A stretch of DNA of 64,000 nucleotides, from the NCBI RefSeq assembly GCF_000317635.1, contig NC_019779.1, positions 1,798,001 through 1,862,000 on the forward strand, given 5' to 3'. Origin of the DNA: Halothece sp. PCC 7418 (lineage in GTDB: Bacteria > Cyanobacteriota > Cyanobacteriia > Cyanobacteriales > Rubidibacteraceae). This document shows positions 1 to 64,000 of this stretch, piece by piece. A program made the translations under genes and the position numbers. Position 1 is the stretch's first letter; every line of letters begins with the position of its first letter. A model generated the notes under the pieces. It saw only the letters and a program-made list of their open reading frames with translations, was not told the DNA's origin and made no database searches.

Positions 1-1751
1 GGGGTAATGCCATGTTTTTCGTTATATTCTATTTGCATTTTCCGCCGTCTTTCCGTTTCTTGAATCGCGTAATCCATGCTATCCGTTAGATGGTCAGCAT
101 ATAAAATCGCTTGTCCTTCCACATGACGCGCAGCCCGTCCAATGGTTTGTACTAAAGATCGTCCAGAGCGTAAAAAGCCTTCTTTATCTGCATCTAAAAT
201 CGCCACTAAAGAAACTTCAGGTAAATCTAATCCTTCCCGCAATAAGTTCACGCCAATTAAAACATCAAACTTTCCTTGTCGTAAATCTTGTAAAATTTCG
301 ATGCGTTCAATGGAATGAATTTCAGAGTGTAAATAACGAACGCGAATCTCTCTTTCTTCACAATATTCTGTTAAATCTTCCGCCATCCGTTTGGTTAATG
401 TTGTTACTAAAACTCGCTGATTTTTTTCCGCACGGGCTTTAATTTCCCCTAATAAATCATCAATCTGTCCTTCAGTGGGGCGAACAAAAATTTCTGGATC
501 AAGCACTCCTGTCGGACGAATAATTTGTTCAATGACATTCCCCTCTGATTGTTCAATTTCCCAATTCCCAGGGGTAGCAGAAACAAAAATACATTGATTC
601 ACTTTTTGCCAAAATTCTTCCGCTTTTAACGGGCGATTATCCGCAGCACTGGGAAGGCGAAAACCATGTTCCACTAAGACTTTTTTCCGCGATTGATCGC
701 CGTTATACATTCCTCTCAATTGCGGAACTGTTACGTGAGATTCATCAACAACTAATAGCCAATCATCGGGAAAATAATCCACTAAACATTCTGGTGGATC
801 TCCCGCGTTTCTTCCTGCTAAATGACGCGAATAATTTTCTACCCCATTACAATACCCCACTTCTCGTAACAGTTCTAAATCATATTTTGTTCGCTGTTCT
901 AAGCGTTGGGCTTCTAATAGTTTTCCTTCGGTTTCGAGTTCTTCTAAGCGTTGTTTTAATTCTAATTCAATATTTTCACAAGCTGCTTCTAACTGTTCAT
1001 CTGGCGTAACAAAGTGACGGGCGGGATATAAGTTTAGTCCCTTTAAGCTGGTTAAGACTTCTCCCGTTGTGGGATCAACATACCGCAGCGCATCAATTTC
1101 ATCCCCAAAAAATTCGACCCGAACAATGCGATCTTCATACGCAGGAACAATTTCTAAAACATCCCCTTTTAAGCGAAATCTTCCTCGTTGCAATTCTGTA
1201 TCATTGCGCTCATATTGAACTGAAACTAAATCTCTTAAAAGTTGACGCTGATTAACTTCTTCTCCTAACCGTAAGGGAATCGCTGCTTTCAGATATTCAC
1301 TAGGCATTCCTAAGCCATAAATACAACTAATAGAAGCAACCACAATCACATCTCGCCGTTCAAATAATGAGCGGGTTGCAGAATGTCGTAACATATCAAT
1401 TTCATCATTAATGGAAGCCGTTTTTTCGATATAGGTATCGGAAACAGGAATATAGGCTTCTGGTTGATAATAGTCGTAATAACTGATGAAATATTCTACT
1501 GCATTATTCGGGAAAAATTCTCGTAATTCGTTGCACAATTGCGCTGCTAAGGTTTTATTATGAGCTAAGACTAATGTCGGTTTTCCAATTTTTTCAATGA
1601 CATGAGCAACGCTGTATGTTTTTCCGGTTCCTGTTGCACCAAGAAGCGTTTGAAAGGGATTATTGTTTTGTAGAGATTCGGTTAATTGCGCGATCGCGCG
1701 GGGCTGATCTCCTGTCGGTTGATAAGAAGACTCTAGTTGAAAATCTGACAT
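1..1751 (-). CDS. uvrB: UvrABC excinuclease subunit B, 3' end beyond window
   Basis: This is the DNA damage-recognition helicase of nucleotide excision repair; it takes the lesion from UvrA and then recruits UvrC for incision. The reverse strand reads from an ATG at 1751 with no stop to the window edge, giving 583 residues. Visible are Walker A GATGTGKT (about residues 38-45), the beta-hairpin region with [10 protein letters not shown], a DESH box, and the helicase block [12 protein letters not shown] near the end. The last readable residues are EYNEKHGIT, normal for the family. UvrB is usually about 670 residues, so roughly 85 residues including the UVR coiled-coil lie outside. Start and identity are firm. 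Confidence 0.97.
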
Positions 1752-1768
1752 AATTTAATTGTAAAACT

Positions 1769-1789
1769 AATGACCAATGACGAATGACA
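1769..1789 (+). repeat. Heptamer tandem repeat (STRR-like), three units
   Basis: Three consecutive near-identical heptamers of the form AATGACN run up to and through the start codon of the cupin gene at 1784. They resemble the short tandemly repeated repetitive (STRR) heptamers described in cyanobacteria. The third unit supplies the ATG. Confidence 0.6.
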
Positions 1790-2275
1790 AATCTTAAACT
1801 GCTTAATCAAACTCTAATTGATACCGTAGCGAATGCAGCAGCAAATAGTCAGCGCTTGCGGAAAAATCACAATTTTCATCAACTCTCGGAGCAAGTCCAA
1901 CGCTTCATTAATATTATGCAGCCAGGAACTTATGTCCGTCCACATCGCCATCTTCGTCCAGAAGATAGCAATGGCTTTGAGTTTTTTCTCGTGCTACAAG
2001 GAAAGGTGGGGATTTTACTTTTTGATCAGTCGGGAAAAGTGATTGAAAGTGAGAGACTTAGCTCCGAAGATCACAATTATGGTCTTGAAATTGCAGAAGG
2101 GACGTTTCATACACTGGTGGCGTTAGAAGCCAATACCGCTTTATTTGAACTGAAAGAGGGTCCTTATGTTCCCCAAACCGATAAGGAGTTTCTGACTCTC
2201 TTTCCTAACGAGGGAACCGCAGAAGCGCAAGCTCAAGTCCAATCTTGGGAAGCCCACTTTTTCATGAATAATTAA
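1784..2275 (+). CDS. WbuC-family cupin metalloprotein
   Basis: This 163-residue protein has a single cupin fold. The first cupin motif is visible as PGTYVRPHRHLRPEDSNGFE (about residues 47-66), with two histidines spaced as metal ligands and an acidic third ligand. The second motif is around EIAEGTFHTLVAL (about 102-114). The overall pattern matches the WbuC-like cupin family found beside surface-polysaccharide genes and scattered in cyanobacteria; substrate and reaction are unknown. The ATG at 1784 lies inside a heptamer repeat and has no obvious Shine-Dalgarno, which is common in cyanobacteria. It is divergent from uvrB with only 32 bp between start codons, so the promoters must overlap. 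Confidence 0.85.
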   Translation: MTNLKLLNQTLIDTVANAAANSQRLRKNHNFHQLSEQVQRFINIMQPGTYVRPHRHLRPEDSNGFEFFLVLQGKVGILLFDQSGKVIESERLSSEDHNYGLEIAEGTFHTLVALEANTALFELKEGPYVPQTDKEFLTLFPNEGTAEAQAQVQSWEAHFFMNN

Positions 2276-2281
2276 TTTTGA

Positions 2282-2439
2282 TATAGCACTTCCCAATCTC
2301 ATGAGGTACATTCTAAATTTTGGTTCTTTGTTCTTTGTTATTTGTTGGTTGTTAATCAATGAACCACGAACCATGAACCATGAACCATGAACATCCACCG
2401 ACTCGCATTACGTACCTCAACCAACTAGGAAACGCTATA
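2282..2439. mobile_element. MITE-like element, copy 1 (158 bp)
   Basis: The ends form imperfect terminal inverted repeats of about 28 bp, starting TATAGC on both strands and matching again at TTCC and GAGGTAC. The arms contain TTCTTTG-type heptamers on one side and AACCATG-type heptamers on the other. A second copy is at 55968-56139. The copies differ in the number of heptamer units (+3 units in one arm, -1 in the other, giving a net 14 bp). There is no coding capacity. TA-flanked ends would suit mobilisation by an IS630/Tc1-type transposase, but this is inference. The right end overlaps the 3' end of the DUF3531 gene. Confidence 0.7.
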
Positions 2440-2916
2440 AAACCGTTCTTGACTTTTTTCGCTAATCTTCCAATCCGCATTTTCGCCACCAATAATTACC
2501 TGTTTAACATTGAGAAAATCTTGACTTAATTGTCTTAACGAATTAATCAAAACATCCAACGCAACGGGATCGCTTGTTCCTAAATCAAACCAACAGCGTC
2601 CCCAAGTTTCTTTATATTCAAACTCACCCATATTGTGCATGACCGATAACAAAGAATTGCTAGCATGATCATGATCATATTCCATATAACTGAGGTCAAT
2701 TCCAGTTTCCATCACTTGAAAATTTTCAGCATTAAATCCCCCTAATTTCCCTAAATAAAACCAAGAATTGAACAATTCTTCCACATATTGACGTTCGGTA
2801 ATGGAGGGAACTGAATCAAATTCAAGCCAAATCCAAATATCAAACGGGTTAAACTCACGAAACCTAACTTCCATACCATTCAAAGCTACTAGAATTTGCG
2901 TTTTCGATTCTAACAA
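2425..2916 (-). CDS. DUF3531 family protein
   Basis: This protein belongs to the DUF3531 family of cyanobacteria and plastid-bearing plants; its function is unknown. Family hallmarks seen are VRFREFNPFDIWIWLEF, FNSWFYLGKLGGFNAENF, HNMGEFEYKETWGRCWFDLG and a C-terminal IIGGENADW. The ATG at 2874 (MEVRFREF...) is closer to the usual family start; the ATG at 2916 adds 14 residues and I see no ribosome site deciding between them. The stop codon and the last four residues (YSVS) come from the right terminal repeat of the MITE-like element at 2282-2439, so the native C-terminus was probably replaced. The conserved core looks intact. Confidence 0.85.
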   Translation of the reverse strand: MLESKTQILVALNGMEVRFREFNPFDIWIWLEFDSVPSITERQYVEELFNSWFYLGKLGGFNAENFQVMETGIDLSYMEYDHDHASNSLLSVMHNMGEFEYKETWGRCWFDLGTSDPVALDVLINSLRQLSQDFLNVKQVIIGGENADWKISEKSQERFYSVS

Positions 2917-3004
2917 GAACGCTGTGATTTCCCAAAAATCAATTGAGGGGCGATCGCGCGATCGCCCCTATTCAAACCTCTAATTTAGTTCAGATTTGCT
3001 AATC

Positions 3005-4633
3005 TTATTGATCTAACATGGCTTGCGAACCGCTTTGGGGAAGACGCGGTGCAACAAACCCAGGAGAATAGAAAGGGTTGAGACTGGCGCGGAAGGTGTT
3101 TCCTCGTTCTGCAATCACAGGGGTTACCGCTTCCCGTGCTTTAAGAGCAACTTCCACTGTTTTTACATCATAGGTACTCGTTGCTAACTTAGGATATAAA
3201 CCAATACCAATAATGGGAAGCAGTAAGCAAGCAGTAATGAAGATTTCCCGAGGTTTAGCATCACCGAGATATTTCTCAATGACAATTTCTGAGTTAGACG
3301 CACCGTAGAAGACTTGACGCAACATGGAAAGGAGATAAATCGGAGTGAGAATTAAACCCACCGCAGCGAGAAAGACCATTGCTGTTTTGAAAATGCTGCT
3401 GTAAGCATCACTGGTGGCGATACCGAGAAAGACGGTTAACTCACTGACAAATCCACTCATACCAGGCAGGGCTAAAGAAGCCATTGCTGCAGCCGTGAAG
3501 AGGGCAAAGATTTTAGGCATTTGTTGTCCCATACCCCCCATTTTTTCCATCACAAGGGTGTGAGTGCGTTCGTAAGTCGCACCAGACAGGAAGAACATTG
3601 CAGCAGCAATTAAACCGTGAGAGACCATCTGTAAGACAGCACCGTTTAACCCCAATTCCGTATAAGAGGCGATTCCGAGTAAGACAAAGCCCATGTGGGA
3701 AATAGAAGAGTAAGCCAGACGACGCTTGAGGTTGGTTTGACTGAAAGCCGTTAATGCACCGTAAACAATATTGACCACACCTAAAACCGCTAACACAGGG
3801 GCAAAATAAACGTGGGCATTGGGCAGCATTTCCACATTCATCCGAATCAGCCCATAACCGCCCATTTTCAGTAAAACACCCGCTAAAATCATCGAAATCG
3901 GTGCAGATGCTTCACTGTGTGCGTCAGGAAGCCAAGTATGTAGCGGGAAAATTGGCAGCTTCACACCAAAGGCAATTAAAAAGCCTACATAAGCGAGCAT
4001 TTCTAAGGCAAAGGGAACGTTTTTCATTCCCAGTTCCATCATGTCAAAGGTAACGTTATTGCCGTAGAAGGCTAAACCTAAACCTGCAACAAGGATAAAA
4101 ATTGAACCCGCAGCAGTGTAGAGAATAAATTTAGTGGCTGCGTAACCGCGATTTTTGCCACCCCAAATGGAAATCAACAGATAAACTGGCACTAATTCCA
4201 GTTCCCACATTAAGAAGAATAAAAGTAAGTCTTGGGCAGCAAAGACACCAACTTGGGCACTATAGAGAACAAGGATAAGAGCGTAAAATAGTTTTGATTT
4301 ATAGGTAACATTCCAAGCAGCAACTACAGAAAGGGTGGTGATTAAACCAGAAAGAACAATTAATGGCATGGATAGACCATCAACCGCTAAAGACCAGTTT
4401 AAGCCCAGTTGAGGCAACCAAGGATAACTTTCTTGCAGTTGAAATTGACTGTTATCGAGATTAAAGTGAGTCCCGAAGGCATATACAGTAAGAATAAGAG
4501 TGATCAAGCTCGCGCTTAAGGTGAACCAGCGTAGAGTCTTTCCGTTTTCATTGGGAAGAAAAGGAATCACACTGGCAGCGAGAAGAGGGAAGAGGATAAT
4601 GGCACTCAGCCAAGGGATTTGAAACTCGATCAT
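3005..4633 (-). CDS. ndhD: NAD(P)H-quinone oxidoreductase subunit 4 (NdhD)
   Basis: This 542-residue thylakoid membrane protein is a proton-pumping antiporter-like subunit of cyanobacterial NDH-1, used in respiration and cyclic electron flow around photosystem I. About 14 hydrophobic segments are visible. The typical motifs include [15 protein letters not shown] (with the conserved membrane glutamate), [20 protein letters not shown] and [20 protein letters not shown]. Length and motifs fit the NdhD1/D2 type of the respiratory complex more than the CO2-uptake NdhD3/D4 types, though I cannot settle the paralogue. It stands alone here, far from ndhA-I-G-E at 49-52 kb, as is usual in cyanobacteria. 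Confidence 0.95.
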
Positions 4634-4750
4634 TATGGATAAGAATAAATACTTATGACTACACTCCTCATTATATGAAGAGATGTTACATTTTGAAAAG
4701 CTATATGGAGAAAAAAGACATAGAAAGATCTAATTGTTGCAGTTAACTGC

Positions 4751-4767
4751 CCAAGTGATTCACTTGG
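4751..4767. promoter_or_regulatory. Inverted repeat upstream of cbiQ, candidate operator
   Basis: CCAAGTGATTCACTTGG is a perfect 8-bp inverted repeat around one central base, 34 bp before the ATG of cbiQ and between divergent ndhD and cbiQ. Its size and position suit a dimeric repressor site, possibly metal-responsive given the downstream transporter. No matching site was seen elsewhere in the window. This is inference. Confidence 0.35.
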
Positions 4768-4800
4768 ATTAGTCTAGAAAGTAATGTGTTTGGATTGGTA

Positions 4801-5580
4801 ATGAAACTTGCGCTTGATCAGTATGCTCACTTGGATTCCCCCCTTCATCACTGGAATCAACAGTTAAAGTTAATCGCTTTAGGCGGGTTAATTTTTGCCT
4901 TTGCTTTTATCGAAACCTTGGCGTTACTCCCCGTAATGCTTTTAATTACTGTTATCTTATTTGGCTTATCTCAGCTTCCTCTGCGCTTTCTTTTATCGCG
5001 ACTTCAGTATCCAGGCATCTTTATTGCTGTCGTCGTGTTGGTTTTACCGTTAGTATCAGGAGAAACAGTGCTTTGGGAATGGGGCGCGATCGCGCTTCGA
5101 CAAGAGGGCTTATTGTCCGTCGTGCTGATTGTGACTCGTTTTGTCTGTATTCTTACGATTAGCTTAATTTTATTCGGAACTGCGCCATTTTTAACCAGTA
5201 TCAAAGCAATGCGATCACTGGGGTTACCCACTGTCATTGTGGATATGACGTTATTGTCTTATCGCTATTTAGAATCTTTTGGCGATACTTTAACCACGAT
5301 GCAGCGAGCGATGAAACTCCGTGGATTTGACTCCCATCATTTTAGCCGACGCAATACCAGCCGTTTAGCCTCTTTGATGGGAAGTTTACTGGTGCGGAGT
5401 TATGAACAGTCGCAACAGGTGTATCACGCGATGATTTTGCGCGGGTATCGCTATGGGTTATCTCGTCAACCGACGGGTTTACGGGTGGCGTTAAAAGAAG
5501 CGACTCCCTCTATGCAGTTTTGGTTTTGGTTTACTTGCGCGATCGCGCTGAGCTTGATTATTGCAGAACTCTTATCTTAA
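4801..5580 (+). CDS. cbiQ: ECF transporter T component, CbiQ family (cobalt/nickel)
   Basis: This is the transmembrane coupling subunit of a group I energy-coupling-factor transporter, probably for cobalt or nickel. About 260 residues with several membrane segments in the first two thirds are followed by the two cytoplasmic coupling motifs with the Ala-Arg-Gly pattern, RAMKLRGF and AMILRGYR, which bind the ATPases. I chose the ATG at 4801; an in-frame GTG at 4786 would add five residues. It is followed 6 bp later by the ATPase gene cbiO. No CbiM/CbiN substrate-binding subunit is in view on either side, so the substrate rests on family resemblance only. Two HIP1 sites lie inside the gene. Confidence 0.85.
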   Translation: MKLALDQYAHLDSPLHHWNQQLKLIALGGLIFAFAFIETLALLPVMLLITVILFGLSQLPLRFLLSRLQYPGIFIAVVVLVLPLVSGETVLWEWGAIALRQEGLLSVVLIVTRFVCILTISLILFGTAPFLTSIKAMRSLGLPTVIVDMTLLSYRYLESFGDTLTTMQRAMKLRGFDSHHFSRRNTSRLASLMGSLLVRSYEQSQQVYHAMILRGYRYGLSRQPTGLRVALKEATPSMQFWFWFTCAIALSLIIAELLS

Positions 5581-5586
5581 ATTTTT

Positions 5587-6369
5587 ATGAAACAACTGAC
5601 TCAATTCCCTCGTCTCCGCACTTCAGAGGAAAGGGCCCTCGCCATTCATGATCTAGAATTCTCCTATCCCGACCAACCCAGTGTTTTAGATTGTCTCAAC
5701 TTCACAATTAAAGCAGGGGAAAGAGTGGGATTGATTGGTCCCAATGGCGCAGGGAAAACGACACTGTTTTTATCCACTTGCGGGATTTTAAAGCCAACAG
5801 CAGGAGAAATTTTTGTTTTTGGTGACCCCATTCAAGCGGGAGACTTTAATCCTAATATTGGTTTAGTCTTCCAAAATCCAGATGATCAACTCTTTTGTCC
5901 CACCGTTTGGGAAGATGTTGCTTTCGGTCCAGAAAACTTACAACTGTCTCCCTCAGAAATCAAACAACGGGTCGAAGAAGCCTTAACCATTACTCGCACT
6001 TATCCTCTCGCCCAGCGCGTCCCCCATCACTTATCAGGAGGACAAAAATGTATGGTTGCCATTGCCACGGTTTTAGCGATGCACCCCCAACTCATTCTAT
6101 ATGATGAACCCAGTGCTAATTTAGATTTATCAGCACGACGACGTTTGATTGATTTTCTGGAAATTTCTGATCAGACCATTATTATTTCTTCCCACGACTT
6201 AGAATTAATTTTAGAAGTCTGCGATCGCGTTTTACTTCTTAATGAAGGACAAATTATTGCTGATGGCGACCCGCGACGAGTGATGGCGAATCAAACCTTG
6301 ATGGAAAGTAACGGACTGGAAAAACCGCATTCTCTTTATCATCATCCCCCAGGGGCGCATCAAGATTGA
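5587..6369 (+). CDS. cbiO: ECF/cobalt ABC transporter ATPase, CbiO family
   Basis: This is the 260-residue ATP-binding subunit that would pair with CbiQ immediately upstream. Walker A GPNGAGKTT (about residues 51-59), Q-loop VFQNPDDQLF, signature LSGGQK, Walker B LILYDEPS with the catalytic Glu, and switch His in SSHDLE are all present. The FQNPDDQ sequence is typical of the ECF A-component class. About the first 16 residues precede the conserved domain. It is co-directional with cbiQ, with a 6-bp gap, so a single transcript is likely. Its end faces a convergent ABC ATPase gene 5 bp away. Confidence 0.88.
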   Translation: MKQLTQFPRLRTSEERALAIHDLEFSYPDQPSVLDCLNFTIKAGERVGLIGPNGAGKTTLFLSTCGILKPTAGEIFVFGDPIQAGDFNPNIGLVFQNPDDQLFCPTVWEDVAFGPENLQLSPSEIKQRVEEALTITRTYPLAQRVPHHLSGGQKCMVAIATVLAMHPQLILYDEPSANLDLSARRRLIDFLEISDQTIIISSHDLELILEVCDRVLLLNEGQIIADGDPRRVMANQTLMESNGLEKPHSLYHHPPGAHQD

Positions 6370-6374
6370 TATAG

Positions 6375-7085
6375 CTAGATAATTTCTTGCTTCAGTTGTT
6401 GCCAATTTAGAGGATCGTTTGATAGGTTCTTCGCGAGTCTCCCTTCTTGAAAGAAAAGAACGCGATCGCTGCATTGTTCGGCAATATCAAGTTGATGATT
6501 AACCATTAAAATCGTCATTTCTTGGGTCTTGAGAAACGCCATGACTTTGGTTGCTATGCCAAAATCTAAAGCAGAGGTTGGTTCATCTAATAATAAAACT
6601 TCTGGCTGCATGACTAAGCCCCGCGCAATCGTCACTAATTGGCGTTGTCCTAAGGAAAGTTCTAATTCTCCTTTATCCAGCCAACTTTCTGGAATTTGTA
6701 ATTGTTCACAATAAGTGGCGATGCGATGATTAATTTCGGTTGGTGAGAGTTGTTGTAAGATTAAGGGATACGCGAGGGCTTCTTGGACAGTCACTCCTAA
6801 TAATTTGGGTTCTTGGGGAACTAAAACAATTTGTTGGCGCAGAGACAGAACAGGAATCTGATCGTAAGGTGTATTATGAAAATAAAGGCTGCCCGTTGTC
6901 GGTTCACTTAAACGATTCAGAAGGCGTAAGAATGAGGTTTTACCCGACCCTGATTTTCCTAAAATGACTGCGCGATCGCGCTTCCTAATTTGTACAGAAA
7001 TATCCTTTAATATCTCCGTAAAGCCAAGATGATCACTTAAACTCACTTGCTTGGCTTCTAAGACAATTTCTTCGTTATCATTCAT
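6375..7085 (-). CDS. ABC transporter ATP-binding protein, FetA/YbbL-like
   Basis: This is a single ABC ATPase domain of 236 residues. Walker A GKSGSGKTS, Q-loop VPQEP, signature LSLGQRQ, Walker B VLLLDEPTSALD and switch His in NHQLD can be read. The compact size and the short 'VPQEP' Q-loop recall the FetA/YbbL group, which normally pairs with a FetB-type permease, but no permease gene is nearby. The ATG at 7085 overlaps the TGA of the sodium:solute symporter upstream (ATGA, 7082-7085), so the two are translationally coupled. A longer in-frame reading from 7256 would run inside the symporter gene and is not credible. Substrate unknown. Confidence 0.8.
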   Translation of the reverse strand: MNDNEEIVLEAKQVSLSDHLGFTEILKDISVQIRKRDRAVILGKSGSGKTSFLRLLNRLSEPTTGSLYFHNTPYDQIPVLSLRQQIVLVPQEPKLLGVTVQEALAYPLILQQLSPTEINHRIATYCEQLQIPESWLDKGELELSLGQRQLVTIARGLVMQPEVLLLDEPTSALDFGIATKVMAFLKTQEMTILMVNHQLDIAEQCSDRVLFFQEGRLAKNLSNDPLNWQQLKQEII

Positions 7086-8875
7086 TTTTCCTCTGGGAGC
7101 TTCACAGTTTTTCCTAAATGGCGGAACCAAGTAAAATACAGCGCGATCGAAAGTAAAATTAACACTAGTAATAATAAACCCAATTCTTCCCACTGCTTGG
7201 TCACTAATATCATGCCCGTTAAGAATAATACCAGTTGCCAAGGAACTGCGATACAAATGGCAATGAGATCTCGTTGATTTTCTTGCTGAATTTTTGCTTG
7301 TTGAGGGAAAGAAAGTTTATCTCGCATGGGCTTCCAGAAACCAAACGGTTGTGTGACTTGATAAAAGTGATCTAGCACTTTTTCTGGAGTAGGAGGAGTG
7401 GCGAGAGTCCCAATCATACAACCGAGGAAAGATGCACTGGCAGGAATTAAGAAATTGGCATATTCGGGAAAAGAAATACCACTGAGTTTCGTCATAATTG
7501 CTGTTACCATTCCTGCGATCATTCCTACCGCAAAGCCATAACCATTAAAGCGCCACCAGTACCATCTTAGAAGTAAAGGAATAAATAAACCTGAGCCAAA
7601 GCCTAAGGTGATCCACCCCCAAATATCATTAATATTCACAACAGGAAAACTAAACAATAATCCAATTAAAACCACAGCGATAGAAGCCAGACGACTTTGC
7701 AGAATCAGTTGTTCGTTATTGGCACTAGGATTAAGATAGGCTTGATAGATATCTTTGACCCAATAGGCTGCGCTAGAGTTAATAATAGAATCGAAAGTGG
7801 ACATAGCAGCAGCAATAAAACAAGCAACTAATAAACCTTTAATTCCTACTGGAATATATGTGTCGATCACGGTGGGTAAAACTAATTCTGGATCGGCAAT
7901 GACAGTGTTAGTCAGTCCATAATGAATCCCGAGAATGGCAAATGCAGTGACAAGGGGCCAACGGAAAGCCAGTAAAAGTATCCAAAATAGAGATAATAAA
8001 CCTGCTGCGCGATCGCTGCTGGCTGCAAAATAACGTTGACTCATATAGCCACCTGCCCCACTAAATCCTTCAATTCCTGTTTTGAGGAGATAGAAAAATA
8101 AAGTCACACCAAAGAGATTAAATGCTGAATATTGTCCAGGTAAATCGAGGTTAGGTGGGGGAAGAAAGTTACTCCAATCGGTGAGATTCATCGCAATGGT
8201 TTGAAACTCATCACTACTCAAGGGAACAGAAATGGAAAAGGTTTCAGGAAGGGTAACTGTGGATAATGTTAAACCGCAAACATAGATAATGGCAATAAAG
8301 ATTAAAACTCCTTGAAAAACATCTGTCCAAATGACACCATAAAAGCCACTGGCTGCGGTGTAAATCATGGCTAACGTAATCATTAAAATGGCAGCCAAAC
8401 GATCATCAATTCCTAACAGTTGACCAAAAAACTTTCCTCCCCCAACCGCGAAATAACTAATGATCCAAATCGAAATAATTAAATTCGCGATCGCGCTAAT
8501 TAAACGAGCAATATTTCCTTCTCTTCCTTCGCCAAATCTTAACCGCATCCATTCCGCTAAAGTCATCACTTGGGCGCGTCTTGTCCACTTGCCCATGAAG
8601 ATCATAAAAAATGCCATAATCAAGACAATTCCGCCTCGAATTTCAATGAAAAAGCCTTTAATTCCGATCGCGTAAATCAAAGCGGTAATAATCATTGTTC
8701 CCGCAATATCGGTATTAGAAGCCATCCCCGAAGCCCCTAACGCCCACCAGGGTAAACGGCGATTTCCTAAGAAATAGGCATCAATTCCTTGGGAGGCTTT
8801 CCGTTGTAAAATAAAGCCAAAAATGACAATTGTCAGCAAGTAAAGAGTAATAATGAGATAGTCTAAAAGTTGCAT
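7082..8875 (-). CDS. Sodium:solute symporter (SSS family)
   Basis: This 597-residue integral membrane protein of the SSS fold uses sodium to take up a small solute. About 13 hydrophobic helices are visible. Typical features are DYLIITLYLL at the N-terminus, FLGNRRLPWWALGASGMASN, the middle AASGFYGVIWTDVFQG and the AAAMSTFDSIINSSAAYWVKDIY block (family sodium-site region). The substrate cannot be told from sequence; sugar, proline, urea and others all occur. The stop overlaps the start of an ABC ATPase, an odd partner for a secondary transporter. Upstream is the patatin gene, 27 bp away and in the same direction. Confidence 0.88.
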   Translation of the reverse strand: MQLLDYLIITLYLLTIVIFGFILQRKASQGIDAYFLGNRRLPWWALGASGMASNTDIAGTMIITALIYAIGIKGFFIEIRGGIVLIMAFFMIFMGKWTRRAQVMTLAEWMRLRFGEGREGNIARLISAIANLIISIWIISYFAVGGGKFFGQLLGIDDRLAAILMITLAMIYTAASGFYGVIWTDVFQGVLIFIAIIYVCGLTLSTVTLPETFSISVPLSSDEFQTIAMNLTDWSNFLPPPNLDLPGQYSAFNLFGVTLFFYLLKTGIEGFSGAGGYMSQRYFAASSDRAAGLLSLFWILLLAFRWPLVTAFAILGIHYGLTNTVIADPELVLPTVIDTYIPVGIKGLLVACFIAAAMSTFDSIINSSAAYWVKDIYQAYLNPSANNEQLILQSRLASIAVVLIGLLFSFPVVNINDIWGWITLGFGSGLFIPLLLRWYWWRFNGYGFAVGMIAGMVTAIMTKLSGISFPEYANFLIPASASFLGCMIGTLATPPTPEKVLDHFYQVTQPFGFWKPMRDKLSFPQQAKIQQENQRDLIAICIAVPWQLVLFLTGMILVTKQWEELGLLLLVLILLSIALYFTWFRHLGKTVKLPEEK

Positions 8876-8902
8876 ATTTGTTCTTGATTTACCCCCTATC
8901 TC

Positions 8903-9910
8903 TTACTGTAATTTTTCTTTAATCTCTGGTAACATTTCTTGAACACATCGGTAACCTTCTTTCATCAAAGCGTCTGCTTCATGAAAATCAAAAATACCGT
9001 ATTGAGACAAGCGAGGTTGTAATAAAATATCAGGTTGATGTACCTGTAAATTAATTTGTGTCACTTGCTGTTCCATAATATTAATCGCACTGCCAATGAC
9101 ATCAAAGATATTAGGAACTTTAGTTTCACTTTCCCTTTGATCAGGAAGCCAATTATTAACCTTGTCGGCTAAGGTTTCTTGGGCTGCTTCATAACGCAAC
9201 TTGAGATTGTTTAAAAACTCTAGTCTATGCTCTTGGTTTTGTGCATTGTTTTCTGTCTCTTCTTCTTCAGACGTTTTAATCTCAGACAGGAGTTCTTGAT
9301 TTTTGGCCTCAACTTCTGCTTCTATTGCTTCAAATTCAGGGTTTTCTGAATCGGGAATAGGATGGGGATGATTTAAGTTAATTGCAATGACAATATCACT
9401 TCCCATTTCCCGTACAACATCCACGGGAACTGGATTAATTACTCCACCATCGACTAAATACGTTTCGTCTTTATTGAAAGGGGTAAAAACACCTGGAATC
9501 GAAATACTCGCTCGCACCGCATCCACCATCAATCCTGTTTTTAAAATTACTGCTTTTTGGGTTAATAAATCAGTGGCGACGCAGTGAAACGGAATCTTCG
9601 TGTCTTCTAAATGACAATCGAGAACATGACTATAAATTAACTCATAAATTTTATCGCCATCCAACAACCCTCGCGTCGGAAACTCGACATCTAACAAAGA
9701 AACAATAATCTTCCAGTCGATTTCTTTAACAAAGGCTTCTAATTCTTGGAGTTGGTTCACTGCATAAATTCCACCAACAAACGCTCCAATACTCGTTCCT
9801 GCAAGATAATCAATCTCAATTCCTGCGGATTCCAAGGCGCGAATTGCACCAATATGTGCCCAACCTCTCGCACCACCACTTCCTAAGGCTAAACCCACTT
9901 TATTTTTCAT
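8903..9910 (-). CDS. Patatin-like phospholipase family protein
   Basis: This is a 335-residue serine lipid acyl hydrolase of the patatin/RssA-YlbK type. The oxyanion motif GSGGARGWAH, nucleophile elbow GTSIG (Ser about residue 42) and DGG catalytic aspartate motif (VDGGVINPVP) are all present. The middle (about residues 190-250) is an acidic, low-complexity helical stretch before a conserved C-terminal part. The start is the ATG at 9910 giving MKNKVGLALGSGG; an upstream TTG at 9931 is in frame but unlikely. It sits in a minus-strand run with MscS and the symporter. The natural substrate is unknown. Confidence 0.88.
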   Translation of the reverse strand: MKNKVGLALGSGGARGWAHIGAIRALESAGIEIDYLAGTSIGAFVGGIYAVNQLQELEAFVKEIDWKIIVSLLDVEFPTRGLLDGDKIYELIYSHVLDCHLEDTKIPFHCVATDLLTQKAVILKTGLMVDAVRASISIPGVFTPFNKDETYLVDGGVINPVPVDVVREMGSDIVIAINLNHPHPIPDSENPEFEAIEAEVEAKNQELLSEIKTSEEEETENNAQNQEHRLEFLNNLKLRYEAAQETLADKVNNWLPDQRESETKVPNIFDVIGSAINIMEQQVTQINLQVHQPDILLQPRLSQYGIFDFHEADALMKEGYRCVQEMLPEIKEKLQ

Positions 9911-9954
9911 TGTTATCTGTTTATAACACAAACAATGAGGTCATTATTCATGAT

Positions 9955-10809
9955 TCATTCTATTGTGTCAATTGGAGATAGCCCAGACGGATATTTAATC
10001 CCTTTTTCTTTGAACGCTTGCTTACTGCGACGGATTAAATCAGTTTGATAAATAAATTCGTCTCTGGCATCCATGGGATAAGATTTTAATTTGAAGTGAG
10101 TTCCCCATAACGCTTCCGAGACGACAACTGTAATCGGTAATTTCAGTTGCGTGTACTTGCTACTATAAGCTGCTTGATAAAGAAGATTAATGACTACCTC
10201 TAAATCAACATTATGGTCGCAATAAAAATCTGTAACCACTTGCGCTTCCAGTTGTCCGCTATTGCTATTAGAAATCGCTTCTGTGAGAATCTTACTATGG
10301 GGGATTGTAATCAGATTATCATCGGGCGTTTGAATCCGAATCCCTCTTAAACCAAAGTCAGTCACTTCTCCATACTCTTCTCCAATCTTAACGCGATCGC
10401 CCACGCGATAAGGGGCTTCAAATAAAGCGACAATTCCCGCAATAATGGCTGTTGTATAATCTTTGAAAGCAAAGCCTAAAGTAAGCGCGATCGTTCCCGT
10501 TAAGGCGAGTAAGTTCTGTCCAGACAAGTTTAAAAATAAATTCACTAAATAACTGACTGTAATAATTAAGACTAATCCTTTCCAGAAGGGAACCGATTGC
10601 TTAATTAGTAGCCGATACCGTCGAGGAACTTGTTCTGATGCCCATGTCGTTATAAACTGAATTGACACTAATAACCCATAACTAAGGAAAAGGGTGAAGA
10701 CGGTTGTCAGAACTTTTCCCCATGTCACATCAGTGAATAAATCTTCTGATAATTTCTGATTGCTCACTGACTGAGCAATGAGAGCAAAAGGAATCCATTC
10801 CACGATCAT
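9955..10809 (-). CDS. MscS-type mechanosensitive ion channel
   Basis: This 284-residue channel protein would release osmolytes under membrane tension. Three or four hydrophobic helices (about residues 1-20, 35-55, 70-95, 98-125) are followed by the MscS beta domain, with FKDYTTAIIAGIVALFEAPYRVGDRVKIGEEYGEV and a C-terminal alpha/beta domain. The pore-lining helix has the usual small residues (LTGTIALTLGFAFK). Its start overlaps the stop of the upstream gene at 10806-10809 (ATGA), implying coupled translation with an ATPase-like protein. This is a plausible osmotic-stress unit for a salt-exposed organism. Confidence 0.9.
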   Translation of the reverse strand: MIVEWIPFALIAQSVSNQKLSEDLFTDVTWGKVLTTVFTLFLSYGLLVSIQFITTWASEQVPRRYRLLIKQSVPFWKGLVLIITVSYLVNLFLNLSGQNLLALTGTIALTLGFAFKDYTTAIIAGIVALFEAPYRVGDRVKIGEEYGEVTDFGLRGIRIQTPDDNLITIPHSKILTEAISNSNSGQLEAQVVTDFYCDHNVDLEVVINLLYQAAYSSKYTQLKLPITVVVSEALWGTHFKLKSYPMDARDEFIYQTDLIRRSKQAFKEKGIKYPSGLSPIDTIE

Positions 10810-11933
10810 TCATCTTCTCCAATTAAAAAGTTATTTTGGCTCAATTCCTGTTTGATTTTCGGATAGTGGAGAGGAGTGACACTTAATAAACCGTTTCGCT
10901 GCTGAATTAAATCATCTCGCAATAACAGTTGAATTCTTCCTTGAATCTTCTCTTCCTTCACTCCTAAACTGAGTGCAAGAGATGAGCGCGTAATTTTCCC
11001 ATGAAGTAATAAAGAATGTAAGAGATACCGATCATCGGCTGATAAACTTGGTAGGTTGGGTAAACGAGGAGTGATCAACTTTAAACGGGGTCTTTCCTCT
11101 GCATTTTCGGTTAGGTCTTGGTCAAAGGACATCTGAATAGATTGTAACCATAATTGCTTTGCAATTTCACTTTCTCCCCTTGATAAAGAGCCTAAGGTTT
11201 CCCAAAAGAAAGAGGAGGGATTGGTTGTCTCCTCAGGAATAAAACTTTCAACCATCGGTTGTAACCATTGCTGGAGTTCATCGCTACTTAACTTAGGAAG
11301 ATTTTGGGTCGTTTCTAGATAAGCATTAAGTTGACAGACATAATCTAAAAAGATCCAAGACCAGTTATTACATCCTAACAACCAAAAGCAATCATCAGTC
11401 TGAACAATCTTTTCTCGTAACCAAATCATTCCTTCCCAGCCACTAATACATCGTAAAAAATACTGTTCTAAATCAGGAATGACAATCATTTTAAGATGGG
11501 ATTGACATAAGCTCTGAAAAACTATTGATTCACTCTTCTGTATGCTTCCTTCAATCGCCATTTTTAAATGTTGTTTCTTGGGATAAGAGTCGTGACGAAA
11601 GTTGTAATCAGAAAAGGGATAGACAACTTCCAATTCTGGGAATGGTTGTTGGGATAAACTCGCGACTATCAATTCAGTTAAGGGGCTAACGGGTGATCCT
11701 AAAATGACTAAATGATTCGCTGCTTCCTTGGCTTTCCATGCTTTTAAAGCCGATCTAACTTCTTTTTTCAGTACCGTTAAATAAGAGGAGGGATGAGGTA
11801 ACTCACTCATCAACTTTTCTAGTTCACTGATGACTCCCTCGGGAAGATCTTCCCAAGTGGGATTTCTCATTGGGGGATCGGCTTGGGAAAAAAAAGATTG
11901 TATGGCGTTTCTTAGTTTATTCAGGTACGTCAT
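10806..11933 (-). CDS. Degenerate ATPase-like protein with C-terminal winged helix, coupled to MscS
   Basis: I do not recognise a named family for this 375-residue protein. Three features stand out: a strand-loop resembling a degraded P-loop (LVILGSPVSPLTELIVASL, about residues 75-93), a hydrophobic strand ending in acidic residues (MIVIPDLEQYF) that could be Walker B-like, and FWLLGCNNWSWIFL, which looks like an AAA+ sensor 1 strand. The last ~80 residues (ADDRYLLHSLLLHGKITRSS...) read as a winged-helix domain. The arrangement recalls AAA+-wHTH proteins but without a clear catalytic Walker A lysine. The ATGA overlap with the MscS gene suggests the two proteins act together. Function unknown. 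Confidence 0.7.
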   Translation of the reverse strand: MTYLNKLRNAIQSFFSQADPPMRNPTWEDLPEGVISELEKLMSELPHPSSYLTVLKKEVRSALKAWKAKEAANHLVILGSPVSPLTELIVASLSQQPFPELEVVYPFSDYNFRHDSYPKKQHLKMAIEGSIQKSESIVFQSLCQSHLKMIVIPDLEQYFLRCISGWEGMIWLREKIVQTDDCFWLLGCNNWSWIFLDYVCQLNAYLETTQNLPKLSSDELQQWLQPMVESFIPEETTNPSSFFWETLGSLSRGESEIAKQLWLQSIQMSFDQDLTENAEERPRLKLITPRLPNLPSLSADDRYLLHSLLLHGKITRSSLALSLGVKEEKIQGRIQLLLRDDLIQQRNGLLSVTPLHYPKIKQELSQNNFLIGEDE

Positions 11934-12340
11934 GTCAGTCGATGGATGTTATTGGTTGATGATTATTGCTGATTTGGAAAGTCATCAAAAAACAAAAATT
12001 ATGACTCGCGCGATCGCGCTTAAGAAACTCCTCAATCAGGCATTTTTTTGTTTTTAATTATCCCTTGACTTCCTGATCCTGTTTTGATAAGGTAGTACCA
12101 TAATGGGAAGTGTTGCCAAAAATAATTTTCTTAACAATTGAGGAGAAACAAAAAACAGTATAACCTGCTTTCAGCAAGGAATCCAGATGATGAACTTTCA
12201 TTTTGACTCCCGCAGCTTAATATACTTTCATCACGAAAAAGAAACAGCAACGCACTAATTTTTTCAATCGTGGTTAAAGATGGTTTGAACTCGCCCCAAC
12301 TTATGATTAACTGAGAAAGGACTCGGTTTAAGTTGGCGCA
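11934..12340. other. Intergenic region before hisZ
   Basis: This stretch separates the minus-strand MscS cluster from plus-strand hisZ. It holds one HIP1 site near 12010 and mostly AT-rich sequence. A 23-codon reading frame at 12187-12258 follows a weak AAGGA, but nothing else supports it. Promoters for both directions are expected here; I could not pick convincing -35/-10 boxes. Confidence 0.5.
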
Positions 12341-13567
12341 ATGACCTCAACATTTATGCTTCATCAAGCTCCTGCTGGTGCAAGAGACTGGCTTCCTGTA
12401 GAAGTAACCCAAAAGCGATGGCTTTCGCAAAACCTGGAAGCAGTATTTTCCCAGTGGGGATATCAACAAATTATTACTTCTACCCTCGAATGGGTGGAGA
12501 TGCTTACCGCAGGGGGGGCGATTGAACCCTCAACAGTGATTCAACTCCAGGATGGAAGCGATGAACCCTTGGGGTTACGTCCAGAGTTTACCGCTTCCAT
12601 CGCGCGGGCTGTTGTTACCCGCATGGAACGGACGGCGTATCCGCAACGGTTGTTTTATAACGGTAATGTGTTTCGCTCTTCCCAAGGGCATCATGGGGAA
12701 CAAGTAGAATCCTATCAAGCGGGTGTCGAACTCATTGGCGCAAGGGGTGTTCTCGCCGACAGTGAAATTATTTTATTACTTCGCGATTGTTTGGAACAGG
12801 TGGGAATAGAACAGTGGCATTTAGTCTTAGGAGAAGCAGGATTAACGCGATCGCTGCTCGAACCCTTTCCCGAACAAGTGAGATCCGATGTTCGCTATTG
12901 TATTGCGAATTTAGATCGGGTCGGTTTAGAAAAGTTACCGTTAACTGAGGAATTAAGAGAACGAGCCTTACTCTTATTTGACTTGAGAGGAAACCCCGAA
13001 ACGGTATTAGAAAAAGTCTCGCAGTTCGATTTAGATGAAACTGGAAAGACCATTGTCACGAAGCTGCGATCGCTGCTGGAATTATTAACGGAAACCGCCT
13101 CTTTTTCCCTCACCTTAGATTTAAGTTTATTACAAACCATTGACTACTACACGGGAATCGTTTTTAAAGTGGTTGCCCAAACCGAAAGAGAAACCTGTAT
13201 CATCGGACAAGGGGGACGTTACGACCAACTGTTAGGACTCTATCATCCCCAAAAGGAAACCCGCCCTGGGGTTGGTTTTGCGCTGAATTTAGAAGCCTTA
13301 CAAACTTGTTTACTCCGACAGAAAAAGCTCCCCGAAACCACTCCAGCTAGTGATTGGTTAGTGATTCCTGAAAATACAAAAGCGCAAGTTTCTGCCTTAA
13401 ATTACGCCCAAAAATTACGGAAAGAAGATCCTTCGTTACGAGTTGAATTAGCCTTAGCAGAAGGGGCTGTGGATAACATGAGAAACTATGCTCAAAAAAA
13501 GGGAATTAATCGCATTGCTTGGTTAAAAGCCGATGGGAGTGCAACGGTGGAAGAATTAGAAACATGA
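12341..13567 (+). CDS. hisZ: ATP phosphoribosyltransferase regulatory subunit
   Basis: HisZ is the histidyl-tRNA-synthetase paralogue that partners the short HisG to start histidine biosynthesis and confers feedback control. This 408-residue protein has class II synthetase-like motifs: PAGARDWLP near the N-terminus, LGLRPEFTASIARAVVTR (motif 2 region), FRSSQGHHGEQVESYQAGVE, and later YYTGIVFKV and GGRYDQLLG. It lacks the anticodon-binding region expected of true HisRS and diverges at the histidine-binding motif, which supports HisZ over HisS. Its TGA overlaps the murG ATG by four bases (13564-13567). Confidence 0.93.
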   Translation: MTSTFMLHQAPAGARDWLPVEVTQKRWLSQNLEAVFSQWGYQQIITSTLEWVEMLTAGGAIEPSTVIQLQDGSDEPLGLRPEFTASIARAVVTRMERTAYPQRLFYNGNVFRSSQGHHGEQVESYQAGVELIGARGVLADSEIILLLRDCLEQVGIEQWHLVLGEAGLTRSLLEPFPEQVRSDVRYCIANLDRVGLEKLPLTEELRERALLLFDLRGNPETVLEKVSQFDLDETGKTIVTKLRSLLELLTETASFSLTLDLSLLQTIDYYTGIVFKVVAQTERETCIIGQGGRYDQLLGLYHPQKETRPGVGFALNLEALQTCLLRQKKLPETTPASDWLVIPENTKAQVSALNYAQKLRKEDPSLRVELALAEGAVDNMRNYAQKKGINRIAWLKADGSATVEELET

Positions 13568-14622
13568 GCAAGAAACCGAATATTTTAATTGCAGCCAGTG
13601 GTACGGGCGGACATTTATTTCCCGCTCTCGCGGTTGCCGAAGAATTAACGGATTACAATATTCAATGGTTGGGTGTTCCTAATCGTTTAGAAACGAAACT
13701 AGTTCCCGCTTGCTATCCCCTGACAACGATCAGTATTGAAGGGATGAAGAAGCGCTTAGCCCTCGGAACAATTGGGGTTTCTTTTCGGCTTCCCCCTGCG
13801 GTGACAAAAGTGCTTTCTCTGATGCGAAAACACCAGATTAAAGCCGTCTTTACCACGGGGGGGTATATCTCCGCCCCAGCAATTATTGCAGCCCGTATTC
13901 GGGGCATTCCTGTTATTATTCATGAATCAAACGCCATCCCCGGAAAAGTCACCCGTTGGTTTGCGAGTTGGTGTCATACTGTTGCTTTAGGCTTTCCCAG
14001 TGCAGAACAATTTTTTCCCCGTCAGCGCAGCATTTGGGTGAGTACGCCAGTCCGCAAAGCCTTTCATTCTCCTCAACCGCTCGACTTACCGATTCCAGAA
14101 AATGCACCGTTAATTGTTGTTCTCGGTGGGTCACAAGGGGCTGTTGCGGTGAATCAACTGGTGCGGGAGAGTGCTAAGGGGTGGTTAGATGCGGGTGCCG
14201 TGATTGTTCATTTAACCGGAGAGCGCGATCGCGAGGTCAATAGTTTTCAACATCCCCAATACTACACCTTTCCCTTCTACGATAATATGGCAGGACTCTT
14301 ACAACGGGCAACCCTTGCCATTAGTCGTGCGGGTGCAGGGACATTAACAGAATTAGCAATTACGGGAACCCCGTCGCTTCTCATTCCCTATCCCTACGCA
14401 GCCGAAGATCATCAAGCCTACAACGCCCAAACCTTTGTCGATGCAGGTGCAGCGGTGTGCTATCGCCAAGCAGACTTAACCCCCGAACTGCTGAAAAAAA
14501 CCGTTAGACAATGGCTAGCCTCTCCCGAAACCCTGAATAAAATGCGAGAGAGTGCGAAAACCCTCGCCGTAAAAGATAGCGCGGGACAAATAGCCGAGAT
14601 GATTCGTCAAGCTGCTACTTGA
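13564..14622 (+). CDS. murG: UDP-GlcNAc:lipid I N-acetylglucosamine transferase
   Basis: MurG makes lipid II on the cytoplasmic face of the membrane for peptidoglycan synthesis. The 352-residue protein shows the glycine-rich N-terminal loop ASGTGGHLFPALAVAEEL, GGYISAPAIIAA, HESNAIPGKVTRWFA, GGSQGAVAVN at the domain junction and the UDP-GlcNAc site SRAGAGTLTELAITGTPSLL...PYAAEDHQAYNA. The start is set by the ATG overlapping the hisZ stop (ATGA); an in-frame upstream start at 13519 would only add sequence inside hisZ. The 3' end overlaps the convergent acyP gene by 16 bp. Confidence 0.96.
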   Translation: MSKKPNILIAASGTGGHLFPALAVAEELTDYNIQWLGVPNRLETKLVPACYPLTTISIEGMKKRLALGTIGVSFRLPPAVTKVLSLMRKHQIKAVFTTGGYISAPAIIAARIRGIPVIIHESNAIPGKVTRWFASWCHTVALGFPSAEQFFPRQRSIWVSTPVRKAFHSPQPLDLPIPENAPLIVVLGGSQGAVAVNQLVRESAKGWLDAGAVIVHLTGERDREVNSFQHPQYYTFPFYDNMAGLLQRATLAISRAGAGTLTELAITGTPSLLIPYPYAAEDHQAYNAQTFVDAGAAVCYRQADLTPELLKKTVRQWLASPETLNKMRESAKTLAVKDSAGQIAEMIRQAAT

Positions 14623-14876
14623 AACTGAGAAAACCCTTCTGGGGTTTCATACTCCACCTGAACATCTCTAACCACCGCTGCGGGTGGTCCCTGATGACAC
14701 CATTGAATCATTTGATCCACTGCTTTTGGTTCCCCTTCAAAAACCGCTTCCACACTGCCATCAAAGACATTTCTCACCCAGCCTTTAATGCCTAATTTCA
14801 CCGCTTCACTTTGGGTGGAAAGTCGATAACCGACTCCCTGCACTTTTCCAGAAATATAAACATGAGCGCGAACCAT
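14607..14876 (-). CDS. acyP: Acylphosphatase
   Basis: This is a small cytosolic enzyme of 89 residues that hydrolyses acyl phosphates. The signature KVQGVGYR (phosphate cradle with catalytic Arg, about residues 11-18) and GIKGWVRNVFDGSVEAVFEG (catalytic Asn) are both present, and the length is normal. It is convergent with murG and overlaps its end by 16 bp, so both stops lie within the other gene's terminal codons. Substrate in vivo is unknown, as for the family. Confidence 0.95.
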   Translation of the reverse strand: MVRAHVYISGKVQGVGYRLSTQSEAVKLGIKGWVRNVFDGSVEAVFEGEPKAVDQMIQWCHQGPPAAVVRDVQVEYETPEGFSQFQVAA

Positions 14877-14948
14877 AGAACTATAATTTTGAATTCAACA
14901 ATTGCTCTAAAATAAAAGAGCTTTCGCCTGTATTATGCCCGACAACCC

Positions 14949-15914
14949 ATGATTGAGTCACTCCCTAAACTGGCTGAAATTTTAGCAACTACGCCACTGG
15001 CTAACCAACAACTAGCAGAAATTGAAATTTTAGACACTGGAGAAAACGCTTTTGTTGTGGAAGTGAACTCAGCAAACGCCCTAGAATCTTGGCAGATTCT
15101 GCAAGACTTAAAAACGAGTATTGGTCGAGCACCGGTTCTTGTAGCAGAATTTGAAACAGGGAAGAATTGGCAACAGTCGGTTAAAAAGAGTCAGACGGAA
15201 ATTTTCTCACGATTTCCCTATGAATTTGAGCTTAATAACTCCCGCCACACGGATCAAGAAATATCACCTCAAGCCATCATTAATCGCGCCAAAACCCTAG
15301 ACTTAGCATCAGTTTTGGAGTCATATTTGCAACGAGAAGAAGCCTATTCTTCCTCCGAACAATTGCAAGAAGAGATTGAACGAGAAGTCGATTTCACGCA
15401 GCAGAATTATGGCATTGCGCCCACGGTTTCGGAAGTCGTTAACGCACTACAAGATCAAGAACAAACCCTGATTCAAATCGAATCTTTCTTATTTCACTGG
15501 GAAAACAACCACATTGAAGCTAGCCAATTAGAAGCCTCTGTTTATCTAGACTATTTAGACTGGTACGAACCCAATTGCGGTTTGGGAATAATTCTTCTCC
15601 CCACCCTCAACAATTGGGAAAGCCTTGCTTATCTTAGCTTTTTTGGGGCGGAAGGCTTTGGGGAAGCAGAAAAAATGATGACCGTTCTCCAATCTTGGCA
15701 ACAGCGCTTTGGCGCAGAACTAGTCGCGCATTATGGGACAATACTTCAGTTTGTGGTGCAATACCGACCTTCCACTTTAGAAACCGCATTTCAACTGGCT
15801 TGGGAACAATATATGATTGCCCCTTGTACTCTTGAACTACCTGGCATTACACTACGAGAACACGCTAGGGCGTTACTGCAAACGCAACGCTGGTTTCTCC
15901 ACGAACGTCCTTAA
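14949..15914 (+). CDS. DUF4253 domain protein
   Basis: This 321-residue protein is soluble and has no signal peptide. The C-terminal ~110 residues, from about WESLAYLSFFGAEGFGEAEKMM through WQQRFGAELVAHYGTILQFVV and AWEQYMIAPCTLELPG, match the DUF4253 pattern. The N-terminal half is not recognised and includes an acidic helical stretch (LQREEAYSSSEQLQEEIEREV). DUF4253 proteins are often thought to be immunity or cell-contact related, but that is loose. It stands alone, in the opposite direction to acyP. Confidence 0.75.
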   Translation: MIESLPKLAEILATTPLANQQLAEIEILDTGENAFVVEVNSANALESWQILQDLKTSIGRAPVLVAEFETGKNWQQSVKKSQTEIFSRFPYEFELNNSRHTDQEISPQAIINRAKTLDLASVLESYLQREEAYSSSEQLQEEIEREVDFTQQNYGIAPTVSEVVNALQDQEQTLIQIESFLFHWENNHIEASQLEASVYLDYLDWYEPNCGLGIILLPTLNNWESLAYLSFFGAEGFGEAEKMMTVLQSWQQRFGAELVAHYGTILQFVVQYRPSTLETAFQLAWEQYMIAPCTLELPGITLREHARALLQTQRWFLHERP

Positions 15915-16297
15915 AACAGTAAAATATTCCTGATTCTGCCTTCGTAAGTTAACCGTCAAAAACTCAAGTCTATTCTGCTGAATGTGTGCTTTTAAACTAT
16001 TATCGGAAATTATTGCTATCTTAGCTTATCCATAATTCCCATCGCAGCTTTGGGGATTGATTAGCCCCAACTACTGTAATCGGAAATTATTATTCTATTT
16101 CTATAGATACATCACAGCTTGTAAACTAATTTTAGATATAGTTAGGTGGTTTAGTTTTGTGTTAGTGGTTAAATAAAAGTATCCTATAAACATCATTACT
16201 CTCACTTCGTTTTCATAAACATACCCTCTTATCCTTGTGATAATAGAGTTTTACACAACCTGTGTCAGCAATGGGAACTATCGTAGATGGGACTAAA
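15915..16297. other. AT-rich intergenic region
   Basis: No gene was seen. The sequence ATCGGAAATTATT occurs twice (near 16002 and 16079), about 77 bp apart, in otherwise unremarkable AT-rich DNA. This marks the transition from core genes into the accessory patch. Confidence 0.5.
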
Positions 16298-17509
16298 TTA
16301 TGGCTTTTTATCACTTGTATAGTTGTTTTCATTAATTCTCTGTTGAATTGAATCTATTTGAGGATTAATTTTAGAACCATTTTGATGAAGTATAAAATCA
16401 TTAAAATACAAATGAATACACTTATCAATTTTTTTGTAAATAACGAATACCTCACCTCCATTATTTGTTATACTTTCTAACTCTTTTTGAGTAATATCGT
16501 TAATTTTGGCACAGCCAACAACATAATTAAGCTCCTGCTTAATATTGATATTTATAATTATATACTGATTATCTGGTATAATACTAATTGTTACTGCATA
16601 TGGTACTCCTAATAAATATTCTAATGAATAATGGGAATAATAAAATGTTCTGTTACATAAAAATGTATTGTTATAAAGGAGTTCGGCGTCTTCACTATTA
16701 TCACGATCCCATAAGACTTTGTATAGTTTATTAATAGATTCTGTATTCAGAATCTTATCTCCAAAAAGACAATGTGATATTCCAATACTTACTTTAGCTA
16801 AAAACCTTTTATCATGATATAAATCATGTTGAAGATTGTTTTCTATTTCCCCATTTTTTACTATACTATGGAAGTAATTTTTTCGTTTTTCGTCTAATTG
16901 ATCTGGTTCTGAAAATCCTAATTGTTCAAGTAAAACATAGGCTGCATCAGACTCTTTATCAAAATCATGACATAAAACTTTCTTAACTGGTTTATCTCGA
17001 AATGCTTCTTTTATAGTCATTAATAACTTATTAGCATTATCCGAACTCTCAGAATAACTATGCGGTAAAACAAAATATGCTCTTGTATCTATTTTTTTAG
17101 ATTTAACTTTGATTGGATCGCCTCCACAGTAAGCTTCAAAGCGAGAATCGTCAGGACGTATCCAAAAAACACCTAGTCCTAATGTTCCTATCCAGTATTC
17201 GCAAATTTCTTCCTCTTTTATTTCTGGAGGTGATAGTTTTGACTTACCCAAACATGACAATGGTTCTGCATAATATTTGGATTGATTCAGTAATGCTAAA
17301 TCACATTCTATAAGAAAATTATGAACAAAAAAGTTTTTTTCAAATGCACCATCTACAAATAACCCAAGAATGTTATTACAACGTTGGCATACATCATAAC
17401 TTTTTAAGTTATCGGGTAATTGACTACCTCCTAATGAATATGGAATGATATGTTCAAGACTAAAATCAGATTTATTTTTTGTTTTTCTGCAATAAATACA
17501 CTCTTTCAT
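16298..17509 (-). CDS. HNH endonuclease domain protein
   Basis: The N-terminus of this 403-residue protein reads as an HNH module with zinc-binding cysteine pairs: CIYC near residue 4, then SLEHIIPYSLGGS (His-containing catalytic part), then VCQRCNN. The remaining ~340 residues are not recognised and appear to be a mixed alpha/beta target-recognition or effector region. The DNA is clearly more AT-rich than the flanking core genes and carries no HIP1 site, consistent with lateral transfer. A restriction or phage-defence nuclease is possible, but there is no partner gene to support it. The start at 17509 (MKECIYC) fits the domain boundary. Confidence 0.7.
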   Translation of the reverse strand: MKECIYCRKTKNKSDFSLEHIIPYSLGGSQLPDNLKSYDVCQRCNNILGLFVDGAFEKNFFVHNFLIECDLALLNQSKYYAEPLSCLGKSKLSPPEIKEEEICEYWIGTLGLGVFWIRPDDSRFEAYCGGDPIKVKSKKIDTRAYFVLPHSYSESSDNANKLLMTIKEAFRDKPVKKVLCHDFDKESDAAYVLLEQLGFSEPDQLDEKRKNYFHSIVKNGEIENNLQHDLYHDKRFLAKVSIGISHCLFGDKILNTESINKLYKVLWDRDNSEDAELLYNNTFLCNRTFYYSHYSLEYLLGVPYAVTISIIPDNQYIIININIKQELNYVVGCAKINDITQKELESITNNGGEVFVIYKKIDKCIHLYFNDFILHQNGSKINPQIDSIQQRINENNYTSDKKP

Positions 17510-17897
17510 ATCGAAAATAATATGATTGAAATCTTATCAACTTGATCAGGATTATAACTTAGTTTTAGGTTTAGTTATTCTACATCGTAAAATTACGGTT
17601 TCCCGATCTTGAAGCCCTAATCACTCCTCGGATACCAGAGATTTCGAGTTATCTTTACTTCCATCTATGCGCGATCGCGCTCTTCTTTCAATCAAGTTAA
17701 CCTATTCCCCAGAACCGGGAGTTTTTTGGTATAAACAAGAGTTGCCTATGCCAATGAATTATCGAATAGGTTGGCTTGGGTAAGAAGATTGACTACTTTC
17801 TGGGCTGTGGAATCACACATACTAAGGATAATAAGAACACAACCCCTTGGAAAGTTGTTACCTGCTATTTTGATAGGACAGCTAGACGAAAACTTTT
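17510..17897. other. Intergenic region with possible gene debris
   Basis: This holds one HIP1 site (about 17671) and a short open stretch of some 60 codons ending near 17784 that looks protein-like but was not recognised. No clear gene start, promoter or repeat was seen. Confidence 0.4.
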
Positions 17898-18257
17898 ATG
17901 TTAATTAGATATGATGGGCAATCAAAAGCAGCTTACATTAGGCTTTTGGACTCTGAAGTAATCGAGTCCGAAGAAGTGGCGCCCGGTGTTGTTTATGATT
18001 TTAATATTGAAGATAGGGTGAGAGGGATTGAGTTTTATCGGTTAGACTCCCTCTCTAAGGAAGTTTTCTCCAGTCTAGAGTTGCCTATACATCCTCAAGA
18101 AAAAGAAATTTTAGATCAGTGCTTATTTTCCGACTTCAACAAAAGATCATCGGTTTTTACGGTGCGCGTTGACAAAACAAGCAAAGGAGATTTTGTGCCT
18201 CACACTTCTGAGGATACTACTCCAAGCCAACTTCCTAGCAAACTTGAGATGTCTTGA
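17898..18257 (+). CDS. DUF2283 family protein
   Basis: This is a 119-residue protein. The first ~65 residues have the DUF2283 pattern: a strand MLIRYDGQSKAAYIRL, then VAPGVVYDFN and RGIEFY. The rest is a polar, probably disordered tail that is longer than usual for the family, which normally ends near residue 70-80. The family is often found next to toxin-antitoxin-like genes, but none is adjacent here. Function unknown. Confidence 0.7.
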   Translation: MLIRYDGQSKAAYIRLLDSEVIESEEVAPGVVYDFNIEDRVRGIEFYRLDSLSKEVFSSLELPIHPQEKEILDQCLFSDFNKRSSVFTVRVDKTSKGDFVPHTSEDTTPSQLPSKLEMS

Positions 18258-18439
18258 TCAAGCTAAAAGGTGGCTAAACAATTAAAGCCTTTTAATTTAG
18301 CAGTATAACCCGATCGCGCAACCTGCAAAATTAAACGACACCGCGCCATCTAATAACGGTTATATTGATTGGGCAATTGTTTAAAAAGTGGTCAGTTTCG
18401 TGACTGATGCAATCCTGCTAAGATTTCAAAGATTAATAG

Positions 18440-18676
18440 AACGGACATTTTCCTTCCAGCGTGATCGCGCAACAAAATATCCCTCATGGTTCACATCTTG
18501 CTAATGATCAGGTAACGGTGAGCTTAGGGATAGCAAGTGTCATTCCCACTGTCGAAGCCTCTTGGGAAACGTTAGTTACACAAGCCGACTTTGCTTTATA
18601 TCAGGCAAAAACACAGGGGCGCGATCGATATTTTCTCGAATCTGAAATTGGGAAACGCCACGAAAAACAACTTTGA
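18440..18676 (+). pseudogene. GGDEF-domain C-terminal fragment (diguanylate cyclase remnant)
   Basis: About 79 codons remain open after a stop at 18437. They read VTVSLGIASV...LVTQADFALYQAKTQGRDRY, which is the C-terminal end of a GGDEF domain (the VT-S-GIA strand and AD-ALY-AK--GR-R helix). The catalytic GG(D/E)EF loop and all upstream domains are missing, so this is a gene remnant. A GTG at 18461 could start translation but the product would have no active site. Confidence 0.75.
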
Positions 18677-19187
18677 TCAAAATTCTTTTTTTCCTACCTA
18701 GCAATAAAAAAATATCAACATCCTCTGTTGGCTTTGACTTAACTATCAGTGCAGCTTATATAAAACTTTTTTTTCATAAGACTTTTCTTTCAATCAACCC
18801 TCTTAATCTTTCTTAAGCACAAAAATAGAGAGAGAATTCTTGACGAAATTGCGACGTTTCAGGTATGCTAAGGAAAATAATAATCCAGAGGAATTTCTTG
18901 TCTCAGTTTCAAAAAATAAGCAAAAAACCTGATTCTTTCGTCGCTAGACCCAATTAAGCTGTCAAGTTTTTTGGAACGAGTTGCATTGATTTTTGTAACT
19001 AGGTTTGAATCTTTGTTAAGTAGGGTTGACAGATATCTGATGATATGCAGGGAAGAAATGAGGCGAAGGCTTTTCCCAGAAGAATATCATAGCATTTCTC
19101 ATTAGTTAAAATATAGACCAATGCAGTGCAACCCAATCCAAAAGCTATTCTGAAGACGGGGAGAGGGTAAACAAGAAGAACTGAACG
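18677..19187. other. Long upstream region of mnmG
   Basis: There are about 500 bp with no gene. The region is AT-rich, with poly-A/T tracts around 18705-18780 and a good sigma-70-like promoter at 18840-18869. The 5' leader to mnmG would be over 300 nt, which is long. I saw no known riboswitch. Confidence 0.5.
18840..18869 (+). promoter_or_regulatory. Candidate sigma-70-type promoter upstream of mnmG
   Basis: TTGACG (18840-18845) and TATGCT (18864-18869) are separated by 18 bp, close to the consensus. It points at mnmG about 320 bp downstream. Confidence 0.45.
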
Positions 19188-21101
19188 ATGAATATTATGA
19201 TTGATTCTCCCGTACAATTCCAAGATGAATTTGATGTCGTTGTTGTTGGTGCTGGGCATTCTGGCTGTGAAGCTGCCCTCGCTGCAGCCCGTTTAGGCTG
19301 TCGCACCCTGATGTTAACCCTCAACCTAGATCGCATTGCTTGGCAACCTTGTAATCCTGCCGTGGGCGCACCTGCCAAGTCACAGTTAGCTCATGAAGTA
19401 GATGCCTTAGGTGGTGAAATTGGGAAATGCGCCGACCGCACCTATCTGCAAAAGCGAGTTCTCAACGCTTCACGGGGTCCTGCGGTGTGGGCATTACGGG
19501 CGCAAACCGATAAACGGGAATATTCGCGGGTGATGCGCCACATTGTCGAAAATCAAGAGAATTTAACCTTACGGGAAGGGATGGTCACAGACTTGGTCTT
19601 GGGGAAAAACCAAGAAGTGATTGGCGTAGAAACTTACTTTGGCACAGCATTTAAGTGTCAAACCGTTATTCTCACCACAGGAACCTTCCTTGGCGGTTGC
19701 ATTTGGGTTGGCAATAAATCAATGGCTGCAGGGCGTGCAGGAGAGTTTGCTGCAGTTGGTTTGACCGATACTTTGAATCAACTGGGCTTTGAAACGGGAC
19801 GTTTGAAAACGGGAACACCAGCGCGAGTGGATAAGCGGTCAGTGGATTACAGCCAGCTAGAAGAACAACCCGGTGATGAAGATGTCCGTTGGTTTAGTTT
19901 TGACCCCGAGGCCTGGGTAGAACGGGAACAAATGTGCTGCTATCTCACCCGTACTACAGCCGAAACCCATCAAATGATTCGGGATAACTTGCATCTCTCT
20001 CCGGTTTATGGCGGTTGGGTGGATGCAAAAGGACCGCGTTATTGTCCCAGTATTGAAGATAAAATTGTACGCTTTGCAGATAAGGAAAGCCATCAAATCT
20101 TTATTGAACCAGAAGGACGAGATATCCCTGAATTGTATATTCAAGGATTTTCTACGGGCTTACCCGAAAACTTACAACTGGCGATGTTACATACCCTTCC
20201 CGGTTTAGAAAACTGTAAAATGTTGCGTCCCGCCTATGCTGTGGAATATGACTATTTACCCGCAACGCAATGTTACCCCACATTAATGACTAAAAAGATT
20301 GAAGGGTTATTCTGTGCGGGACAAATTAATGGGACAACTGGGTATGAAGAAGCAGCAGCGCAAGGGATTGTTGCGGGAATTAATGCCGTGCGCTTTGTCC
20401 GTGGAGAAGAAATGGTGGTCTTCCCTCGCGAAGGAAGCTATTTGGGAACGTTAATTGATGATTTGTGTACGAAAGATTTAAGAGAACCTTATCGGATGTT
20501 AACCAGTCGCTCGGAATATCGTCTGATTTTACGGTCAGATAATGCCGATCAACGGTTAACGCCTTTAGGAAGAGAGATTGGTCTGATTGACGATCGCCGT
20601 TGGGAACTCTATGAACAAAAACAAGCCAATATTACTGGCGAAAAAGAACGTCTCCATAGCACTCGCGTGAAAGGACATGAGGACATTGGACAACAAATTG
20701 CAGCAGATACAGGACAGAAAATTAAAAGTTCCGCGACTTTAGCAGAATTGTTGCGTCGTCCAGGTTTCCACTATGCCAACCTGGAACAATATGGACTGGG
20801 GAATTCCCAACTGCATCGGGTAGAAAAAGAAGGGGCGGAAATTGATATTAAATACTCAGGATATATCCAACGGCAACAACATCAAATTGATCAGATCACA
20901 AAACAAACCAATCGTCCTCTTCCTGCGGATTTAGACTATATGAGCATTGATACGTTATCGATGGAAGCACGGGAAAAATTGGCGAAAGTCAAGCCGTTAA
21001 CCATTGGTCAAGCGGGTCGCATTGGTGGCGTTAACCCAGCAGATGTCAATGCTTTGTTAGTCCATTTAGAACTGAACTACCGCACTCAAGCTACCCTGTG
21101 A
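19188..21101 (+). CDS. mnmG: tRNA uridine-5-carboxymethylaminomethyl modification enzyme
   Basis: MnmG (GidA), with MnmE, adds the carboxymethylaminomethyl group at wobble uridine 34 of certain tRNAs. This 637-residue protein shows the FAD-binding [21 protein letters not shown] near residue 17, [33 protein letters not shown]-type sequence ([17 protein letters not shown]), CPSIEDKI and [19 protein letters not shown]. The C-terminal helical region ends with [19 protein letters not shown]. Full length. The ATG at 19188 gives MNIMID; the Met at residue 4 is an alternative. Confidence 0.97.
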
Positions 21102-21468
21102 GTGGGGCTTCGATACTGATAAGGAAATTCCCAAACTTAGACTGAGACCGAAGTTTAGGACTTCTCTCTCCTCCTATAGTGCTACGCGCTGGGTAAAGGG
21201 GAAAGGCGAAAGGAATGTCAAAGTTACCTTTTTCCTATCAATGAGTTGGATTTTCATCTGTCAAACACCCAAATGAGTAGGGCTATAAGGACTAGATAAA
21301 AACAAAGTCGCTATTGGTTAAAGCGTTGCTATCCACGCCGAGTAAAATGGCTAACTCATTGCTATCGAACTGAACCCTTCTGCTAGTTTTCCTATTTAGG
21401 ACTTTAATCGCTAAGATTCGGTGAAACGAAGCATCGATCGCGCTCTCGACACGAACTCAATTTTGATT
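21102..21468. other. Intergenic region between mnmG and mltG
   Basis: The two flanking genes converge on this region. Near 21131-21160 an imperfect hairpin (CCAAACTT with AAGTTTAGG) could serve as terminator for mnmG. The rest is unremarkable and contains no complete HIP1 site. Confidence 0.45.
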
Positions 21469-22491
21469 TTATTTTTGAATGCGCTGTTGGGCTGCTTGAT
21501 GTTCAGCAAAGGTTTTACTGAAAACATGAGTCCCGTCATAGCGGGCGACGAAAAAAAGATATTCCGTTTCTGGGGGGTTGAGGGAGGCTTCAAGTGCGGG
21601 TTTGCCTGGACTGGCGATGGGGGTGGGGGGTAAACCGCTGTTGAGATAGGTATTGTAGGGAGAAGGGGTGTTGACTTGTTTCAGGGTGAGGGGGGTTTCT
21701 TCGGTTTGTTCGATATTTAAGCCATATTCCACCGTGGGATCGGCAGCGAGTCGCATTCCTTTTTCTAAGCGTTTGGCAAAAACCGCTGCAATGCGCGATC
21801 GTTCTTCGGCGACCACGGCTTCTTTTTCCACCAGACTCGCCAGCGTGACCCATTCTTGTAGGGTGTAAGGGCTGTTTTGGGTTTCGTAGAGGGGGAGTGC
21901 TACCTTGGCAAATTGATTGAGCATTAATTCAATAATAAATTCTGGGGTGGCGCGATCGCGCGGAATTTGATAAGTATCAGGATATAAAAAACCTTCCAAA
22001 TGGGGTAAATTGTCAGGAAGCCATGAAAATTGAGTCCGATCAATCTTGCGGGTTGCTGCGAGAAAATCCGAGCGAGAAAAGTAACCTAATTCCTGAAAAT
22101 AGTCCGCCATCTCCCGTTGTGTCCAGCCTTCGGGAATCGTGAAGCGAGTTTGAATGGTCTCTCCCCGACGAATTTTATTCCCAATTTCTGGCAAAGAAGA
22201 CTGTTTTGAAAGTTGATACGTTCCTGCTTGCAATTGAGACGTTTCTTCCTGTAATTTTAGACGATATAACCAAATTTTCCAGGCTAATTCTGAGCGAATT
22301 AATCCTTCTGCTTCCAGTTGTTGACCGATGATTTGAGCAGCCGTTCCTGAGGGAATAGTGATGGTAATCGGTTGAGACGGGTTAGAAGAGATGGGCGCGA
22401 TCGCGCTTTTCCACCATAGCCAAGTCCCAGCCCCACCAGCAGAGAGTAAAACCATAAAACTGAATAAACCATAAAACGTTTTTTTCAACAT
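21469..22491 (-). CDS. mltG: Endolytic murein transglycosylase MltG
   Basis: MltG (YceG family) cleaves nascent glycan strands at the inner membrane and sets peptidoglycan chain length. The 340-residue protein starts with one membrane anchor (FYGLFSFMVLLSAGGAGTWLW, residues 6-26), followed by a LysM-like subdomain (ITIPSGTAAQIIGQQLEAEGLI) and the catalytic domain. Visible are LEGFLYPDTYQIP, the active-site segment LASLVEKEA with the catalytic Glu, and NTPSPYNTY followed by GLPPTPIASPG. Length is normal. The C-terminus faces mnmG convergently. Confidence 0.94.
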   Translation of the reverse strand: MLKKTFYGLFSFMVLLSAGGAGTWLWWKSAIAPISSNPSQPITITIPSGTAAQIIGQQLEAEGLIRSELAWKIWLYRLKLQEETSQLQAGTYQLSKQSSLPEIGNKIRRGETIQTRFTIPEGWTQREMADYFQELGYFSRSDFLAATRKIDRTQFSWLPDNLPHLEGFLYPDTYQIPRDRATPEFIIELMLNQFAKVALPLYETQNSPYTLQEWVTLASLVEKEAVVAEERSRIAAVFAKRLEKGMRLAADPTVEYGLNIEQTEETPLTLKQVNTPSPYNTYLNSGLPPTPIASPGKPALEASLNPPETEYLFFVARYDGTHVFSKTFAEHQAAQQRIQK

Positions 22492-22601
22492 ACAAATTAT
22501 TTTGTTATTTGTTATTTAAAATTGAAACGACTCATGAATAACAGACGCTTAAGCAAGCATCTGATAACAGTCAAATTATAATCATGACCGATAATGAATC
22601 C

Positions 22602-22635
22602 TTAATTATCAATTATCAATGATTAATTATCAATT
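22602..22635. repeat. Short AT-rich tandem repeat (ATTATCA-type)
   Basis: TTAATTATCA/ATTATCAATG-type units are repeated three to four times just before ccmO. They are similar in kind to the heptamer repeats elsewhere in the window, and lie in the divergent promoter region of mltG and ccmO. Confidence 0.45.
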
Positions 22636-22692
22636 CCCCCGCTTGTCCGTTATCGTTGATATAGGGGAAGATCTATTTATTCAAATCAAGCA

Positions 22693-23649
22693 ATGCCATC
22701 TCAATTACCCGCACCGTTCGATCATCAACAACAACCACCACCGCAGCAACACTACAGCGATAGTGCCCTCGGCTTAGTCGCTACCAAAAGTTTTCCTGCG
22801 ATTGTGGGGACAGCAGACATGATGCTGAAATCAGCAGAAGTGACCCTCGTGGGCTACGAAAAAATTGGTAGCGGTCACTGCACAGCAATTGTACGGGGAA
22901 AAACAGCAGATGTGCGCTTAGCCGTAGAAGAAGGCGCAAAAACAGCAAAACAGTTTGGGCAACTGATCTCAAAATTAGTAATCCCGCGTCCCATGCCCAA
23001 TTTAGAAGCCGTCTTCCCAATTGGCACTCGTTTAGTCGAATTAGCCCAACAAAATCGGGGTTACAGTCGTCTCAGTAATCGCGCCATTGGTTTACTCGAA
23101 ACCCGAGGCTTTCCCGCTATGGTTGCGGGCGCTGATGCCATGTTAAAAGCAGCAGATGTGCAACTCGCCTCTTATGAAACTATTGGCGAAGGACTCTGTA
23201 CCGCCATTATTCGGGGGTCAGTAGCCAATGTTGCTATGGCGATTGAAGTGGGAATGCAAGAAGCAGAAAGAGTGGGAGAACTCCACGCTGTCATGGTCAT
23301 TCCTCGCTTACTCGAAGACTTGGAACATACCCTCCCCGTTGCCAAATACTGGTTAGAAGAAGAACCCGAAGAACAACCCTTATCTTTACCAGAGAAACAG
23401 AAAGAAACGACAACAGAACGTCAACCGTTATCACTCCCACAAAAACAAGAGGAAGAAGAACGACAACCATTATCACTTCCAGAGAAGCAAGAGGAAGAAG
23501 AACGTCAACCCCTTTCTTTCCCAGAAAAAGAAGCAGAACAAGAAGAACGCCCCTTAGTTGAGTTGCCAGAATTAGATAAACTCGATTCTTCTGAAGATAA
23601 TCAACAACAACCCAATCGTCAACAAGCGCAACCGCCAGAAGAAGATTAA
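22693..23649 (+). CDS. ccmO: Carboxysome shell protein CcmO (tandem BMC domains) with repetitive acidic tail
   Basis: This is a beta-carboxysome shell component with two bacterial microcompartment (BMC) domains. After a Pro/Gln-rich leader (residues 1-22), BMC domain 1 runs about 24-104 (ALGLVATKSFPAIVGTADMM...VIPRP) and BMC domain 2 about 128-208 (AIGLLETRGFPAMVAGADAM...VIPRL). Residues ~218-318 are a Glu/Gln-rich tail in which QPLSLPEKQ-like units recur four times, longer than typical CcmO tails. It is not next to other ccm genes here, and a satellite location for ccmO is common. It is divergent from mltG. Confidence 0.92.
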   Translation: MPSQLPAPFDHQQQPPPQQHYSDSALGLVATKSFPAIVGTADMMLKSAEVTLVGYEKIGSGHCTAIVRGKTADVRLAVEEGAKTAKQFGQLISKLVIPRPMPNLEAVFPIGTRLVELAQQNRGYSRLSNRAIGLLETRGFPAMVAGADAMLKAADVQLASYETIGEGLCTAIIRGSVANVAMAIEVGMQEAERVGELHAVMVIPRLLEDLEHTLPVAKYWLEEEPEEQPLSLPEKQKETTTERQPLSLPQKQEEEERQPLSLPEKQEEEERQPLSFPEKEAEQEERPLVELPELDKLDSSEDNQQQPNRQQAQPPEED

Positions 23650-23737
23650 AATTGTTTCCAATTAAAATATATCACTATAGTAAACTATCAAGACGAATCA
23701 CTGTCTTCAGTCATCTCCACCTCCTAAACAAAAGTAG

Positions 23738-23754
23738 GGTGGGCATTGCCCACC
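23738..23754. repeat. GGTGGGCATTGCCCACC palindromic repeat
   Basis: This is a near-perfect 17-bp palindrome preceded by GTAG. The same palindrome is at 30417-30433, and a variant is near 62842-62862. It is a dispersed REP-like hairpin, here downstream of ccmO, where it may act as a transcript end. Confidence 0.7.
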
Positions 23755-23807
23755 AAAAGTAATTTAACTATCGTTACTGTCCCTTTACTTAGGAGAAACC
23801 CTATAAA

Positions 23808-24104
23808 TCACGCAGCAGAAAGTTTCTTTAGTGAGCGACTGCTATGTTGTTGGCGTAACTGTACTGTATAAGCCTCTAGTTCGGAAGTCGTCATCGCCTT
23901 CAATATCGGGAGTTCATTCGTAGAAATGCTAAGTTGAGAACTTAACTGATAGATTTCTTGCATCAAAAAGCCCCGACGTTCTTGATCTTCCTCTCTTTGC
24001 AATAGCTCATTCGCTTTTTCGAGAAAGGGTGTTCCTAAACGATCAGGATCAGATGCAGCCGTTTTGATGAGTTCCCATGAGTTATAATTGGAGGCAGTTT
24101 TCAT
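23808..24104 (-). CDS. Hypothetical small helical protein, divergent from the RT operon
   Basis: I do not recognise this 98-residue protein. It is predicted to be mostly helical, soluble and charged (NELLQREEDQERRGFLMQEIYQL), with no signal or membrane segment. It starts 201 bp from, and divergently to, the reverse-transcriptase gene. Codon use looks like the core genes rather than the AT-rich RT. It could be an unrelated resident gene or a regulator; nothing in the sequence decides. Confidence 0.55.
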   Translation of the reverse strand: MKTASNYNSWELIKTAASDPDRLGTPFLEKANELLQREEDQERRGFLMQEIYQLSSQLSISTNELPILKAMTTSELEAYTVQLRQQHSSRSLKKLSAA

Positions 24105-24135
24105 AATTAAAATTAGTCTGATCAGTTTACGATGA

Positions 24136-24165
24136 AAGCATTCCAGTGGTCGCTGGGGTGCTTTA
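24136..24165 (+). other. Strong hairpin in the RT operon leader region
   Basis: AAAGCATTCCAG pairs with CTGGGGTGCTTT (12 bp with two G-T wobbles on the RNA) around a 6-base loop, followed by TATTTTATT. It resembles a Rho-independent terminator or the end of a short RNA, 140 bp before the RT start, yet no gene on the plus strand ends here. It is a candidate ncRNA or attenuator. Confidence 0.5.
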
Positions 24166-24305
24166 TTTTATTATGACCAACAAAATTAGAACTGTCAAGA
24201 CACTATATTACTAAATAAAATTAAATGCGATAAATCATTGCTATAACATATTAAAAGAGATAAACTGGGTTTATTGTCAGGCTGAACAAAGGAAGCAGAG
24301 CAAAA

Positions 24306-27300
24306 ATGATACAGGGAAAAGAGTTTGAGCAGCGTCTAGAGGGATTAAACTGGACGCTCTACAGATTAGCGAAGGAAATGGCGGAATATCGCTCTCAAGG
24401 CGAAGAAGTTTCCCCCGCCTCCCGTTATCACAGTTCCATTGGTAAGGCGATCGAAAATCCCAGAAAGTCTCGACTAGAAACCATTGAAGATATTGTCCAA
24501 GTCCTCAACGGTGAGTTAAGAATCATCTGGGAAAGCGATCAAGTCGTTACGATCCGCTTGGAAGATGAAACCATAGAAGCTCTCAAACAAAGAGCAGAGA
24601 ATGAAGGAAAAAGCATTAATGAAGTCGCTAGACAACTTCTAATTCAAGCGTTGTCAGGTATTCCCACTCAAAAACACACGAAACTGACAGAGTTAGTCTT
24701 TGATGGAGAACCGAAAATCTATCGTTCCTTTCATCCCGCGATCGCTGCTGCTTATTCATCTGTTCATCAATGGTTAGAAGAAAGACCAGAAGCTGAAGGT
24801 TATAAAGAATTAGATTACTCTCAAGAGATTGCGCGATCGCTGCGAAAACAAGACTTAAAAAGTATCGCCTTTCAATTTTATACGCTTTTTCCTTCCCATT
24901 ATTTTCAAGCAGGTCACGTTCTGGATAACGTCATTAACTCAGCCAGACTTTTAAACAGAATTAAATCAAATCCTCGCATTTATTTAGTAGATGTCGGTTG
25001 TGCATTAGGCGCGGGGACGGCTGCATTTGTTGAAAAGATTTTAACTCTCTCAAAAGAAGAATTTTCCTCAAAACCAATTGAAATCATCGCTGTTGGGATC
25101 GATACTAATCTGTACGGGTATGCTGTTTATAAAAAATTGATGGAGGAAATTCAGAAAAATGTTAGCGAATATAATATTAACTTAGAGTTCAAAGCAATAA
25201 ATGAACCTTTAGCGCAAGCCACTTTACGGACAATTAGCTATTTTCAAAGTAAGCTCAATGATGAGAATACTTCTGTCAAGATTTTACCTCATCTTTTCAT
25301 AACACAACTTGATGTTGCCAGTTCTATTACTCAATACGAACAACTAAGAAAAGAGCGAGAAGAAAAACTTAAGGCTTTGGGGATAGAACCTGATCCAGAA
25401 ACAGAATCAGATCAATCCTTATGGCAAAATGAAGCACTCTTCTTAAAGGGATTGCTAGAAGAAATTCCTGCTGAAAAGATTCACTTAGTAACAATTGGTA
25501 CTAAGAACATTGAACAATTTCTTGAAGATGAGACTGAAATCAAGGAGATCAGTCAAGGAATACAAGAGCTTCATTTATATTTAAAGCAATTGTTCGGAAG
25601 TGATCAAGTATCTATATTCCTAGAAGGAAATCAGACAGTAAACTTTTACCATCCTATCGATAGTTACTGGTATTATTTTCAACACTTATCTAATCAAGAT
25701 AGCTTTTATAGTAGTTTTGTCAATATTGTAACTTCTGAAATTGACGAGCAGAAACAAATTATTACTGATGAGAACATGGAAATTGCATGGGCTAAAGCGA
25801 GAAGTAATGTCTTTAGTGAATCATTTTACGATGAAGCAGAAATCCGTTTGTTTGAACAAAATTTAGATGATAACTTAAAGATATTAGCCAACAAAATAGT
25901 TGAACTTCCCTATGCCAAAGACTTACTAAACCTTGATCAAGATATAAGTTACCAATTTGTTAAAAACAAAATTAAAAGTCGTCCTAAACAGGTGACTCGT
26001 CTTGAAGAAGAAATAATAGCGATTGCTATTTTACAAACCATTGGAACAAAAAGCGACTTTGAGCATTACGCTTATAAATTAAAACCAGAACCAACAGAAG
26101 ATTTATATGAGCATTATTTTCCTTGCTACCAGAAATTCTTAAATGACTCAAAATATAGTGCTAGAAGCTATCCTGATGGTGCTGTTATCCGAACTGATAT
26201 TAAATCATATTATACAGAAGTTATTCAAGAACAATTACTTGACATCACTAATAGAGAATTAAAAATTATTAGCCCAAGACTGAAATGGTTACTATATCAA
26301 ATATTTAAAAAAGATTTAGATGGACATGAACCAGGTAAAGGGCTTAAACAAGGAACGCTAACATCAGGGTTTTACGCAAATCTATATCTGAAGTCAGTTG
26401 ATGAATATTTTCAAAATAGTAGCAAATGGAAAGACATTATTAAATATCATCGCTATGTTGACGATATTATTATCATTGTTCGTAATCCAGTCTATTTAGA
26501 AGAAGTTGAACAAGAATTAAGAGATAAAATAGATGAGCTTGGATTAAGTCTTAATGAATCGAAAACAGAACATTATAATTCTGCTGACTTTGAGACAACA
26601 CTTGTACAAGATAAAGCACTAGATCAGCTAAATGATGAATTTAATAAAGCTCTAGTTTATGCTTGGAGGATGAACTTTGAATATCGCACTCAGTTTGAGG
26701 CTGCAAATTTGAGTAAAGATGAATACTTATGGTGGAAAAAGGTTAAATTATATCAACAGTGCTTACACTCTATAGATATTTTTATCACCGAAGATCAATT
26801 AAGTCGCAAAATTCATCAAAAATTAGTCGAAATAGATATTTCTAAAAGAAAAGAGATATCTTTCCCTACTTTTCCGAGTTCCAGTAAATACACAGTTATT
26901 TTGCACTGGAGCAGTCAATTTAAAAAATTAAATAGTAATTGGCTTAAGAGAAAGGAAAAATTAAAAAGTAATGTTACTAAAATTTTTATAGATAGTGTAG
27001 AAGAACTAGAAACACTAATAAAAAACATCCCATATCAAAATGAACTGATAGATGAAACGGAGAAACGCCAAATCAATATTAAGCGCAGACAATTAGAAAG
27101 CCGTATTCGATGGTCGGTAAAGAAACTAATGATATTAGGCTTTGATCAAGTTCGCAATAAAAAAATTGTCTGGGAAAAAGTTGTTGATTTAATTTGCAAT
27201 CCTCGTTTATTTGTAATTCGGAATCTATTAGAAGTAATTACTCACCTAGCATATCAAGGACATACAGACGCAATTCAGCAATTATGGGACTACTATAAAG

Positions 27301-27782
27301 ATCGCGAAGAAGAAACAGACTCATATCTTCGTGCTGTGATTATTGAAGCATTTCGTTTTTTGCCAATACTAGAAGTGAGTGATTTTCATTTAATATTTAA
27401 CTTATCAACAGAAGCTAAACAGGATATTGAAAAACTGAAAGCTACCGAAACTTGGTTATATTTGGGAGACCGCGCTCAACCTTTTGTTCAAAAGAAACAT
27501 CTTCAAGCCATTGTTAATGCTTTAGAAAGTGATCCGTTTCCGCGTTTGAAGAAAAACTACATCCTAATTTTAGGAATGTATGATGTTACCTTGTTAGAAA
27601 ATATTAGTCTTTCTCCTGAAGAAAAGAATGATTATTTAATTCAAGATGCGTTGAGGCTTTCGGAAGAAGGAAGAGTGTCAGAAATTTTTCAAAAACCTGA
27701 ACCAGCAAGAGTCCGACAATATTACAACACGAAGCAAACTTCAACTTCTAAGGATAGATCGGATTACTTATCACCCTTCTAA
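24306..27782 (+). CDS. Multidomain reverse transcriptase (HTH/RHH - Rossmann methyltransferase-like - RT - helical repeats)
   Basis: A 1158-residue fusion protein. Residues 1-75 look like an HTH of XRE type; ~80-116 (VTIRLEDETIEALKQRAENE...) resemble a ribbon-helix-helix antitoxin domain. Residues ~225-330 carry a Rossmann methyltransferase-like motif I (DVGCALGAGT, 229-238) and motif II (GIDTNLYGYAVYKKL). The RT core has motif A TDIKSYY (Asp631), motif B GLKQGTLTSGFYANLYL (679-695), motif C YVDD (717-720) and motif D GLSLNESKT. The C-terminal ~300 residues are helical, HEAT-like. No maturase or HNH domain is seen. A good AAGGAAG ribosome site precedes the ATG. The helicase gene follows 11 bp later. 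Role (defence, element control) is inference. Confidence 0.85.
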   Translation: MIQGKEFEQRLEGLNWTLYRLAKEMAEYRSQGEEVSPASRYHSSIGKAIENPRKSRLETIEDIVQVLNGELRIIWESDQVVTIRLEDETIEALKQRAENEGKSINEVARQLLIQALSGIPTQKHTKLTELVFDGEPKIYRSFHPAIAAAYSSVHQWLEERPEAEGYKELDYSQEIARSLRKQDLKSIAFQFYTLFPSHYFQAGHVLDNVINSARLLNRIKSNPRIYLVDVGCALGAGTAAFVEKILTLSKEEFSSKPIEIIAVGIDTNLYGYAVYKKLMEEIQKNVSEYNINLEFKAINEPLAQATLRTISYFQSKLNDENTSVKILPHLFITQLDVASSITQYEQLRKEREEKLKALGIEPDPETESDQSLWQNEALFLKGLLEEIPAEKIHLVTIGTKNIEQFLEDETEIKEISQGIQELHLYLKQLFGSDQVSIFLEGNQTVNFYHPIDSYWYYFQHLSNQDSFYSSFVNIVTSEIDEQKQIITDENMEIAWAKARSNVFSESFYDEAEIRLFEQNLDDNLKILANKIVELPYAKDLLNLDQDISYQFVKNKIKSRPKQVTRLEEEIIAIAILQTIGTKSDFEHYAYKLKPEPTEDLYEHYFPCYQKFLNDSKYSARSYPDGAVIRTDIKSYYTEVIQEQLLDITNRELKIISPRLKWLLYQIFKKDLDGHEPGKGLKQGTLTSGFYANLYLKSVDEYFQNSSKWKDIIKYHRYVDDIIIIVRNPVYLEEVEQELRDKIDELGLSLNESKTEHYNSADFETTLVQDKALDQLNDEFNKALVYAWRMNFEYRTQFEAANLSKDEYLWWKKVKLYQQCLHSIDIFITEDQLSRKIHQKLVEIDISKRKEISFPTFPSSSKYTVILHWSSQFKKLNSNWLKRKEKLKSNVTKIFIDSVEELETLIKNIPYQNELIDETEKRQINIKRRQLESRIRWSVKKLMILGFDQVRNKKIVWEKVVDLICNPRLFVIRNLLEVITHLAYQGHTDAIQQLWDYYKDREEETDSYLRAVIIEAFRFLPILEVSDFHLIFNLSTEAKQDIEKLKATETWLYLGDRAQPFVQKKHLQAIVNALESDPFPRLKKNYILILGMYDVTLLENISLSPEEKNDYLIQDALRLSEEGRVSEIFQKPEPARVRQYYNTKQTSTSKDRSDYLSPF

Positions 27783-27793
27783 ACTAATTTATT

Positions 27794-30238
27794 ATGTCGC
27801 AATATCCGCCTAATTCTGAACAGAAAAATATCATTAATCATATCGAGGGAGCGATTTTAGTTCTTGCGCCAGTGGGAACAGGAAAAACCCGCGTTTTATC
27901 AGATAGAGTCGTTAAAGCTATACAGTCTGGTATTCCTGCTGAGAAAATTCTTTGTTTGACTTTTACCAACCGTGCTGCTAAAGAAATGAAAGAACGATTA
28001 GCACAAAGTTGTCCTAATGAAGTTCGTGAGATTACTATTAAAACCTTTCATGGTTTATGTGCTTCTATGCTAAGAATTGAAGCACGCAAGATTGGTTTAC
28101 CCGCCGATTTTGTTGTCTATGATGATGCTGACTGTATTGGACTAATTAAAGATATTTTTAATGTCTCAAAAGATAAAGATGCACAAAAAATATTTTTTAA
28201 GTTAGCAGAGTGTAAAACTAAAACTAATCACTTTCACGCTTCTCCTCAACAGCGATTTCTCTCTCTAGGAGAAAATGAATCTGAATTAGCAAGTCAATAT
28301 CAAATAATTCTACAAGAACGTCATTCTCTAGACTTTGCGGATTTAATATTTAATGTGCGCTTAATGTTGAATCTCTATCCAGACATTCGACAAAAATGGG
28401 AACAACGTTTTGACTTGATCCAAGTCGATGAAGTTCAAGATACTCATCTATCTGAATATGAGATTGTTCACTGTTTAGCCTCTCATCGTTGTAATCTAGC
28501 CATGATTGGTGACTTAGACCAAACCATTTATGAATGGCGAGGGTCTGAACCTGAACAAGTGATTGGTCAATTTAAGCAAGATTTTCAGCCCCAAGAATAT
28601 TCTTTAGTTTTAAACTATCGTGCTACTAAAACTTTACTAAATGCTGCGTCTGCTTTTGCTGATTGTTTCACTAAAAGACATACACAAATTACACCAGCAG
28701 AAAGTTGTGAAGTCGGTGATTCAATTGAATTTTATACAACAGAAAAAGAAAATCAGGAAGCCGAATGGATTGGAAAACAAATTCAAAACCTAGCTAATCA
28801 TGATCCCAATTTCGATTATAATCGTATCGCTGTACTAACTCGCACTCATAAGCGAATTTATCTGATTGCTAATGTCTTAGAAAAATTAAATCTTCCTTGT
28901 GTGACAGTTGAACAGTATCAATTTTTTATGCGTCAAGAAGTGAAAGATGCTTTAGCTTATTTACGCTTGATTATTAATCCTTTTGATACCGCTTCAATGC
29001 GCCGAATTTTATTACGTCCTCGTCGAGGAATTGGTAACGCAACCGTTAATCATATTATTAATGAAGGACAGGATTATGGGTTTCATTTAACCGATATGAT
29101 ATTTAAGGAAACTTTTGTTGATGGTGATCCGTTTAGTCATTTACTAACCGCTTATTATTCAGGAACAATTGTTATTTTTGATGTGGAAACAACTGGACTT
29201 TCTGTTAGTGAAGATGAAGTGATTGAAGTGGCTGGGGTTAAATTAGTGGAAGGTGAAGTAACAGACGAATTTCATTATTATATTGCTAACGAAGTCTCTG
29301 TGGGAGACTCTCAAAATGTACATCATCATAGCGATGATTTTTTAGCAGAAAATGGTCAGCCAGCGATTACAGTTCTTCGAGGGTTTCTGGATTTTATACA
29401 GGGCGCTTTATTGGTTGGGCATAATGTGGGATTTGATATTAAAATGATTACAGCCCATGCTCGTAGAATTGGCTTAAATCCCCCTTTGTTTCAATGGGCG
29501 GATACGTGGAGTTTATCTAACCGTTTTATCGAGTCAGATAGTTACCGTCTGGGAGTTTTAGCTAAGAATTTAAATCTACCTGTATCGCCAACTCATCAGG
29601 CGATTGATGACGCTAGAACAACCGTTGAACTCCTATTATATTTAATTCCTTTGATTGAAAAACATTCTGATGAGCGTCGCGCTTTGGTATATCGGTATGG
29701 TGATAATTTTGAAACTCTGGCGCAGCAAGTTGAAAATTGGAGAGAGAAGAGTCAAGAGAGGCGATCTGCTAATTTATTAGAGCAAATTTTAGAGGAATCT
29801 GGTTTATATGCTTATTATCAGCAAGAAGAGAAAAAACGTTTAGATAATTTACAAAGGCTGGTTCAGGTATTTGAAGAAAAAGATAACCTCGGGTTCCATC
29901 CAGAAACAGCTTTACGGAATATTCTTGAAGAAATTGCATTAGCGAAAGACTTAGATAAAGTTTCTCAAGATAACAACCAAATTTTAATTATCACAGTTCA
30001 TCAAGCGAAGGGGTTAGAGTTTGATACTGTTTTTTTAGCAGGGTTATGTGAGAATGAGTTTCCTAGCTACTACAGTATCCGCGATCAGACAATAGAAGAA
30101 GAAAAACACCTATTTTATGTGGCGATGACGAGAGCAAAAAAACGCTTATTTCTCTCAACTTATCGTCAAAATGCGAAAGGCTATCACAACCAACCCAGTC
30201 GATTTTTGCGGGAAGTCACTGAATATGTTAATCAGTAA
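27794..30238 (+). CDS. UvrD-like SF1 helicase with inserted DEDDh exonuclease
   Basis: An 814-residue DNA helicase-nuclease. The helicase parts are Walker A APVGTGKT (25-32), FTNRAAKEMKERL (motif Ia), KTFHGLCASML, Walker B VDEVQD (Asp212-Glu213), GDLDQTIYEWRG (motif III), LNYRAT (motif IV), HQAKGLEFDTVFLAGL (motif V) and EEEKHLFYVAMTRAKKRL (motif VI). Between the 2B-type region and motif V lies a complete DnaQ-like 3'-5' exonuclease, ~455-625, with FDVETTG (Asp463, Glu465), GHNVGFD (Asp548) and HQAIDDA (His601, Asp606). The gene follows the RT by 11 bp, so the two should be co-expressed. It is neither PcrA/UvrD nor Rep of the core genome, because of the insertion. Confidence 0.9.
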   Translation: MSQYPPNSEQKNIINHIEGAILVLAPVGTGKTRVLSDRVVKAIQSGIPAEKILCLTFTNRAAKEMKERLAQSCPNEVREITIKTFHGLCASMLRIEARKIGLPADFVVYDDADCIGLIKDIFNVSKDKDAQKIFFKLAECKTKTNHFHASPQQRFLSLGENESELASQYQIILQERHSLDFADLIFNVRLMLNLYPDIRQKWEQRFDLIQVDEVQDTHLSEYEIVHCLASHRCNLAMIGDLDQTIYEWRGSEPEQVIGQFKQDFQPQEYSLVLNYRATKTLLNAASAFADCFTKRHTQITPAESCEVGDSIEFYTTEKENQEAEWIGKQIQNLANHDPNFDYNRIAVLTRTHKRIYLIANVLEKLNLPCVTVEQYQFFMRQEVKDALAYLRLIINPFDTASMRRILLRPRRGIGNATVNHIINEGQDYGFHLTDMIFKETFVDGDPFSHLLTAYYSGTIVIFDVETTGLSVSEDEVIEVAGVKLVEGEVTDEFHYYIANEVSVGDSQNVHHHSDDFLAENGQPAITVLRGFLDFIQGALLVGHNVGFDIKMITAHARRIGLNPPLFQWADTWSLSNRFIESDSYRLGVLAKNLNLPVSPTHQAIDDARTTVELLLYLIPLIEKHSDERRALVYRYGDNFETLAQQVENWREKSQERRSANLLEQILEESGLYAYYQQEEKKRLDNLQRLVQVFEEKDNLGFHPETALRNILEEIALAKDLDKVSQDNNQILIITVHQAKGLEFDTVFLAGLCENEFPSYYSIRDQTIEEEKHLFYVAMTRAKKRLFLSTYRQNAKGYHNQPSRFLREVTEYVNQ

Positions 30239-30251
30239 ACAGGAGATTTAT

Positions 30252-30345
30252 TACCCTCTACCCAACCTACTGTTGTTGGGTTTCACTATCCTCTACCCAA
30301 CCTACTGTTGTTGGGTTTCACTACCCTCTACCCAACCTACTGTTG
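30252..30345. repeat. 35-bp tandem repeat, three copies, each a small hairpin
   Basis: The unit TACCCTCTACCCAACCTACT... recurs at 35-bp steps (30256, 30291, 30326 for the CTCTA core), the third copy being incomplete. Each unit contains CCCAAC and GTTGGG separated by 8 bases. It sits directly after the helicase stop and may end the RT-helicase transcript. Confidence 0.75.
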
Positions 30346-30416
30346 ATTGTGATTATATTGATGAACAAATAACCACCAAAAATAACAAATTTCGTCTGAT
30401 CAGTTACACCGATTAA

Positions 30417-30433
30417 GGTGGGCATTGCCCACC
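30417..30433. repeat. GGTGGGCATTGCCCACC palindromic repeat
   Basis: This is identical to the palindrome at 23738-23754. The two copies lie outside the RT-helicase pair on either side (with the 98-residue gene also inside). Confidence 0.7.
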
Positions 30434-30480
30434 CTACCATTAATGAGGGATAATTAGGGGGATTAATAGCTGTCTGAGCA

Positions 30481-31788
30481 TTACTTAGAAGCAACACCGA
30501 CTGCTGATCCCTGATATATCTTCTCAACCACACTGGCTAAACGACGCATTCCTGTAGCAATTTCTTCATTGGTTGCGGTTAAACTAATGCGGATACACTG
30601 ATGTTTATGGGTCCAGTCTTCTTTTAAGCCTGGGAAGAAGGTACTACCCGGAACTACAATTACATCGTGTTTTTTCAGTTCTTGATATAACTCCCAATCA
30701 GTAATGGGTAAATCTTTCAGCCATAACCAAGAGAAAATTGCTCCTTCTCCCCGATGGAGGAACCAAGGAATATCTTTTGGCATATTAGCATCAAGGGTTT
30801 CTTCAAGGACGGTGAATTTATTTTGATAGTGAGGACGAATCATATTTTCAGCAATATGTCCTAATTGTCCAGACGCGATCGCGCGAGCAGCAATGGCTTG
30901 TCCATAGCGAGGAGAATGAATACATAAATTCGTCTGGAATGATTCTAAAACTTGAATCAAGTCTGGATCACCAATGGCAACCCCAATCCGTTCCCCAGGG
31001 AGTCCCGCTTTTGATAAACTAAGACAGTGGAGTAAATTGCCTCCGAACTGCGGTTTCATGTCGGTAAAATTCAAGGCGGGATAGGGTGGGGCATAAGCAG
31101 CATCAAGAATAACTGGAACATTGTAAGGCGCAGCCAGTTCTGTAATTTTGGTTAATTCTTCTTCAGAAATAACGTTTCCCGTGGGATTACAGGGGCGAGA
31201 CAGAATCACACAACCGCTTTCTTCATTGACAACCAATTGATTAAAGTCTGGGCGATATTTGAAACGATGCGCTGTTTCGTCAACATCAAGAGTCGGTTTA
31301 TAGGCTAAGAGTGCTTCTTTAAATAAACTAACACCGCCATAGCCCGTGTATTCTGGACTTAAAGGGAGAACAATGCGCTTGAGATTGCCATCGCTGGTAT
31401 AACCCCCAAAGGCATTGGCAGCATAAAAATAGAGGGCTTGTGACCCTGGTGTAATTAAAATATTGCGATCTGTTAAATTTAAGCCATAACGTTGATTAAA
31501 ATCATTCGCAATCGCTTCAATAAGGGGATCATAACCCTGAGACGAGCCATAGCGACAGACCACCTCACCATATTCTGAACTTGCCATTAACTCTGCTGTA
31601 CAGTCTCGCCACAGTTGTTCCACTTCGGGAATAATTACTGGGTTTCCTGCACTGAGATTAATAAATTCTCTTTCCCCTGCTTGTCGGAGCGTTTCAATAA
31701 TATCTTTCATGATGGCACGCACTCCAGTGAGTTGAGACATTTGCGCCCCAAATTGAGAAAGGTTATACGCCATAGGTTGATTTGTCAT
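30481..31788 (-). CDS. avtA: Valine-pyruvate aminotransferase
   Basis: This is a PLP-dependent class I/II aminotransferase that exchanges the amino group between valine and pyruvate (alanine). The 435-residue protein shows INLSAGNPVIIPEV, GSQGYDPLIEAIA, SRPCNPTGN, LDAAYAPPYP and the PLP-binding SLSKAGLPGERIG. The last motif, with the conserved Lys followed by a GLPGER loop, is characteristic of AvtA. A HIP1 site lies within. It converges on the RT operon across the repeat region at 30239-30480. Confidence 0.9.
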   Translation of the reverse strand: MTNQPMAYNLSQFGAQMSQLTGVRAIMKDIIETLRQAGEREFINLSAGNPVIIPEVEQLWRDCTAELMASSEYGEVVCRYGSSQGYDPLIEAIANDFNQRYGLNLTDRNILITPGSQALYFYAANAFGGYTSDGNLKRIVLPLSPEYTGYGGVSLFKEALLAYKPTLDVDETAHRFKYRPDFNQLVVNEESGCVILSRPCNPTGNVISEEELTKITELAAPYNVPVILDAAYAPPYPALNFTDMKPQFGGNLLHCLSLSKAGLPGERIGVAIGDPDLIQVLESFQTNLCIHSPRYGQAIAARAIASGQLGHIAENMIRPHYQNKFTVLEETLDANMPKDIPWFLHRGEGAIFSWLWLKDLPITDWELYQELKKHDVIVVPGSTFFPGLKEDWTHKHQCIRISLTATNEEIATGMRRLASVVEKIYQGSAVGVASK

Positions 31789-31941
31789 CTAAACGATTTC
31801 TATACTGTATTCTGTTAACTTAATATCGACTATGCTAGCCTGCTCAGCTATGAGTTACCAGTGAGCACCCAATAATCTGGGAACAAGAGAGCGCGATCGC
31901 GAGTCAGGGATAGCTTAAGTCCGAACGATAGGTAAAGAATT

Positions 31942-33846
31942 ATGTGTGGAATTGTCGGTTATATTGGCCCCCAAACCGCACCAGAGATTTTAATTTCTGG
32001 CTTAGAAAAACTCGAATATCGCGGATACGACTCTGCAGGAATTGCCACCATCTTTGAAGATGAGTTACGCTGCGTTCGGGCAAAAGGGAAACTCCACAAT
32101 CTTCGTTCAAAAATTGAGCAAACCTTTGCGGGCGCTTCGCCACAAGAATTACAAATTGGTATTGGACACACGCGCTGGGCAACGCATGGTAAGCCAGAGG
32201 AATATAATGCCCATCCTCACTTGGATATGGCGAGACGGGTGGCGGTGGTGCAAAATGGCATCATTGAAAACTATCGGGAATTGCGGGAAGGCTTAAAGCA
32301 AAAAGGACATGAGTTTGTCTCTGATACGGATACAGAGGTCATTCCGCATCTGATTGCAGAATACTTAAAAACCACCCAAACGGCGGAGTCTCCGTTGTTA
32401 GCTGCGGTACAAGAGGCGGTTAAAGACTTAAAAGGGGCTTACGCGATCGCGGTAATCGGTGCGGATTATCCCGATGAACTGGTGATTGCCAGAGAACAAG
32501 CGCCTCTGGTCATTGGCTTTGGGCAAGGTGAATTTTTCTGTGCCTCGGATACACCTGCGTTAATTCCTTACACGCGGGCGGTTTTAGCTTTAGATAACGG
32601 TGAAGTTGCGAAGTTAACGCCTTTAGGGGTGGAAATTTATAATTCCCAGCGCGATCGCGTGAAAAAAGCTCCCCGTACCCTAGACTGGAATCCCATCGTC
32701 GTTGAAAAACAGGGTTTCCGTCACTTCATGCTCAAAGAAATCTACGAGCAACCGGGGGTTGTCCGCACTTGCTTAGAAACCTATCTCAGTAAAGACTGGC
32801 AACCTGGACAAAGCACAGATCATTCTCCCCTTGAACTTAATCTTACCTCGACTCTTACCGATAACTTAGAACAGATTCAAATTCTTGCTTGTGGCACCAG
32901 TTGGCACGCCAGTTTAGTTGGAAAATATCTCTTAGAACAACTCGTTGGCATTCCCACCACAGTCCAGTATGCCTCAGAATTTCGTTATGCTCCCATGCCG
33001 ATCACAGCCAATACTCTCACCATTGGCGTAACTCAGTCTGGAGAAACCGCCGATACCCTTGCCGCTTTAGACTTAGAAAAACGTCGTCGCGAGACCCTAG
33101 AGAGCAAGTTTCAGCCCCGTTTATTAGGCATTACCAACCGTCCTGAAAGCACTTTAGGGCAAATGGTGGATCAAGTCATTGATACTCATGCAGGAATCGA
33201 AATTGGGGTTGCAGCCACCAAAACCTTTACCGCCCAACTCATTGGCTTTTATTGTTTAGCTCTCGACTTAGCCTATCGCCGTCAAACCTTATCTGAAGAG
33301 CGCATCAAAGAAATCTTAGATCACTTGTGCTATCTTCCCGCACAAATTGAACTCATTTTAGAAAGCCAAGAACGTTATATTGAAGAACTCGCTCACGACT
33401 TTTTAGAAACCCAAGACTTTATTTTTGTGGGACGTGGCATTAACTTTCCCATTGCCCTAGAAGGGGCATTAAAACTGAAAGAAATTAGTTACATTCATGC
33501 CGAAGGCTATCCCGCAGGGGAAATGAAACACGGCCCGATCGCGCTGTTAGATAGTAAAGTTCCTGTGGTCTCGATCGCGATGCCTGGCAGTGTCTATGAG
33601 AAAGTCTTATCCAATGCCCAAGAAGCAAAAGCAAGAGATGCGCGGTTAATCGGCGTTACTGTCATGAATGACACTGAAGCAGCAGAAACCTTTGATAACT
33701 TACTTCCAGTCCCCGAAGTAGAGGAATTAATTTCGCCGTTAGTAACAGTCATTCCCTTACAACTGCTTTCTTATCACATTGCAGCCCGACGCGGTTTAGA
33801 TGTGGATCAACCTCGTAACCTTGCTAAATCTGTAACTGTCGAGTGA
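31942..33846 (+). CDS. glmS: Glutamine--fructose-6-phosphate aminotransferase (isomerizing)
   Basis: GlmS makes glucosamine-6-phosphate for cell-wall and polysaccharide synthesis. The 634-residue protein begins MCGIVGYIG with Cys2 as the glutaminase nucleophile after Met removal, followed by GIGHTRWATHGKPEEYNAHPH and ENYRELR. Two SIS domains follow, with CGTSWHASLVGKYL, TQSGETADTLAAL and EGALKLKEISYIHAEGY. The C-terminus LDVDQPRNLAKSVTVE is standard. There is no glmS ribozyme-like leader in the ~150 bp upstream that I could see. Divergent from avtA. Confidence 0.97.
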   Translation: MCGIVGYIGPQTAPEILISGLEKLEYRGYDSAGIATIFEDELRCVRAKGKLHNLRSKIEQTFAGASPQELQIGIGHTRWATHGKPEEYNAHPHLDMARRVAVVQNGIIENYRELREGLKQKGHEFVSDTDTEVIPHLIAEYLKTTQTAESPLLAAVQEAVKDLKGAYAIAVIGADYPDELVIAREQAPLVIGFGQGEFFCASDTPALIPYTRAVLALDNGEVAKLTPLGVEIYNSQRDRVKKAPRTLDWNPIVVEKQGFRHFMLKEIYEQPGVVRTCLETYLSKDWQPGQSTDHSPLELNLTSTLTDNLEQIQILACGTSWHASLVGKYLLEQLVGIPTTVQYASEFRYAPMPITANTLTIGVTQSGETADTLAALDLEKRRRETLESKFQPRLLGITNRPESTLGQMVDQVIDTHAGIEIGVAATKTFTAQLIGFYCLALDLAYRRQTLSEERIKEILDHLCYLPAQIELILESQERYIEELAHDFLETQDFIFVGRGINFPIALEGALKLKEISYIHAEGYPAGEMKHGPIALLDSKVPVVSIAMPGSVYEKVLSNAQEAKARDARLIGVTVMNDTEAAETFDNLLPVPEVEELISPLVTVIPLQLLSYHIAARRGLDVDQPRNLAKSVTVE

Positions 33847-33914
33847 TTAAAGTCAATTAAATCGATTTCAACGATCGCGCTACCCTTGCAAAGTGCCATT
33901 GTAATCTGCGACTT

Positions 33915-34238
33915 ATGGAAGCTCAAGAAAAGACCATTCTCACTTATGTTAGAGCGAATGGAAGCATACCTTTTAATGAGTGGCTAAACTCCCTCAAAGA
34001 TAGAAAAACTCGCGCCATCATTCGTGCAAGAATCAACCGTGTTCGATTAGGAAACTTGGGGGATTGTAAATCTGTCGGGGAGGGAGTAACTGAACTGAGA
34101 ATAAGATTTGGCGCTGGTTATCGGGTTTATTTTGGGCAAGAAGGAGACACAATTATCATTTTGTTGTCAGGTGGTGATAAAAGCAGTCAAGATCAAGAAG
34201 AAAAAATGCGGTTTCCTGTCCCATTACTGTTTCTGTAA
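33915..34238 (+). CDS. RelE/HigB-like (Gp49 family) toxin, 3' end altered
   Basis: This 107-residue protein matches the phage Gp49-like/HigB RNase toxins: NGSIPFNEWLNSLKDRKTRAIIRARINRVRLGNLGD, ELRIRFGAGYRVYFGQ and IIILLSGGDKSSQ. Family members usually continue as GGDKSTQ-kDI--A--YW. Here the reading leaves the family after about SSQDQEE and ends MRFPVPLLFL. The HTH antitoxin gene expected directly downstream is missing and drmB comes in on the other strand, overlapping by 83 bp. I infer the DISARM island joined or deleted into this toxin gene. It is probably inactive. Confidence 0.75.
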   Translation: MEAQEKTILTYVRANGSIPFNEWLNSLKDRKTRAIIRARINRVRLGNLGDCKSVGEGVTELRIRFGAGYRVYFGQEGDTIIILLSGGDKSSQDQEEKMRFPVPLLFL

Positions 34239-36069
34239 CAAGAGCGCGATCAAGAAACTCATTGCGACGTTCGCAGGATGTTTCAGCAATCAATAAACAA
34301 CCATGACAGGCGGCCCCATGTAAAAATCGCTCCTCTTGATGATTGTCAGGTTCATGTTGAGCGCATAGGGGATCGTTGGAACATAATCTTCCTTCCTCTA
34401 AAGCCTGAATTAAGTCATATTCAATCTCCTTCCCCACTTCAATGAGTCCTCCCAATGTTCCCTCAGAACCCGATGAACCCGTATAGAGGAGAATGCCATA
34501 TCCGCCTTCCCCTGCATAGATGCGCTCTTTAATGGCACTGGCAGAATAACCACACTTTAGGGAAACGGTGGTGATTAACAAATGAGAGAGGGAATGGAGC
34601 ATAATATAGGGCAATCCAGGAAACTCGGCTTTGTCTTCGGCAAGGTTACGACGCTTACACCAGGCTTTGAATCCTTTTCTTAACAGTTTTCCCCGTTCTT
34701 TCACGGCGCTTTGTTCCATCCATTCGTTAATCGCATTTTCACTAAAGGACAAAAAGATTCCTTCTCCACGCTGTTCAATGGCGGGAACCCACTTTGGTTC
34801 AAGATCAAGGGCCGCTCGTCCTACGGTCATTTCCAATTCCTCATCGGGCAATTCCCCCTGTATATCAGGGAGGGCTGGTTCAAAGCGGGTAAACCCAACT
34901 TGAGCAATCACTTCTCGTAAACGGGGAACAAGAATCACGCGATCGAGCTTTCCTGCTAGGGGAGAAGGTAAGGACTCTAAAGGACGAACATAGGCATAGA
35001 AATCGCTATCTGGTTCATCTTTTCCCACTGTCTCCGCAGATAAAAGGGTTTCGATTTCCGCTTGTTTAATGGTCTTCTTGGGCGGTTCGCCTCCTTGCTG
35101 TCGTCGTTGGACTTCCTGCCAAACTTCCTCATTGGTAAATCCTTCTAGAGCCTCTTTTACCTTGTACATTTTCCGCCGACAATAAGCGATATCTTCTTGG
35201 TCAGCCTCTCTCAAATACTCTTCATAAACTCGACTGACAGCATCTCGTAGAGCTTGATCGGATTCAGGTAAAGAAATGACGCTGAGAATCTGAGAGAAAT
35301 AAGCATTGCTAGCAGAGCGCACCAATAACCGATTCCGTTCTGCTTTTTTGCTTTCAGGATGACGACACTGTTCTTGTGCATTCTCTCCTAGCCAAGGACG
35401 TTCGCCCTTACAATATCCCAGCGCAGCAAAATCAGGAATCGTGGCATCAGACAGAGGACGGCGTTTCTTACACTTAGAACAACGAACAAAGATATCGGCA
35501 AAATCGTTTCCTGTTCCGCCCTCATCTAACCAGAGTTGGGCGGGACAATTACTGCGACAGTCCTGATTAACAAATAAGTACCAGTCGATGTCGCTAATAT
35601 GACCGTTGCGACAGGCTTGGACAAAGCGCACGGGAACCACAGAATGTTTTTTACGGTTTTCGTCTTCGTATTTCCCTTTGAGGAGACGCTTTTCAGGAAT
35701 TAAGGGACGAGTTTGATAACGCTTGCCAGAACGAGAGAAGTAAGTTTCTTCAATTTGCGCGACAAACCATTTCGGAAAAATAAAAGCGCCAATTCCTGTT
35801 TTAGGTTGACTGGGATCAGTTTGAGACTGAGGGGGAGCATAGAGATCAATCTGATTGACTTCTAAAATTTCACTCACTCGCCGTGCTAAACGTTCTTCAT
35901 CAATGGGATAATCCCGATAGCCAAACCATTGATTTAATCCCCCGATAATAATGGATTGATGGGGTAAATCCACCATTGCACCAGCGCCGTAAGAGGTCAG
36001 CAGTTGACTTTGGCGCAGTTCCCCATGAGGGCGAGTATTTTGCTGTTTTTTTCGAGAACGCTGTGGCAT
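34156..36069 (-). CDS. drmB: DISARM protein DrmB (DUF1998)
   Basis: DrmB is the DUF1998 core partner of the DrmA helicase in DISARM anti-phage systems. The 637-residue protein contains RQSQLLTSYGAGAMVDLP near the N-terminus, cysteine-rich sections (CRNGHISDIDW, CRSNCPAQLW, CSKCKKRR) likely to bind zinc, LPYIMLHSLSHLLI and a C-terminal CHGCLLIAETSCERRNEFLDRAL. The last ~20 residues (from about QETAFF) are read from antisense of the toxin gene and are probably not native. The start overlaps the drmA stop as TAATG at 36069. Confidence 0.9.
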   Translation of the reverse strand: MPQRSRKKQQNTRPHGELRQSQLLTSYGAGAMVDLPHQSIIIGGLNQWFGYRDYPIDEERLARRVSEILEVNQIDLYAPPQSQTDPSQPKTGIGAFIFPKWFVAQIEETYFSRSGKRYQTRPLIPEKRLLKGKYEDENRKKHSVVPVRFVQACRNGHISDIDWYLFVNQDCRSNCPAQLWLDEGGTGNDFADIFVRCSKCKKRRPLSDATIPDFAALGYCKGERPWLGENAQEQCRHPESKKAERNRLLVRSASNAYFSQILSVISLPESDQALRDAVSRVYEEYLREADQEDIAYCRRKMYKVKEALEGFTNEEVWQEVQRRQQGGEPPKKTIKQAEIETLLSAETVGKDEPDSDFYAYVRPLESLPSPLAGKLDRVILVPRLREVIAQVGFTRFEPALPDIQGELPDEELEMTVGRAALDLEPKWVPAIEQRGEGIFLSFSENAINEWMEQSAVKERGKLLRKGFKAWCKRRNLAEDKAEFPGLPYIMLHSLSHLLITTVSLKCGYSASAIKERIYAGEGGYGILLYTGSSGSEGTLGGLIEVGKEIEYDLIQALEEGRLCSNDPLCAQHEPDNHQEERFLHGAACHGCLLIAETSCERRNEFLDRALVTETVMGQETAFFLLDLDCFYHHLTTK

Positions 36070-39000
36070 TAGCTTTGTTTCTCCTCTTCAATTTCTTGAT
36101 TAGTACGTACCCAGATATTGACACTCGGTTCGACATCCCGTAAGCTACGCTGGGCGCGAAACTTCTTCTCGCGATCGCTGATTTGGTCAAGTTCTGGATC
36201 AAGAAAATCCCGTAATAAAGGGGGAGAACTGCTAATTTCTCGCTGATATTGTAATGTTCCTAAATCACCCGCTAAATAACTCCAAGCATCTAACAATTCC
36301 TTCACTTCTCCCTTTAACTGATGGCGTTCTTCTTCCGCTATCTCTGCGCTATCTTTTTGGGTTTCTGCTCGTTGGGCGATAATATCAGCAACAAAATCAA
36401 CTTCACTGCGATGGGTTTCCATTGCTGCTGCACCATCAGGAGGAGTTAGCTTTGAGTGGAGGAGTCGCGCTATTGCCACGGTAACTCCTGCTAAACCCCG
36501 ATCGCGCGCCCGTGAAGAAAATGGTGTAACACTGGTGGCTTCCACATCTCGATAAAATGATTCATGCCAACTGGCAAACCGTTCATAATGAGACCGATCG
36601 CGCGATCGATGAATATTTAACAACGTGACCACTAACCCAGGGCGTTCATCATCTCGTCCTACCCGACTGGTGGCTTGAATATACTCCGCAGCCGTTTTCG
36701 GTTGACCTAATACCACCATTAATCCTAAGCGGGTTACATCTAATCCCACCGAGATCATATTGGTGGCGAGGGTGACATCCACATGATTTTTATCGTGAAA
36801 GGAGAGAGACAAACGCCGTTTTGCTTCTGCTACCTGATTGGTTTGAACGCGAGAGGTTAATTCTAAGGGTTCATCGCCAATGGTGCGATTTGCAAAAGGA
36901 ACATCGATTTCATTTTTCCGCTTCCGTCCGCTATAGTTTTTCAAACGTGCTTTCACTTCGTCTTCCACAATCCGCCGACTGCCTCCCAGTTCTCGCAGGG
37001 AATTAAAATAACCAAGGAGAGTCATGTAAGGATCGGCGGGATTATTGGGATTTTTTGCTCCACTATGCTTTTCCCATTGCTGTTGTGCTGCGGAAAGCAG
37101 AGCGAGATAAACTCGGAGTAAGATTACTTTCAGACTGCGACCTTGGGCAGCTACTCCCAAATAGAGACGGGCGTTTTTCTCGGTTTCGGGAACGGTTTGG
37201 GCAAAAAAGGAATCTTTACGACTTAGCCCTTGTGGGGGAAAGACATCAACCGTTTGTCGGGCGAATAAGTTCCGAATCTGCTGATCGGCACGGCGCACGG
37301 TTGCTGTAGAAGCAATGATTTTGGGTTTAATGACTGTTCCGTCTGGCTGTTTGCGGTTACATAGGGCTTCGATTGCGGTTTCATAGAGTCCCACCATTGT
37401 CCCCAAGGGTCCCGAAATAAGATGCAACTCATCTTGAACGATTAAATCGGGAGGGGGAAGAAATGTCTGTAAGGGTTTTCCTTGTCGGGAGGTATCCGCA
37501 GCGCCATAAAACCCCTCATCTGGATGGTAATGGGTAACACGCCCGAATAAAGCCCCCGTTTGTGCCACCCAAGGTAAGTTAGCGAATTTATCGACGGTTG
37601 CAATAACAAAACAAGGAAGGCGACGGTAGATGGACTCATCTACTGCGATGATGGGGAGAGGATTATCGCCATTAAAGACGCAGCGCGGTTGACGGTTGAC
37701 ACAGTTGATTCTGAGAGAAGTTGGTTTATCTGGATGGGGACGCAGGTGGAAAGAGTTGGCTTGAAATTTTTCTCCACACCAAGGGCATTCTTCTAAGGGA
37801 ATCGGAGAAGGTTTATTGTTGCTGTCATTTTTAAACGCGATCGTCTTAGCGCGGGCAGTATCAGGGTTGTTATTTCCTTTTTCTCCCATACGGTTAGGAG
37901 TCGCACTCATTCCCACCCATAACCCGATCTCAAAGGGCCATTCTCCCAATTTTTCAGGATTATGCTGTCGTTCCAGTTCTAAAGCGCAAATCAGCGTTGC
38001 TGCCCGTCCTAACTGGTCTAAGGTTAACAGACGGAGGGTGTAGCGCATCAGAACGCTCATTCCTGCTGAGGTAATATTAGGATTTTCTAAGCGTCGTAAA
38101 ACGAGGGTAAACGCTGCTAATCCGAGATAGGCTTCTGTTTTCCCGCCTCCTGTTGGGAAGAAGAGTAAATCGACCACTTCGCGTTCGCGCAGCGTCTCCG
38201 AAGGAGAATCGCTGTGGGTTGGGTCAACAATTCCTCGCAGATTGGTCAGAATAAAGGCAAGTTGGAAGGGTCGCCAGCGCGGAGGTTTGATGTCTTCATC
38301 GGGGTCTTTTTCGGTGTTGTGGGTGAGTCGTTGACGCAGCGATCGCGCGATCGCGCGGTTTGCCATCTGGAAGGCTGCCAAGGCGTTGGGATTCTCTAAA
38401 ATGTCGATTCCCTCTTGAATCCGTCTGCGTGCAACTTTAGCTTTGTTCAATAACGCTTCTGCAATCTCCCGACGATCTGGAGTGTCTAAACCCTCAATCT
38501 GCTGCTGTTGTTGTTCAATCCACTCTTGATACACAGCAGGAAGACGATTTAACATTTCCCGAATGGCTGCTGCATCTTCCGCATTGGCTAAAGTTTCCAT
38601 CCCCAGTTCTACTTCTGGGATATCCCTCGCAACGACTTTTTCAACGGCTGCGATGGGAAGCCAAGTGGTTTGGACACAGTGACAAGCGCCATTGTGGGTT
38701 ATTGCTTTAACGGAAATATTGTGTCCCACTGCATATTCCCAAACATCTCGATATTGGAGGTCAGCAATGCGTAAATCAGGATCATCGCGCTGATGTCCAC
38801 TGCGGTCAGCACGGGGAATCAATGGGGTTTTACTCTCAATGGTGAGGCGAGTTTGGAAGGTGTAACCCATATCCCGTTCTTCTGCTTTCAGGGGATTCCG
38901 TTTATTGACGAGAAAGAGGGAGACGGACTGAGTATTTGCAGGTAATCCTGTATTGGCGGTTATTGAACGCAGATAGACAACTATTTCTAAACCATTGCTA

Positions 39001-39521
39001 TTGGGAACAGCGATCGTCTTTTTGGCTTCAATGTTGGCAAGATCAACAGTTACCGTTGCGTGTTTAGGAATGCGTCGCCAGTCATTGGGCGTTTGTAGTC
39101 TGCTTTCTTTTTCCTCTAATGTGAGTTCTTTTGTCTTTTCTTCTGGCGTTTCTTCGGTTTTGTAGGGATAATAGTCTCCCCAGTCAACATGAACCGTTAA
39201 CGGTTGTGCGGAGGAAGGAAGCAAAAAACTTAGACCAATGGAAGAAGGAAAATAGGCTTTTCGCGCTGAAGCCGTTTCAGGTTTGGTATTGTCTTCGCCA
39301 GCAGAGTTATCGGTTACACTATCAAAGTCATCATTAGCCGTGTCATCGGAACGATTTTCTAAATCCGCTTCATAGGGAACGAGAAATCCTGTGAGATACC
39401 ACTGGGAGGGAGTATGGTTAATGAGAATTTCTTGGCTTCTGGTTTCGTCATCAGGTTCGGGTCCGATGAGGTCAAGGTTTAAGCTGTTGATCAGATGTTC
39501 GCGGACTTCGGCGGAAGACAT
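36069..39521 (-). CDS. drmA: DISARM helicase DrmA
   Basis: This is the 1150-residue SF2-type helicase of DISARM, which with DrmB binds and unwinds phage DNA. Walker A FPTGGGKTEA (Lys461), the DExH-like VQDELHLISG (DELH 697-700), STATVRRA and the motif VI block QATSRVGRDDERPG are seen, with a cysteine pair ECPWCGEKF in the middle. The N-terminal ~400 residues are the DrmA-specific region. It looks complete and in frame, with several HIP1 sites, so it has been resident for some time or came from another cyanobacterium. It overlaps drmB by one base. Confidence 0.92.
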   Translation of the reverse strand: MSSAEVREHLINSLNLDLIGPEPDDETRSQEILINHTPSQWYLTGFLVPYEADLENRSDDTANDDFDSVTDNSAGEDNTKPETASARKAYFPSSIGLSFLLPSSAQPLTVHVDWGDYYPYKTEETPEEKTKELTLEEKESRLQTPNDWRRIPKHATVTVDLANIEAKKTIAVPNSNGLEIVVYLRSITANTGLPANTQSVSLFLVNKRNPLKAEERDMGYTFQTRLTIESKTPLIPRADRSGHQRDDPDLRIADLQYRDVWEYAVGHNISVKAITHNGACHCVQTTWLPIAAVEKVVARDIPEVELGMETLANAEDAAAIREMLNRLPAVYQEWIEQQQQQIEGLDTPDRREIAEALLNKAKVARRRIQEGIDILENPNALAAFQMANRAIARSLRQRLTHNTEKDPDEDIKPPRWRPFQLAFILTNLRGIVDPTHSDSPSETLREREVVDLLFFPTGGGKTEAYLGLAAFTLVLRRLENPNITSAGMSVLMRYTLRLLTLDQLGRAATLICALELERQHNPEKLGEWPFEIGLWVGMSATPNRMGEKGNNNPDTARAKTIAFKNDSNNKPSPIPLEECPWCGEKFQANSFHLRPHPDKPTSLRINCVNRQPRCVFNGDNPLPIIAVDESIYRRLPCFVIATVDKFANLPWVAQTGALFGRVTHYHPDEGFYGAADTSRQGKPLQTFLPPPDLIVQDELHLISGPLGTMVGLYETAIEALCNRKQPDGTVIKPKIIASTATVRRADQQIRNLFARQTVDVFPPQGLSRKDSFFAQTVPETEKNARLYLGVAAQGRSLKVILLRVYLALLSAAQQQWEKHSGAKNPNNPADPYMTLLGYFNSLRELGGSRRIVEDEVKARLKNYSGRKRKNEIDVPFANRTIGDEPLELTSRVQTNQVAEAKRRLSLSFHDKNHVDVTLATNMISVGLDVTRLGLMVVLGQPKTAAEYIQATSRVGRDDERPGLVVTLLNIHRSRDRSHYERFASWHESFYRDVEATSVTPFSSRARDRGLAGVTVAIARLLHSKLTPPDGAAAMETHRSEVDFVADIIAQRAETQKDSAEIAEEERHQLKGEVKELLDAWSYLAGDLGTLQYQREISSSPPLLRDFLDPELDQISDREKKFRAQRSLRDVEPSVNIWVRTNQEIEEEKQS

Positions 39522-39733
39522 TATTGATGCTTTGCTACTTTATAAGTATTATAATGACCGCAGAGCCAATATTTATATTTTAAGCTAGCAAACTTCTCAA
39601 AATCTTTAACATTTTAAGAGTCATTAATATTGGGCGCGATCGCGAAACATGGAAAAATTCCAATCGCGAGATTTAATCCTCTTTTCAGAATATCGCTCAT
39701 TATTATTTGATGATCGCGTCAACAGGGTAATAA

Positions 39734-39985
39734 TTAAACTGGTTCATGGGTTAAGATTGATTTATTTTTCTGATCGAGTTGTTGCGCGATCCATGTTTTA
39801 ATAACGGCTTGTCGATGAATCCCAAGACGTTGCGCTTCTTTATCCAATTCATCTACCATCCACTGTGGAAAATCAACATTAACTCGTTTCACTTCTAACC
39901 CTGGGTGCTTGAGAGTAGATAAATCAAAAAACTCCATCACATCTTCCCCAGAATCAAATTTTTTGTCTAATTCTTCAGGATTCAT
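39734..39985 (-). CDS. CopG/BrnA-like antitoxin, no toxin partner seen
   Basis: This is an 83-residue protein with the pattern LDKKFDSGEDVMEFFDLS then VKRVNVDFPQWMVDELDKEAQRLGIHRQAVIKTWIAQQL, a ribbon-helix-helix antitoxin of the CopG/BrnA type. A BrnT-like toxin gene, usually directly upstream, is absent; the neighbour 20 bp upstream is another antitoxin-like gene. It is therefore an orphan antitoxin, possibly still autoregulating. Confidence 0.75.
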   Translation of the reverse strand: MNPEELDKKFDSGEDVMEFFDLSTLKHPGLEVKRVNVDFPQWMVDELDKEAQRLGIHRQAVIKTWIAQQLDQKNKSILTHEPV

Positions 39986-40005
39986 CTGACTTCATCTTCT
40001 ACAAT

Positions 40006-40182
40006 TTAGGAAGTTTTGTTGATTTGCTTAGGGCACTTGAGAGGTTGTGAAATCACTTTGCGATCGCTGCTACTCTGTTTTTGGCGTAAATCATCGCAAA
40101 TGGCTTGTAGATCATAGTTAAACGCCTTAGCGTGTTCCTCTCGAATTCTGTAGAGTTCTTCTAAAATTTCATCTTTCCACAT
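40006..40182 (-). CDS. Small antitoxin-like protein paired with a PIN toxin remnant
   Basis: This 58-residue protein starts at the ATG at 40182, giving MWKDEILEELYRIREEHAKAFNYDL. I recall this sequence type as a common cyanobacterial partner of PIN-domain (VapC-like) toxins. Here the ATG lies two bases after the stop of a vapC-like C-terminal fragment at 40185-40336, which supports the pairing. A longer frame from 40215 would start inside the toxin gene. The toxin is truncated, so this antitoxin is now alone. Confidence 0.65.
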   Translation of the reverse strand: MWKDEILEELYRIREEHAKAFNYDLQAICDDLRQKQSSSDRKVISQPLKCPKQINKTS

Positions 40183-40184
40183 TT

Positions 40185-40336
40185 TTATTCTCCCATTAGT
40201 TCGTAAGGGGTACAAATCGTTGGCAGTTCATATCCAGCATCGAAGCCAATTTCAGTTAACTTCTTCTGAATTTGAGCATTGGCGATATGTTTACAGTTCC
40301 ACGTTAGCAGATAGTCTAAACTGTAATAGGCTTTTA
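40185..40336 (-). pseudogene. 5'-truncated PIN-domain (VapC-like) toxin
   Basis: The minus strand reads about 49 residues, AYYSLDYLLTWNCKHIANA followed by ELPTICTPYELMGE and a stop. This is the C-terminal end of a cyanobacterial PIN-domain toxin. The N-terminal catalytic acids are gone: the frame is cut exactly at the stop of the drmMI C-terminal half (40334-40336), so the join between the DISARM gene and the toxin is direct. Confidence 0.7.
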
Positions 40337-41515
40337 AGAATAGTCTAAATCAAGAGAATTGCTTGACTCTTGTTTTTTCTTTCTCCCACGAGACTTTGTA
40401 GTCTTTTTCCCTTTCTCTCCCCGTAGGACTTCTTCTTCGTGGCGCTGTTTGTTTAAGTCTAAAAGACGGGCGAGGATTTCGTCTTGAAACTCGTCATTCC
40501 AACGGTAGCGCCAAGGTTTTTTACGGTTGCTGGTGTCGTCGTCTTCTTCGTAGTCGAGGAGGAAGTCGCAGGTGGGGGTGAGATCATCCCATCCATAAGC
40601 GTTGAAAACCGCTTGATCTAGCTGATCATGGAGTTGACGCAGTTGGAGGATGTCGCTGTCGGTTTCGTCGGGGTTGTGGAAGCGGTTATAGGTGTCGGTT
40701 AATCCTTCGTTGTTGCGTTCCATGAGATTAGCGCGGAAGGTGTAGTAGGTTTCGCCAATTTGTTCGAGGGTGGGGTCGGTTTCCCAGTTTTTTGGGAAGG
40801 GGAAGGTTTGAAAGCAGTCTGAGGGTGTGTAGCGGAGATCATCTTTCATTGATGAACTGAAAAATCGCGCCCAATGTTTATGGATTCGGGATTGTAAAAT
40901 GGCAAATTCGGAATAAGTTTCTAGGGGGAAAACTGCTAAAGCATGAGAAAAAACACAATTAGCTGGTAAAAAAGCAAATGCTAAATATTTTGTTGCACCG
41001 CAAGCTGAAACTAAAACTTGATCGCGCTGCGCGATCGCGTCGTATAAACTAAGTTGTTTTTCAGCATATTGCCACCATTTTTCTCGATACGGTTTACCTT
41101 TTAAGTTAATTCTTGATGGCTTAACTTTTTCCTCAATAATCGCCATTAACTCAGGATATTCTCTCGCCTCCTCCTCACTCATCTCACCAAAATTAATCAC
41201 ATAGCGATAATAAGCATGAGTGGGACTTTTATTCACCTCCTCACCGCCAATATAAGGAAAAATGCACTCTTGATTCTTCGGATTTTCCTCAATTAAGCGG
41301 TGCATTTCTGCAATGGGGGTTGCATTGGGGTTAGTATCATCAAAAGTAAACCCCATCCCTAAAACATAACTACCCTGAAAACTTTTCCCCTCATTGGCTA
41401 ATAATTGATGGGGGTCATCATTTCCCCCTTTATCCACCAGAAACGCGGTAATTTGTTCAACGGGTTTTCCATCTAAGAGAATGGGAACATTGGGCGGTAA
41501 TAATTCTTTGATCAT
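40334..41515 (-). pseudogene. DrmMI-type DISARM methyltransferase, C-terminal half (split gene)
   Basis: The 393-residue open frame begins MIKELLPPNVPILLDGKPVEQITAFLV and continues with ECIFPYIGGEEVNKSP, YRYVINFGEMSEEEA, the downstream target-recognition region of Eco57I-like adenine methyltransferases, and FQTFPFPKNWE. A Lys-rich tail (KGKKTTKSRGRKKKQES) ends it. It has no AdoMet or NPPF motif: those are in the fragment at 42798-43916, 1.28 kb upstream. An insertion of small toxin-antitoxin-like genes separates the halves. Both frames remain open, so two-chain complementation cannot be excluded. Confidence 0.75.
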
Positions 41516-41570
41516 CTTTCTTCTACCTCACGATAAGTGATACAAGCAAGAATATATTTTGTTTCTAATT

Positions 41571-41645
41571 ACAGTTTATCCCCCCTAACCCCCCTTTGAA
41601 AGGTGTTACAGTTTATCCCCCCTAACCCCCCTTTGAAAGGGGGGA
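41571..41645. repeat. Two tandem copies of a C-rich 37-bp repeat
   Basis: ACAGTTTATCCCCCCTAACC...CCTTTGAAAGG occurs twice with a 37-bp step (41571 and 41608). A related C-rich/G-rich hairpin is at 44414-44456. This is a widespread sort of cyanobacterial dispersed repeat, located here inside the insertion that splits drmMI. Confidence 0.7.
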
Positions 41646-41688
41646 ATAATGAGTTGGTATGTAGCGTCAATTATTCAAAATGGTATTA

Positions 41689-41943
41689 TTAACTATTTTT
41701 GAAGTCAGACATTAGTTCAGCATCAGGGAGATCAATCATGGGGACACCATAATCAGCTAACTTAAGAAGAAAGGTAACGCGATCGACTCCAACTAACATT
41801 GCAGCCATTCCTGACGATAACCGTTTGAGTTCAAAAAGTTTCACCGCCATCGCCCATTTTGCTTCTGTTTCAAATTCTTCTGGGGTGTCTCCTAAAACAT
41901 CAGGAAAGGTTTCTGGATATTGTACTGTAAATTCTAAGGACAT
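41689..41943 (-). CDS. UPF0175 family protein (antitoxin-like)
   Basis: This is an 84-residue protein with the UPF0175 pattern: AKWAMAVKLFELKRLSSGMAAMLVGVDRVTFLLKLADYGVPMID. These are small HTH-like proteins normally followed by a PIN/DUF3368 toxin gene. No such toxin is present downstream; the next feature is a C-rich repeat and then the drmMI C-terminal half. Another orphan antitoxin in the insertion. Confidence 0.8.
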   Translation of the reverse strand: MSLEFTVQYPETFPDVLGDTPEEFETEAKWAMAVKLFELKRLSSGMAAMLVGVDRVTFLLKLADYGVPMIDLPDAELMSDFKNS

Positions 41944-42010
41944 AATATCAATTATTTTACATTGTTAGATAGTTTTGTATATCGTATCTAAAATTGAGGC
42001 AAGATTCCGA

Positions 42011-42349
42011 TTATTTCGTTCCATAAACTAACTGATATGTCTTGAGAATTTCTTGGCGACGATGAGGATTAATTAATTCTTTCTTCTGCAAAATATCAAC
42101 AGGATGCTTAAACAAATTTTCTAACTCTGCTTGTAAGTCCATTAAATCAAATAAACTCCAGCCATGTTTCTCTTGAAACACTACTAAAACATCAACATCG
42201 CTATCCTTGTCAAAATCTTCTCGTAAAACTGAACCAAACAAAGCCATTTCCTCAATTTTCCAGCGTTGACAAACTGCTTTGATGTCGTCTTCAGAAACAT
42301 TCATTCTCTGTTTTAAAATTAATTGTAGGTCTGTTGCCAAAGGAGTCAT
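42011..42349 (-). CDS. MntA-like nucleotidyltransferase domain protein
   Basis: This 112-residue minimal nucleotidyltransferase has the catalytic pattern GSVLREDFDKDSDVDVLV (Gly-Ser, then two Asp on the same strand) and a C-terminal FKHPVDILQKKELINPHRR. It belongs to the MntA group, which AMPylates and silences HepT toxins. No HepT gene is adjacent; the upstream neighbour is a hicA pseudogene 8 bp away. It would act as an orphan antitoxin or be a remnant. Confidence 0.82.
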   Translation of the reverse strand: MTPLATDLQLILKQRMNVSEDDIKAVCQRWKIEEMALFGSVLREDFDKDSDVDVLVVFQEKHGWSLFDLMDLQAELENLFKHPVDILQKKELINPHRRQEILKTYQLVYGTK

Positions 42350-42357
42350 AAGTTTAC

Positions 42358-42540
42358 TCAGTTAGGTTCTGTCAAATCTTTAAGAATCTTTTTGGCGAGA
42401 ATTTCATTAATTTCTCGGTGTCTAGGAATAGGTTGTGTTCTGCCAGTTTTTGGATTATGGTAAATGTCATGCTTGCTACCATGCCGAAGCAACTAGCATC
42501 CTTCCTTTTCAAGACGTTTGATTAGTTCTTTCCTTTTCAA
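42358..42540 (-). pseudogene. hicA: hicA toxin gene with in-frame amber codon
   Basis: The minus strand reads LKRKELIKRLEKEGC, a TAG at 42495-42493, then LLRHGSKHDIYHNPKTGRT and ILAKKILKDL to a TGA. This is a complete HicA-type toxin of ~60 residues except that codon 16, normally Tyr or Trp, is amber. The catalytic His in RHGSKHD lies after the stop. The TTG start overlaps the hicB stop, the usual hicBA coupling. The simplest reading is an inactivated toxin. Confidence 0.8.
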
Positions 42541-42728
42541 GCGACCTCTAATTCTCCAATTTTTCTAATACCTGGAATAGATTCTGAAGAAAAGATATCA
42601 TACAAATCTTTGAGATGTTCTTTCAAGTCTTCTAAGGAATCTCCTTGAGTCCAATGATCGGGATAGTCATTGAGATACCCAAGGAACTTTCCGTCTTTTT
42701 CTTGCCAGTATGTGAATTGAACTTTCAT
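42537..42728 (-). CDS. hicB: HicB-like antitoxin
   Basis: This is a 63-residue protein with the partial RNase-H-like fold of HicB: FTYWQEKDGKFLGYLNDYPDHWTQGDSLEDLKEHLKDLYDIF. It lacks a separate DNA-binding C-terminal domain, as in the short HicB type. It is coupled to the hicA pseudogene directly downstream. With the toxin dead it has no obvious selective role. Confidence 0.8.
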   Translation of the reverse strand: MKVQFTYWQEKDGKFLGYLNDYPDHWTQGDSLEDLKEHLKDLYDIFSSESIPGIRKIGELEVA

Positions 42729-42797
42729 CTTTCAAATTCTATAAAATTACACTAAACCCCTGTTGATCAATTTTAATCATTTCATTGTAATCATCAG

Positions 42798-43916
42798 TTA
42801 ACCTCCTTTCTTGGGCTTAAAGATATGCACTAAACTCACCACAACCGCAGCCATTCCTGGCCATTTATAGCGTCGTTTGGCGTTGTAAATTATTCCGCCA
42901 TTGTTACAAATAAATCTTAACCCTGTGCTGCGCGTATCTCCTTGCGCGATGGTATTCGTTGCAATTAATCCCAATGCGCCTTCCTCTCTAATTAAGGTAA
43001 ACCCTCGGCGGAAAAAATGGGCGACTAAATCAGAGTTACCGTGGGATTCGGGATGAACGATTTTTAACCAGTCGGGATAGCCTTCGGCATGAGCCGCGAT
43101 CGTGGTATTCTTACCTGCAAAGGGAGGATTGCCAAGGATTGCATCAAACCCGCCATTAGCGCGATCAAAAACCTCTGGAAACTCAATCTCCCAGTTAAAC
43201 ACTTTAATTCCCGTCTCCCCTTCCCGCAACTGTTGCGAAATTGCTTTTACCTTGCTGGTATCACTTCTTAAAATTCCTTGATATTCGTCTTTTTTCTCCT
43301 GCTGCGCCGTTTTTGTCTTCTTCTCCGCATCAAAGAACGCAGCTACAGCCACATCCGCACTAAAACGCGCTTTTGCTAACTGAGTTTCCGCCATTTCCCA
43401 CTGTTGACGCTTGCGGGTATCGTCTTCATCGGTGCGGGTATCGGAGGCTTGAATTTCTACGCGATAGTTCTTTACGTCCTCGATTTCCTGTAACATTTGC
43501 ATGAGGGGTAAATCGGCGGTGGGGTCTTTAGCAAATTCTCCGATTTCGCTACGGGTTAAGCCAACAAGGGAGTCTCCGCACTTTAACGCATGATCTAGGA
43601 AGGTAAAGGGGCGATCGCGCGATAAGGTAAACAGCCAGAGGGAGAGTTTCGCCAAGTTCACCGCAAAGGGATTTTTATCCACCCCATAAATACATTGTTG
43701 CGCTACCATGCGTCTAGCGATGACAACAGGTTCTTCCGTATCAGGGGAAATTGCGTCGTTTCGTTCCCATGCTTCCACAAGGCGATCCGCAATTTGACGA
43801 CAAGCCTCAACTAAAAACGCCCCGCTTCCCATTGCTAAATCGCATACTTTTAAGTTTAATAGTTGTTCTGGTGTCGGTTGACTTCCCAACTGTTGGAATA
43901 TGGGCTTGAAATAAGT
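42798..43916 (-). pseudogene. DrmMI-type DISARM methyltransferase, central part with AdoMet and NPPF motifs
   Basis: This is an N6-adenine DNA methyltransferase fragment. From about 43916 the frame reads TYFKPIFQQLGSQPTPEQLL, motif I VCDLAMGSGAFLVEACRQIAD, YGVDKNPFAVNLAKLSLWL and motif IV ILGNPPFAG. It ends prematurely as VVVSLVHIFKPKKGG at 42798. The N-terminal few hundred residues of the family are missing, because upstream sequence is from drmD. The C-terminal half lies at 40334-41515. An ATG at 44027 in this frame exists but would translate drmD sequence out of frame. Confidence 0.8.
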
Positions 43917-44241
43917 CAGCTTGAGTGGAAGTGACACAATTCCAGCGTAAGGTGTGAAGATATGCCGAAAAGTAACGGGGATTATCAAATCCCTGACGGG
44001 CAAGAACATCCCAAGACCCTGTTCCAATCACTTGCGCGTCGATTTCCCGTTCCCAGAAAACTTCCAGTTCCTCTCCTTGTGCATCGTCTTCGAGACAAAC
44101 CAAGCGCACCGTTGTGTCCCCTTCTGGAATCGAAGGAGGTTCAACATTTTCGATTAGGTATTGGCGTGACCTGACTTGCGCGATGCTTCCTACGGAAACC
44201 TGAGAAGCCATCGCGCCTGTTGGGAGAGATTTCGCTGTCAT
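43807..44241 (-). pseudogene. DrmD helicase N-terminal stub fused into drmMI
   Basis: The frame starts at 44241 and reads VGSIAQVRSRQYLIENVEPP, LVCLEDDAQGEELEVFWERE and YLHTLRWNCVTSTQADLFQA, the start of the class 1 DISARM SNF2-type helicase DrmD. It then crosses into drmMI DNA in the wrong frame (from about 43916) and stops at 43807. The whole helicase body is missing. The join lies in a short stretch readable in both genes, so a deletion at microhomology is likely. Confidence 0.75.
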
Positions 44242-44583
44242 TTTCTGATCACTATTTGTTTAAGGACTAAAGACTATAAACGAGGATATCATTATCAATA
44301 GCACAATTGCTTAATTTGAAACGCGATTAGATGCGAACAACATTATTAAATCACTCAATTGAGACAGAAATAATATGGAATCCACTTATGGTTGCTACAT
44401 AAAACTGGTTTAATAATCCCCCATTAGCCCCCCTTTCTAAGGGGGTTGGGGGGATAGGTATGTCGCACACTTTTTTGTATTTCATATAATTCAAAACGCT
44501 TTCAGGACTTGTCCTGTCAATTTAAGGGGGAGAATGAAACAGCCCTGCCGAAGCGAAGGTCGGGGGATGAGCTTAAGTATGGT
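44242..44583. other. Intergenic region with repeat and possible IS200/IS605 end
   Basis: A C-rich/G-rich hairpin repeat (44414-44456) resembles the copies at 41571-41645. The segment 44500-44565 (...GGGGGAGAATGAAACAGCCC...) recalls the right end of IS200/IS605-type elements with TnpB, but no transposase coding sequence remains and I hold this weakly. Confidence 0.35.
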
Positions 44584-45423
44584 TTACCAATTATCCATAC
44601 CAGTGATCAGTTCAAAAAATCCCGATCCTTCTTTGGAAAGAATCTTCAATATCCAAGGTGTCGGTTCACAAGATCTCGCCCATTGATCTTCTCGGGGTAA
44701 CTTTGCGGTTAGCCAAGTCCATTGTGGATCTAAGAAGAACACAGGAACCAGAAATCGGTCGCTAATTTGACCTTGATCGTAGAGTCGTTTGAGGGCTTCT
44801 AGGCGATGTGCCCCTGTCCAAAGAAAAGTTTTTTGCTTCTGTTGGCGAATGACCTTGTCCTCATCTGGTATTTGATTGGCAATGAGAGGATAACCCTGCC
44901 AGCCTTCTGAGGCAATCTTGTCTTCTAATTGCTTAATTCTGGGTTCTGGGTTGCAACCAACTGGGAAATCTCGGTGAAATTCTCTGATCAATCGACACAC
45001 AGGATACCAGCGCGATCGCTGCAACATTTCAGTGACGATCACTTCTGCTGTTTCTGCCCAACCTTCGGGAAGGGGCCCGGAAGCATTCATCAATCGTTCG
45101 CGACTAAACGAAACCTCTGTCTGCTTGAGGTAGGGATATTCTTCTCTGAAAGCCTGAAGCTGCCTAATTTTTTCTGCTTCTCGTTGTTGGCGCTGGTGAC
45201 GGCGTTTTTCCATCTTCTGAAACCAGTTGCGACAAGCCTCAGATTCCCTGACTTCCCGAACGCGATCGATATCAAACAGTTTCACGGTGGGTTTTTTCTT
45301 GGAGTAGGGGTTTGGGGACTCCCGATCAGGTTTCCCCAAGAATTTTTTAATTGCGCCGTCAGTCCAGCCCTGTTCTTTCAGTTCGGTCTTAGTATAGTAT
45401 TGTTTTTCTTGTCTCTCCATCAT
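44584..45423 (-). CDS. ParB/Srx-like domain protein with N-terminal YYTKTELKE domain
   Basis: A 279-residue soluble protein. Residues ~8-65 (YYTKTELKEQGWTDGAIKKFLGKPD...KLFDIDRVREV) look like a helix-turn-helix-like module seen in various bacterial proteins. After a basic coiled stretch (RRHQRQQREAEK) the C-terminal part has WQGYPLIANQ and TFLWTGAHRLEALKRLYDQG, which fits the ParB/sulfiredoxin nuclease-like fold (the G-H-R-EA loop). No name is assigned. It starts 20 bp after the feoB stop in the same direction, with GGAAAG before the ATG, so may be read through from feoB. It lies between the iron genes and the DISARM ruin; role unknown. Confidence 0.65.
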   Translation of the reverse strand: MMERQEKQYYTKTELKEQGWTDGAIKKFLGKPDRESPNPYSKKKPTVKLFDIDRVREVRESEACRNWFQKMEKRRHQRQQREAEKIRQLQAFREEYPYLKQTEVSFSRERLMNASGPLPEGWAETAEVIVTEMLQRSRWYPVCRLIREFHRDFPVGCNPEPRIKQLEDKIASEGWQGYPLIANQIPDEDKVIRQQKQKTFLWTGAHRLEALKRLYDQGQISDRFLVPVFFLDPQWTWLTAKLPREDQWARSCEPTPWILKILSKEGSGFFELITGMDNW

Positions 45424-45442
45424 CTTTCCGAGGAGATTAAAG

Positions 45443-47737
45443 TTAGGCGTGTTTTCGTCTCAGGGGACGCGCCACCTTTAATCCTTGAATCGTCACGACC
45501 ATCACCAACGTCAGCAAAATCACCCAACCCAGAGAAGAAACAGGATGTTGTTGCCAGGTTGCTACCTGATAGAATAACGTTGCCACCCAGTAGGCGAGTC
45601 CGGTTGTCCAACTAATCGTAAATAGTGTCCAACCCCAGTTTGTTTCTCGATAAATGGCTGCTGTTGCTGCCACACAGGGGAAATACAGCAGAACAAAGAG
45701 CAAATAAGCAAAAGCTGCTGCCTTGCCATTAAACCGTTGTGCCATTTCCCCAAAAGTACTGCTCGCCACGGCGGGTTCTGTAACGGTGCTATTACTAATA
45801 TTAAGCCCTAAGGGATCGAGTAAAGTGCTGGGAAGTTCAGCAAGATTAGCGGGAATCGTCGCGATCGCTGCTTGCATCTGACCCCAAAATGCAAAGTCAG
45901 TTGATCCTGCATTCAAACTGGGATTAGCAGCAAGTTGCGTATAAAGATTATCTAGCGTTCCCACCATCGCTTCTTTCGCAAACATTCCCGTAAAAATGCC
46001 CACGGTTGCGGGCCAATTTTCTTGAGTGATGCCCATCGGCGAAAAAATCGGCGTAATCGCTTGACTGGTGGCACTCAAGACTGAGTTACCCGTGTTTTGG
46101 TTGCCAAAAGAACCATCAACCCCAACGGAGTTTAATAAGCCTAAGACCATGACCATCAGCACAATGACTTTTGCGCCTTTGGCAATAAAGGCTTGCAAAC
46201 GTTCCCAAGTGCGAATGAGAACACCTCTGAAACGAGGAAGATGATACGGGGGAAGTTCCATAATAAAGGCAGAAGTTTGTCCCCGTAGCAAGGTTTGCTT
46301 CAGCACTAAGCCGGTAAAAACAGCCGCTAAAATCCCGATTAAATACAATCCAAAGACAACATTTTGTCCCCCCACGGGGAAAAACGCAGCAGCAAACAGG
46401 GCATAAATAGGCAAGCGTGCGCCACAGGAGATAAACGGGGTCATTACCGTTGTCAACACGCGATCGCGCGCATTATCTAGGGTTCGGGTTGCCATAATCG
46501 CTGGCACATTACAACCAAACCCCACCAGCATCGGTACAAACGATTTCCCTGGCAATCCCACAAACCGCATCAAGCGATCCATCACAAACGCAGCCCGAGA
46601 CATATATCCTGAATCTTCCAAAACCGATAAAAACAGGAATAAAAAGCCAATCACAGGAATAAAAGTGGCTACGGTTTGGATTCCACCGCCAGCCCCATCT
46701 GCAAGCAGTGCAATCAACCAACCGGGTGCATTCACATTTGACAGTAGCACTCGCATCCCATCGACAAAAATTGTACCCGCAGCAATATCAAAAAAGTCGA
46801 TAAATGCCCCACTCACATTAATCGTAAATAGGAACATCAGATACATCACGCCCAAAAAGATCGGAATCCCTAACCACCGATTGAGGATAATGTGATCAAT
46901 CTGATCAGATCGCGTTTTTGCCAGTTCTCGCTGATTCTCGGTTGCACTCTGGACAATATGCTGAACAAAACCATAGCGACTGTCAGCGATAATAATATCT
47001 AAATCTTCCCCCAGTCTTTGATGAATGTGGCGACGCTGTTCAGCTATTTTAGTCACTAATTCTGGAGTGCTTAACTCTGGCGCAACCTGATCGTCATACG
47101 CCAAAAGATTCAGGGTAATCCAACGGGGATTAACCACGCGATGCTTTGCATGATCCGCCACCCAAGGAACCAGTTCTCGCAGCGCCTCTTCTACGGCTGC
47201 GGGATAGGGAATCATCTGTAGGGATTGGGGTTTTTGTAGGGCTTCCTCAATGGCAGCTTTCAGGGTGGGGAGAGCTTGGGATTGCGTGGCGACTAAAGGC
47301 ACAACCGAACAACCCAGACGTTGCGATAAGGCGGTTGCATCCACCTTCAGCCCCCGCTTCCTTGCCACATCCATCATATTCAAAACGACAATCAACGGAA
47401 CACCCATTTCCATTAATTGTGCAGAGAGATACAGATTGCGTTCGAGATTCGCGCTATCAACAATATTGACAATTAAGTCTGCTTCTTCAGCGAGCAGATA
47501 ATCCCGAGCCACCCGTTCATCCAATCCCGTATCCGCTTCGGTAATATCGAGAGAATAAACCCCTGGTAAGTCAACAATGGTAATCTCTTGTCCGTTATGT
47601 TGATAAGCTCCCACTTTCCGATCAACGGTCACCCCAGGCCAATTTCCCGTCCGTTGATTGGTTCCGGTTAAGGCATTAAATAAAGTCGTTTTCCCACAGT
47701 TCGGATTCCCAATTAATCCGATGGTTGGTTTGCTCAT
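45443..47737 (-). CDS. feoB: Ferrous iron transporter FeoB
   Basis: FeoB imports Fe(II) across the inner membrane. The 764-residue protein starts with a G domain: G1 GNPNCGKTT (residues 10-18), NWPGVTVDRKVG, G3 DLPGVYSL and G4 NMMD. A helical GDI region follows, then the membrane part with two Gate motifs, seen around VGFGCNVPAIMATRTL and SCGARLPIYALF. About 8-10 membrane segments are visible. The feoA gene lies 12 bp upstream in the same direction. The order feoA-feoB beside ferritin suggests an iron uptake and storage locus. Confidence 0.95.
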   Translation of the reverse strand: MSKPTIGLIGNPNCGKTTLFNALTGTNQRTGNWPGVTVDRKVGAYQHNGQEITIVDLPGVYSLDITEADTGLDERVARDYLLAEEADLIVNIVDSANLERNLYLSAQLMEMGVPLIVVLNMMDVARKRGLKVDATALSQRLGCSVVPLVATQSQALPTLKAAIEEALQKPQSLQMIPYPAAVEEALRELVPWVADHAKHRVVNPRWITLNLLAYDDQVAPELSTPELVTKIAEQRRHIHQRLGEDLDIIIADSRYGFVQHIVQSATENQRELAKTRSDQIDHIILNRWLGIPIFLGVMYLMFLFTINVSGAFIDFFDIAAGTIFVDGMRVLLSNVNAPGWLIALLADGAGGGIQTVATFIPVIGFLFLFLSVLEDSGYMSRAAFVMDRLMRFVGLPGKSFVPMLVGFGCNVPAIMATRTLDNARDRVLTTVMTPFISCGARLPIYALFAAAFFPVGGQNVVFGLYLIGILAAVFTGLVLKQTLLRGQTSAFIMELPPYHLPRFRGVLIRTWERLQAFIAKGAKVIVLMVMVLGLLNSVGVDGSFGNQNTGNSVLSATSQAITPIFSPMGITQENWPATVGIFTGMFAKEAMVGTLDNLYTQLAANPSLNAGSTDFAFWGQMQAAIATIPANLAELPSTLLDPLGLNISNSTVTEPAVASSTFGEMAQRFNGKAAAFAYLLFVLLYFPCVAATAAIYRETNWGWTLFTISWTTGLAYWVATLFYQVATWQQHPVSSLGWVILLTLVMVVTIQGLKVARPLRRKHA

Positions 47738-47749
47738 GCTTACTTCCTT

Positions 47750-48331
47750 TTATGACTCAACTTCCTCAACCAGCAATCCCGCGGCTTCTTGACGACGAAG
47801 ACTGAGATGAAAGCCACGCACGGTAATCGCGATCGGATCGCCTAAAGGCGCAACTCGGGTCACTGTGAAACGCGCCCCTGGGGTTAGCCCCATCGAAAGC
47901 AATTTCCCTTTATATTCTCTGGCTGCTTGAGTATAACTCACCACTTTCCCCATCGCGCCTACAGATAAGTCATTGAGGGACATTTTCGTCTCACTCTCTT
48001 TTTCTTCCATTAATGATGGGTTTAACTCCATCACCATTAAATCTTGAGCTAGCCCTGCACCAATACTGAGACGCATTTCTCCCATACTCACCAAAACTGA
48101 GCCACTGTTTTGCACGTTGAGAATGGTTAAAACATCCCCTGGACTGAGTCCTCGGTTAAGCAAGCGTTGGACTCGACGATCGCGCACCCCCATTAAGCGC
48201 ACCTGCTGACCTGACTGGACTTCGGTTAAAGGAAATCCTTGAGACCCATCAACCGCGCGATCGTTACCAAAAGATTGTTTTCTCCCGTGTCGGTGCTGCT
48301 TCTGTTTAAAGTGAGGGCGTTGAAATTTCAT
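47750..48331 (-). CDS. feoA: FeoA-type protein with two FeoA (SH3-like) domains
   Basis: This is a regulator/partner of FeoB. The 193-residue protein starts at the ATG at 48331 (MKFQRPHFKQKQHRHG, His/Lys-rich); a TTG at 48379 would add 16 residues and is less likely. Two FeoA domains follow: about 35-100 (GFPLTEVQSGQQVRLMGV...GAGLAQDLMV) and about 115-190 (MSLNDLSVGAMGKVVSYT...GFHLSLRRQEAAGLLVE). Standard FeoA has one domain of ~80 residues, so this is a tandem form, which does occur in cyanobacteria. It is 12 bp from feoB, one transcript. I did not identify a Fur box upstream with confidence. Confidence 0.88.
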   Translation of the reverse strand: MKFQRPHFKQKQHRHGRKQSFGNDRAVDGSQGFPLTEVQSGQQVRLMGVRDRRVQRLLNRGLSPGDVLTILNVQNSGSVLVSMGEMRLSIGAGLAQDLMVMELNPSLMEEKESETKMSLNDLSVGAMGKVVSYTQAAREYKGKLLSMGLTPGARFTVTRVAPLGDPIAITVRGFHLSLRRQEAAGLLVEEVES

Positions 48332-48483
48332 AGGTTTTAACGGATTGATCGTGAATTGTCTATTACAAAAGATTCTCAACTAGTTGTAATTAAAGTTTAC
48401 TCATTCATAGAAGATATTAATTTGCAATTGTAACAAATTTTAACTGTATAGACATATATTTGTTTTTTGGTCTCCTTGTTTCA

Positions 48484-48510
48484 CAAAAAAACAAGGGATT
48501 AATCCCTTGT
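48484..48510 (-). terminator. Rho-independent-like terminator after ferritin
   Basis: ACAAGGGATTAATCCCTTGT is a perfect 20-bp palindrome (48491-48510). On the minus strand it is followed by a run of T, 45 bp after the ferritin stop. It should end the ferritin transcript before feoA. Confidence 0.75.
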
Positions 48511-48554
48511 CCTTACAGGAAAATTTGATTGCTAATTTGTCATGACATTCTTAA

Positions 48555-49106
48555 TTAAGCCGTTCCCACGTCACCATTTTGTGCCGTTGTCATTGCAGTA
48601 GATTCTTGTGTTTTTTGCGTCAACATCTGTCCCACTTCTCGATCAATGAAAAAGATTCCTTGTCCTTGGGTACCAATCATTTCAATCTTGTCGAGAATAC
48701 TCTTGAATAAAAATTCTTCCTGATGTTGTTCAGCAACATACCACTGTAAAAACTGAAGCGTTGCGTAATCTTTTTCCGTGGAAGCCTGATGGACTAACTC
48801 ATTAATTTTTGCAGTCACTAACTGTTCATGATGGAAGGTTTTTTCAAAGACATCTTTCACGGATTCAAATTGAGTCGGTGGGGCATCAATTTGCCCTAAA
48901 ATTGCTAAACCTCCTGTCTCATTAACATAAGCTAAGAGTTTCTGCATGTGCATTCTTTCTTCGTTTGCGTGTTCATTGAGAAACTCAGCACAACCATCTA
49001 AGCCCTTAAATGCACACCAAGAACTCATTTGCAAGTATAAGTTCGAGGAATACATCTCCCAGTTAATTTGTTTGTTTAGGGCATCTGTCATGGATTGAGA
49101 TAACAT
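48555..49106 (-). CDS. ftn: Ferritin
   Basis: This is a 24-mer iron-storage ferritin subunit of 183 residues, not the heme-binding bacterioferritin type. Ferroxidase ligands can be read in LNKQINWEMYSSNLYLQM (Glu17 and Tyr), HANEERMHMQKL (Glu and His) and YVAEQHQEEFLF (Glu and Gln-rich helix). The C-terminal ~20 residues (TAMTTAQNGDVGTA) are polar and probably flexible. The proximity to feoAB on the same strand suits coordinated iron handling, though a terminator separates them. Confidence 0.93.
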   Translation of the reverse strand: MLSQSMTDALNKQINWEMYSSNLYLQMSSWCAFKGLDGCAEFLNEHANEERMHMQKLLAYVNETGGLAILGQIDAPPTQFESVKDVFEKTFHHEQLVTAKINELVHQASTEKDYATLQFLQWYVAEQHQEEFLFKSILDKIEMIGTQGQGIFFIDREVGQMLTQKTQESTAMTTAQNGDVGTA

Positions 49107-49150
49107 AAATTGAACCTCATTTTTTAATACAAAGGGGACGATGAAACCAA

Positions 49151-49176
49151 AGAGGCTACTGATTTGAGTAGCCTCT
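49151..49176 (-). terminator. Terminator hairpin after ndhE
   Basis: AGAGGCTACT and AGTAGCCTCT form a perfect 10-bp stem with a 6-base loop, 53 bp downstream of the ndhE stop on the minus strand, with a weak T-rich tail. This is probably the end of the gltA/ndhA-I-G-E transcript. Confidence 0.7.
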
Positions 49177-49228
49177 GATTTCAGAATAATATTCGGTGGT
49201 TCTGATGGCTTTTAGGAGAAGAGAACTG

Positions 49229-49540
49229 TTACCACTTCAGTAAATTAAACCGTTCCATATCGACGGTATTGCGGTTGCGGTAAATGGCAAGAATAATCGC
49301 CAAACCAACGGCTGATTCTGCTGCTGCAACAATAATCACAAAAACAGAAAAGACTTGACCTTTGATCTCAACGGGGTCAACAAAACTAGAAAAGCCAATT
49401 AAGTTTAAATTTACCGCATTCAGTAACAATTCAATCGACATCAATACACGAACCACATTGCGACTGGTCACTAAGCCATAAATGCCAATGCAAAATAAAC
49501 CAGCAGCAAGAATTAAGTAATATTCTAATTGTAATTCCAT
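49229..49540 (-). CDS. ndhE: NAD(P)H-quinone oxidoreductase subunit 4L
   Basis: NdhE (NuoK homologue) is a 103-residue membrane subunit of NDH-1 with three helices ([60 protein letters not shown]). The conserved membrane glutamates in SIELLLN and AAAESAVG are present. Last gene of the ndhA-I-G-E cluster, 21 bp after ndhG. Confidence 0.97.
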
Positions 49541-49561
49541 CGTTTATTCCTGATTCTTAAC

Positions 49562-50179
49562 TTAATTTTCAGATTGATCTTGTCCCACAGAAATGAGTTC
49601 TCGGGGACGTTCTTGCAGTTGATAGGCTTCCGTTTGCGCTAAATCGGGCTGTTTTTCTTCGGGAATTAAATCGCGACGGGCAAGAATAATCGCGCCTACC
49701 ATAGTAATTAATAAAAGAACAGAGGCCAGTTCAAAGGGTAAGAGGTAATCACTAAAGAAATGTTTGCCAATTTTAATAATTGAGCCATCGGTGACCACGC
49801 CTGCGCGATCGGCAATGGACCAAGGGGTAGAAATCGCCATTGTTCCCAATAAAGCAAATAAACCAATACAAACTAAAGCCGTTGCCACACTGCGAATCCA
49901 ACTGCGACTAATGGCAGGAAAGGTTTCTTTTTTGTTGACCAGCATAATGGCAAATAAAATTAAAACATTGACCGCACCGACATAAACTAAGATTTGAGAG
50001 GCTGCGACAAATTCCGCATTCAGTAATAAATATAGCCCTGAAATACTAATAAAAACCCCACCTAATAAAAAGGCAGAATAGACGATGTTTCTAAGGAGGA
50101 CAACTCCTAAAGCAGCAGCAAACATCATCGTTGCTAAAACGAGAAACGATACAAATTGAACGCCTTGTGCTAAATCCAC
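49562..50179 (-). CDS. ndhG: NAD(P)H-quinone oxidoreductase subunit 6
   Basis: NdhG (NuoJ homologue) is a 205-residue membrane subunit of NDH-1 with five hydrophobic helices. The family motif AEFVAASQILVYVGAVNVLILFAIMLV is visible near residues 55-81. A polar cytoplasmic tail (EEKQPDLAQTEAYQLQERPREL) ends it, of normal length for cyanobacteria. It lies between ndhI and ndhE in the conserved order. Confidence 0.96.
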   Translation of the reverse strand: MDLAQGVQFVSFLVLATMMFAAALGVVLLRNIVYSAFLLGGVFISISGLYLLLNAEFVAASQILVYVGAVNVLILFAIMLVNKKETFPAISRSWIRSVATALVCIGLFALLGTMAISTPWSIADRAGVVTDGSIIKIGKHFFSDYLLPFELASVLLLITMVGAIILARRDLIPEEKQPDLAQTEAYQLQERPRELISVGQDQSEN

Positions 50180-50228
50180 GATTACTTTCCTTAAATTCTT
50201 GATTTTTGAAAGCGACTACAAGAGATTA

Positions 50229-50249
50229 CGCCTTCTATAGAAGAAGGCG
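50229..50249. other. Hairpin between ndhI and ndhG
   Basis: CGCCTTCT and AGAAGGCG form a perfect 8-bp stem with a 5-base loop, in the 137-bp ndhI-ndhG spacer, the longest gap in the cluster. It may be a processing site or partial attenuator. Confidence 0.5.
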
Positions 50250-50316
50250 CGTTTTCTCATTCTAATGAGGGATTACAATTAGTTGACTATCAACCTCATT
50301 TCTGTGTTTTTGCCAG

Positions 50317-50946
50317 TTAATTTTTACTGGCTTCTTCTTTCTTGTCTTCTTCTTGTTGATCTTGAAGTTCCTCAAGAATGTCTTGGGGATAACGACCCGC
50401 CCGCAATGATCCTTCTGGTAAATCATGGGGATCGCTCACTCCTTTCGGGAGATAAGCAAACTCTCTAAGCGGAGTCACCATTGGATCTTGAGTCACTTTA
50501 TAGGGAATGCGCCCCATGGCAACATTATCATAGTTGAGTTCGTGACGATCAAAGCTGGCGAGTTCGTAATCTTCTGTCATGGAGATGCAGTTGGTGGGAC
50601 AATATTCCACACAATTGCCACAGAAAATGCAAACGCCGAAGTCGATACTATAGTGTTTGAGTTTTTTCTGTTTTTTCTTACCGACTTTTTCAAACTCCCA
50701 ATCAACAACGGGGAGATTAATCGGACAAACGCGAACGCAAACTTCACAGGAGATACACTTATCAAATTCAAAGTGAATTCGACCGCGATAGCGTTCTGAT
50801 GGAATCACTTTTTCGTAGGGATATTGAACGGTAACGGGACGACGGCGTAGGTGGTCAAAGGTTACCGATAACCCTTGACCAATATATTTTGCCGATTGCC
50901 AAGACGTTTTCGCGTAGTCACCGACTTGTTTGAGAATGTTAAACAT
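50317..50946 (-). CDS. ndhI: NAD(P)H-quinone oxidoreductase subunit I (2x[4Fe-4S])
   Basis: NdhI carries the two tetranuclear iron-sulfur clusters N6a and N6b that pass electrons toward plastoquinone in NDH-1. The 209-residue protein shows [12 protein letters not shown] (about residues 64-75) and [12 protein letters not shown] (about 103-114), each with the following Cys-Pro, and the [11 protein letters not shown] lead-in. The C-terminal ~20 residues are Glu/Lys/Gln-rich ([16 protein letters not shown]). It is 51 bp after ndhA. Confidence 0.97.
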
Positions 50947-50997
50947 AAGTCTTGTTATTGTTGCTTCAGATGGTGTTGGCAGACAGAAACAAAGCGA

Positions 50998-52116
50998 TTA
51001 ACCGCCAAAGAAAGCTGGAAAAGCAAGTTTTAGCCCTGCGGTGAGCAGTAAATTAACCAGTGATACTGGGAGGAGGAATTTCCAGCCTAAATCAAGGAGT
51101 TGGTCAATGCGAACCCGGGGAACCGTCCAACGGAGTAAGACGGCGATAAAGACTAAAAAGTAAGCCTTAACGAGAGTCATGGTAATCCCGAGAGAAGCGG
51201 TTAAGACTTGTAACCATGGTGTATCTTGACTGACTCCAAGCCAATCTGCCATTTGACTGAGGGGAACGGGAAATTCCCAACCACCGAGGTAGAGAATGGC
51301 AAATAACAGGGCGGAGAGAACCAGATTCACGTAAGAACCGAGATAGAACAGGGCAAATTTCATCCCTGAGTATTCGGTTTGATACCCTGCAACCAGTTCT
51401 TCTTCTGCTTCGGGTAGGTCAAAGGGAAGGCGTTCACATTCAGCAAGGGCAGCAATCCAGAAAATGAGAAATCCTGCGGGTTGTCGCCACACATTCCAGC
51501 CTAAGATCCCATAGCCTGCTTGTTGTTCCACAATATCAATCGTGCTGAGGCTATTAGACATCATCACGATCGCGAGGACAGAAAGGGCAAGGGGGATTTC
51601 GTAGCTAATGGATTGTGCAGCAGCCCTCAGTCCGCCAATGAGGGAGTATTTATTATTAGACGCATACCCCGCCATCAGCAAGCCAATGGGGGCAATACTA
51701 GAAAGGGCAATCCAGAGGAAGATTCCCATTCCCAAGTCTGTGATGATCAGGTTTTGACCAAAGGGAACGATTAAAAAGGATAAAAATACTGGAATCACGA
51801 CCAGAACTGGCCCTAACGTAAATAGCAGGGGATCAGATTTCGCTGGGGTGATGTCTTCTTTAAAGACGAGTTTAATCCCATCAGCAACAGGCTGTAAAAC
51901 CCCTAAAGGACCTGCATATTCGGGGCCAATGCGCTGTTGGGCAGCAGCAGAAATTTTCCGTTCTAACCAAACGGTGACTAATACACCAACGGTTGCTGCA
52001 ATAATCATTAAAAACATCGGTAAGGGCATCCACAGGGCTTTTGCTGCCCCTGGCGGAACCCCAAAGGTTTTTAGTGATTCAATAAAACTTGTTCGGAGAT
52101 CAATTCCTGAATTCAT
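50998..52116 (-). CDS. ndhA: NAD(P)H-quinone oxidoreductase subunit 1
   Basis: NdhA (NuoH homologue) is a 372-residue, eight-helix subunit of NDH-1 that forms the quinone chamber with the peripheral arm. Typical segments are [86 protein letters not shown] and [22 protein letters not shown]. First gene of the ndhA-I-G-E group; gltA lies 163 bp upstream on the same strand, an order seen in many cyanobacteria. Confidence 0.97.
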
Positions 52117-52279
52117 GCGTTTTGCGGATTCATTTTACATTATGATTGAGATTAATCGGGTAATAGATTGTCCCCAAAAATTAATCACTTTTAATTAAGA
52201 TTTGTTTCCTACCGACCAGTATATCGTTCTTACGGTCAACTCCTAGAGGGAAAACGGATGATTCTGCTTATCGGTGCGA

Positions 52280-53422
52280 TTACCGTTTCTCAATTGGGAC
52301 ATAAGAGCGATTGTGTTCGCCGACATAATCTTGTGTCGGTCGGAAGATGCGGTTCACCGCTAATTGTTCTTTCCAATGGGCTAACCATCCCGCAACGCGA
52401 GCAATGGCAAAAATGGGGGTAAATAAATCAGTGGGGATGCCCAAATGGCGATAGACTAAGCCTGAGTAAAAATCAACATTGGCATAGATGCCTTTATGAC
52501 CCAGTTTTTCTTCGATCACTCGCTCTAATTCTAGGGCAATAAAGTAGTATTGGTCATAGCCAACATTTTCAAAGAGTTTTTCTGCTAGTTCCTGTAAGAT
52601 AACGGCTCTGGGGTCTTTAACTTTATAAACGCGATGACCAAAGCCCATAATTTTTTGTTTGTTTTCAATTGCGCTTTCCACATAAGGACGGACATTTTCC
52701 ACCGAACCAATTTCTTCTAACATGGCAATCACTTCTTCATTTGCGCCACCATGAAGCGGACCGGCTAGCGTTCCCACCGCAGAAGCCATCACCGCATAAG
52801 GATCGGTAAGGGTGGATGCTGTCACCATCGCCGAAAACGTAGAAGCGTTAATGGTATGTTCGGCATGAAGGGTTAAACAAACATCAAACACCCGCGCTGC
52901 AAACGGATCAGGCTCACGCTCGGTGAGCATATACAAAAAATTATTCGCATAATCGAGATCATCTCGCGGTTGCACGGGATCATTCCCTTTCCGCATCAAC
53001 TGAAACGCAGCGACCATAGTCGGAATTTTCGCGAGGAGACGAACCACTGCTTCTCGAATATACTCTGGGTTATCAAGGGCGCGACGGGAGTAGAATAACC
53101 CTAACGCTGCTGCTGAGGCTTGTAGCGCATCCATGGGATGTCCCGATTCAGGGAAACACTTCATCATGTCCCGAATCCGATATTTAATTCGGCGATGATA
53201 GCGCACTTCCTGTTGAAAGCTCTCTAATTCTGCTGGTGAGGGTAATTGCCCCCAAATGAGGAGATAAGCCGTTTCCAAGAAATTACTGTGGGTTGCGAGT
53301 TCTTCAATACGAATTCCTCGATACTCTAAAATCCCTTCCGCACCATTAACATAACTGATTGCAGAGCGGGCTGCTGGAATTCCTTCTAAACCAGGTTGGT
53401 ACTCGCAGACTTTCATAGACAA
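52280..53422 (-). CDS. gltA: Citrate synthase
   Basis: This enzyme condenses oxaloacetate and acetyl-CoA at the entry to the (modified) TCA cycle. The 380-residue protein is of the short, dimer-type bacterial/archaeal class rather than the allosteric 430-residue type. Active-site segments are LHAEHTINASTFSAM (first His), GPLHGGANEEVIAML (second His) and GFGHRVYKVKDPRA, with the catalytic Asp in NVDFYSGLVYRHLGIP. It is upstream of ndhA on the same strand and divergent from cdsA. Confidence 0.96.
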   Translation of the reverse strand: MSMKVCEYQPGLEGIPAARSAISYVNGAEGILEYRGIRIEELATHSNFLETAYLLIWGQLPSPAELESFQQEVRYHRRIKYRIRDMMKCFPESGHPMDALQASAAALGLFYSRRALDNPEYIREAVVRLLAKIPTMVAAFQLMRKGNDPVQPRDDLDYANNFLYMLTEREPDPFAARVFDVCLTLHAEHTINASTFSAMVTASTLTDPYAVMASAVGTLAGPLHGGANEEVIAMLEEIGSVENVRPYVESAIENKQKIMGFGHRVYKVKDPRAVILQELAEKLFENVGYDQYYFIALELERVIEEKLGHKGIYANVDFYSGLVYRHLGIPTDLFTPIFAIARVAGWLAHWKEQLAVNRIFRPTQDYVGEHNRSYVPIEKR

Positions 53423-53586
53423 TTACCTTTCTTCAAACAGATTCTGAAAATAATTTATCGCAAAATTGCGGGTTATCGTTGAATTGATTCCTTGTGCAAT
53501 CCGTCAATTGTTACGAAAATTTTAGATAATAGAGAAATATCTCTTTACTTGGGAAAACACGCTTAACCCTTTTTGGAATCTCTTTT

Positions 53587-54465
53587 ATGTCTTGGAGTCG
53601 CCTTATTAGTGCTATTATCGCCATCACAGTCGCCCTCGGAATGATTATCTTGGGCGGATGGTATTTTACGATCGGATTTTGTGTGATTGTCTTTTTAGGG
53701 CAACTCGAGTATTTTCAGTTAGTGCGGGCAAAAGGCATTGCACCGGCGGCGAAGACGACATTGGTTGTTTCCCAGTTACTCTTGATTACCCCCGCGATCG
53801 CGCCCAACTTAACGGATGCGATGTTTCCAGTTGCGGGAAGTCTCATCTGCTTTTACTTGCTGTTTCTCCCCAAATTATCTACAATTGCTGACATTGCCAC
53901 CTCTCTGCTCGGGCTGTTTTATGGCGGTTATTTACCCAGCTATTGGATTCGGCTGCGGGTCGGCATGGATCAGGATGTAGAAACCATTTTACCGTTTAAC
54001 GGTTATTGGCCCGAGTCTTGGTTAGATTTAGCCAGTTGTCCCCGAGGACTGACCTTAACTTTTCTCGCCTTTGGTTGTATTTGGGCTGCGGATATCGGCG
54101 CGTATGTGATGGGTAAATTTTTAGGGAAAACGCGGTTGTCTGACATTAGCCCGAAAAAAACAGTGGAAGGGGCAATTTTTGGCTTTCTCGGCAGCATCAT
54201 CGTCGCGGTTTGGGGAGCATGGTATCTAGACTGGAATTTGTGGTGGATCAGTGGTTTGTGTTTAGGGGTGATGATTGGGGTGAGCAGCCTGTTAGGGGAT
54301 TTAACGGAGTCGATGATTAAGCGGGATGCTGGGGTGAAAGACTCGGGACAATTAATTCCTGGACATGGGGGAATTTTAGATCGCACGGATAGTTATGTGT
54401 TTACTGCACCGTTGGTGTATTATTTTGTCACCCTGTTATTACCGTTGTTGGATATGACCGTTTGA
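53587..54465 (+). CDS. cdsA: Phosphatidate cytidylyltransferase
   Basis: CdsA makes CDP-diacylglycerol for phosphatidylglycerol synthesis in the membrane. The 292-residue protein has about eight hydrophobic helices. The family signature is near the C-terminus, SLLGDLTESMIKRDAGVKDSGQLIPGHGGILDRTDS, with the metal-binding aspartates. AADIGAYVMGKFLGKTRLSDISPKKTVEGA is the other conserved block. Full length. Confidence 0.95.
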   Translation: MSWSRLISAIIAITVALGMIILGGWYFTIGFCVIVFLGQLEYFQLVRAKGIAPAAKTTLVVSQLLLITPAIAPNLTDAMFPVAGSLICFYLLFLPKLSTIADIATSLLGLFYGGYLPSYWIRLRVGMDQDVETILPFNGYWPESWLDLASCPRGLTLTFLAFGCIWAADIGAYVMGKFLGKTRLSDISPKKTVEGAIFGFLGSIIVAVWGAWYLDWNLWWISGLCLGVMIGVSSLLGDLTESMIKRDAGVKDSGQLIPGHGGILDRTDSYVFTAPLVYYFVTLLLPLLDMTV

Positions 54466-54496
54466 GTAGTGACCAGAATCTCGCGCGATGGGAGTG

Positions 54497-55936
54497 TCAA
54501 GAGTTTTCTAGTTGAGTTTGTCTTCTTAATTCTTCTGGTAAATCAATAAACACGCGATCGCGCTCATCTAAGCCCTCTAAAACCTGAGTTTGGTTTTCAA
54601 TGGTTAAGCCTAAGGTCACGGGTTGAAATTCTGCTTCCTCTTCCTCGTTAACGACAATCACGCCTGTTTCTCCTTCACGAGTGACCACCGCAACCGTTGG
54701 GATGACAAGGGTTTCAGTAAGTTCTTCCCCTAAAAACGTCACATCCACATTCATTCCCGAGCGTAGTTGCTCTAACCCCGACTGCAACTCAATTCTCACT
54801 TCAAAGGAGGTTACATTTTGCTCAACCACTGCTTCGGGGGCGATTAATTTGACTCTTCCCCGAAAAACTTCTTTAGGAAACGCATCTGGTCTAACTGCAA
54901 CGGCTTGACCTTTCTTTAACTGAGTGACATCCACTTCCGGGACTCTCGCCAGAATTTCTAAACCTTCAGCTAGGGCAATAATAGAGGTAGAGGTTGCAGC
55001 AGCGGTGCTAGAAGCAGAGGTGGTCGGTGTAACAAACGCGCCTTCTGTGGCGTATTTTTGGGTGATAATTCCTGCAAATGGAGCTTTGACAGTGGTATCT
55101 TCAAATTGAATTTGCGCTTCCCGAAACTGGGCTTTTGCAGCGTTAACCGCAGCTTCTAAACGATCAATTTCTTCTTTCCGTGTTCCCCGTTCTAATTGTT
55201 GCAGATTGGCTCTGGCTTGGGCGACTTCTGCTTCTAAGCGTTGGACTTCAGGGCGATCTGTTTTTTGCGCTTGTTGGAGGCGTTTTCGGGCTTCGGCGAG
55301 GGTTGCTTGGGCGCTGCGATATTCATTTTCCACCTCATCAAAGCGATCTTGCGCGATCGCGCCTTCTGTTAATAACCTTCGATTCCGATCAAGGCGATCT
55401 TGAGCCAGATCAAACCGAGATTGTGCCGACTCCACCTGAAACTGAATTTGAGCGATATTTTCGGGAATCCTGGCTTTTGCTTCGGCGAGACGGGCTTTTG
55501 CTTGTTCTAAACCTGCTCTGGCTTGTTCAATCTCTTCAATGCGCGATCCTGCTTTTGCTTCGGCGAGACGGGCTTGAGCTTCTGCGAGATTACTTTGTGC
55601 GCGATCGAGTTGGGCTTGAAATTGATCATTTTCCATCACCGCAATGGCTTGACCTTTCTCCACGCGATCGCCTTGTTCCACATACAGGGCTTCTAAACGT
55701 CCTGCTGTTTTCGGGCTAATATTAACACTTTGAACCGGTCGCACTGTACCACTCGCTTCAATCGTCACTTGTAAATTAGTTTGTTTGACGGGAACCGTTA
55801 ACGCTTCCCAATTGTATTCTTGCTTGTTGCGACTCAAGACATAAACACTTGTTCCGACGGTAAACGTTCCCACAGCAAGGATTCCCACAACCCAACGCAC
55901 TGGATGCTGAACTTTACCCATTCCAGGTAACTGCAT
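54497..55936 (-). CDS. HlyD/RND-type efflux periplasmic adaptor
   Basis: This membrane-fusion protein would link an inner-membrane exporter (ABC or RND) to a TolC-like channel. The 479-residue protein has an N-terminal anchor (WVVGILAVGTFTVGTSVYVL, ~15-34), a lipoyl-like hairpin (GTVRPVQSVNISPKTAGRLEALYVEQGDRVEKGQAIAVM), then a long alpha-hairpin coiled coil of Ala/Glu/Arg-rich repeats (ARLAEAKA, about residues 115-275). Beta-barrel and membrane-proximal domains follow (VKAPFAGIITQKYATEGAFV, and VVTREGETGVIVV). No exporter gene is adjacent, so the partner is unknown. Most similar in layout to MacA-type adaptors. The start is 31 bp from the MITE-like element. Confidence 0.85.
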   Translation of the reverse strand: MQLPGMGKVQHPVRWVVGILAVGTFTVGTSVYVLSRNKQEYNWEALTVPVKQTNLQVTIEASGTVRPVQSVNISPKTAGRLEALYVEQGDRVEKGQAIAVMENDQFQAQLDRAQSNLAEAQARLAEAKAGSRIEEIEQARAGLEQAKARLAEAKARIPENIAQIQFQVESAQSRFDLAQDRLDRNRRLLTEGAIAQDRFDEVENEYRSAQATLAEARKRLQQAQKTDRPEVQRLEAEVAQARANLQQLERGTRKEEIDRLEAAVNAAKAQFREAQIQFEDTTVKAPFAGIITQKYATEGAFVTPTTSASSTAAATSTSIIALAEGLEILARVPEVDVTQLKKGQAVAVRPDAFPKEVFRGRVKLIAPEAVVEQNVTSFEVRIELQSGLEQLRSGMNVDVTFLGEELTETLVIPTVAVVTREGETGVIVVNEEEEAEFQPVTLGLTIENQTQVLEGLDERDRVFIDLPEELRRQTQLENS

Positions 55937-55967
55937 AGACTTAACTGATCATGTTAATTGATAGTGA

Positions 55968-56139
55968 TATAGCACTTCCCAATCTCATGAGGTACATTCT
56001 AAATTTTGGTTCTTTGTTCTTTGTTCTTTGTTCTTCGTTCTTTGTTATTTTTTGGTTGTTAATCAATGAACCATGAACCATGAACCATGAACATCCACCG
56101 ACTCGCATTACGTACCTCAACCAACTAGGAAACGCTATA
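55968..56139. mobile_element. MITE-like element, copy 2 (172 bp)
   Basis: This has the same terminal inverted repeats and internal layout as the element at 2282-2439. The two are nearly identical at both ends, and differ by the count of heptamers (five TTCTTTG-type units here against two in copy 1; three AACCATG-type against four). It is inserted between the efflux adaptor and the channel gene, inside their divergent promoter region. No coding sequence. Confidence 0.7.
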
Positions 56140-56244
56140 CCTTGAATTTATCTTAAATACAATTTTTCTGAATCCGCCTCTTTGCGGAAATTAATCTGAT
56201 AATGTTTGCTAAATTTTGATTGAATCGTAACTGAGACAACTCCG

Positions 56245-58137
56245 ATGACAAATCCTCCTTGGCGCGAACGATTAAGATATGCTTTTGATAATCTTCTTTC
56301 GAGAGGATCGATTGCTTTACTGGGTTGGCTGATTGTTATTGGTGGCGTGGTTGTCCTGAGTGTTTCTTTTATTACTTGGGAAAGTGGTTATGCGTCTCAA
56401 CCCACCCTAGCGGATCAGATTTGGACGTTTTTAGTTACTACCTTAATTTCTTGGGATCCCACAGAAGGATTACCCTGGCCCACGCGAGTGAGTATGCTCA
56501 TTTTAATTCTCTTTAATTTATTTACAGTCAGTATTATTATCGGGTTGATTGTTGCGGGAATTGAAGGGAAACTTTATCAACTGCGTCGTGGACGATCGCA
56601 AGTTTTAGAATCGGATCATATTGTTATTTTAGGTTGGTCCACACAAGTCTTTCCTATTCTGTCCGAATTATTATTAATTGATGACGACCGTGTTCCAGTT
56701 ACGGTAGTTATTCTCGGGGATAAAGATAAAGTTGAAATGGAAGAAGAAGTGCGAACACGCATCCGCAAAAATCGTCGCATTCGGGTGATTTGTCGTCAAG
56801 GAATTGCGACAGACTTAATTGACTTAAAAATTACCAATTTAGATTTTGCCAAATCCATTATCATTCTTCCTCCTGAACAAAATAGTAATCCTGACACCAG
56901 TGTTATTAAAACTCTTTTAGCTCTTTCTAATAACCCAGAACGTCGCAATGAACCTTATCGCATTGTCACTGAAATTCAAAACCCGAAAAACTTACAAATT
57001 GCAGAAACAGTGGGCAAAGATCGGGTTGAGTTTGTGCTAACTGGTGATTTTATTGCCCGTATTATTGCCCAAATTTGCCGTCAACCAGGTTTATCGAGAG
57101 TGTATTTAGAACTGCTATCTTTTGCGGGAAATGAAATTTATTTTGACCCCGTTACTACCCTAGTCGGGGAAACGTTTTCAGAAAGTATCTTTGCTTATGA
57201 AAACGCGATCGTTATTGGATATCGTCCTGAAAATGGCAATCCTTGTTTAAAACCTTCTCCCCATACAATTTTAAGAGAAGGCGATGAAATGATTGTGATT
57301 GCTGATAATTATCGCCAGATTAAATTTTGGGACAATCGAGAACGAATTAAGTTTGCAGAACCGTCTTTAAGTAATAAAACTGTTGGCAAAAAACCAGAGA
57401 AGTTTCTCATTTTAGGTTGGAATGAACAAGCGGAAACCATTATTCAGAAACTGGATGCTTATGTTTGTTTTGGATCAGTGGCAACAGTGATTGCAGAAGA
57501 CAACACGATCGCGCAAGAAACGAATCCCAAGTTACAACACTTAGAACATTTAAGCGTTTTGTTTCAAACAGGAGATATTACCGATCGCCAACTTTTAAAT
57601 CGTCTCCCGTTACAAGTCATTGATCATATTATTCTCCTCGCTTATTCTGATAATTTAGATGCAGAAGAAGCAGACGGAATCACCTTAACCTCTCTTCTTC
57701 ATCTACGACAAATTGCCAAAGAAGGGGGTTATCATTTTTCGATTACCAGTGAGATGATGGATAGTCGGAATCAACAGTTAGCAACGATCGCGCAGGTAGA
57801 TGATTTTATTGTCAGCGATCGCCTCACCAGTTTAATGATTTCTCAAATTGCAGAAAATCCTTTATGTAGTGATGTGATTAACGAATTATTAGAACCCAAC
57901 GGCTGTGAAATTTACTTAAAACCGATTTCTAATTATATTCAACTCCATGAACCCGTTTCGTTTTACACTTTAATGAAAGCAGCCCAGAAAAAGCGAGAAA
58001 TTGCGATTGGTTATCGCTGTTCTCATGCGGGAACAAAAGAATTTCAAGGCTATGGCATTGTTTTAAATCCACCAAAATTAAAAAAAATTCGATTTAGTGA
58101 GCGCGATCGATTAATTGTGATTGGTGAAGATTTTTAA
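56245..58137 (+). CDS. CASTOR/POLLUX-related ion channel with RCK-like domains
   Basis: This 630-residue membrane protein is related to the plant CASTOR/POLLUX (DMI1) channels. Two hydrophobic helices (ALLGWLIVIGGVVVLSVSF, ~24-42; STR-M LILILFNLFTVSIIIGLIVAGIEG, ~83-110) bracket a short pore-like stretch (TFLVTTLISWDPTEG). Two RCK/Rossmann-like regulatory regions follow, beginning HIVILGWSTQVFPILSELL and KFLILGWNEQAETIIQKL. The family conducts cations and is gated by ligands such as calcium or nucleotides in plants; ion and signal here are unknown. Full length compared with bacterial homologues. Confidence 0.85.
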   Translation: MTNPPWRERLRYAFDNLLSRGSIALLGWLIVIGGVVVLSVSFITWESGYASQPTLADQIWTFLVTTLISWDPTEGLPWPTRVSMLILILFNLFTVSIIIGLIVAGIEGKLYQLRRGRSQVLESDHIVILGWSTQVFPILSELLLIDDDRVPVTVVILGDKDKVEMEEEVRTRIRKNRRIRVICRQGIATDLIDLKITNLDFAKSIIILPPEQNSNPDTSVIKTLLALSNNPERRNEPYRIVTEIQNPKNLQIAETVGKDRVEFVLTGDFIARIIAQICRQPGLSRVYLELLSFAGNEIYFDPVTTLVGETFSESIFAYENAIVIGYRPENGNPCLKPSPHTILREGDEMIVIADNYRQIKFWDNRERIKFAEPSLSNKTVGKKPEKFLILGWNEQAETIIQKLDAYVCFGSVATVIAEDNTIAQETNPKLQHLEHLSVLFQTGDITDRQLLNRLPLQVIDHIILLAYSDNLDAEEADGITLTSLLHLRQIAKEGGYHFSITSEMMDSRNQQLATIAQVDDFIVSDRLTSLMISQIAENPLCSDVINELLEPNGCEIYLKPISNYIQLHEPVSFYTLMKAAQKKREIAIGYRCSHAGTKEFQGYGIVLNPPKLKKIRFSERDRLIVIGEDF

Positions 58138-58207
58138 TCAAGAGAAATTAAAAATTCCTTTCTTTTCCTAAAGTCTAGAATTATCAAAAACCAAGCTGGA
58201 TATTGAT

Positions 58208-58414
58208 TTATGATGGCCATAAGAGTTGAGGGAGTTCCCTGATTTGTTGCCATACCTCTTCGGGCATAATTGTAAAAAATATTCTTAAAATCACTAAGAT
58301 CATTAAAATTTGGAAAGCTGTGTTGAAGCCAATGACAACCATTTTCAAGGCTGCTTTCACCGCGAGCCAAATGATGATCAATGCAGCAATGATCAAAATC
58401 CATTCCATATTCAT
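58208..58414 (-). CDS. Small membrane protein
   Basis: This is a 68-residue protein starting at the ATG at 58414 (MNMEWILIIAALIIIWLAVK). It has two hydrophobic helices (residues 4-20 and 27-50) and a short amphipathic tail ending PQLLWPS. I recall similar small proteins in cyanobacteria, function unknown. A longer frame upstream (from 58504) is polar and likely not translated. Convergent with the channel gene. Confidence 0.65.
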   Translation of the reverse strand: MNMEWILIIAALIIIWLAVKAALKMVVIGFNTAFQILMILVILRIFFTIMPEEVWQQIRELPQLLWPS

Positions 58415-58552
58415 AAAAGTTATTTTTGCTGATTGCTTACTGGTTACTAATTCTGATCTAGACATTAAGAAATGGGAAAATGTTGATCCCAATCGACCTT
58501 TCACGCCACAATAAAGAGGTAAACATATATTAAGAACATTAGATCATCAGTC

Positions 58553-59797
58553 ATGGCGTTAGACTCATTAACCCAGACTTCAGGAAGTGCTTCCCAAAAC
58601 TTAGACTACGATGTGGTCATTGTCGGAGGTAACATTACAGGCTTAACTTTAGCGCTGACGTTACAACAGAGTAACTTACGCATCGCGATCGCAGAAGCCA
58701 CCCCCTTAGAAGTCGCAGCCAGTCGCGATCGCGCTTATGCGATTTCTGTTCTTTCTGGGCGTATTTTTAACGGTTTAGGGGTTTGGGATGATATCTTGCC
58801 GAAAATTGGTAAATTTCGCCATATTCGTCTCAGTGATGGTGATTTTCCCCATGTGGTTGGTTTTGAAACCGAAGATATTAACAGCGAGTATGTGGGGTAT
58901 GCTGCGGAACATCATATCCTTCATCACGGGTTACACCAGCGACTCAAAGATAGTAAAAATCTCGACTGGTTTTGTCCCGCTAAGGTGGAAACCATAACTT
59001 ACCATGATTATGGGGTTAATATTACCCTAGATCAAGAAGGGACACGAGAAACCATTACCACTGGTTTAATTGTCGGTGCAGATGGAGCGCGATCGCGCGT
59101 CCGAGAAAGTGCTAACATCAAGACGATGGGCTGGAAATATTGGCAATCTTGTGTAACCACTGTTTTTCGCCACAGCACACAGCCCAATGATACCGCCTTT
59201 GAACGCTTTTGGCACACAGGACCGATGGGAATCTTGCCCTTACCAGGTAATCGCTGTCAAGTGGTTTGGACAGCCCCTCACGCAGAAGCGCAACGTCTGA
59301 AAGAAATGGATGAGAAACAGTTTGTGGAAAAACTGACTCAGCGAACAGGCGGGTTATTAGAAGACATTGAACTGCTCAAAGATCGGCTGGTATTTCCGGT
59401 TCAACTCATGCAAAGCAATCATTATGTGTTACCGCATCTGGCTTTAGTTGGGGATGCAGCCCATCGTTGTCATCCCGTTGGCGGACAGGGTTTAAACTTG
59501 GGAATCAGAGATGCAGCAGTTTTAGGAGAAATTTTACAACAAGCGCCTCCTGAGGAAATGGGTGAGATTAAGGTGTTAAAGCGATATGAAAAGTGGCGTA
59601 AAACTGAAAATCTTGCGATTTTAGGGGTTACTGATTTGCTCGATCGCAGCTTCTCTAATCAATTTTTACCCATGGTCTTGAGTCGTCGCACAGGAATCTG
59701 GATGATGGAAAAGATTCCTCCTCTGAAGCAATTTGCCCTAGAAATTATGACGGGATTAAAAGGTAAAACACCAGCACTTGCAACAGTTAAAAAGTAA
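58553..59797 (+). CDS. FAD-dependent monooxygenase, UbiH/Coq6 family
   Basis: This is a 414-residue flavoprotein hydroxylase. The GG-x-x-G dinucleotide motif DVVIVGGNITGLTLALTL (~20-37), the GADGARSRVRE middle motif and the LVGDAAHRCHPVGGQGLNLGIRDA C-terminal FAD-ribityl motif are all present. The family includes ubiquinone, plastoquinone and tocopherol-related ring hydroxylases. In cyanobacteria such genes are often annotated as UbiH-like, though the substrate is not established here. The N-terminal ~18 residues are extra and polar. It is monocistronic by appearance. Confidence 0.88.
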   Translation: MALDSLTQTSGSASQNLDYDVVIVGGNITGLTLALTLQQSNLRIAIAEATPLEVAASRDRAYAISVLSGRIFNGLGVWDDILPKIGKFRHIRLSDGDFPHVVGFETEDINSEYVGYAAEHHILHHGLHQRLKDSKNLDWFCPAKVETITYHDYGVNITLDQEGTRETITTGLIVGADGARSRVRESANIKTMGWKYWQSCVTTVFRHSTQPNDTAFERFWHTGPMGILPLPGNRCQVVWTAPHAEAQRLKEMDEKQFVEKLTQRTGGLLEDIELLKDRLVFPVQLMQSNHYVLPHLALVGDAAHRCHPVGGQGLNLGIRDAAVLGEILQQAPPEEMGEIKVLKRYEKWRKTENLAILGVTDLLDRSFSNQFLPMVLSRRTGIWMMEKIPPLKQFALEIMTGLKGKTPALATVKK

Positions 59798-59802
59798 ACG
59801 TT

Positions 59803-60042
59803 TGGGAAAATGAACGAGGTTGGAAAAGTACAATTACTGAATAACGCAGACCAATTCAACTGTTATTAGAAGATCGTCCTAGTCTGCAACCGATATTAGC
59901 TGACTGATTTGACTCTTGTTATGCACTCGCTCAAAAAGATACCAGCTATAAAACAGGATTACCGATCAATCTCTTCCCGAAGCATCCTCCCTTTGATTTT
60001 GAAAAAGCCTTAAATTTTGACTACTTTTATAACCATGACTGA
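59803..60042 (+). pseudogene. DUF29 family remnant
   Basis: Eighty codons read WENERGWKSTITE, stop (TAA 59842), RRPIQLLLEDRPSLQPILAD, stop (TGA 59905), then CYALAQKDTSYKTGLPINLF and FDFEKALNFDYF to a final TGA. This is the C-terminal half of a DUF29 protein, very common in cyanobacteria. The two in-frame stops and missing N-terminus make it a pseudogene. Its end overlaps the start codon of the M61 peptidase. Confidence 0.8.
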
Positions 60043-61819
60043 AGCAACCATTACACGCCAACCCCAAACCGAACAAACTCAAGCACAATTAAGCTACGAA
60101 GTTTCTTTTCCTGAACCTCAAACTCATCTTTTTCTTGTCAAATTACAAGTTTCAGACTGGAAACCAGATACTCTAAAAATCCAATTTCCAGTGTGGACAC
60201 CAGGGTCTTATTTAGTACGAGAATATGCCCGACATATTCAACAAGTGACAGCTTATCATACAGAAACCCAACAAGAACTATCCCTAGAGAAAATCAGTAA
60301 AAACTGTTGGCAAATTAAGACTCAACAAGCTGACCAAATTACAATTCAATATCAAGTTTATGCCAATGAATTAACCGTAAGAACAAATCATCTCGATGCG
60401 ACTCATGGTTATTTTAATGGGGCTGCTCTATTCTTTGATGTTCCTGCTTTAGAAACAACGCCCATTGAAGTTAAAATTATTCCCCCAGCAACTGATTGGA
60501 AAATTACAACGCCTTTACCAGAGGTAGAAGGAAAAACCAATACATTTTTAGCCGATGATTTTGATACCTTAGTTGATAGCCCCTTTGAAATTGGCACTCA
60601 CGATATTTACAATTTTGAAGTCTTAGAAAAACCGCATCAGCTTGCAATTTGGGGAAAAGGTAATGCTAACCCAGAACAAATAATTAATGATATCAAAAAA
60701 ATTATCGTTACGGAAGCAGAAATTTATCGCGAACTTCCTTACGATCACTACATCTTTTTACTCCATCAGTCGGCTAGTGGGTTCGGTGGCTTAGAACATA
60801 AAAATTGCTGTTCTTTAATTTATCCTCGCTTTGGTTTCCAGTCGGAAGAAAAATATAATCGCTTCATGCAGTTAGTCGCCCATGAATTTTTCCATCTCTG
60901 GAATGTGAAACGAATCCGACCCAAAGCACTAGAAACCTTTGATTATAGCCAAGAAAATTATACCACTGCCCTTTGGTTTGCAGAAGGAACAACGAGTTAT
61001 TATGATGCTTTGCTTCCGATGCGGGCGGGGATTTATGATGCAAGAACTTGTCTCGATAATCTCGGAAAAGATATTACTCGCTTTTTACAAACCCCAGGGC
61101 GAAAAGTACAGCCTTTAGCAGAATCAAGTTTTGATGCTTGGATTAAACTCTATCGTCGGGATGCGAATAGTGATAACAACCAGATTTCTTACTATCTGAA
61201 AGGGGAATTAGTCTCTCTTCTCTTAGACTTACTTATTCGCACAAAGCACAATAATCAGCGGTCAATGGATGATGTTCTCCTCGCCCTTTGGGAACAATTT
61301 GGTAAGCCTGAAATTGGTTATACTGATGAACAGTTAAAATCTGTTTTAGAATCCATTGCAGACACCGATTTAACCGAGTTTTTAGACACCTATCTCCATA
61401 CAACTAAAGAACTCCCCTTAGCCGATTATTTACAACCTTTTGGTTTACAACTGATTCCCAGTGAAGAGGATGACGCAGCGCCCTATTTAGGAATGCGAGT
61501 CGCCCAAGAAAATGGTTCAACGATGATTAAGTTTGTCGATGCAGAATCCCCCGCAGGATTAGCTGGAATTGATGCTGGAGATGAATTATTAGCAATCAAT
61601 GGGATTCGAGTCAATGCGGATCAAATCAGCGATCGCGCAAAAGATTACCAACCCGGCGATAAAATTACCCTTACTATTTTTCATCAAGATGAATTATTGA
61701 ATCACACGATTACTTTAGCCTCACCCCAACCTAGTGGCTATAAAATTACAAGTATTGACGAACCCTCCGAAGCACAAAAAGAACTTCTCTTTGGTTGGTT
61801 AGGGGTAACCACAGTTTAG
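60035..61819 (+). CDS. M61 family metallopeptidase with PDZ domain
   Basis: This is a 594-residue zinc peptidase of the glycyl-aminopeptidase family. An N-terminal beta domain (residues ~15-160) is followed by GFGGLEHKN and the zinc site HEFFHLWNVKRIRP (HExxH), with the third ligand Glu in ALWFAEGTTSYYD. A PDZ domain occupies the C-terminal ~100 residues (LGMRVAQENGSTMIKFVDAESPAGLAGIDAGDELLAING). No signal peptide is obvious, so it is probably cytoplasmic. The start is the ATG at 60035; a TTG at 60017 lies in DUF29 debris. Confidence 0.9.
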   Translation: MTEATITRQPQTEQTQAQLSYEVSFPEPQTHLFLVKLQVSDWKPDTLKIQFPVWTPGSYLVREYARHIQQVTAYHTETQQELSLEKISKNCWQIKTQQADQITIQYQVYANELTVRTNHLDATHGYFNGAALFFDVPALETTPIEVKIIPPATDWKITTPLPEVEGKTNTFLADDFDTLVDSPFEIGTHDIYNFEVLEKPHQLAIWGKGNANPEQIINDIKKIIVTEAEIYRELPYDHYIFLLHQSASGFGGLEHKNCCSLIYPRFGFQSEEKYNRFMQLVAHEFFHLWNVKRIRPKALETFDYSQENYTTALWFAEGTTSYYDALLPMRAGIYDARTCLDNLGKDITRFLQTPGRKVQPLAESSFDAWIKLYRRDANSDNNQISYYLKGELVSLLLDLLIRTKHNNQRSMDDVLLALWEQFGKPEIGYTDEQLKSVLESIADTDLTEFLDTYLHTTKELPLADYLQPFGLQLIPSEEDDAAPYLGMRVAQENGSTMIKFVDAESPAGLAGIDAGDELLAINGIRVNADQISDRAKDYQPGDKITLTIFHQDELLNHTITLASPQPSGYKITSIDEPSEAQKELLFGWLGVTTV

Positions 61820-62137
61820 CCTAAATCGGGTCTGCTGAAAAAGTCATCCGTACTCCGCCGTGAGACGACTGAGCCTGCGGATGACCGTTGGTGAAGTCGG
61901 GGGAAGGTTAAAGGGAATCAGTAAGACCATTTTTAAAGATCACGGCTATAGTTCAACGCGATCGCGCTATCCTTTAATTTAACTTGTAGGGTTTGCCTCG
62001 CCTACCATATATCAAGGCTAATCGCGCTTCCTCATCAGAATTTGATCACATATTTTGATCGTCATTCCCATTAAATTCCTGAGTGTAACTGTTTCAATCA
62101 CTGCTCAATTTTAACCAATCAGATTAGGTGATTAAAT
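61820..62137. other. Intergenic region with hairpin and dispersed repeat
   Basis: Just after the M61 stop, GTCATCCG (61843-61850) pairs with CGGATGAC (61878-61885) around a 27-base loop. Copy 1 of a dispersed ~100-bp repeat follows at about 61955-62060. No gene seen. Confidence 0.5.
61955..62060. repeat. Dispersed ~100-bp repeat, copy 1
   Basis: The core runs TATCCTTTAA, GTAGGGTTTGC, CTACCATATATCAAGGCTAA, TCGCGC and CCTCATCA..ATTTGATCA. The same blocks in the same order recur at about 62729-62832 and 63748-63831, with a partial copy at 62833-62926. Confidence 0.6.
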
Positions 62138-62704
62138 ATGACTGCTGCTAAGCCGATTTCTATAACATTGGAAGAGTTTCTACAGTTACCAGAAATGAAA
62201 CCACCTAAGGAATATATTGGAGGGAAAATTATCTCAAAACCAAGGCAAAAGAGTCGCCACTCCCGACTTCAGGGAAAGTTAATTTACGCGATTAATGAAG
62301 TCACAGAAACCAGACAAATTGCTTATGCTTTCCCAGAGTTGCGCTGTACGTTTGGCGGTCGTTCAATTGTTCCTGATATCGCGGTGTTTCGTTGGCAATC
62401 GATTCAGGTTGATGAGCAAGGAGAACCGTTAGATAATGTTATGGTTGCACCAGATTGGAGTATTGAAATTCTTTCTCCTGATCAAAGTGCTAATCGCGTT
62501 ACTGGTAATTTATTGCACCGTTTAAAGCATGGTTCTCAGTTGGGTTGGTTAGTTGACCCAGATGATCGCTCAGTCCTTGTTTTTCAACCGCAAAAACAGC
62601 CAGAAATATTTTATCAGCGCGATCGCGCACCCGTTTTAGAGGAAATTGATTTAAACTTAACGGTTGAAGATATTTTTAATTGGTTAAAAATGAAAGCAGG
62701 CTGA
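62138..62704 (+). CDS. Uma2 family endonuclease (DUF820)
   Basis: This is a 188-residue protein of the PD-(D/E)XK-like Uma2 family, which is greatly expanded in cyanobacteria and of unknown role. The pattern is ITLEEFLQLPEMKPPKEYIGGKI, HSRLQGKL, PELRCTFGGRSIVPDIAVFR (catalytic Asp) and DWSIEILSPDQSANRV (Glu), LGWLVDPDDRSVLVF. All expected catalytic residues are present. Repeats flank the gene on both sides. Confidence 0.9.
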   Translation: MTAAKPISITLEEFLQLPEMKPPKEYIGGKIISKPRQKSRHSRLQGKLIYAINEVTETRQIAYAFPELRCTFGGRSIVPDIAVFRWQSIQVDEQGEPLDNVMVAPDWSIEILSPDQSANRVTGNLLHRLKHGSQLGWLVDPDDRSVLVFQPQKQPEIFYQRDRAPVLEEIDLNLTVEDIFNWLKMKAG

Positions 62705-62728
62705 GTGGATGAAGGCGTAAAACCTCCC

Positions 62729-62926
62729 GCTATCCTTTAAGTTAAATTAAAGGGTGGGCAACACTCGCAATATATCAAGGCTAATCGCGCCTCCTCATCA
62801 AAATTTGATCAGATATTTTTAAGCATCAAAAAGTTAATTTGTAGGGTGGGAAATGCCCACCACATCTTAAGCTCGATCGCGCCTCCTCATCAAAATTTGA
62901 TCAGATACTTTTGAGCATCAAAAAGT
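62729..62926. repeat. Dispersed repeat, copies 2 and 3 in tandem
   Basis: Copy 2 (about 62729-62832) has the full block order. Copy 3 (about 62833-62926) lacks the first block but repeats the CCTCATCAAAATTTGATCAG core and the AGCATCAAAAAGT end, and includes GTAGGGTGGGAAATGCCCACC, a variant of the palindrome at 23738 and 30417. It fills most of the gap between Uma2 and hicB. Confidence 0.65.
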
Positions 62927-62995
62927 GAACAGCCATGAAGTTAAAAGTTATACTTGAACAAGCGTGACGAAGGTGGATAGGTAAGGGAAAAGATT

Positions 62996-63199
62996 ATGAA
63001 AATTAAAGTTATCATTCATGAAGCTGAAGAAGGAGGGTTTTGGGCAGAAGTTCCTGCGATTCCTGGCTGTGCAACACAAGGAGATACTTTTGAAGAGTTA
63101 TTAGAAAATCTCTATGAAGCGGTAGAAGGCTGTTTATCAGTAGATGTGGACTCTTTAGAGACAAGTGAGAACAGCCGAGTTATGGAAATTGCAATATGA
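62996..63199 (+). CDS. hicB: HicB antitoxin
   Basis: This 67-residue antitoxin neutralises HicA. The sequence [47 protein letters not shown] is the typical HicB partial RNase-H fold. It is a short form without an added DNA-binding domain. It overlaps hicA by four bases (ATGA, 63196-63199), the antitoxin-first order. Confidence 0.92.
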
Positions 63200-63405
63200 A
63201 GTCAATTTCTGGTAAAAAATTTGCCAAGATTTTAGAAAAGAATGGATGGCAATTACTTCGAGTTCAAGGAAGTCATAACATCTACTGTAAACCCGGTCAA
63301 ACAACTCGTATTTCAGTTCCAATTCATGGTAAGAAAGACCTAAAAGTGGGATTACTTCGCTATTTAATGAAACAAGCATCTCTCTCAGAAGAAGATTTAA
63401 AGTAG
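63196..63405 (+). CDS. hicA: HicA toxin
   Basis: This is a 69-residue mRNA interferase-type toxin with a dsRBD-like fold: [55 protein letters not shown]. The catalytic His in QGSHNIY is present, and unlike the copy at 42358-42540 the frame is intact. Coupled to hicB. This is the one complete toxin-antitoxin pair in the window. Confidence 0.92.
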
Positions 63406-63439
63406 TTGCAAAATTCAGGGCAAACAAGTATTTCATCTA

Positions 63440-63664
63440 TTATTTTTTATTTTTAACTGATGCTTTAATTTGCTCCCATGTCAATACATTTTCTGAATTT
63501 TCTTCATACTTACTAATGCGATGATCAAGTTTTTGTTTTTGTGCTTCTGTTAAATCAGGATAACTCTGTTCAACGGCTATACTATCCCAAATCGCAAGGA
63601 CAAGATCAATTCTTTCTTCAACGTTAAGAGAGTTAATTTCGTTTAAGGTTGCTTTGATATCCAT
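63440..63664 (-). CDS. Addiction-module component protein (antitoxin-like)
   Basis: This is a 74-residue protein with the pattern LNEINSLNVEERIDLVLAIWDSIA and LTEAQKQKLDHRISKYEENSENVLTWEQIKASVKNK, the 'putative addiction module component' family usually followed by a RelE/ParE toxin gene. Downstream on this strand lies only the end of hicA, so the toxin is missing. Confidence 0.82.
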   Translation of the reverse strand: MDIKATLNEINSLNVEERIDLVLAIWDSIAVEQSYPDLTEAQKQKLDHRISKYEENSENVLTWEQIKASVKNKK

Positions 63665-63896
63665 CGGAAAGAGTGATTGAGTTTTAGTTCATCCTACTGA
63701 AAAATTGTAGTTGAACCATGGAAGTGCGTAGATTGAAAATCGAGTCGTAAAGCCTCGCGTTATCCTTTAACTTAACTGGTAGGGTTTGCAACGCCCACCA
63801 CAGATCAAGGCTAATCGCGCTTTACCTTAAACCAGTGGAAGAGGATATTAATTTAACTGAAGGAGCAATCATTCAGGAAATAATGGAGGTTAAGCG
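63665..63896. other. Intergenic region with dispersed repeat copy 4 and gene debris
   Basis: Repeat blocks TATCCTTTAA, GTAGGGTTTGC and ATCAAGGCTAATCGCGC lie at about 63748-63831. After it, a reading frame KPVEEDINLTEGAIIQEI (about 63833-63890) resembles the C-terminal end of an Uma2-like protein and may be debris. Confidence 0.45.
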
Positions 63897-64000
63897 ATGG
63901 TAACGCTACAAATTACAAAAGAGCAAGTTTTTAGTTTAATCGATCAACTATCACCTGAAGAACAAAAAGAAATCTTGCAATATCTCATTGAAAAAACAGA
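63897..64000 (+). CDS. Small protein cut by window edge, antitoxin-like start
   Basis: The ATG at 63897 follows GGAGGT at 63884-63889 and reads MVTLQITKEQVFSLIDQLSP then EEQKEILQYLIEKT to the edge. The style (ITKEQVFSLIDQLSPEEQKEIL) is that of small antitoxins that precede PIN-domain toxins in cyanobacteria. Only 34 codons are visible. Confidence 0.55.
   Translation, partial: MVTLQITKEQVFSLIDQLSPEEQKEILQYLIEKT

Follow-up and report, generated by a model that had tools for sequence, protein, structure and literature searches.

A DnaQ-type exonuclease inside the 2B region of a UvrD-type helicase encoded beside a UG35 reverse transcriptase and other, exchangeable partners

DEDDh exonucleases joined to helicases are known from the DnaQ fusions of DinG, in which the exonuclease is N-terminal and the helicase belongs to a family different from the UvrD type. 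DinG of Bacillus subtilis is reported to degrade ssDNA 3' to 5' (PMC12525004), and the abstract of another study describes a 3'-5' exonuclease activity inside the helicase core of Candida albicans Pif1, a member of a different helicase family, and claims no DnaQ-type inserted domain (PMC5316945). Host nucleases are also linked to reverse transcriptases (RTs) of the DRT systems: ExoI (sbcB) is reported to be needed by cells carrying DRT9 (PMC12483538) and RecBCD by cells carrying DRT3 (PMC13174585), in both cases to limit build-up of the RT product. A UvrD-like helicase also serves the Gabija defence system, where GajB is partnered with GajA, and the GajB profiles matched in this work are devoid of an exonuclease part.

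We analyzed a window of 64,000 nucleotides from Halothece sp. PCC 7418 (contig NC_019779.1, positions 1,798,001 to 1,862,000), where a UG35 RT gene and, downstream of it, a gene for a helicase-exonuclease form a two-gene unit (Table 1); the pair shares with the DRT systems a UG-type RT. The helicase-exonuclease is already catalogued as PADLOC RTasHel, exonuclease included, and filed with the DRT RTs, its residues 1-813 matching the profile over its full length (positions 1-675; 1030.5 bits). The profile length of 675 positions, compared to 814 amino acids, had suggested that RTasHel is a helicase without nuclease; this was rejected by a piecewise scan, in which residues 1-450, 451-635 and 636-814 matched profile positions 1-392, 393-529 and 530-675, showing that the exonuclease is included in the profile. 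No description of RTasHel or UG35 was found in the literature, and the name RTasHel was absent from the 5.39 million papers searched. The new elements are the exchange of partners, the occurrence without an RT and the lack of ExoI, RecC or any other RNase_T-family exonuclease in the window genome. The first two, and where the insert sits, are absent from a PADLOC entry consisting of the name and "DRT" only.

Table 1. Features of the two-gene unit (window coordinates; residues refer to the encoded protein)
Feature	Coordinates	Strand	Evidence
UG35 reverse transcriptase, partner gene, 1158 aa, 11 bp upstream of helicase	24306..27782	+	PADLOC RT_UG35 1197 bits; Pfam RVT_1
Ribbon-helix-helix segment, RT N-terminus, residues 81-116	24546..24653	+	Pfam FitA-like_RHH PF22513, 29.8 bits, cut-off 27
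Methyltransferase-like region of RT protein, residues ~137-478	24714..25739	+	Fold match only
RT catalytic core, residues 627-757, YVDD at 717-720	26184..26576	+	Pfam RVT_1
Helicase-exonuclease gene, 814 aa, PADLOC RTasHel	27794..30238	+	RTasHel PDLC03802, UvrD-helicase, UvrD_C
UvrD/Rep N-terminal helicase domain, residues 7-265	27812..28588	+	Pfam PF00580, 217 bits
First part of UvrD C-terminal domain and first half of 2B region, residues 269-446	28598..29131	+	Pfam PF13361 from 269; PcrA alignment to PcrA 443
Inserted DEDDh (DnaQ-type) exonuclease, residues 447-640	29132..29713	+	Pfam PF00929, invariant residues, fold match, insert boundaries
Second half of 2B region and helicase motifs V and VI, residues 641-814	29714..30235	+	PcrA alignment 464-644; invariant motif residues

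By sequence, the protein belongs to the PcrA-type helicases of superfamily 1 and contains a DEDDh exonuclease inside the middle of the 2B region. A sequence-only reading of this DNA had placed a DnaQ-type exonuclease at 29170-29670 within a UvrD-type helicase, with helicase motifs I-IV before it and V-VI after it, and both points were borne out. Pfam RNase_T (PF00929) matched residues 460-614 (29171-29635; 91 bits, E 1.9e-25), whereas the whole insert is somewhat longer, and UvrD_C spans residues 269-791 (405 bits) with an interruption. Pfam domains and invariant motif residues revealed motifs I-VI, all in order: K31/T32, D212/E213, Q243, R276, T734/H736/Q737/K739/G740 and Y775/T779/R780 showed no variation among the 19 sequences aligned (the window protein being one of them), and neither did the catalytic Asp463, Glu465, Asp548, His601 and Asp606 of the exonuclease (ExoI-III motifs; 19/19) named in that reading. 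As it had also proposed, the insertion falls in the 2B-type region. In a phmmer comparison with PcrA (1pjr), residues 7-434 aligned to PcrA 13-443 and residues 642-811 to PcrA 464-644; the exonuclease therefore replaces a linker of about 20 PcrA residues, in a stretch that we take to be the PcrA 2B domain. At this site, 193-219 residues were counted in the 35 insert-bearing rows (34 different genes) and 11-12 residues in 13 ordinary PcrA/UvrD-type rows (12 different genes), L063/L014 and L044/L145 each being one gene counted twice as rows.

The domain order and motifs are shared with PcrA, UvrD and Rep, but those helicases have only about 12-20 residues where the window protein has a 194-residue exonuclease, and its scores against the three family models (430 bits for PcrA, TIGR01073, 352 bits for UvrD and 367 bits for Rep) lie below their cut-offs (911, 1144 and 951, respectively). 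The DnaQ-DinG family model TIGR01407 matched residues 460-623 only, with 66.9 bits for a cut-off of 547.7; unlike in DinG, the exonuclease lies inside a UvrD-type core. Relatives with the insert formed a clade separate from the PcrA/UvrD types by a single split in the tree (100/100), suggesting that the insertion was a single event, which is likely rather than proved because L064-L067 sit on long branches and their exact position is unsure. The truncated genes L050 and L062, together with L149, which gave no blastp match, were kept out of the tree, and the careful tree also omitted L067 and L061. Read-through of an unrelated downstream gene, or an assembly error, was rejected as the origin of the insert, since helicase and insert share a single reading frame here and in the other full-length relatives; the single split of insert-bearing sequences also counters it.

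In the AlphaFold model of the exonuclease part, ten-residue blocks mostly had pLDDT values of 83-95, with one block at 59. Its best fold match was DnaQ (8h2f; Z 23.8, 1.8 A over 166 residues), and it also matched S. aureus DinG residues 2-177 (Z 23.4) and E. coli ExoI (Z 20.4). The exonuclease is predicted to be intact and to work 3'-5'. Since the model of the helicase part was poor (mean pLDDT 60.5, pTM 0.42), with Foldseek matches to UvrD/PcrA at TM ~0.2, the helicase assignment is drawn from sequence; the alignments behind the two predictions were shallow and held cyanobacterial sequences only (17 and 10 rows). Structure prediction, proposed with the sequence-only reading as a check that both folds are intact, therefore supported the exonuclease fold, the helicase part being modelled too poorly to judge. 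A mechanical coupling of motor and nuclease, as earlier proposed, is plausible.

The RT said to adjoin the helicase was identified as a UG35 RT, whose D719 and D720 are conserved without exception in an alignment of 10 UG35 RTs. Its methyltransferase-like region had no Pfam match at E 0.1; by fold it matched one chain from an assembly intermediate of the mitochondrial small subunit (Z 17.9) and many methyltransferases (Z 11-13). Because an Rfam search of 23300-31000 gave nothing up to E 0.5, and a blastn comparison of the upstream DNA of five RT-helicase units yielded no persuasive conserved stretch (best E 0.015), no ncRNA is proposed. In a plasmid collection, RT35 matched nowhere over more than 13% of its length.

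The UG35 RTs were assigned by best tblastn identity to subtypes a, b and c, labels made in the present analysis. The helicase is directly downstream of all seven RTs of the window's subtype, one of which is cut by a contig end. Among nine RTs of the second subtype, four are accompanied by an intact helicase, one lies at a contig end and four have none or a remnant, with the RT intact without an intact helicase in G654 and G510; in the third subtype (n = 7) and one divergent RT the helicase is always absent. On the other hand, the helicase is kept beside damaged RTs in L033/G710 (three stops) and L037 (split by an inserted ORF), in L035, whose RT is interrupted by sequence containing a run of N, and in L040, where the RT is absent. 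Its retention where the RT is damaged or missing implies that the helicase is not only an antidote, and a strict brake is not supported given the intact RTs of G654 and G510 and the third subtype; a strict toxin-antidote relation was rejected in either direction, as each gene occurs in intact form where its partner is damaged or missing. The same data bear on a retron-like arrangement, in which the helicase-exonuclease would be a toxic effector silenced by the RT or its cDNA and freed upon infection. Such an arrangement would fit an RT and a putative nuclease effector in one operon, and the overlaps of 4-13 nt between the genes where the helicase precedes the RT. However, an unguarded toxin would be expected to disappear, yet intact helicases persist beside damaged RTs (L033/G710, L037) or none (L040, L042, L048, L049), making this explanation very improbable.

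A profile spanning 2B and DnaQ was present in 17 of 388 cyanobacterial genomes, and the gene beside the helicase was a UG35 RT in three, a restriction-modification pair in three and no UG35/UG14 RT in eight, the remaining three being placed in no partner class (the free-standing exonuclease L052 of Psychromonas was left out of the 20 cyanobacterial loci). The same architecture occurs in Clostridia and Bacteroidota with no RT seen, L139 and L140 having been inspected without an RT-specific search. Because of the eight genomes without such an RT and the three with a restriction-modification pair, the helicase is not specific to RTs; the RT link that the sequence-only reading had called notable stands as a recurrent pairing and not as an exclusive one. 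Among virus contigs, 64 loci encode a relative, and none of the 60 matches listed, mostly free-standing exonucleases, spans the 2B-DnaQ profile end to end; in a phage collection, 148 records were at most 60% identical, six of them covering at least 80%.

A helicase form that is widespread and often without an RT, which is half of what the sequence-only reading had named as its refutation, could be an ordinary repair helicase, namely a PcrA paralogue with a proofreading-type nuclease brought beside an RT by chance or by defence-island movement. The eight genomes mentioned, the conserved surroundings of the helicase in two congeneric genomes (L057, L059) and the housekeeping-type neighbors of the Prevotella nigrescens copy agree with this. 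However, the other half does not hold: the form is not always separate from RTs, and a role in general repair is disfavored because the window genome encodes a separate ordinary PcrA, a DISARM locus lies about 4 kb from the gene, and the gene itself is patchy (17 of 388 cyanobacterial genomes, 3 of 100 near relatives and none of eight others of the same genus or family). As the strict pairing in the window's UG35 subtype and the filing of RTasHel with DRT also speak against it, we regard a repair function as improbable.

Comparison of loci revealed exchange of the partner. At one chromosomal site, G178 carries UG35 and the helicase, whereas G205, G289 and G407 carry a HindVP endonuclease, a cytosine methylase and the helicase, with the sequences homologous again from the start codon of the helicase gene onward; in G289 the helicase and endonuclease genes are damaged. 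At a second site (L043, L039, L040) the helicase is followed by UG35, UG14 or no RT, with helicase DNA 95-96% identical. The helicase-exonuclease is thus the constant module, and its partners are exchangeable (two unrelated RT groups, type II restriction-modification) or absent. Across 10 pairs of the gene, in three segments each, dN/dS was 0.07-0.50, and both activities are predicted to be intact and under purifying selection, even across partner swaps and after RT loss. These data suggest a reusable defence part acting on DNA ends, and the gene pair looks like an anti-phage system.

Within defence, the enzyme could attack directly, degrading phage DNA that its partner marks, cuts or primes, as has been supposed for helicase-nuclease pairs in other defence systems. 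Its closest PADLOC relatives after RTasHel are the Gabija GajB helicases (up to 301 bits, compared to 1030 for RTasHel; with an RT as partner, the window pair is not a Gabija system), in L051 the gene lies directly before a GajA-GajB pair, and its pairing with an end-making restriction enzyme and the nearby DISARM genes point the same way. On the other hand, a 3'-5' trimmer on a 3'-5' motor would be an odd tool for destroying duplex DNA alone, the window pair contains no endonuclease and no self/non-self rule is visible. Direct attack seems rather unlikely.

We tentatively prefer an anti-phage accessory role, in which the helicase-exonuclease would trim DNA ends that its partner generates (here the cDNA of the RT), as a stand-in for ExoI or RecBCD; it is possible, though far from assured. 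The enzyme would load on single-stranded 3' DNA, move 3' to 5' and trim 3' ends, its substrate being whichever DNA ends the partner produces, and in the window operon most likely the cDNA. In the uninfected cell it would strip and degrade this cDNA, by analogy with ExoI for DRT9 and RecBCD for DRT3, and cDNA would accumulate only once the enzyme is blocked or overloaded by a phage. In the window genome, the only PF00929 match is the helicase-exonuclease gene itself, and profile searches found neither PF08411 nor PF04257; no ExoI, RecC or second RNase_T-family exonuclease that could take on the removal of cDNA was thus seen, although RecJ or AddAB-like nucleases may serve. The nucleases of DRT9 and DRT3 are chromosomal host genes, whereas the one presumed to act here would be encoded with the RT. 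A more specific version is unlikely as it stands: an RT system with its own ExoI/RecBCD substitute, a motor-coupled exonuclease continuously destroying toxic cDNA, with phage interference as the infection signal and the same brake module passed among RT groups (UG35, UG14) and restriction systems, its C-terminal tail fitted to each partner.

With DRT9 and DRT3, cells are reported to survive their own RT only through a host exonuclease that removes the cDNA (PMC12483538, PMC13174585). How such RTs are tolerated in hosts without ExoI and RecBCD could be tested with just two genes by means of the window operon, and the position of the nuclease in the 2B region, the part of a UvrD motor that swings, provides a natural test of the coupling between translocation and cleavage. 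The exchanges of one RT for another, or for a restriction-modification pair, next to a nearly unchanged helicase supply matched pairs for experiments and show that defence systems are built from exchangeable parts.

The chromosome that holds the window is complete (4,179,170 bases) and cyanobacterial. The product of its helicase-exonuclease gene aligns with PcrA up to PcrA residue 443, where the alignment breaks off to restart at residue 464, within the 2B region. The placement of the insert in a 2B-type region by the sequence-only reading stands, as does its DnaQ-type exonuclease inside a UvrD-type helicase, the RNase_T match being nested in UvrD_C (see table). The exonuclease stands in for a short PcrA linker, with 2B flanks, the RGIG segment among them, retained on both sides. 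The insert site spans 193-219 residues in 35 insert rows versus 11-12 in 13 ordinary PcrA/UvrD-type rows, and neither the five DEDDh residues named in that reading nor the helicase motif residues vary among the 19 aligned sequences. Structure prediction, proposed earlier as a check on both folds, supported the DnaQ fold of the inserted domain (Z 23.8 against 8h2f and Z 20.4 against ExoI 4js4) and gave no support for the helicase fold, that part being poorly modelled. The helicase with a built-in exonuclease is real and well conserved.

Features of the window, in window coordinates
Feature	Position	Strand	Residues	Remark
Small open frame	23808-24107	-	99 in all	upstream of RT
Hairpin-like sequence, then T-rich DNA	24135-24164			~140 bases ahead of RT start
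UG35 RT gene	24306-27782	+	1158 in all	
RT N-terminus, DNA-binding-like	24306-24653		81-116 (RHH only)	RHH
RT methyltransferase-like region	24714-25739		~137-478	predicted fold
RVT_1			627-757	domain match in RT; YVDD present
Helicase-exonuclease gene	27794-30238	+	814 in all	
UvrD-helicase			7-265	domain match in helicase
UvrD_C			269-791	domain match in helicase; exonuclease lies within
RNase_T exonuclease			460-614	domain match nested in UvrD_C
DISARM DrmB, DrmA, DrmMI	34159-44027			
DrmMI methylase	40334-44027			beside DrmA and DrmB

With the insert columns removed, helicases with and without the insert were split by one branch (SH-aLRT 99), and in a careful tree the ordinary helicases lacking it grouped at 100/100. 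A single insertion is the simplest reading, with some doubt arising from the long branches of the non-cyanobacterial rows. Purifying selection acts on the helicase and exonuclease parts alike (dN/dS 0.07-0.50 in 10 pairs, including pairs with differing partners and L039/L040, one member of which lacks an RT).

The UG35 RT gene ends 11 bases upstream of the helicase gene. Its product scored 1197 bits against PADLOC RT_UG35, and both YVDD aspartates were invariant in 10 aligned UG35 RTs; the helicase scored 1030 bits against RTasHel, a profile that, as scanning the helicase in three pieces showed, itself includes the exonuclease. The pair is therefore already catalogued as DRT-type. Among 5.39 million open-licence PubMed Central papers, the name "RTasHel" was not found, and the three that have both "UG35" and "reverse transcriptase" concern, by title, a shrub and taro viruses. 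The helicase is thus in a catalogue, with no description found in searchable papers.

The methyltransferase-like region of the RT, predicted to adopt a class I fold, had no Pfam match at E 0.1; its best fold match (Z 17.9, 4.4 A, 258 residues) was 8csu_7, a chain from an assembly intermediate of the mitochondrial small subunit, presumably METTL17/Rsm22. Such a predicted fusion to an RT is unusual. The DNA-binding-like N-terminus is a feature of subtype a RTs (subtypes a, b and c are our labels, by best tblastn identity, a being that of the window); the helicase-first loci L035, L036 and L041 have instead a separate small HTH_3 gene ahead of the helicase (L041:7694-7942). The hairpin-like sequence could serve as a terminator or an attenuator, or belong to an unknown RNA; by eye, hairpins with a T-run lie comparably far from the RT in L032, L034 and L054. 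The 99-residue frame, without Pfam or PADLOC match, resembles by eye small genes at the corresponding position of L032 and L054.

A profile built on the insert and the surrounding 2B region (alignment A4) matched 17/388 cyanobacterial genomes at E 1e-60. It also matched 3/100 near relatives, none of these being one of the 8 further members of the window's genus or family. A UG35 RT adjoins the helicase in three of the 17 (G000, the window's own genome, G178 and G155), and a HindVP-type endonuclease with a cytosine methylase in three more (G205, G407 and G289, the helicase and endonuclease genes being damaged in the last). No UG35 or UG14 RT was found with it in eight (G069, G120, G134, G222, G250, G264, G290, G445); three fall outside this tally, G382 having a broken frame and G434 and G443 lying at contig ends. 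As to whether this helicase form might be widespread and always separate from RTs, it is widespread and often without a UG35 or UG14 RT beside it (8/17 genomes), but not always. Searching named genomes with peptides from the window's own helicase, an approach that favours its near kin, yielded 20 loci in cyanobacteria. A UG35 RT adjoins the helicase in 11 of them (L033, L035 and L037 with a split or damaged RT), UG14 in two (L036, L039) and neither in five (L040, L042, L048, L049, L051), L038 and L050 being outside the tally. Toxicity of the helicase without an RT is at odds with L033, L037 and L040. The architecture also occurs in Acetoanaerobium (35% identical, 99% of query), Prevotella, Phocaeicola and, judged by alignment, on a Chryseobacterium plasmid, and no RT was annotated or found beside the relatives in L064 and L065-L067. 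The helicase is not RT-specific.

Other neighbours and forms were observed. In two Nostocales (L035:7140-7970; L036:7140-7970) the helicase comes after a KilA-N protein whose C-terminal part is BstA-like, and on two plasmids (L066:5057-5893; L140:4069-4893) the Bacteroidota relative follows a RhuM-family gene. Annotation of a Bacteroides fragilis plasmid (L140:4905-7644) divides the relative into a helicase gene and an exonuclease gene that overlap.

Counted from the RT, UG35 occurs in 3/291 genomes of the class, each time next to the helicase, and in 24/388 of the order. Subtype a RTs have the helicase directly downstream in 7/7 cases, one cut by a contig end, and carry stops in G710 and G632. 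In subtype b (n = 9) the helicase precedes the RT; it is intact in four, at a contig end in one, and absent or a remnant in four, among which the RT frame is open in G654 and G510 and has a stop in G533 and G656. In the fetched regions, no helicase was found with subtype c (0/7) or the divergent UG35 RT of G452. Exceptionless pairing thus holds, in this sample, only for the window's RT subtype. A strict requirement, under which an RT lacking its helicase would kill the cell, is at odds with G654, G510 and subtype c unless other nucleases serve there. A DUF1848-type gene adjoins the subtype c RT in opposite orientation in 5/7 (L210, L212, L214, L215, L216; by Pfam in the two scanned, by similar first residues in three). 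UG14 was present in 4/291 genomes, with a full-length RTasHel match in 0/4.

Partners are exchanged around the helicase. At one chromosomal site in one genus, UG35 and helicase in G178 correspond to endonuclease, methylase and helicase in G205, G407 and G289; flank DNA is 86-87% identical up to a common left end, the partners then diverge, and 90% identity returns at the helicase start codon. At a second site, L043 (UG35), L039 (UG14) and L040 (no RT) have helicase DNA 95-96% identical, with downstream flank similarity returning beyond the RT. In a third case, Nostoc-type helicases 92-96% identical are followed by UG35 (L041), UG14 (L036) or a Gabija pair (L051). Supported branches of the careful tree force UG14 neighbours to arise twice, in separate places. 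In the second and third cases DNA identity stops ~60-70 bases short of the stop codon of the helicase, leaving a C-terminus of 20-23 residues that varies with the downstream partner; it may be a docking tail, or a mere crossover point.

A separate helicase of the genome, 781 residues long, matches UvrD-helicase more strongly (310 bits), making the window's gene an extra one. The latter is also the genome's sole PF00929 match, and neither the ExoI C-terminal family (PF08411) nor RecC (PF04257) was matched in the genome, controls matching in E. coli. A PF00929 match was found in 0/8 relatives of the genus or family versus 28/60 genomes overall. Partial RNase_T matches occur in open frames of ~790-850 residues in G157, G307, G313, G323 and G333, with no 2B+DnaQ profile match. 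Elsewhere in the window, the DrmMI methylase appears as two open frames ~1.3 kb apart and is probably interrupted.

UvrD-type motors travel along single-stranded DNA in the 3'-to-5' direction, and DEDDh enzymes take nucleotides off 3' ends. Motor and exonuclease in one gene, an RT neighbour and a genome without ExoI or RecC suggest, by analogy, a dedicated cDNA-removing enzyme serving the adjoining RT. Two papers (PMC12483538; PMC13174585) describe reliance on host nucleases against lethal RT products, of DRT9 and UG17 on ExoI and of DRT3 on RecBCD, and phage proteins blocking ExoI/RecBCD as triggers of defence. Because the RT can be swapped for a restriction-modification pair, the role was broadened to acting on partner-made DNA ends. 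As neither toxicity of the helicase without an RT nor strict lethality of the RT without the helicase fits, processing of the partner's DNA ends is proposed tentatively, at somewhat under an even chance, and direct attack on phage DNA is considered rather unlikely. The helicase is a variant of the DRT accessory helicase, and its interest lies in the exchange of partners and the missing host exonucleases.
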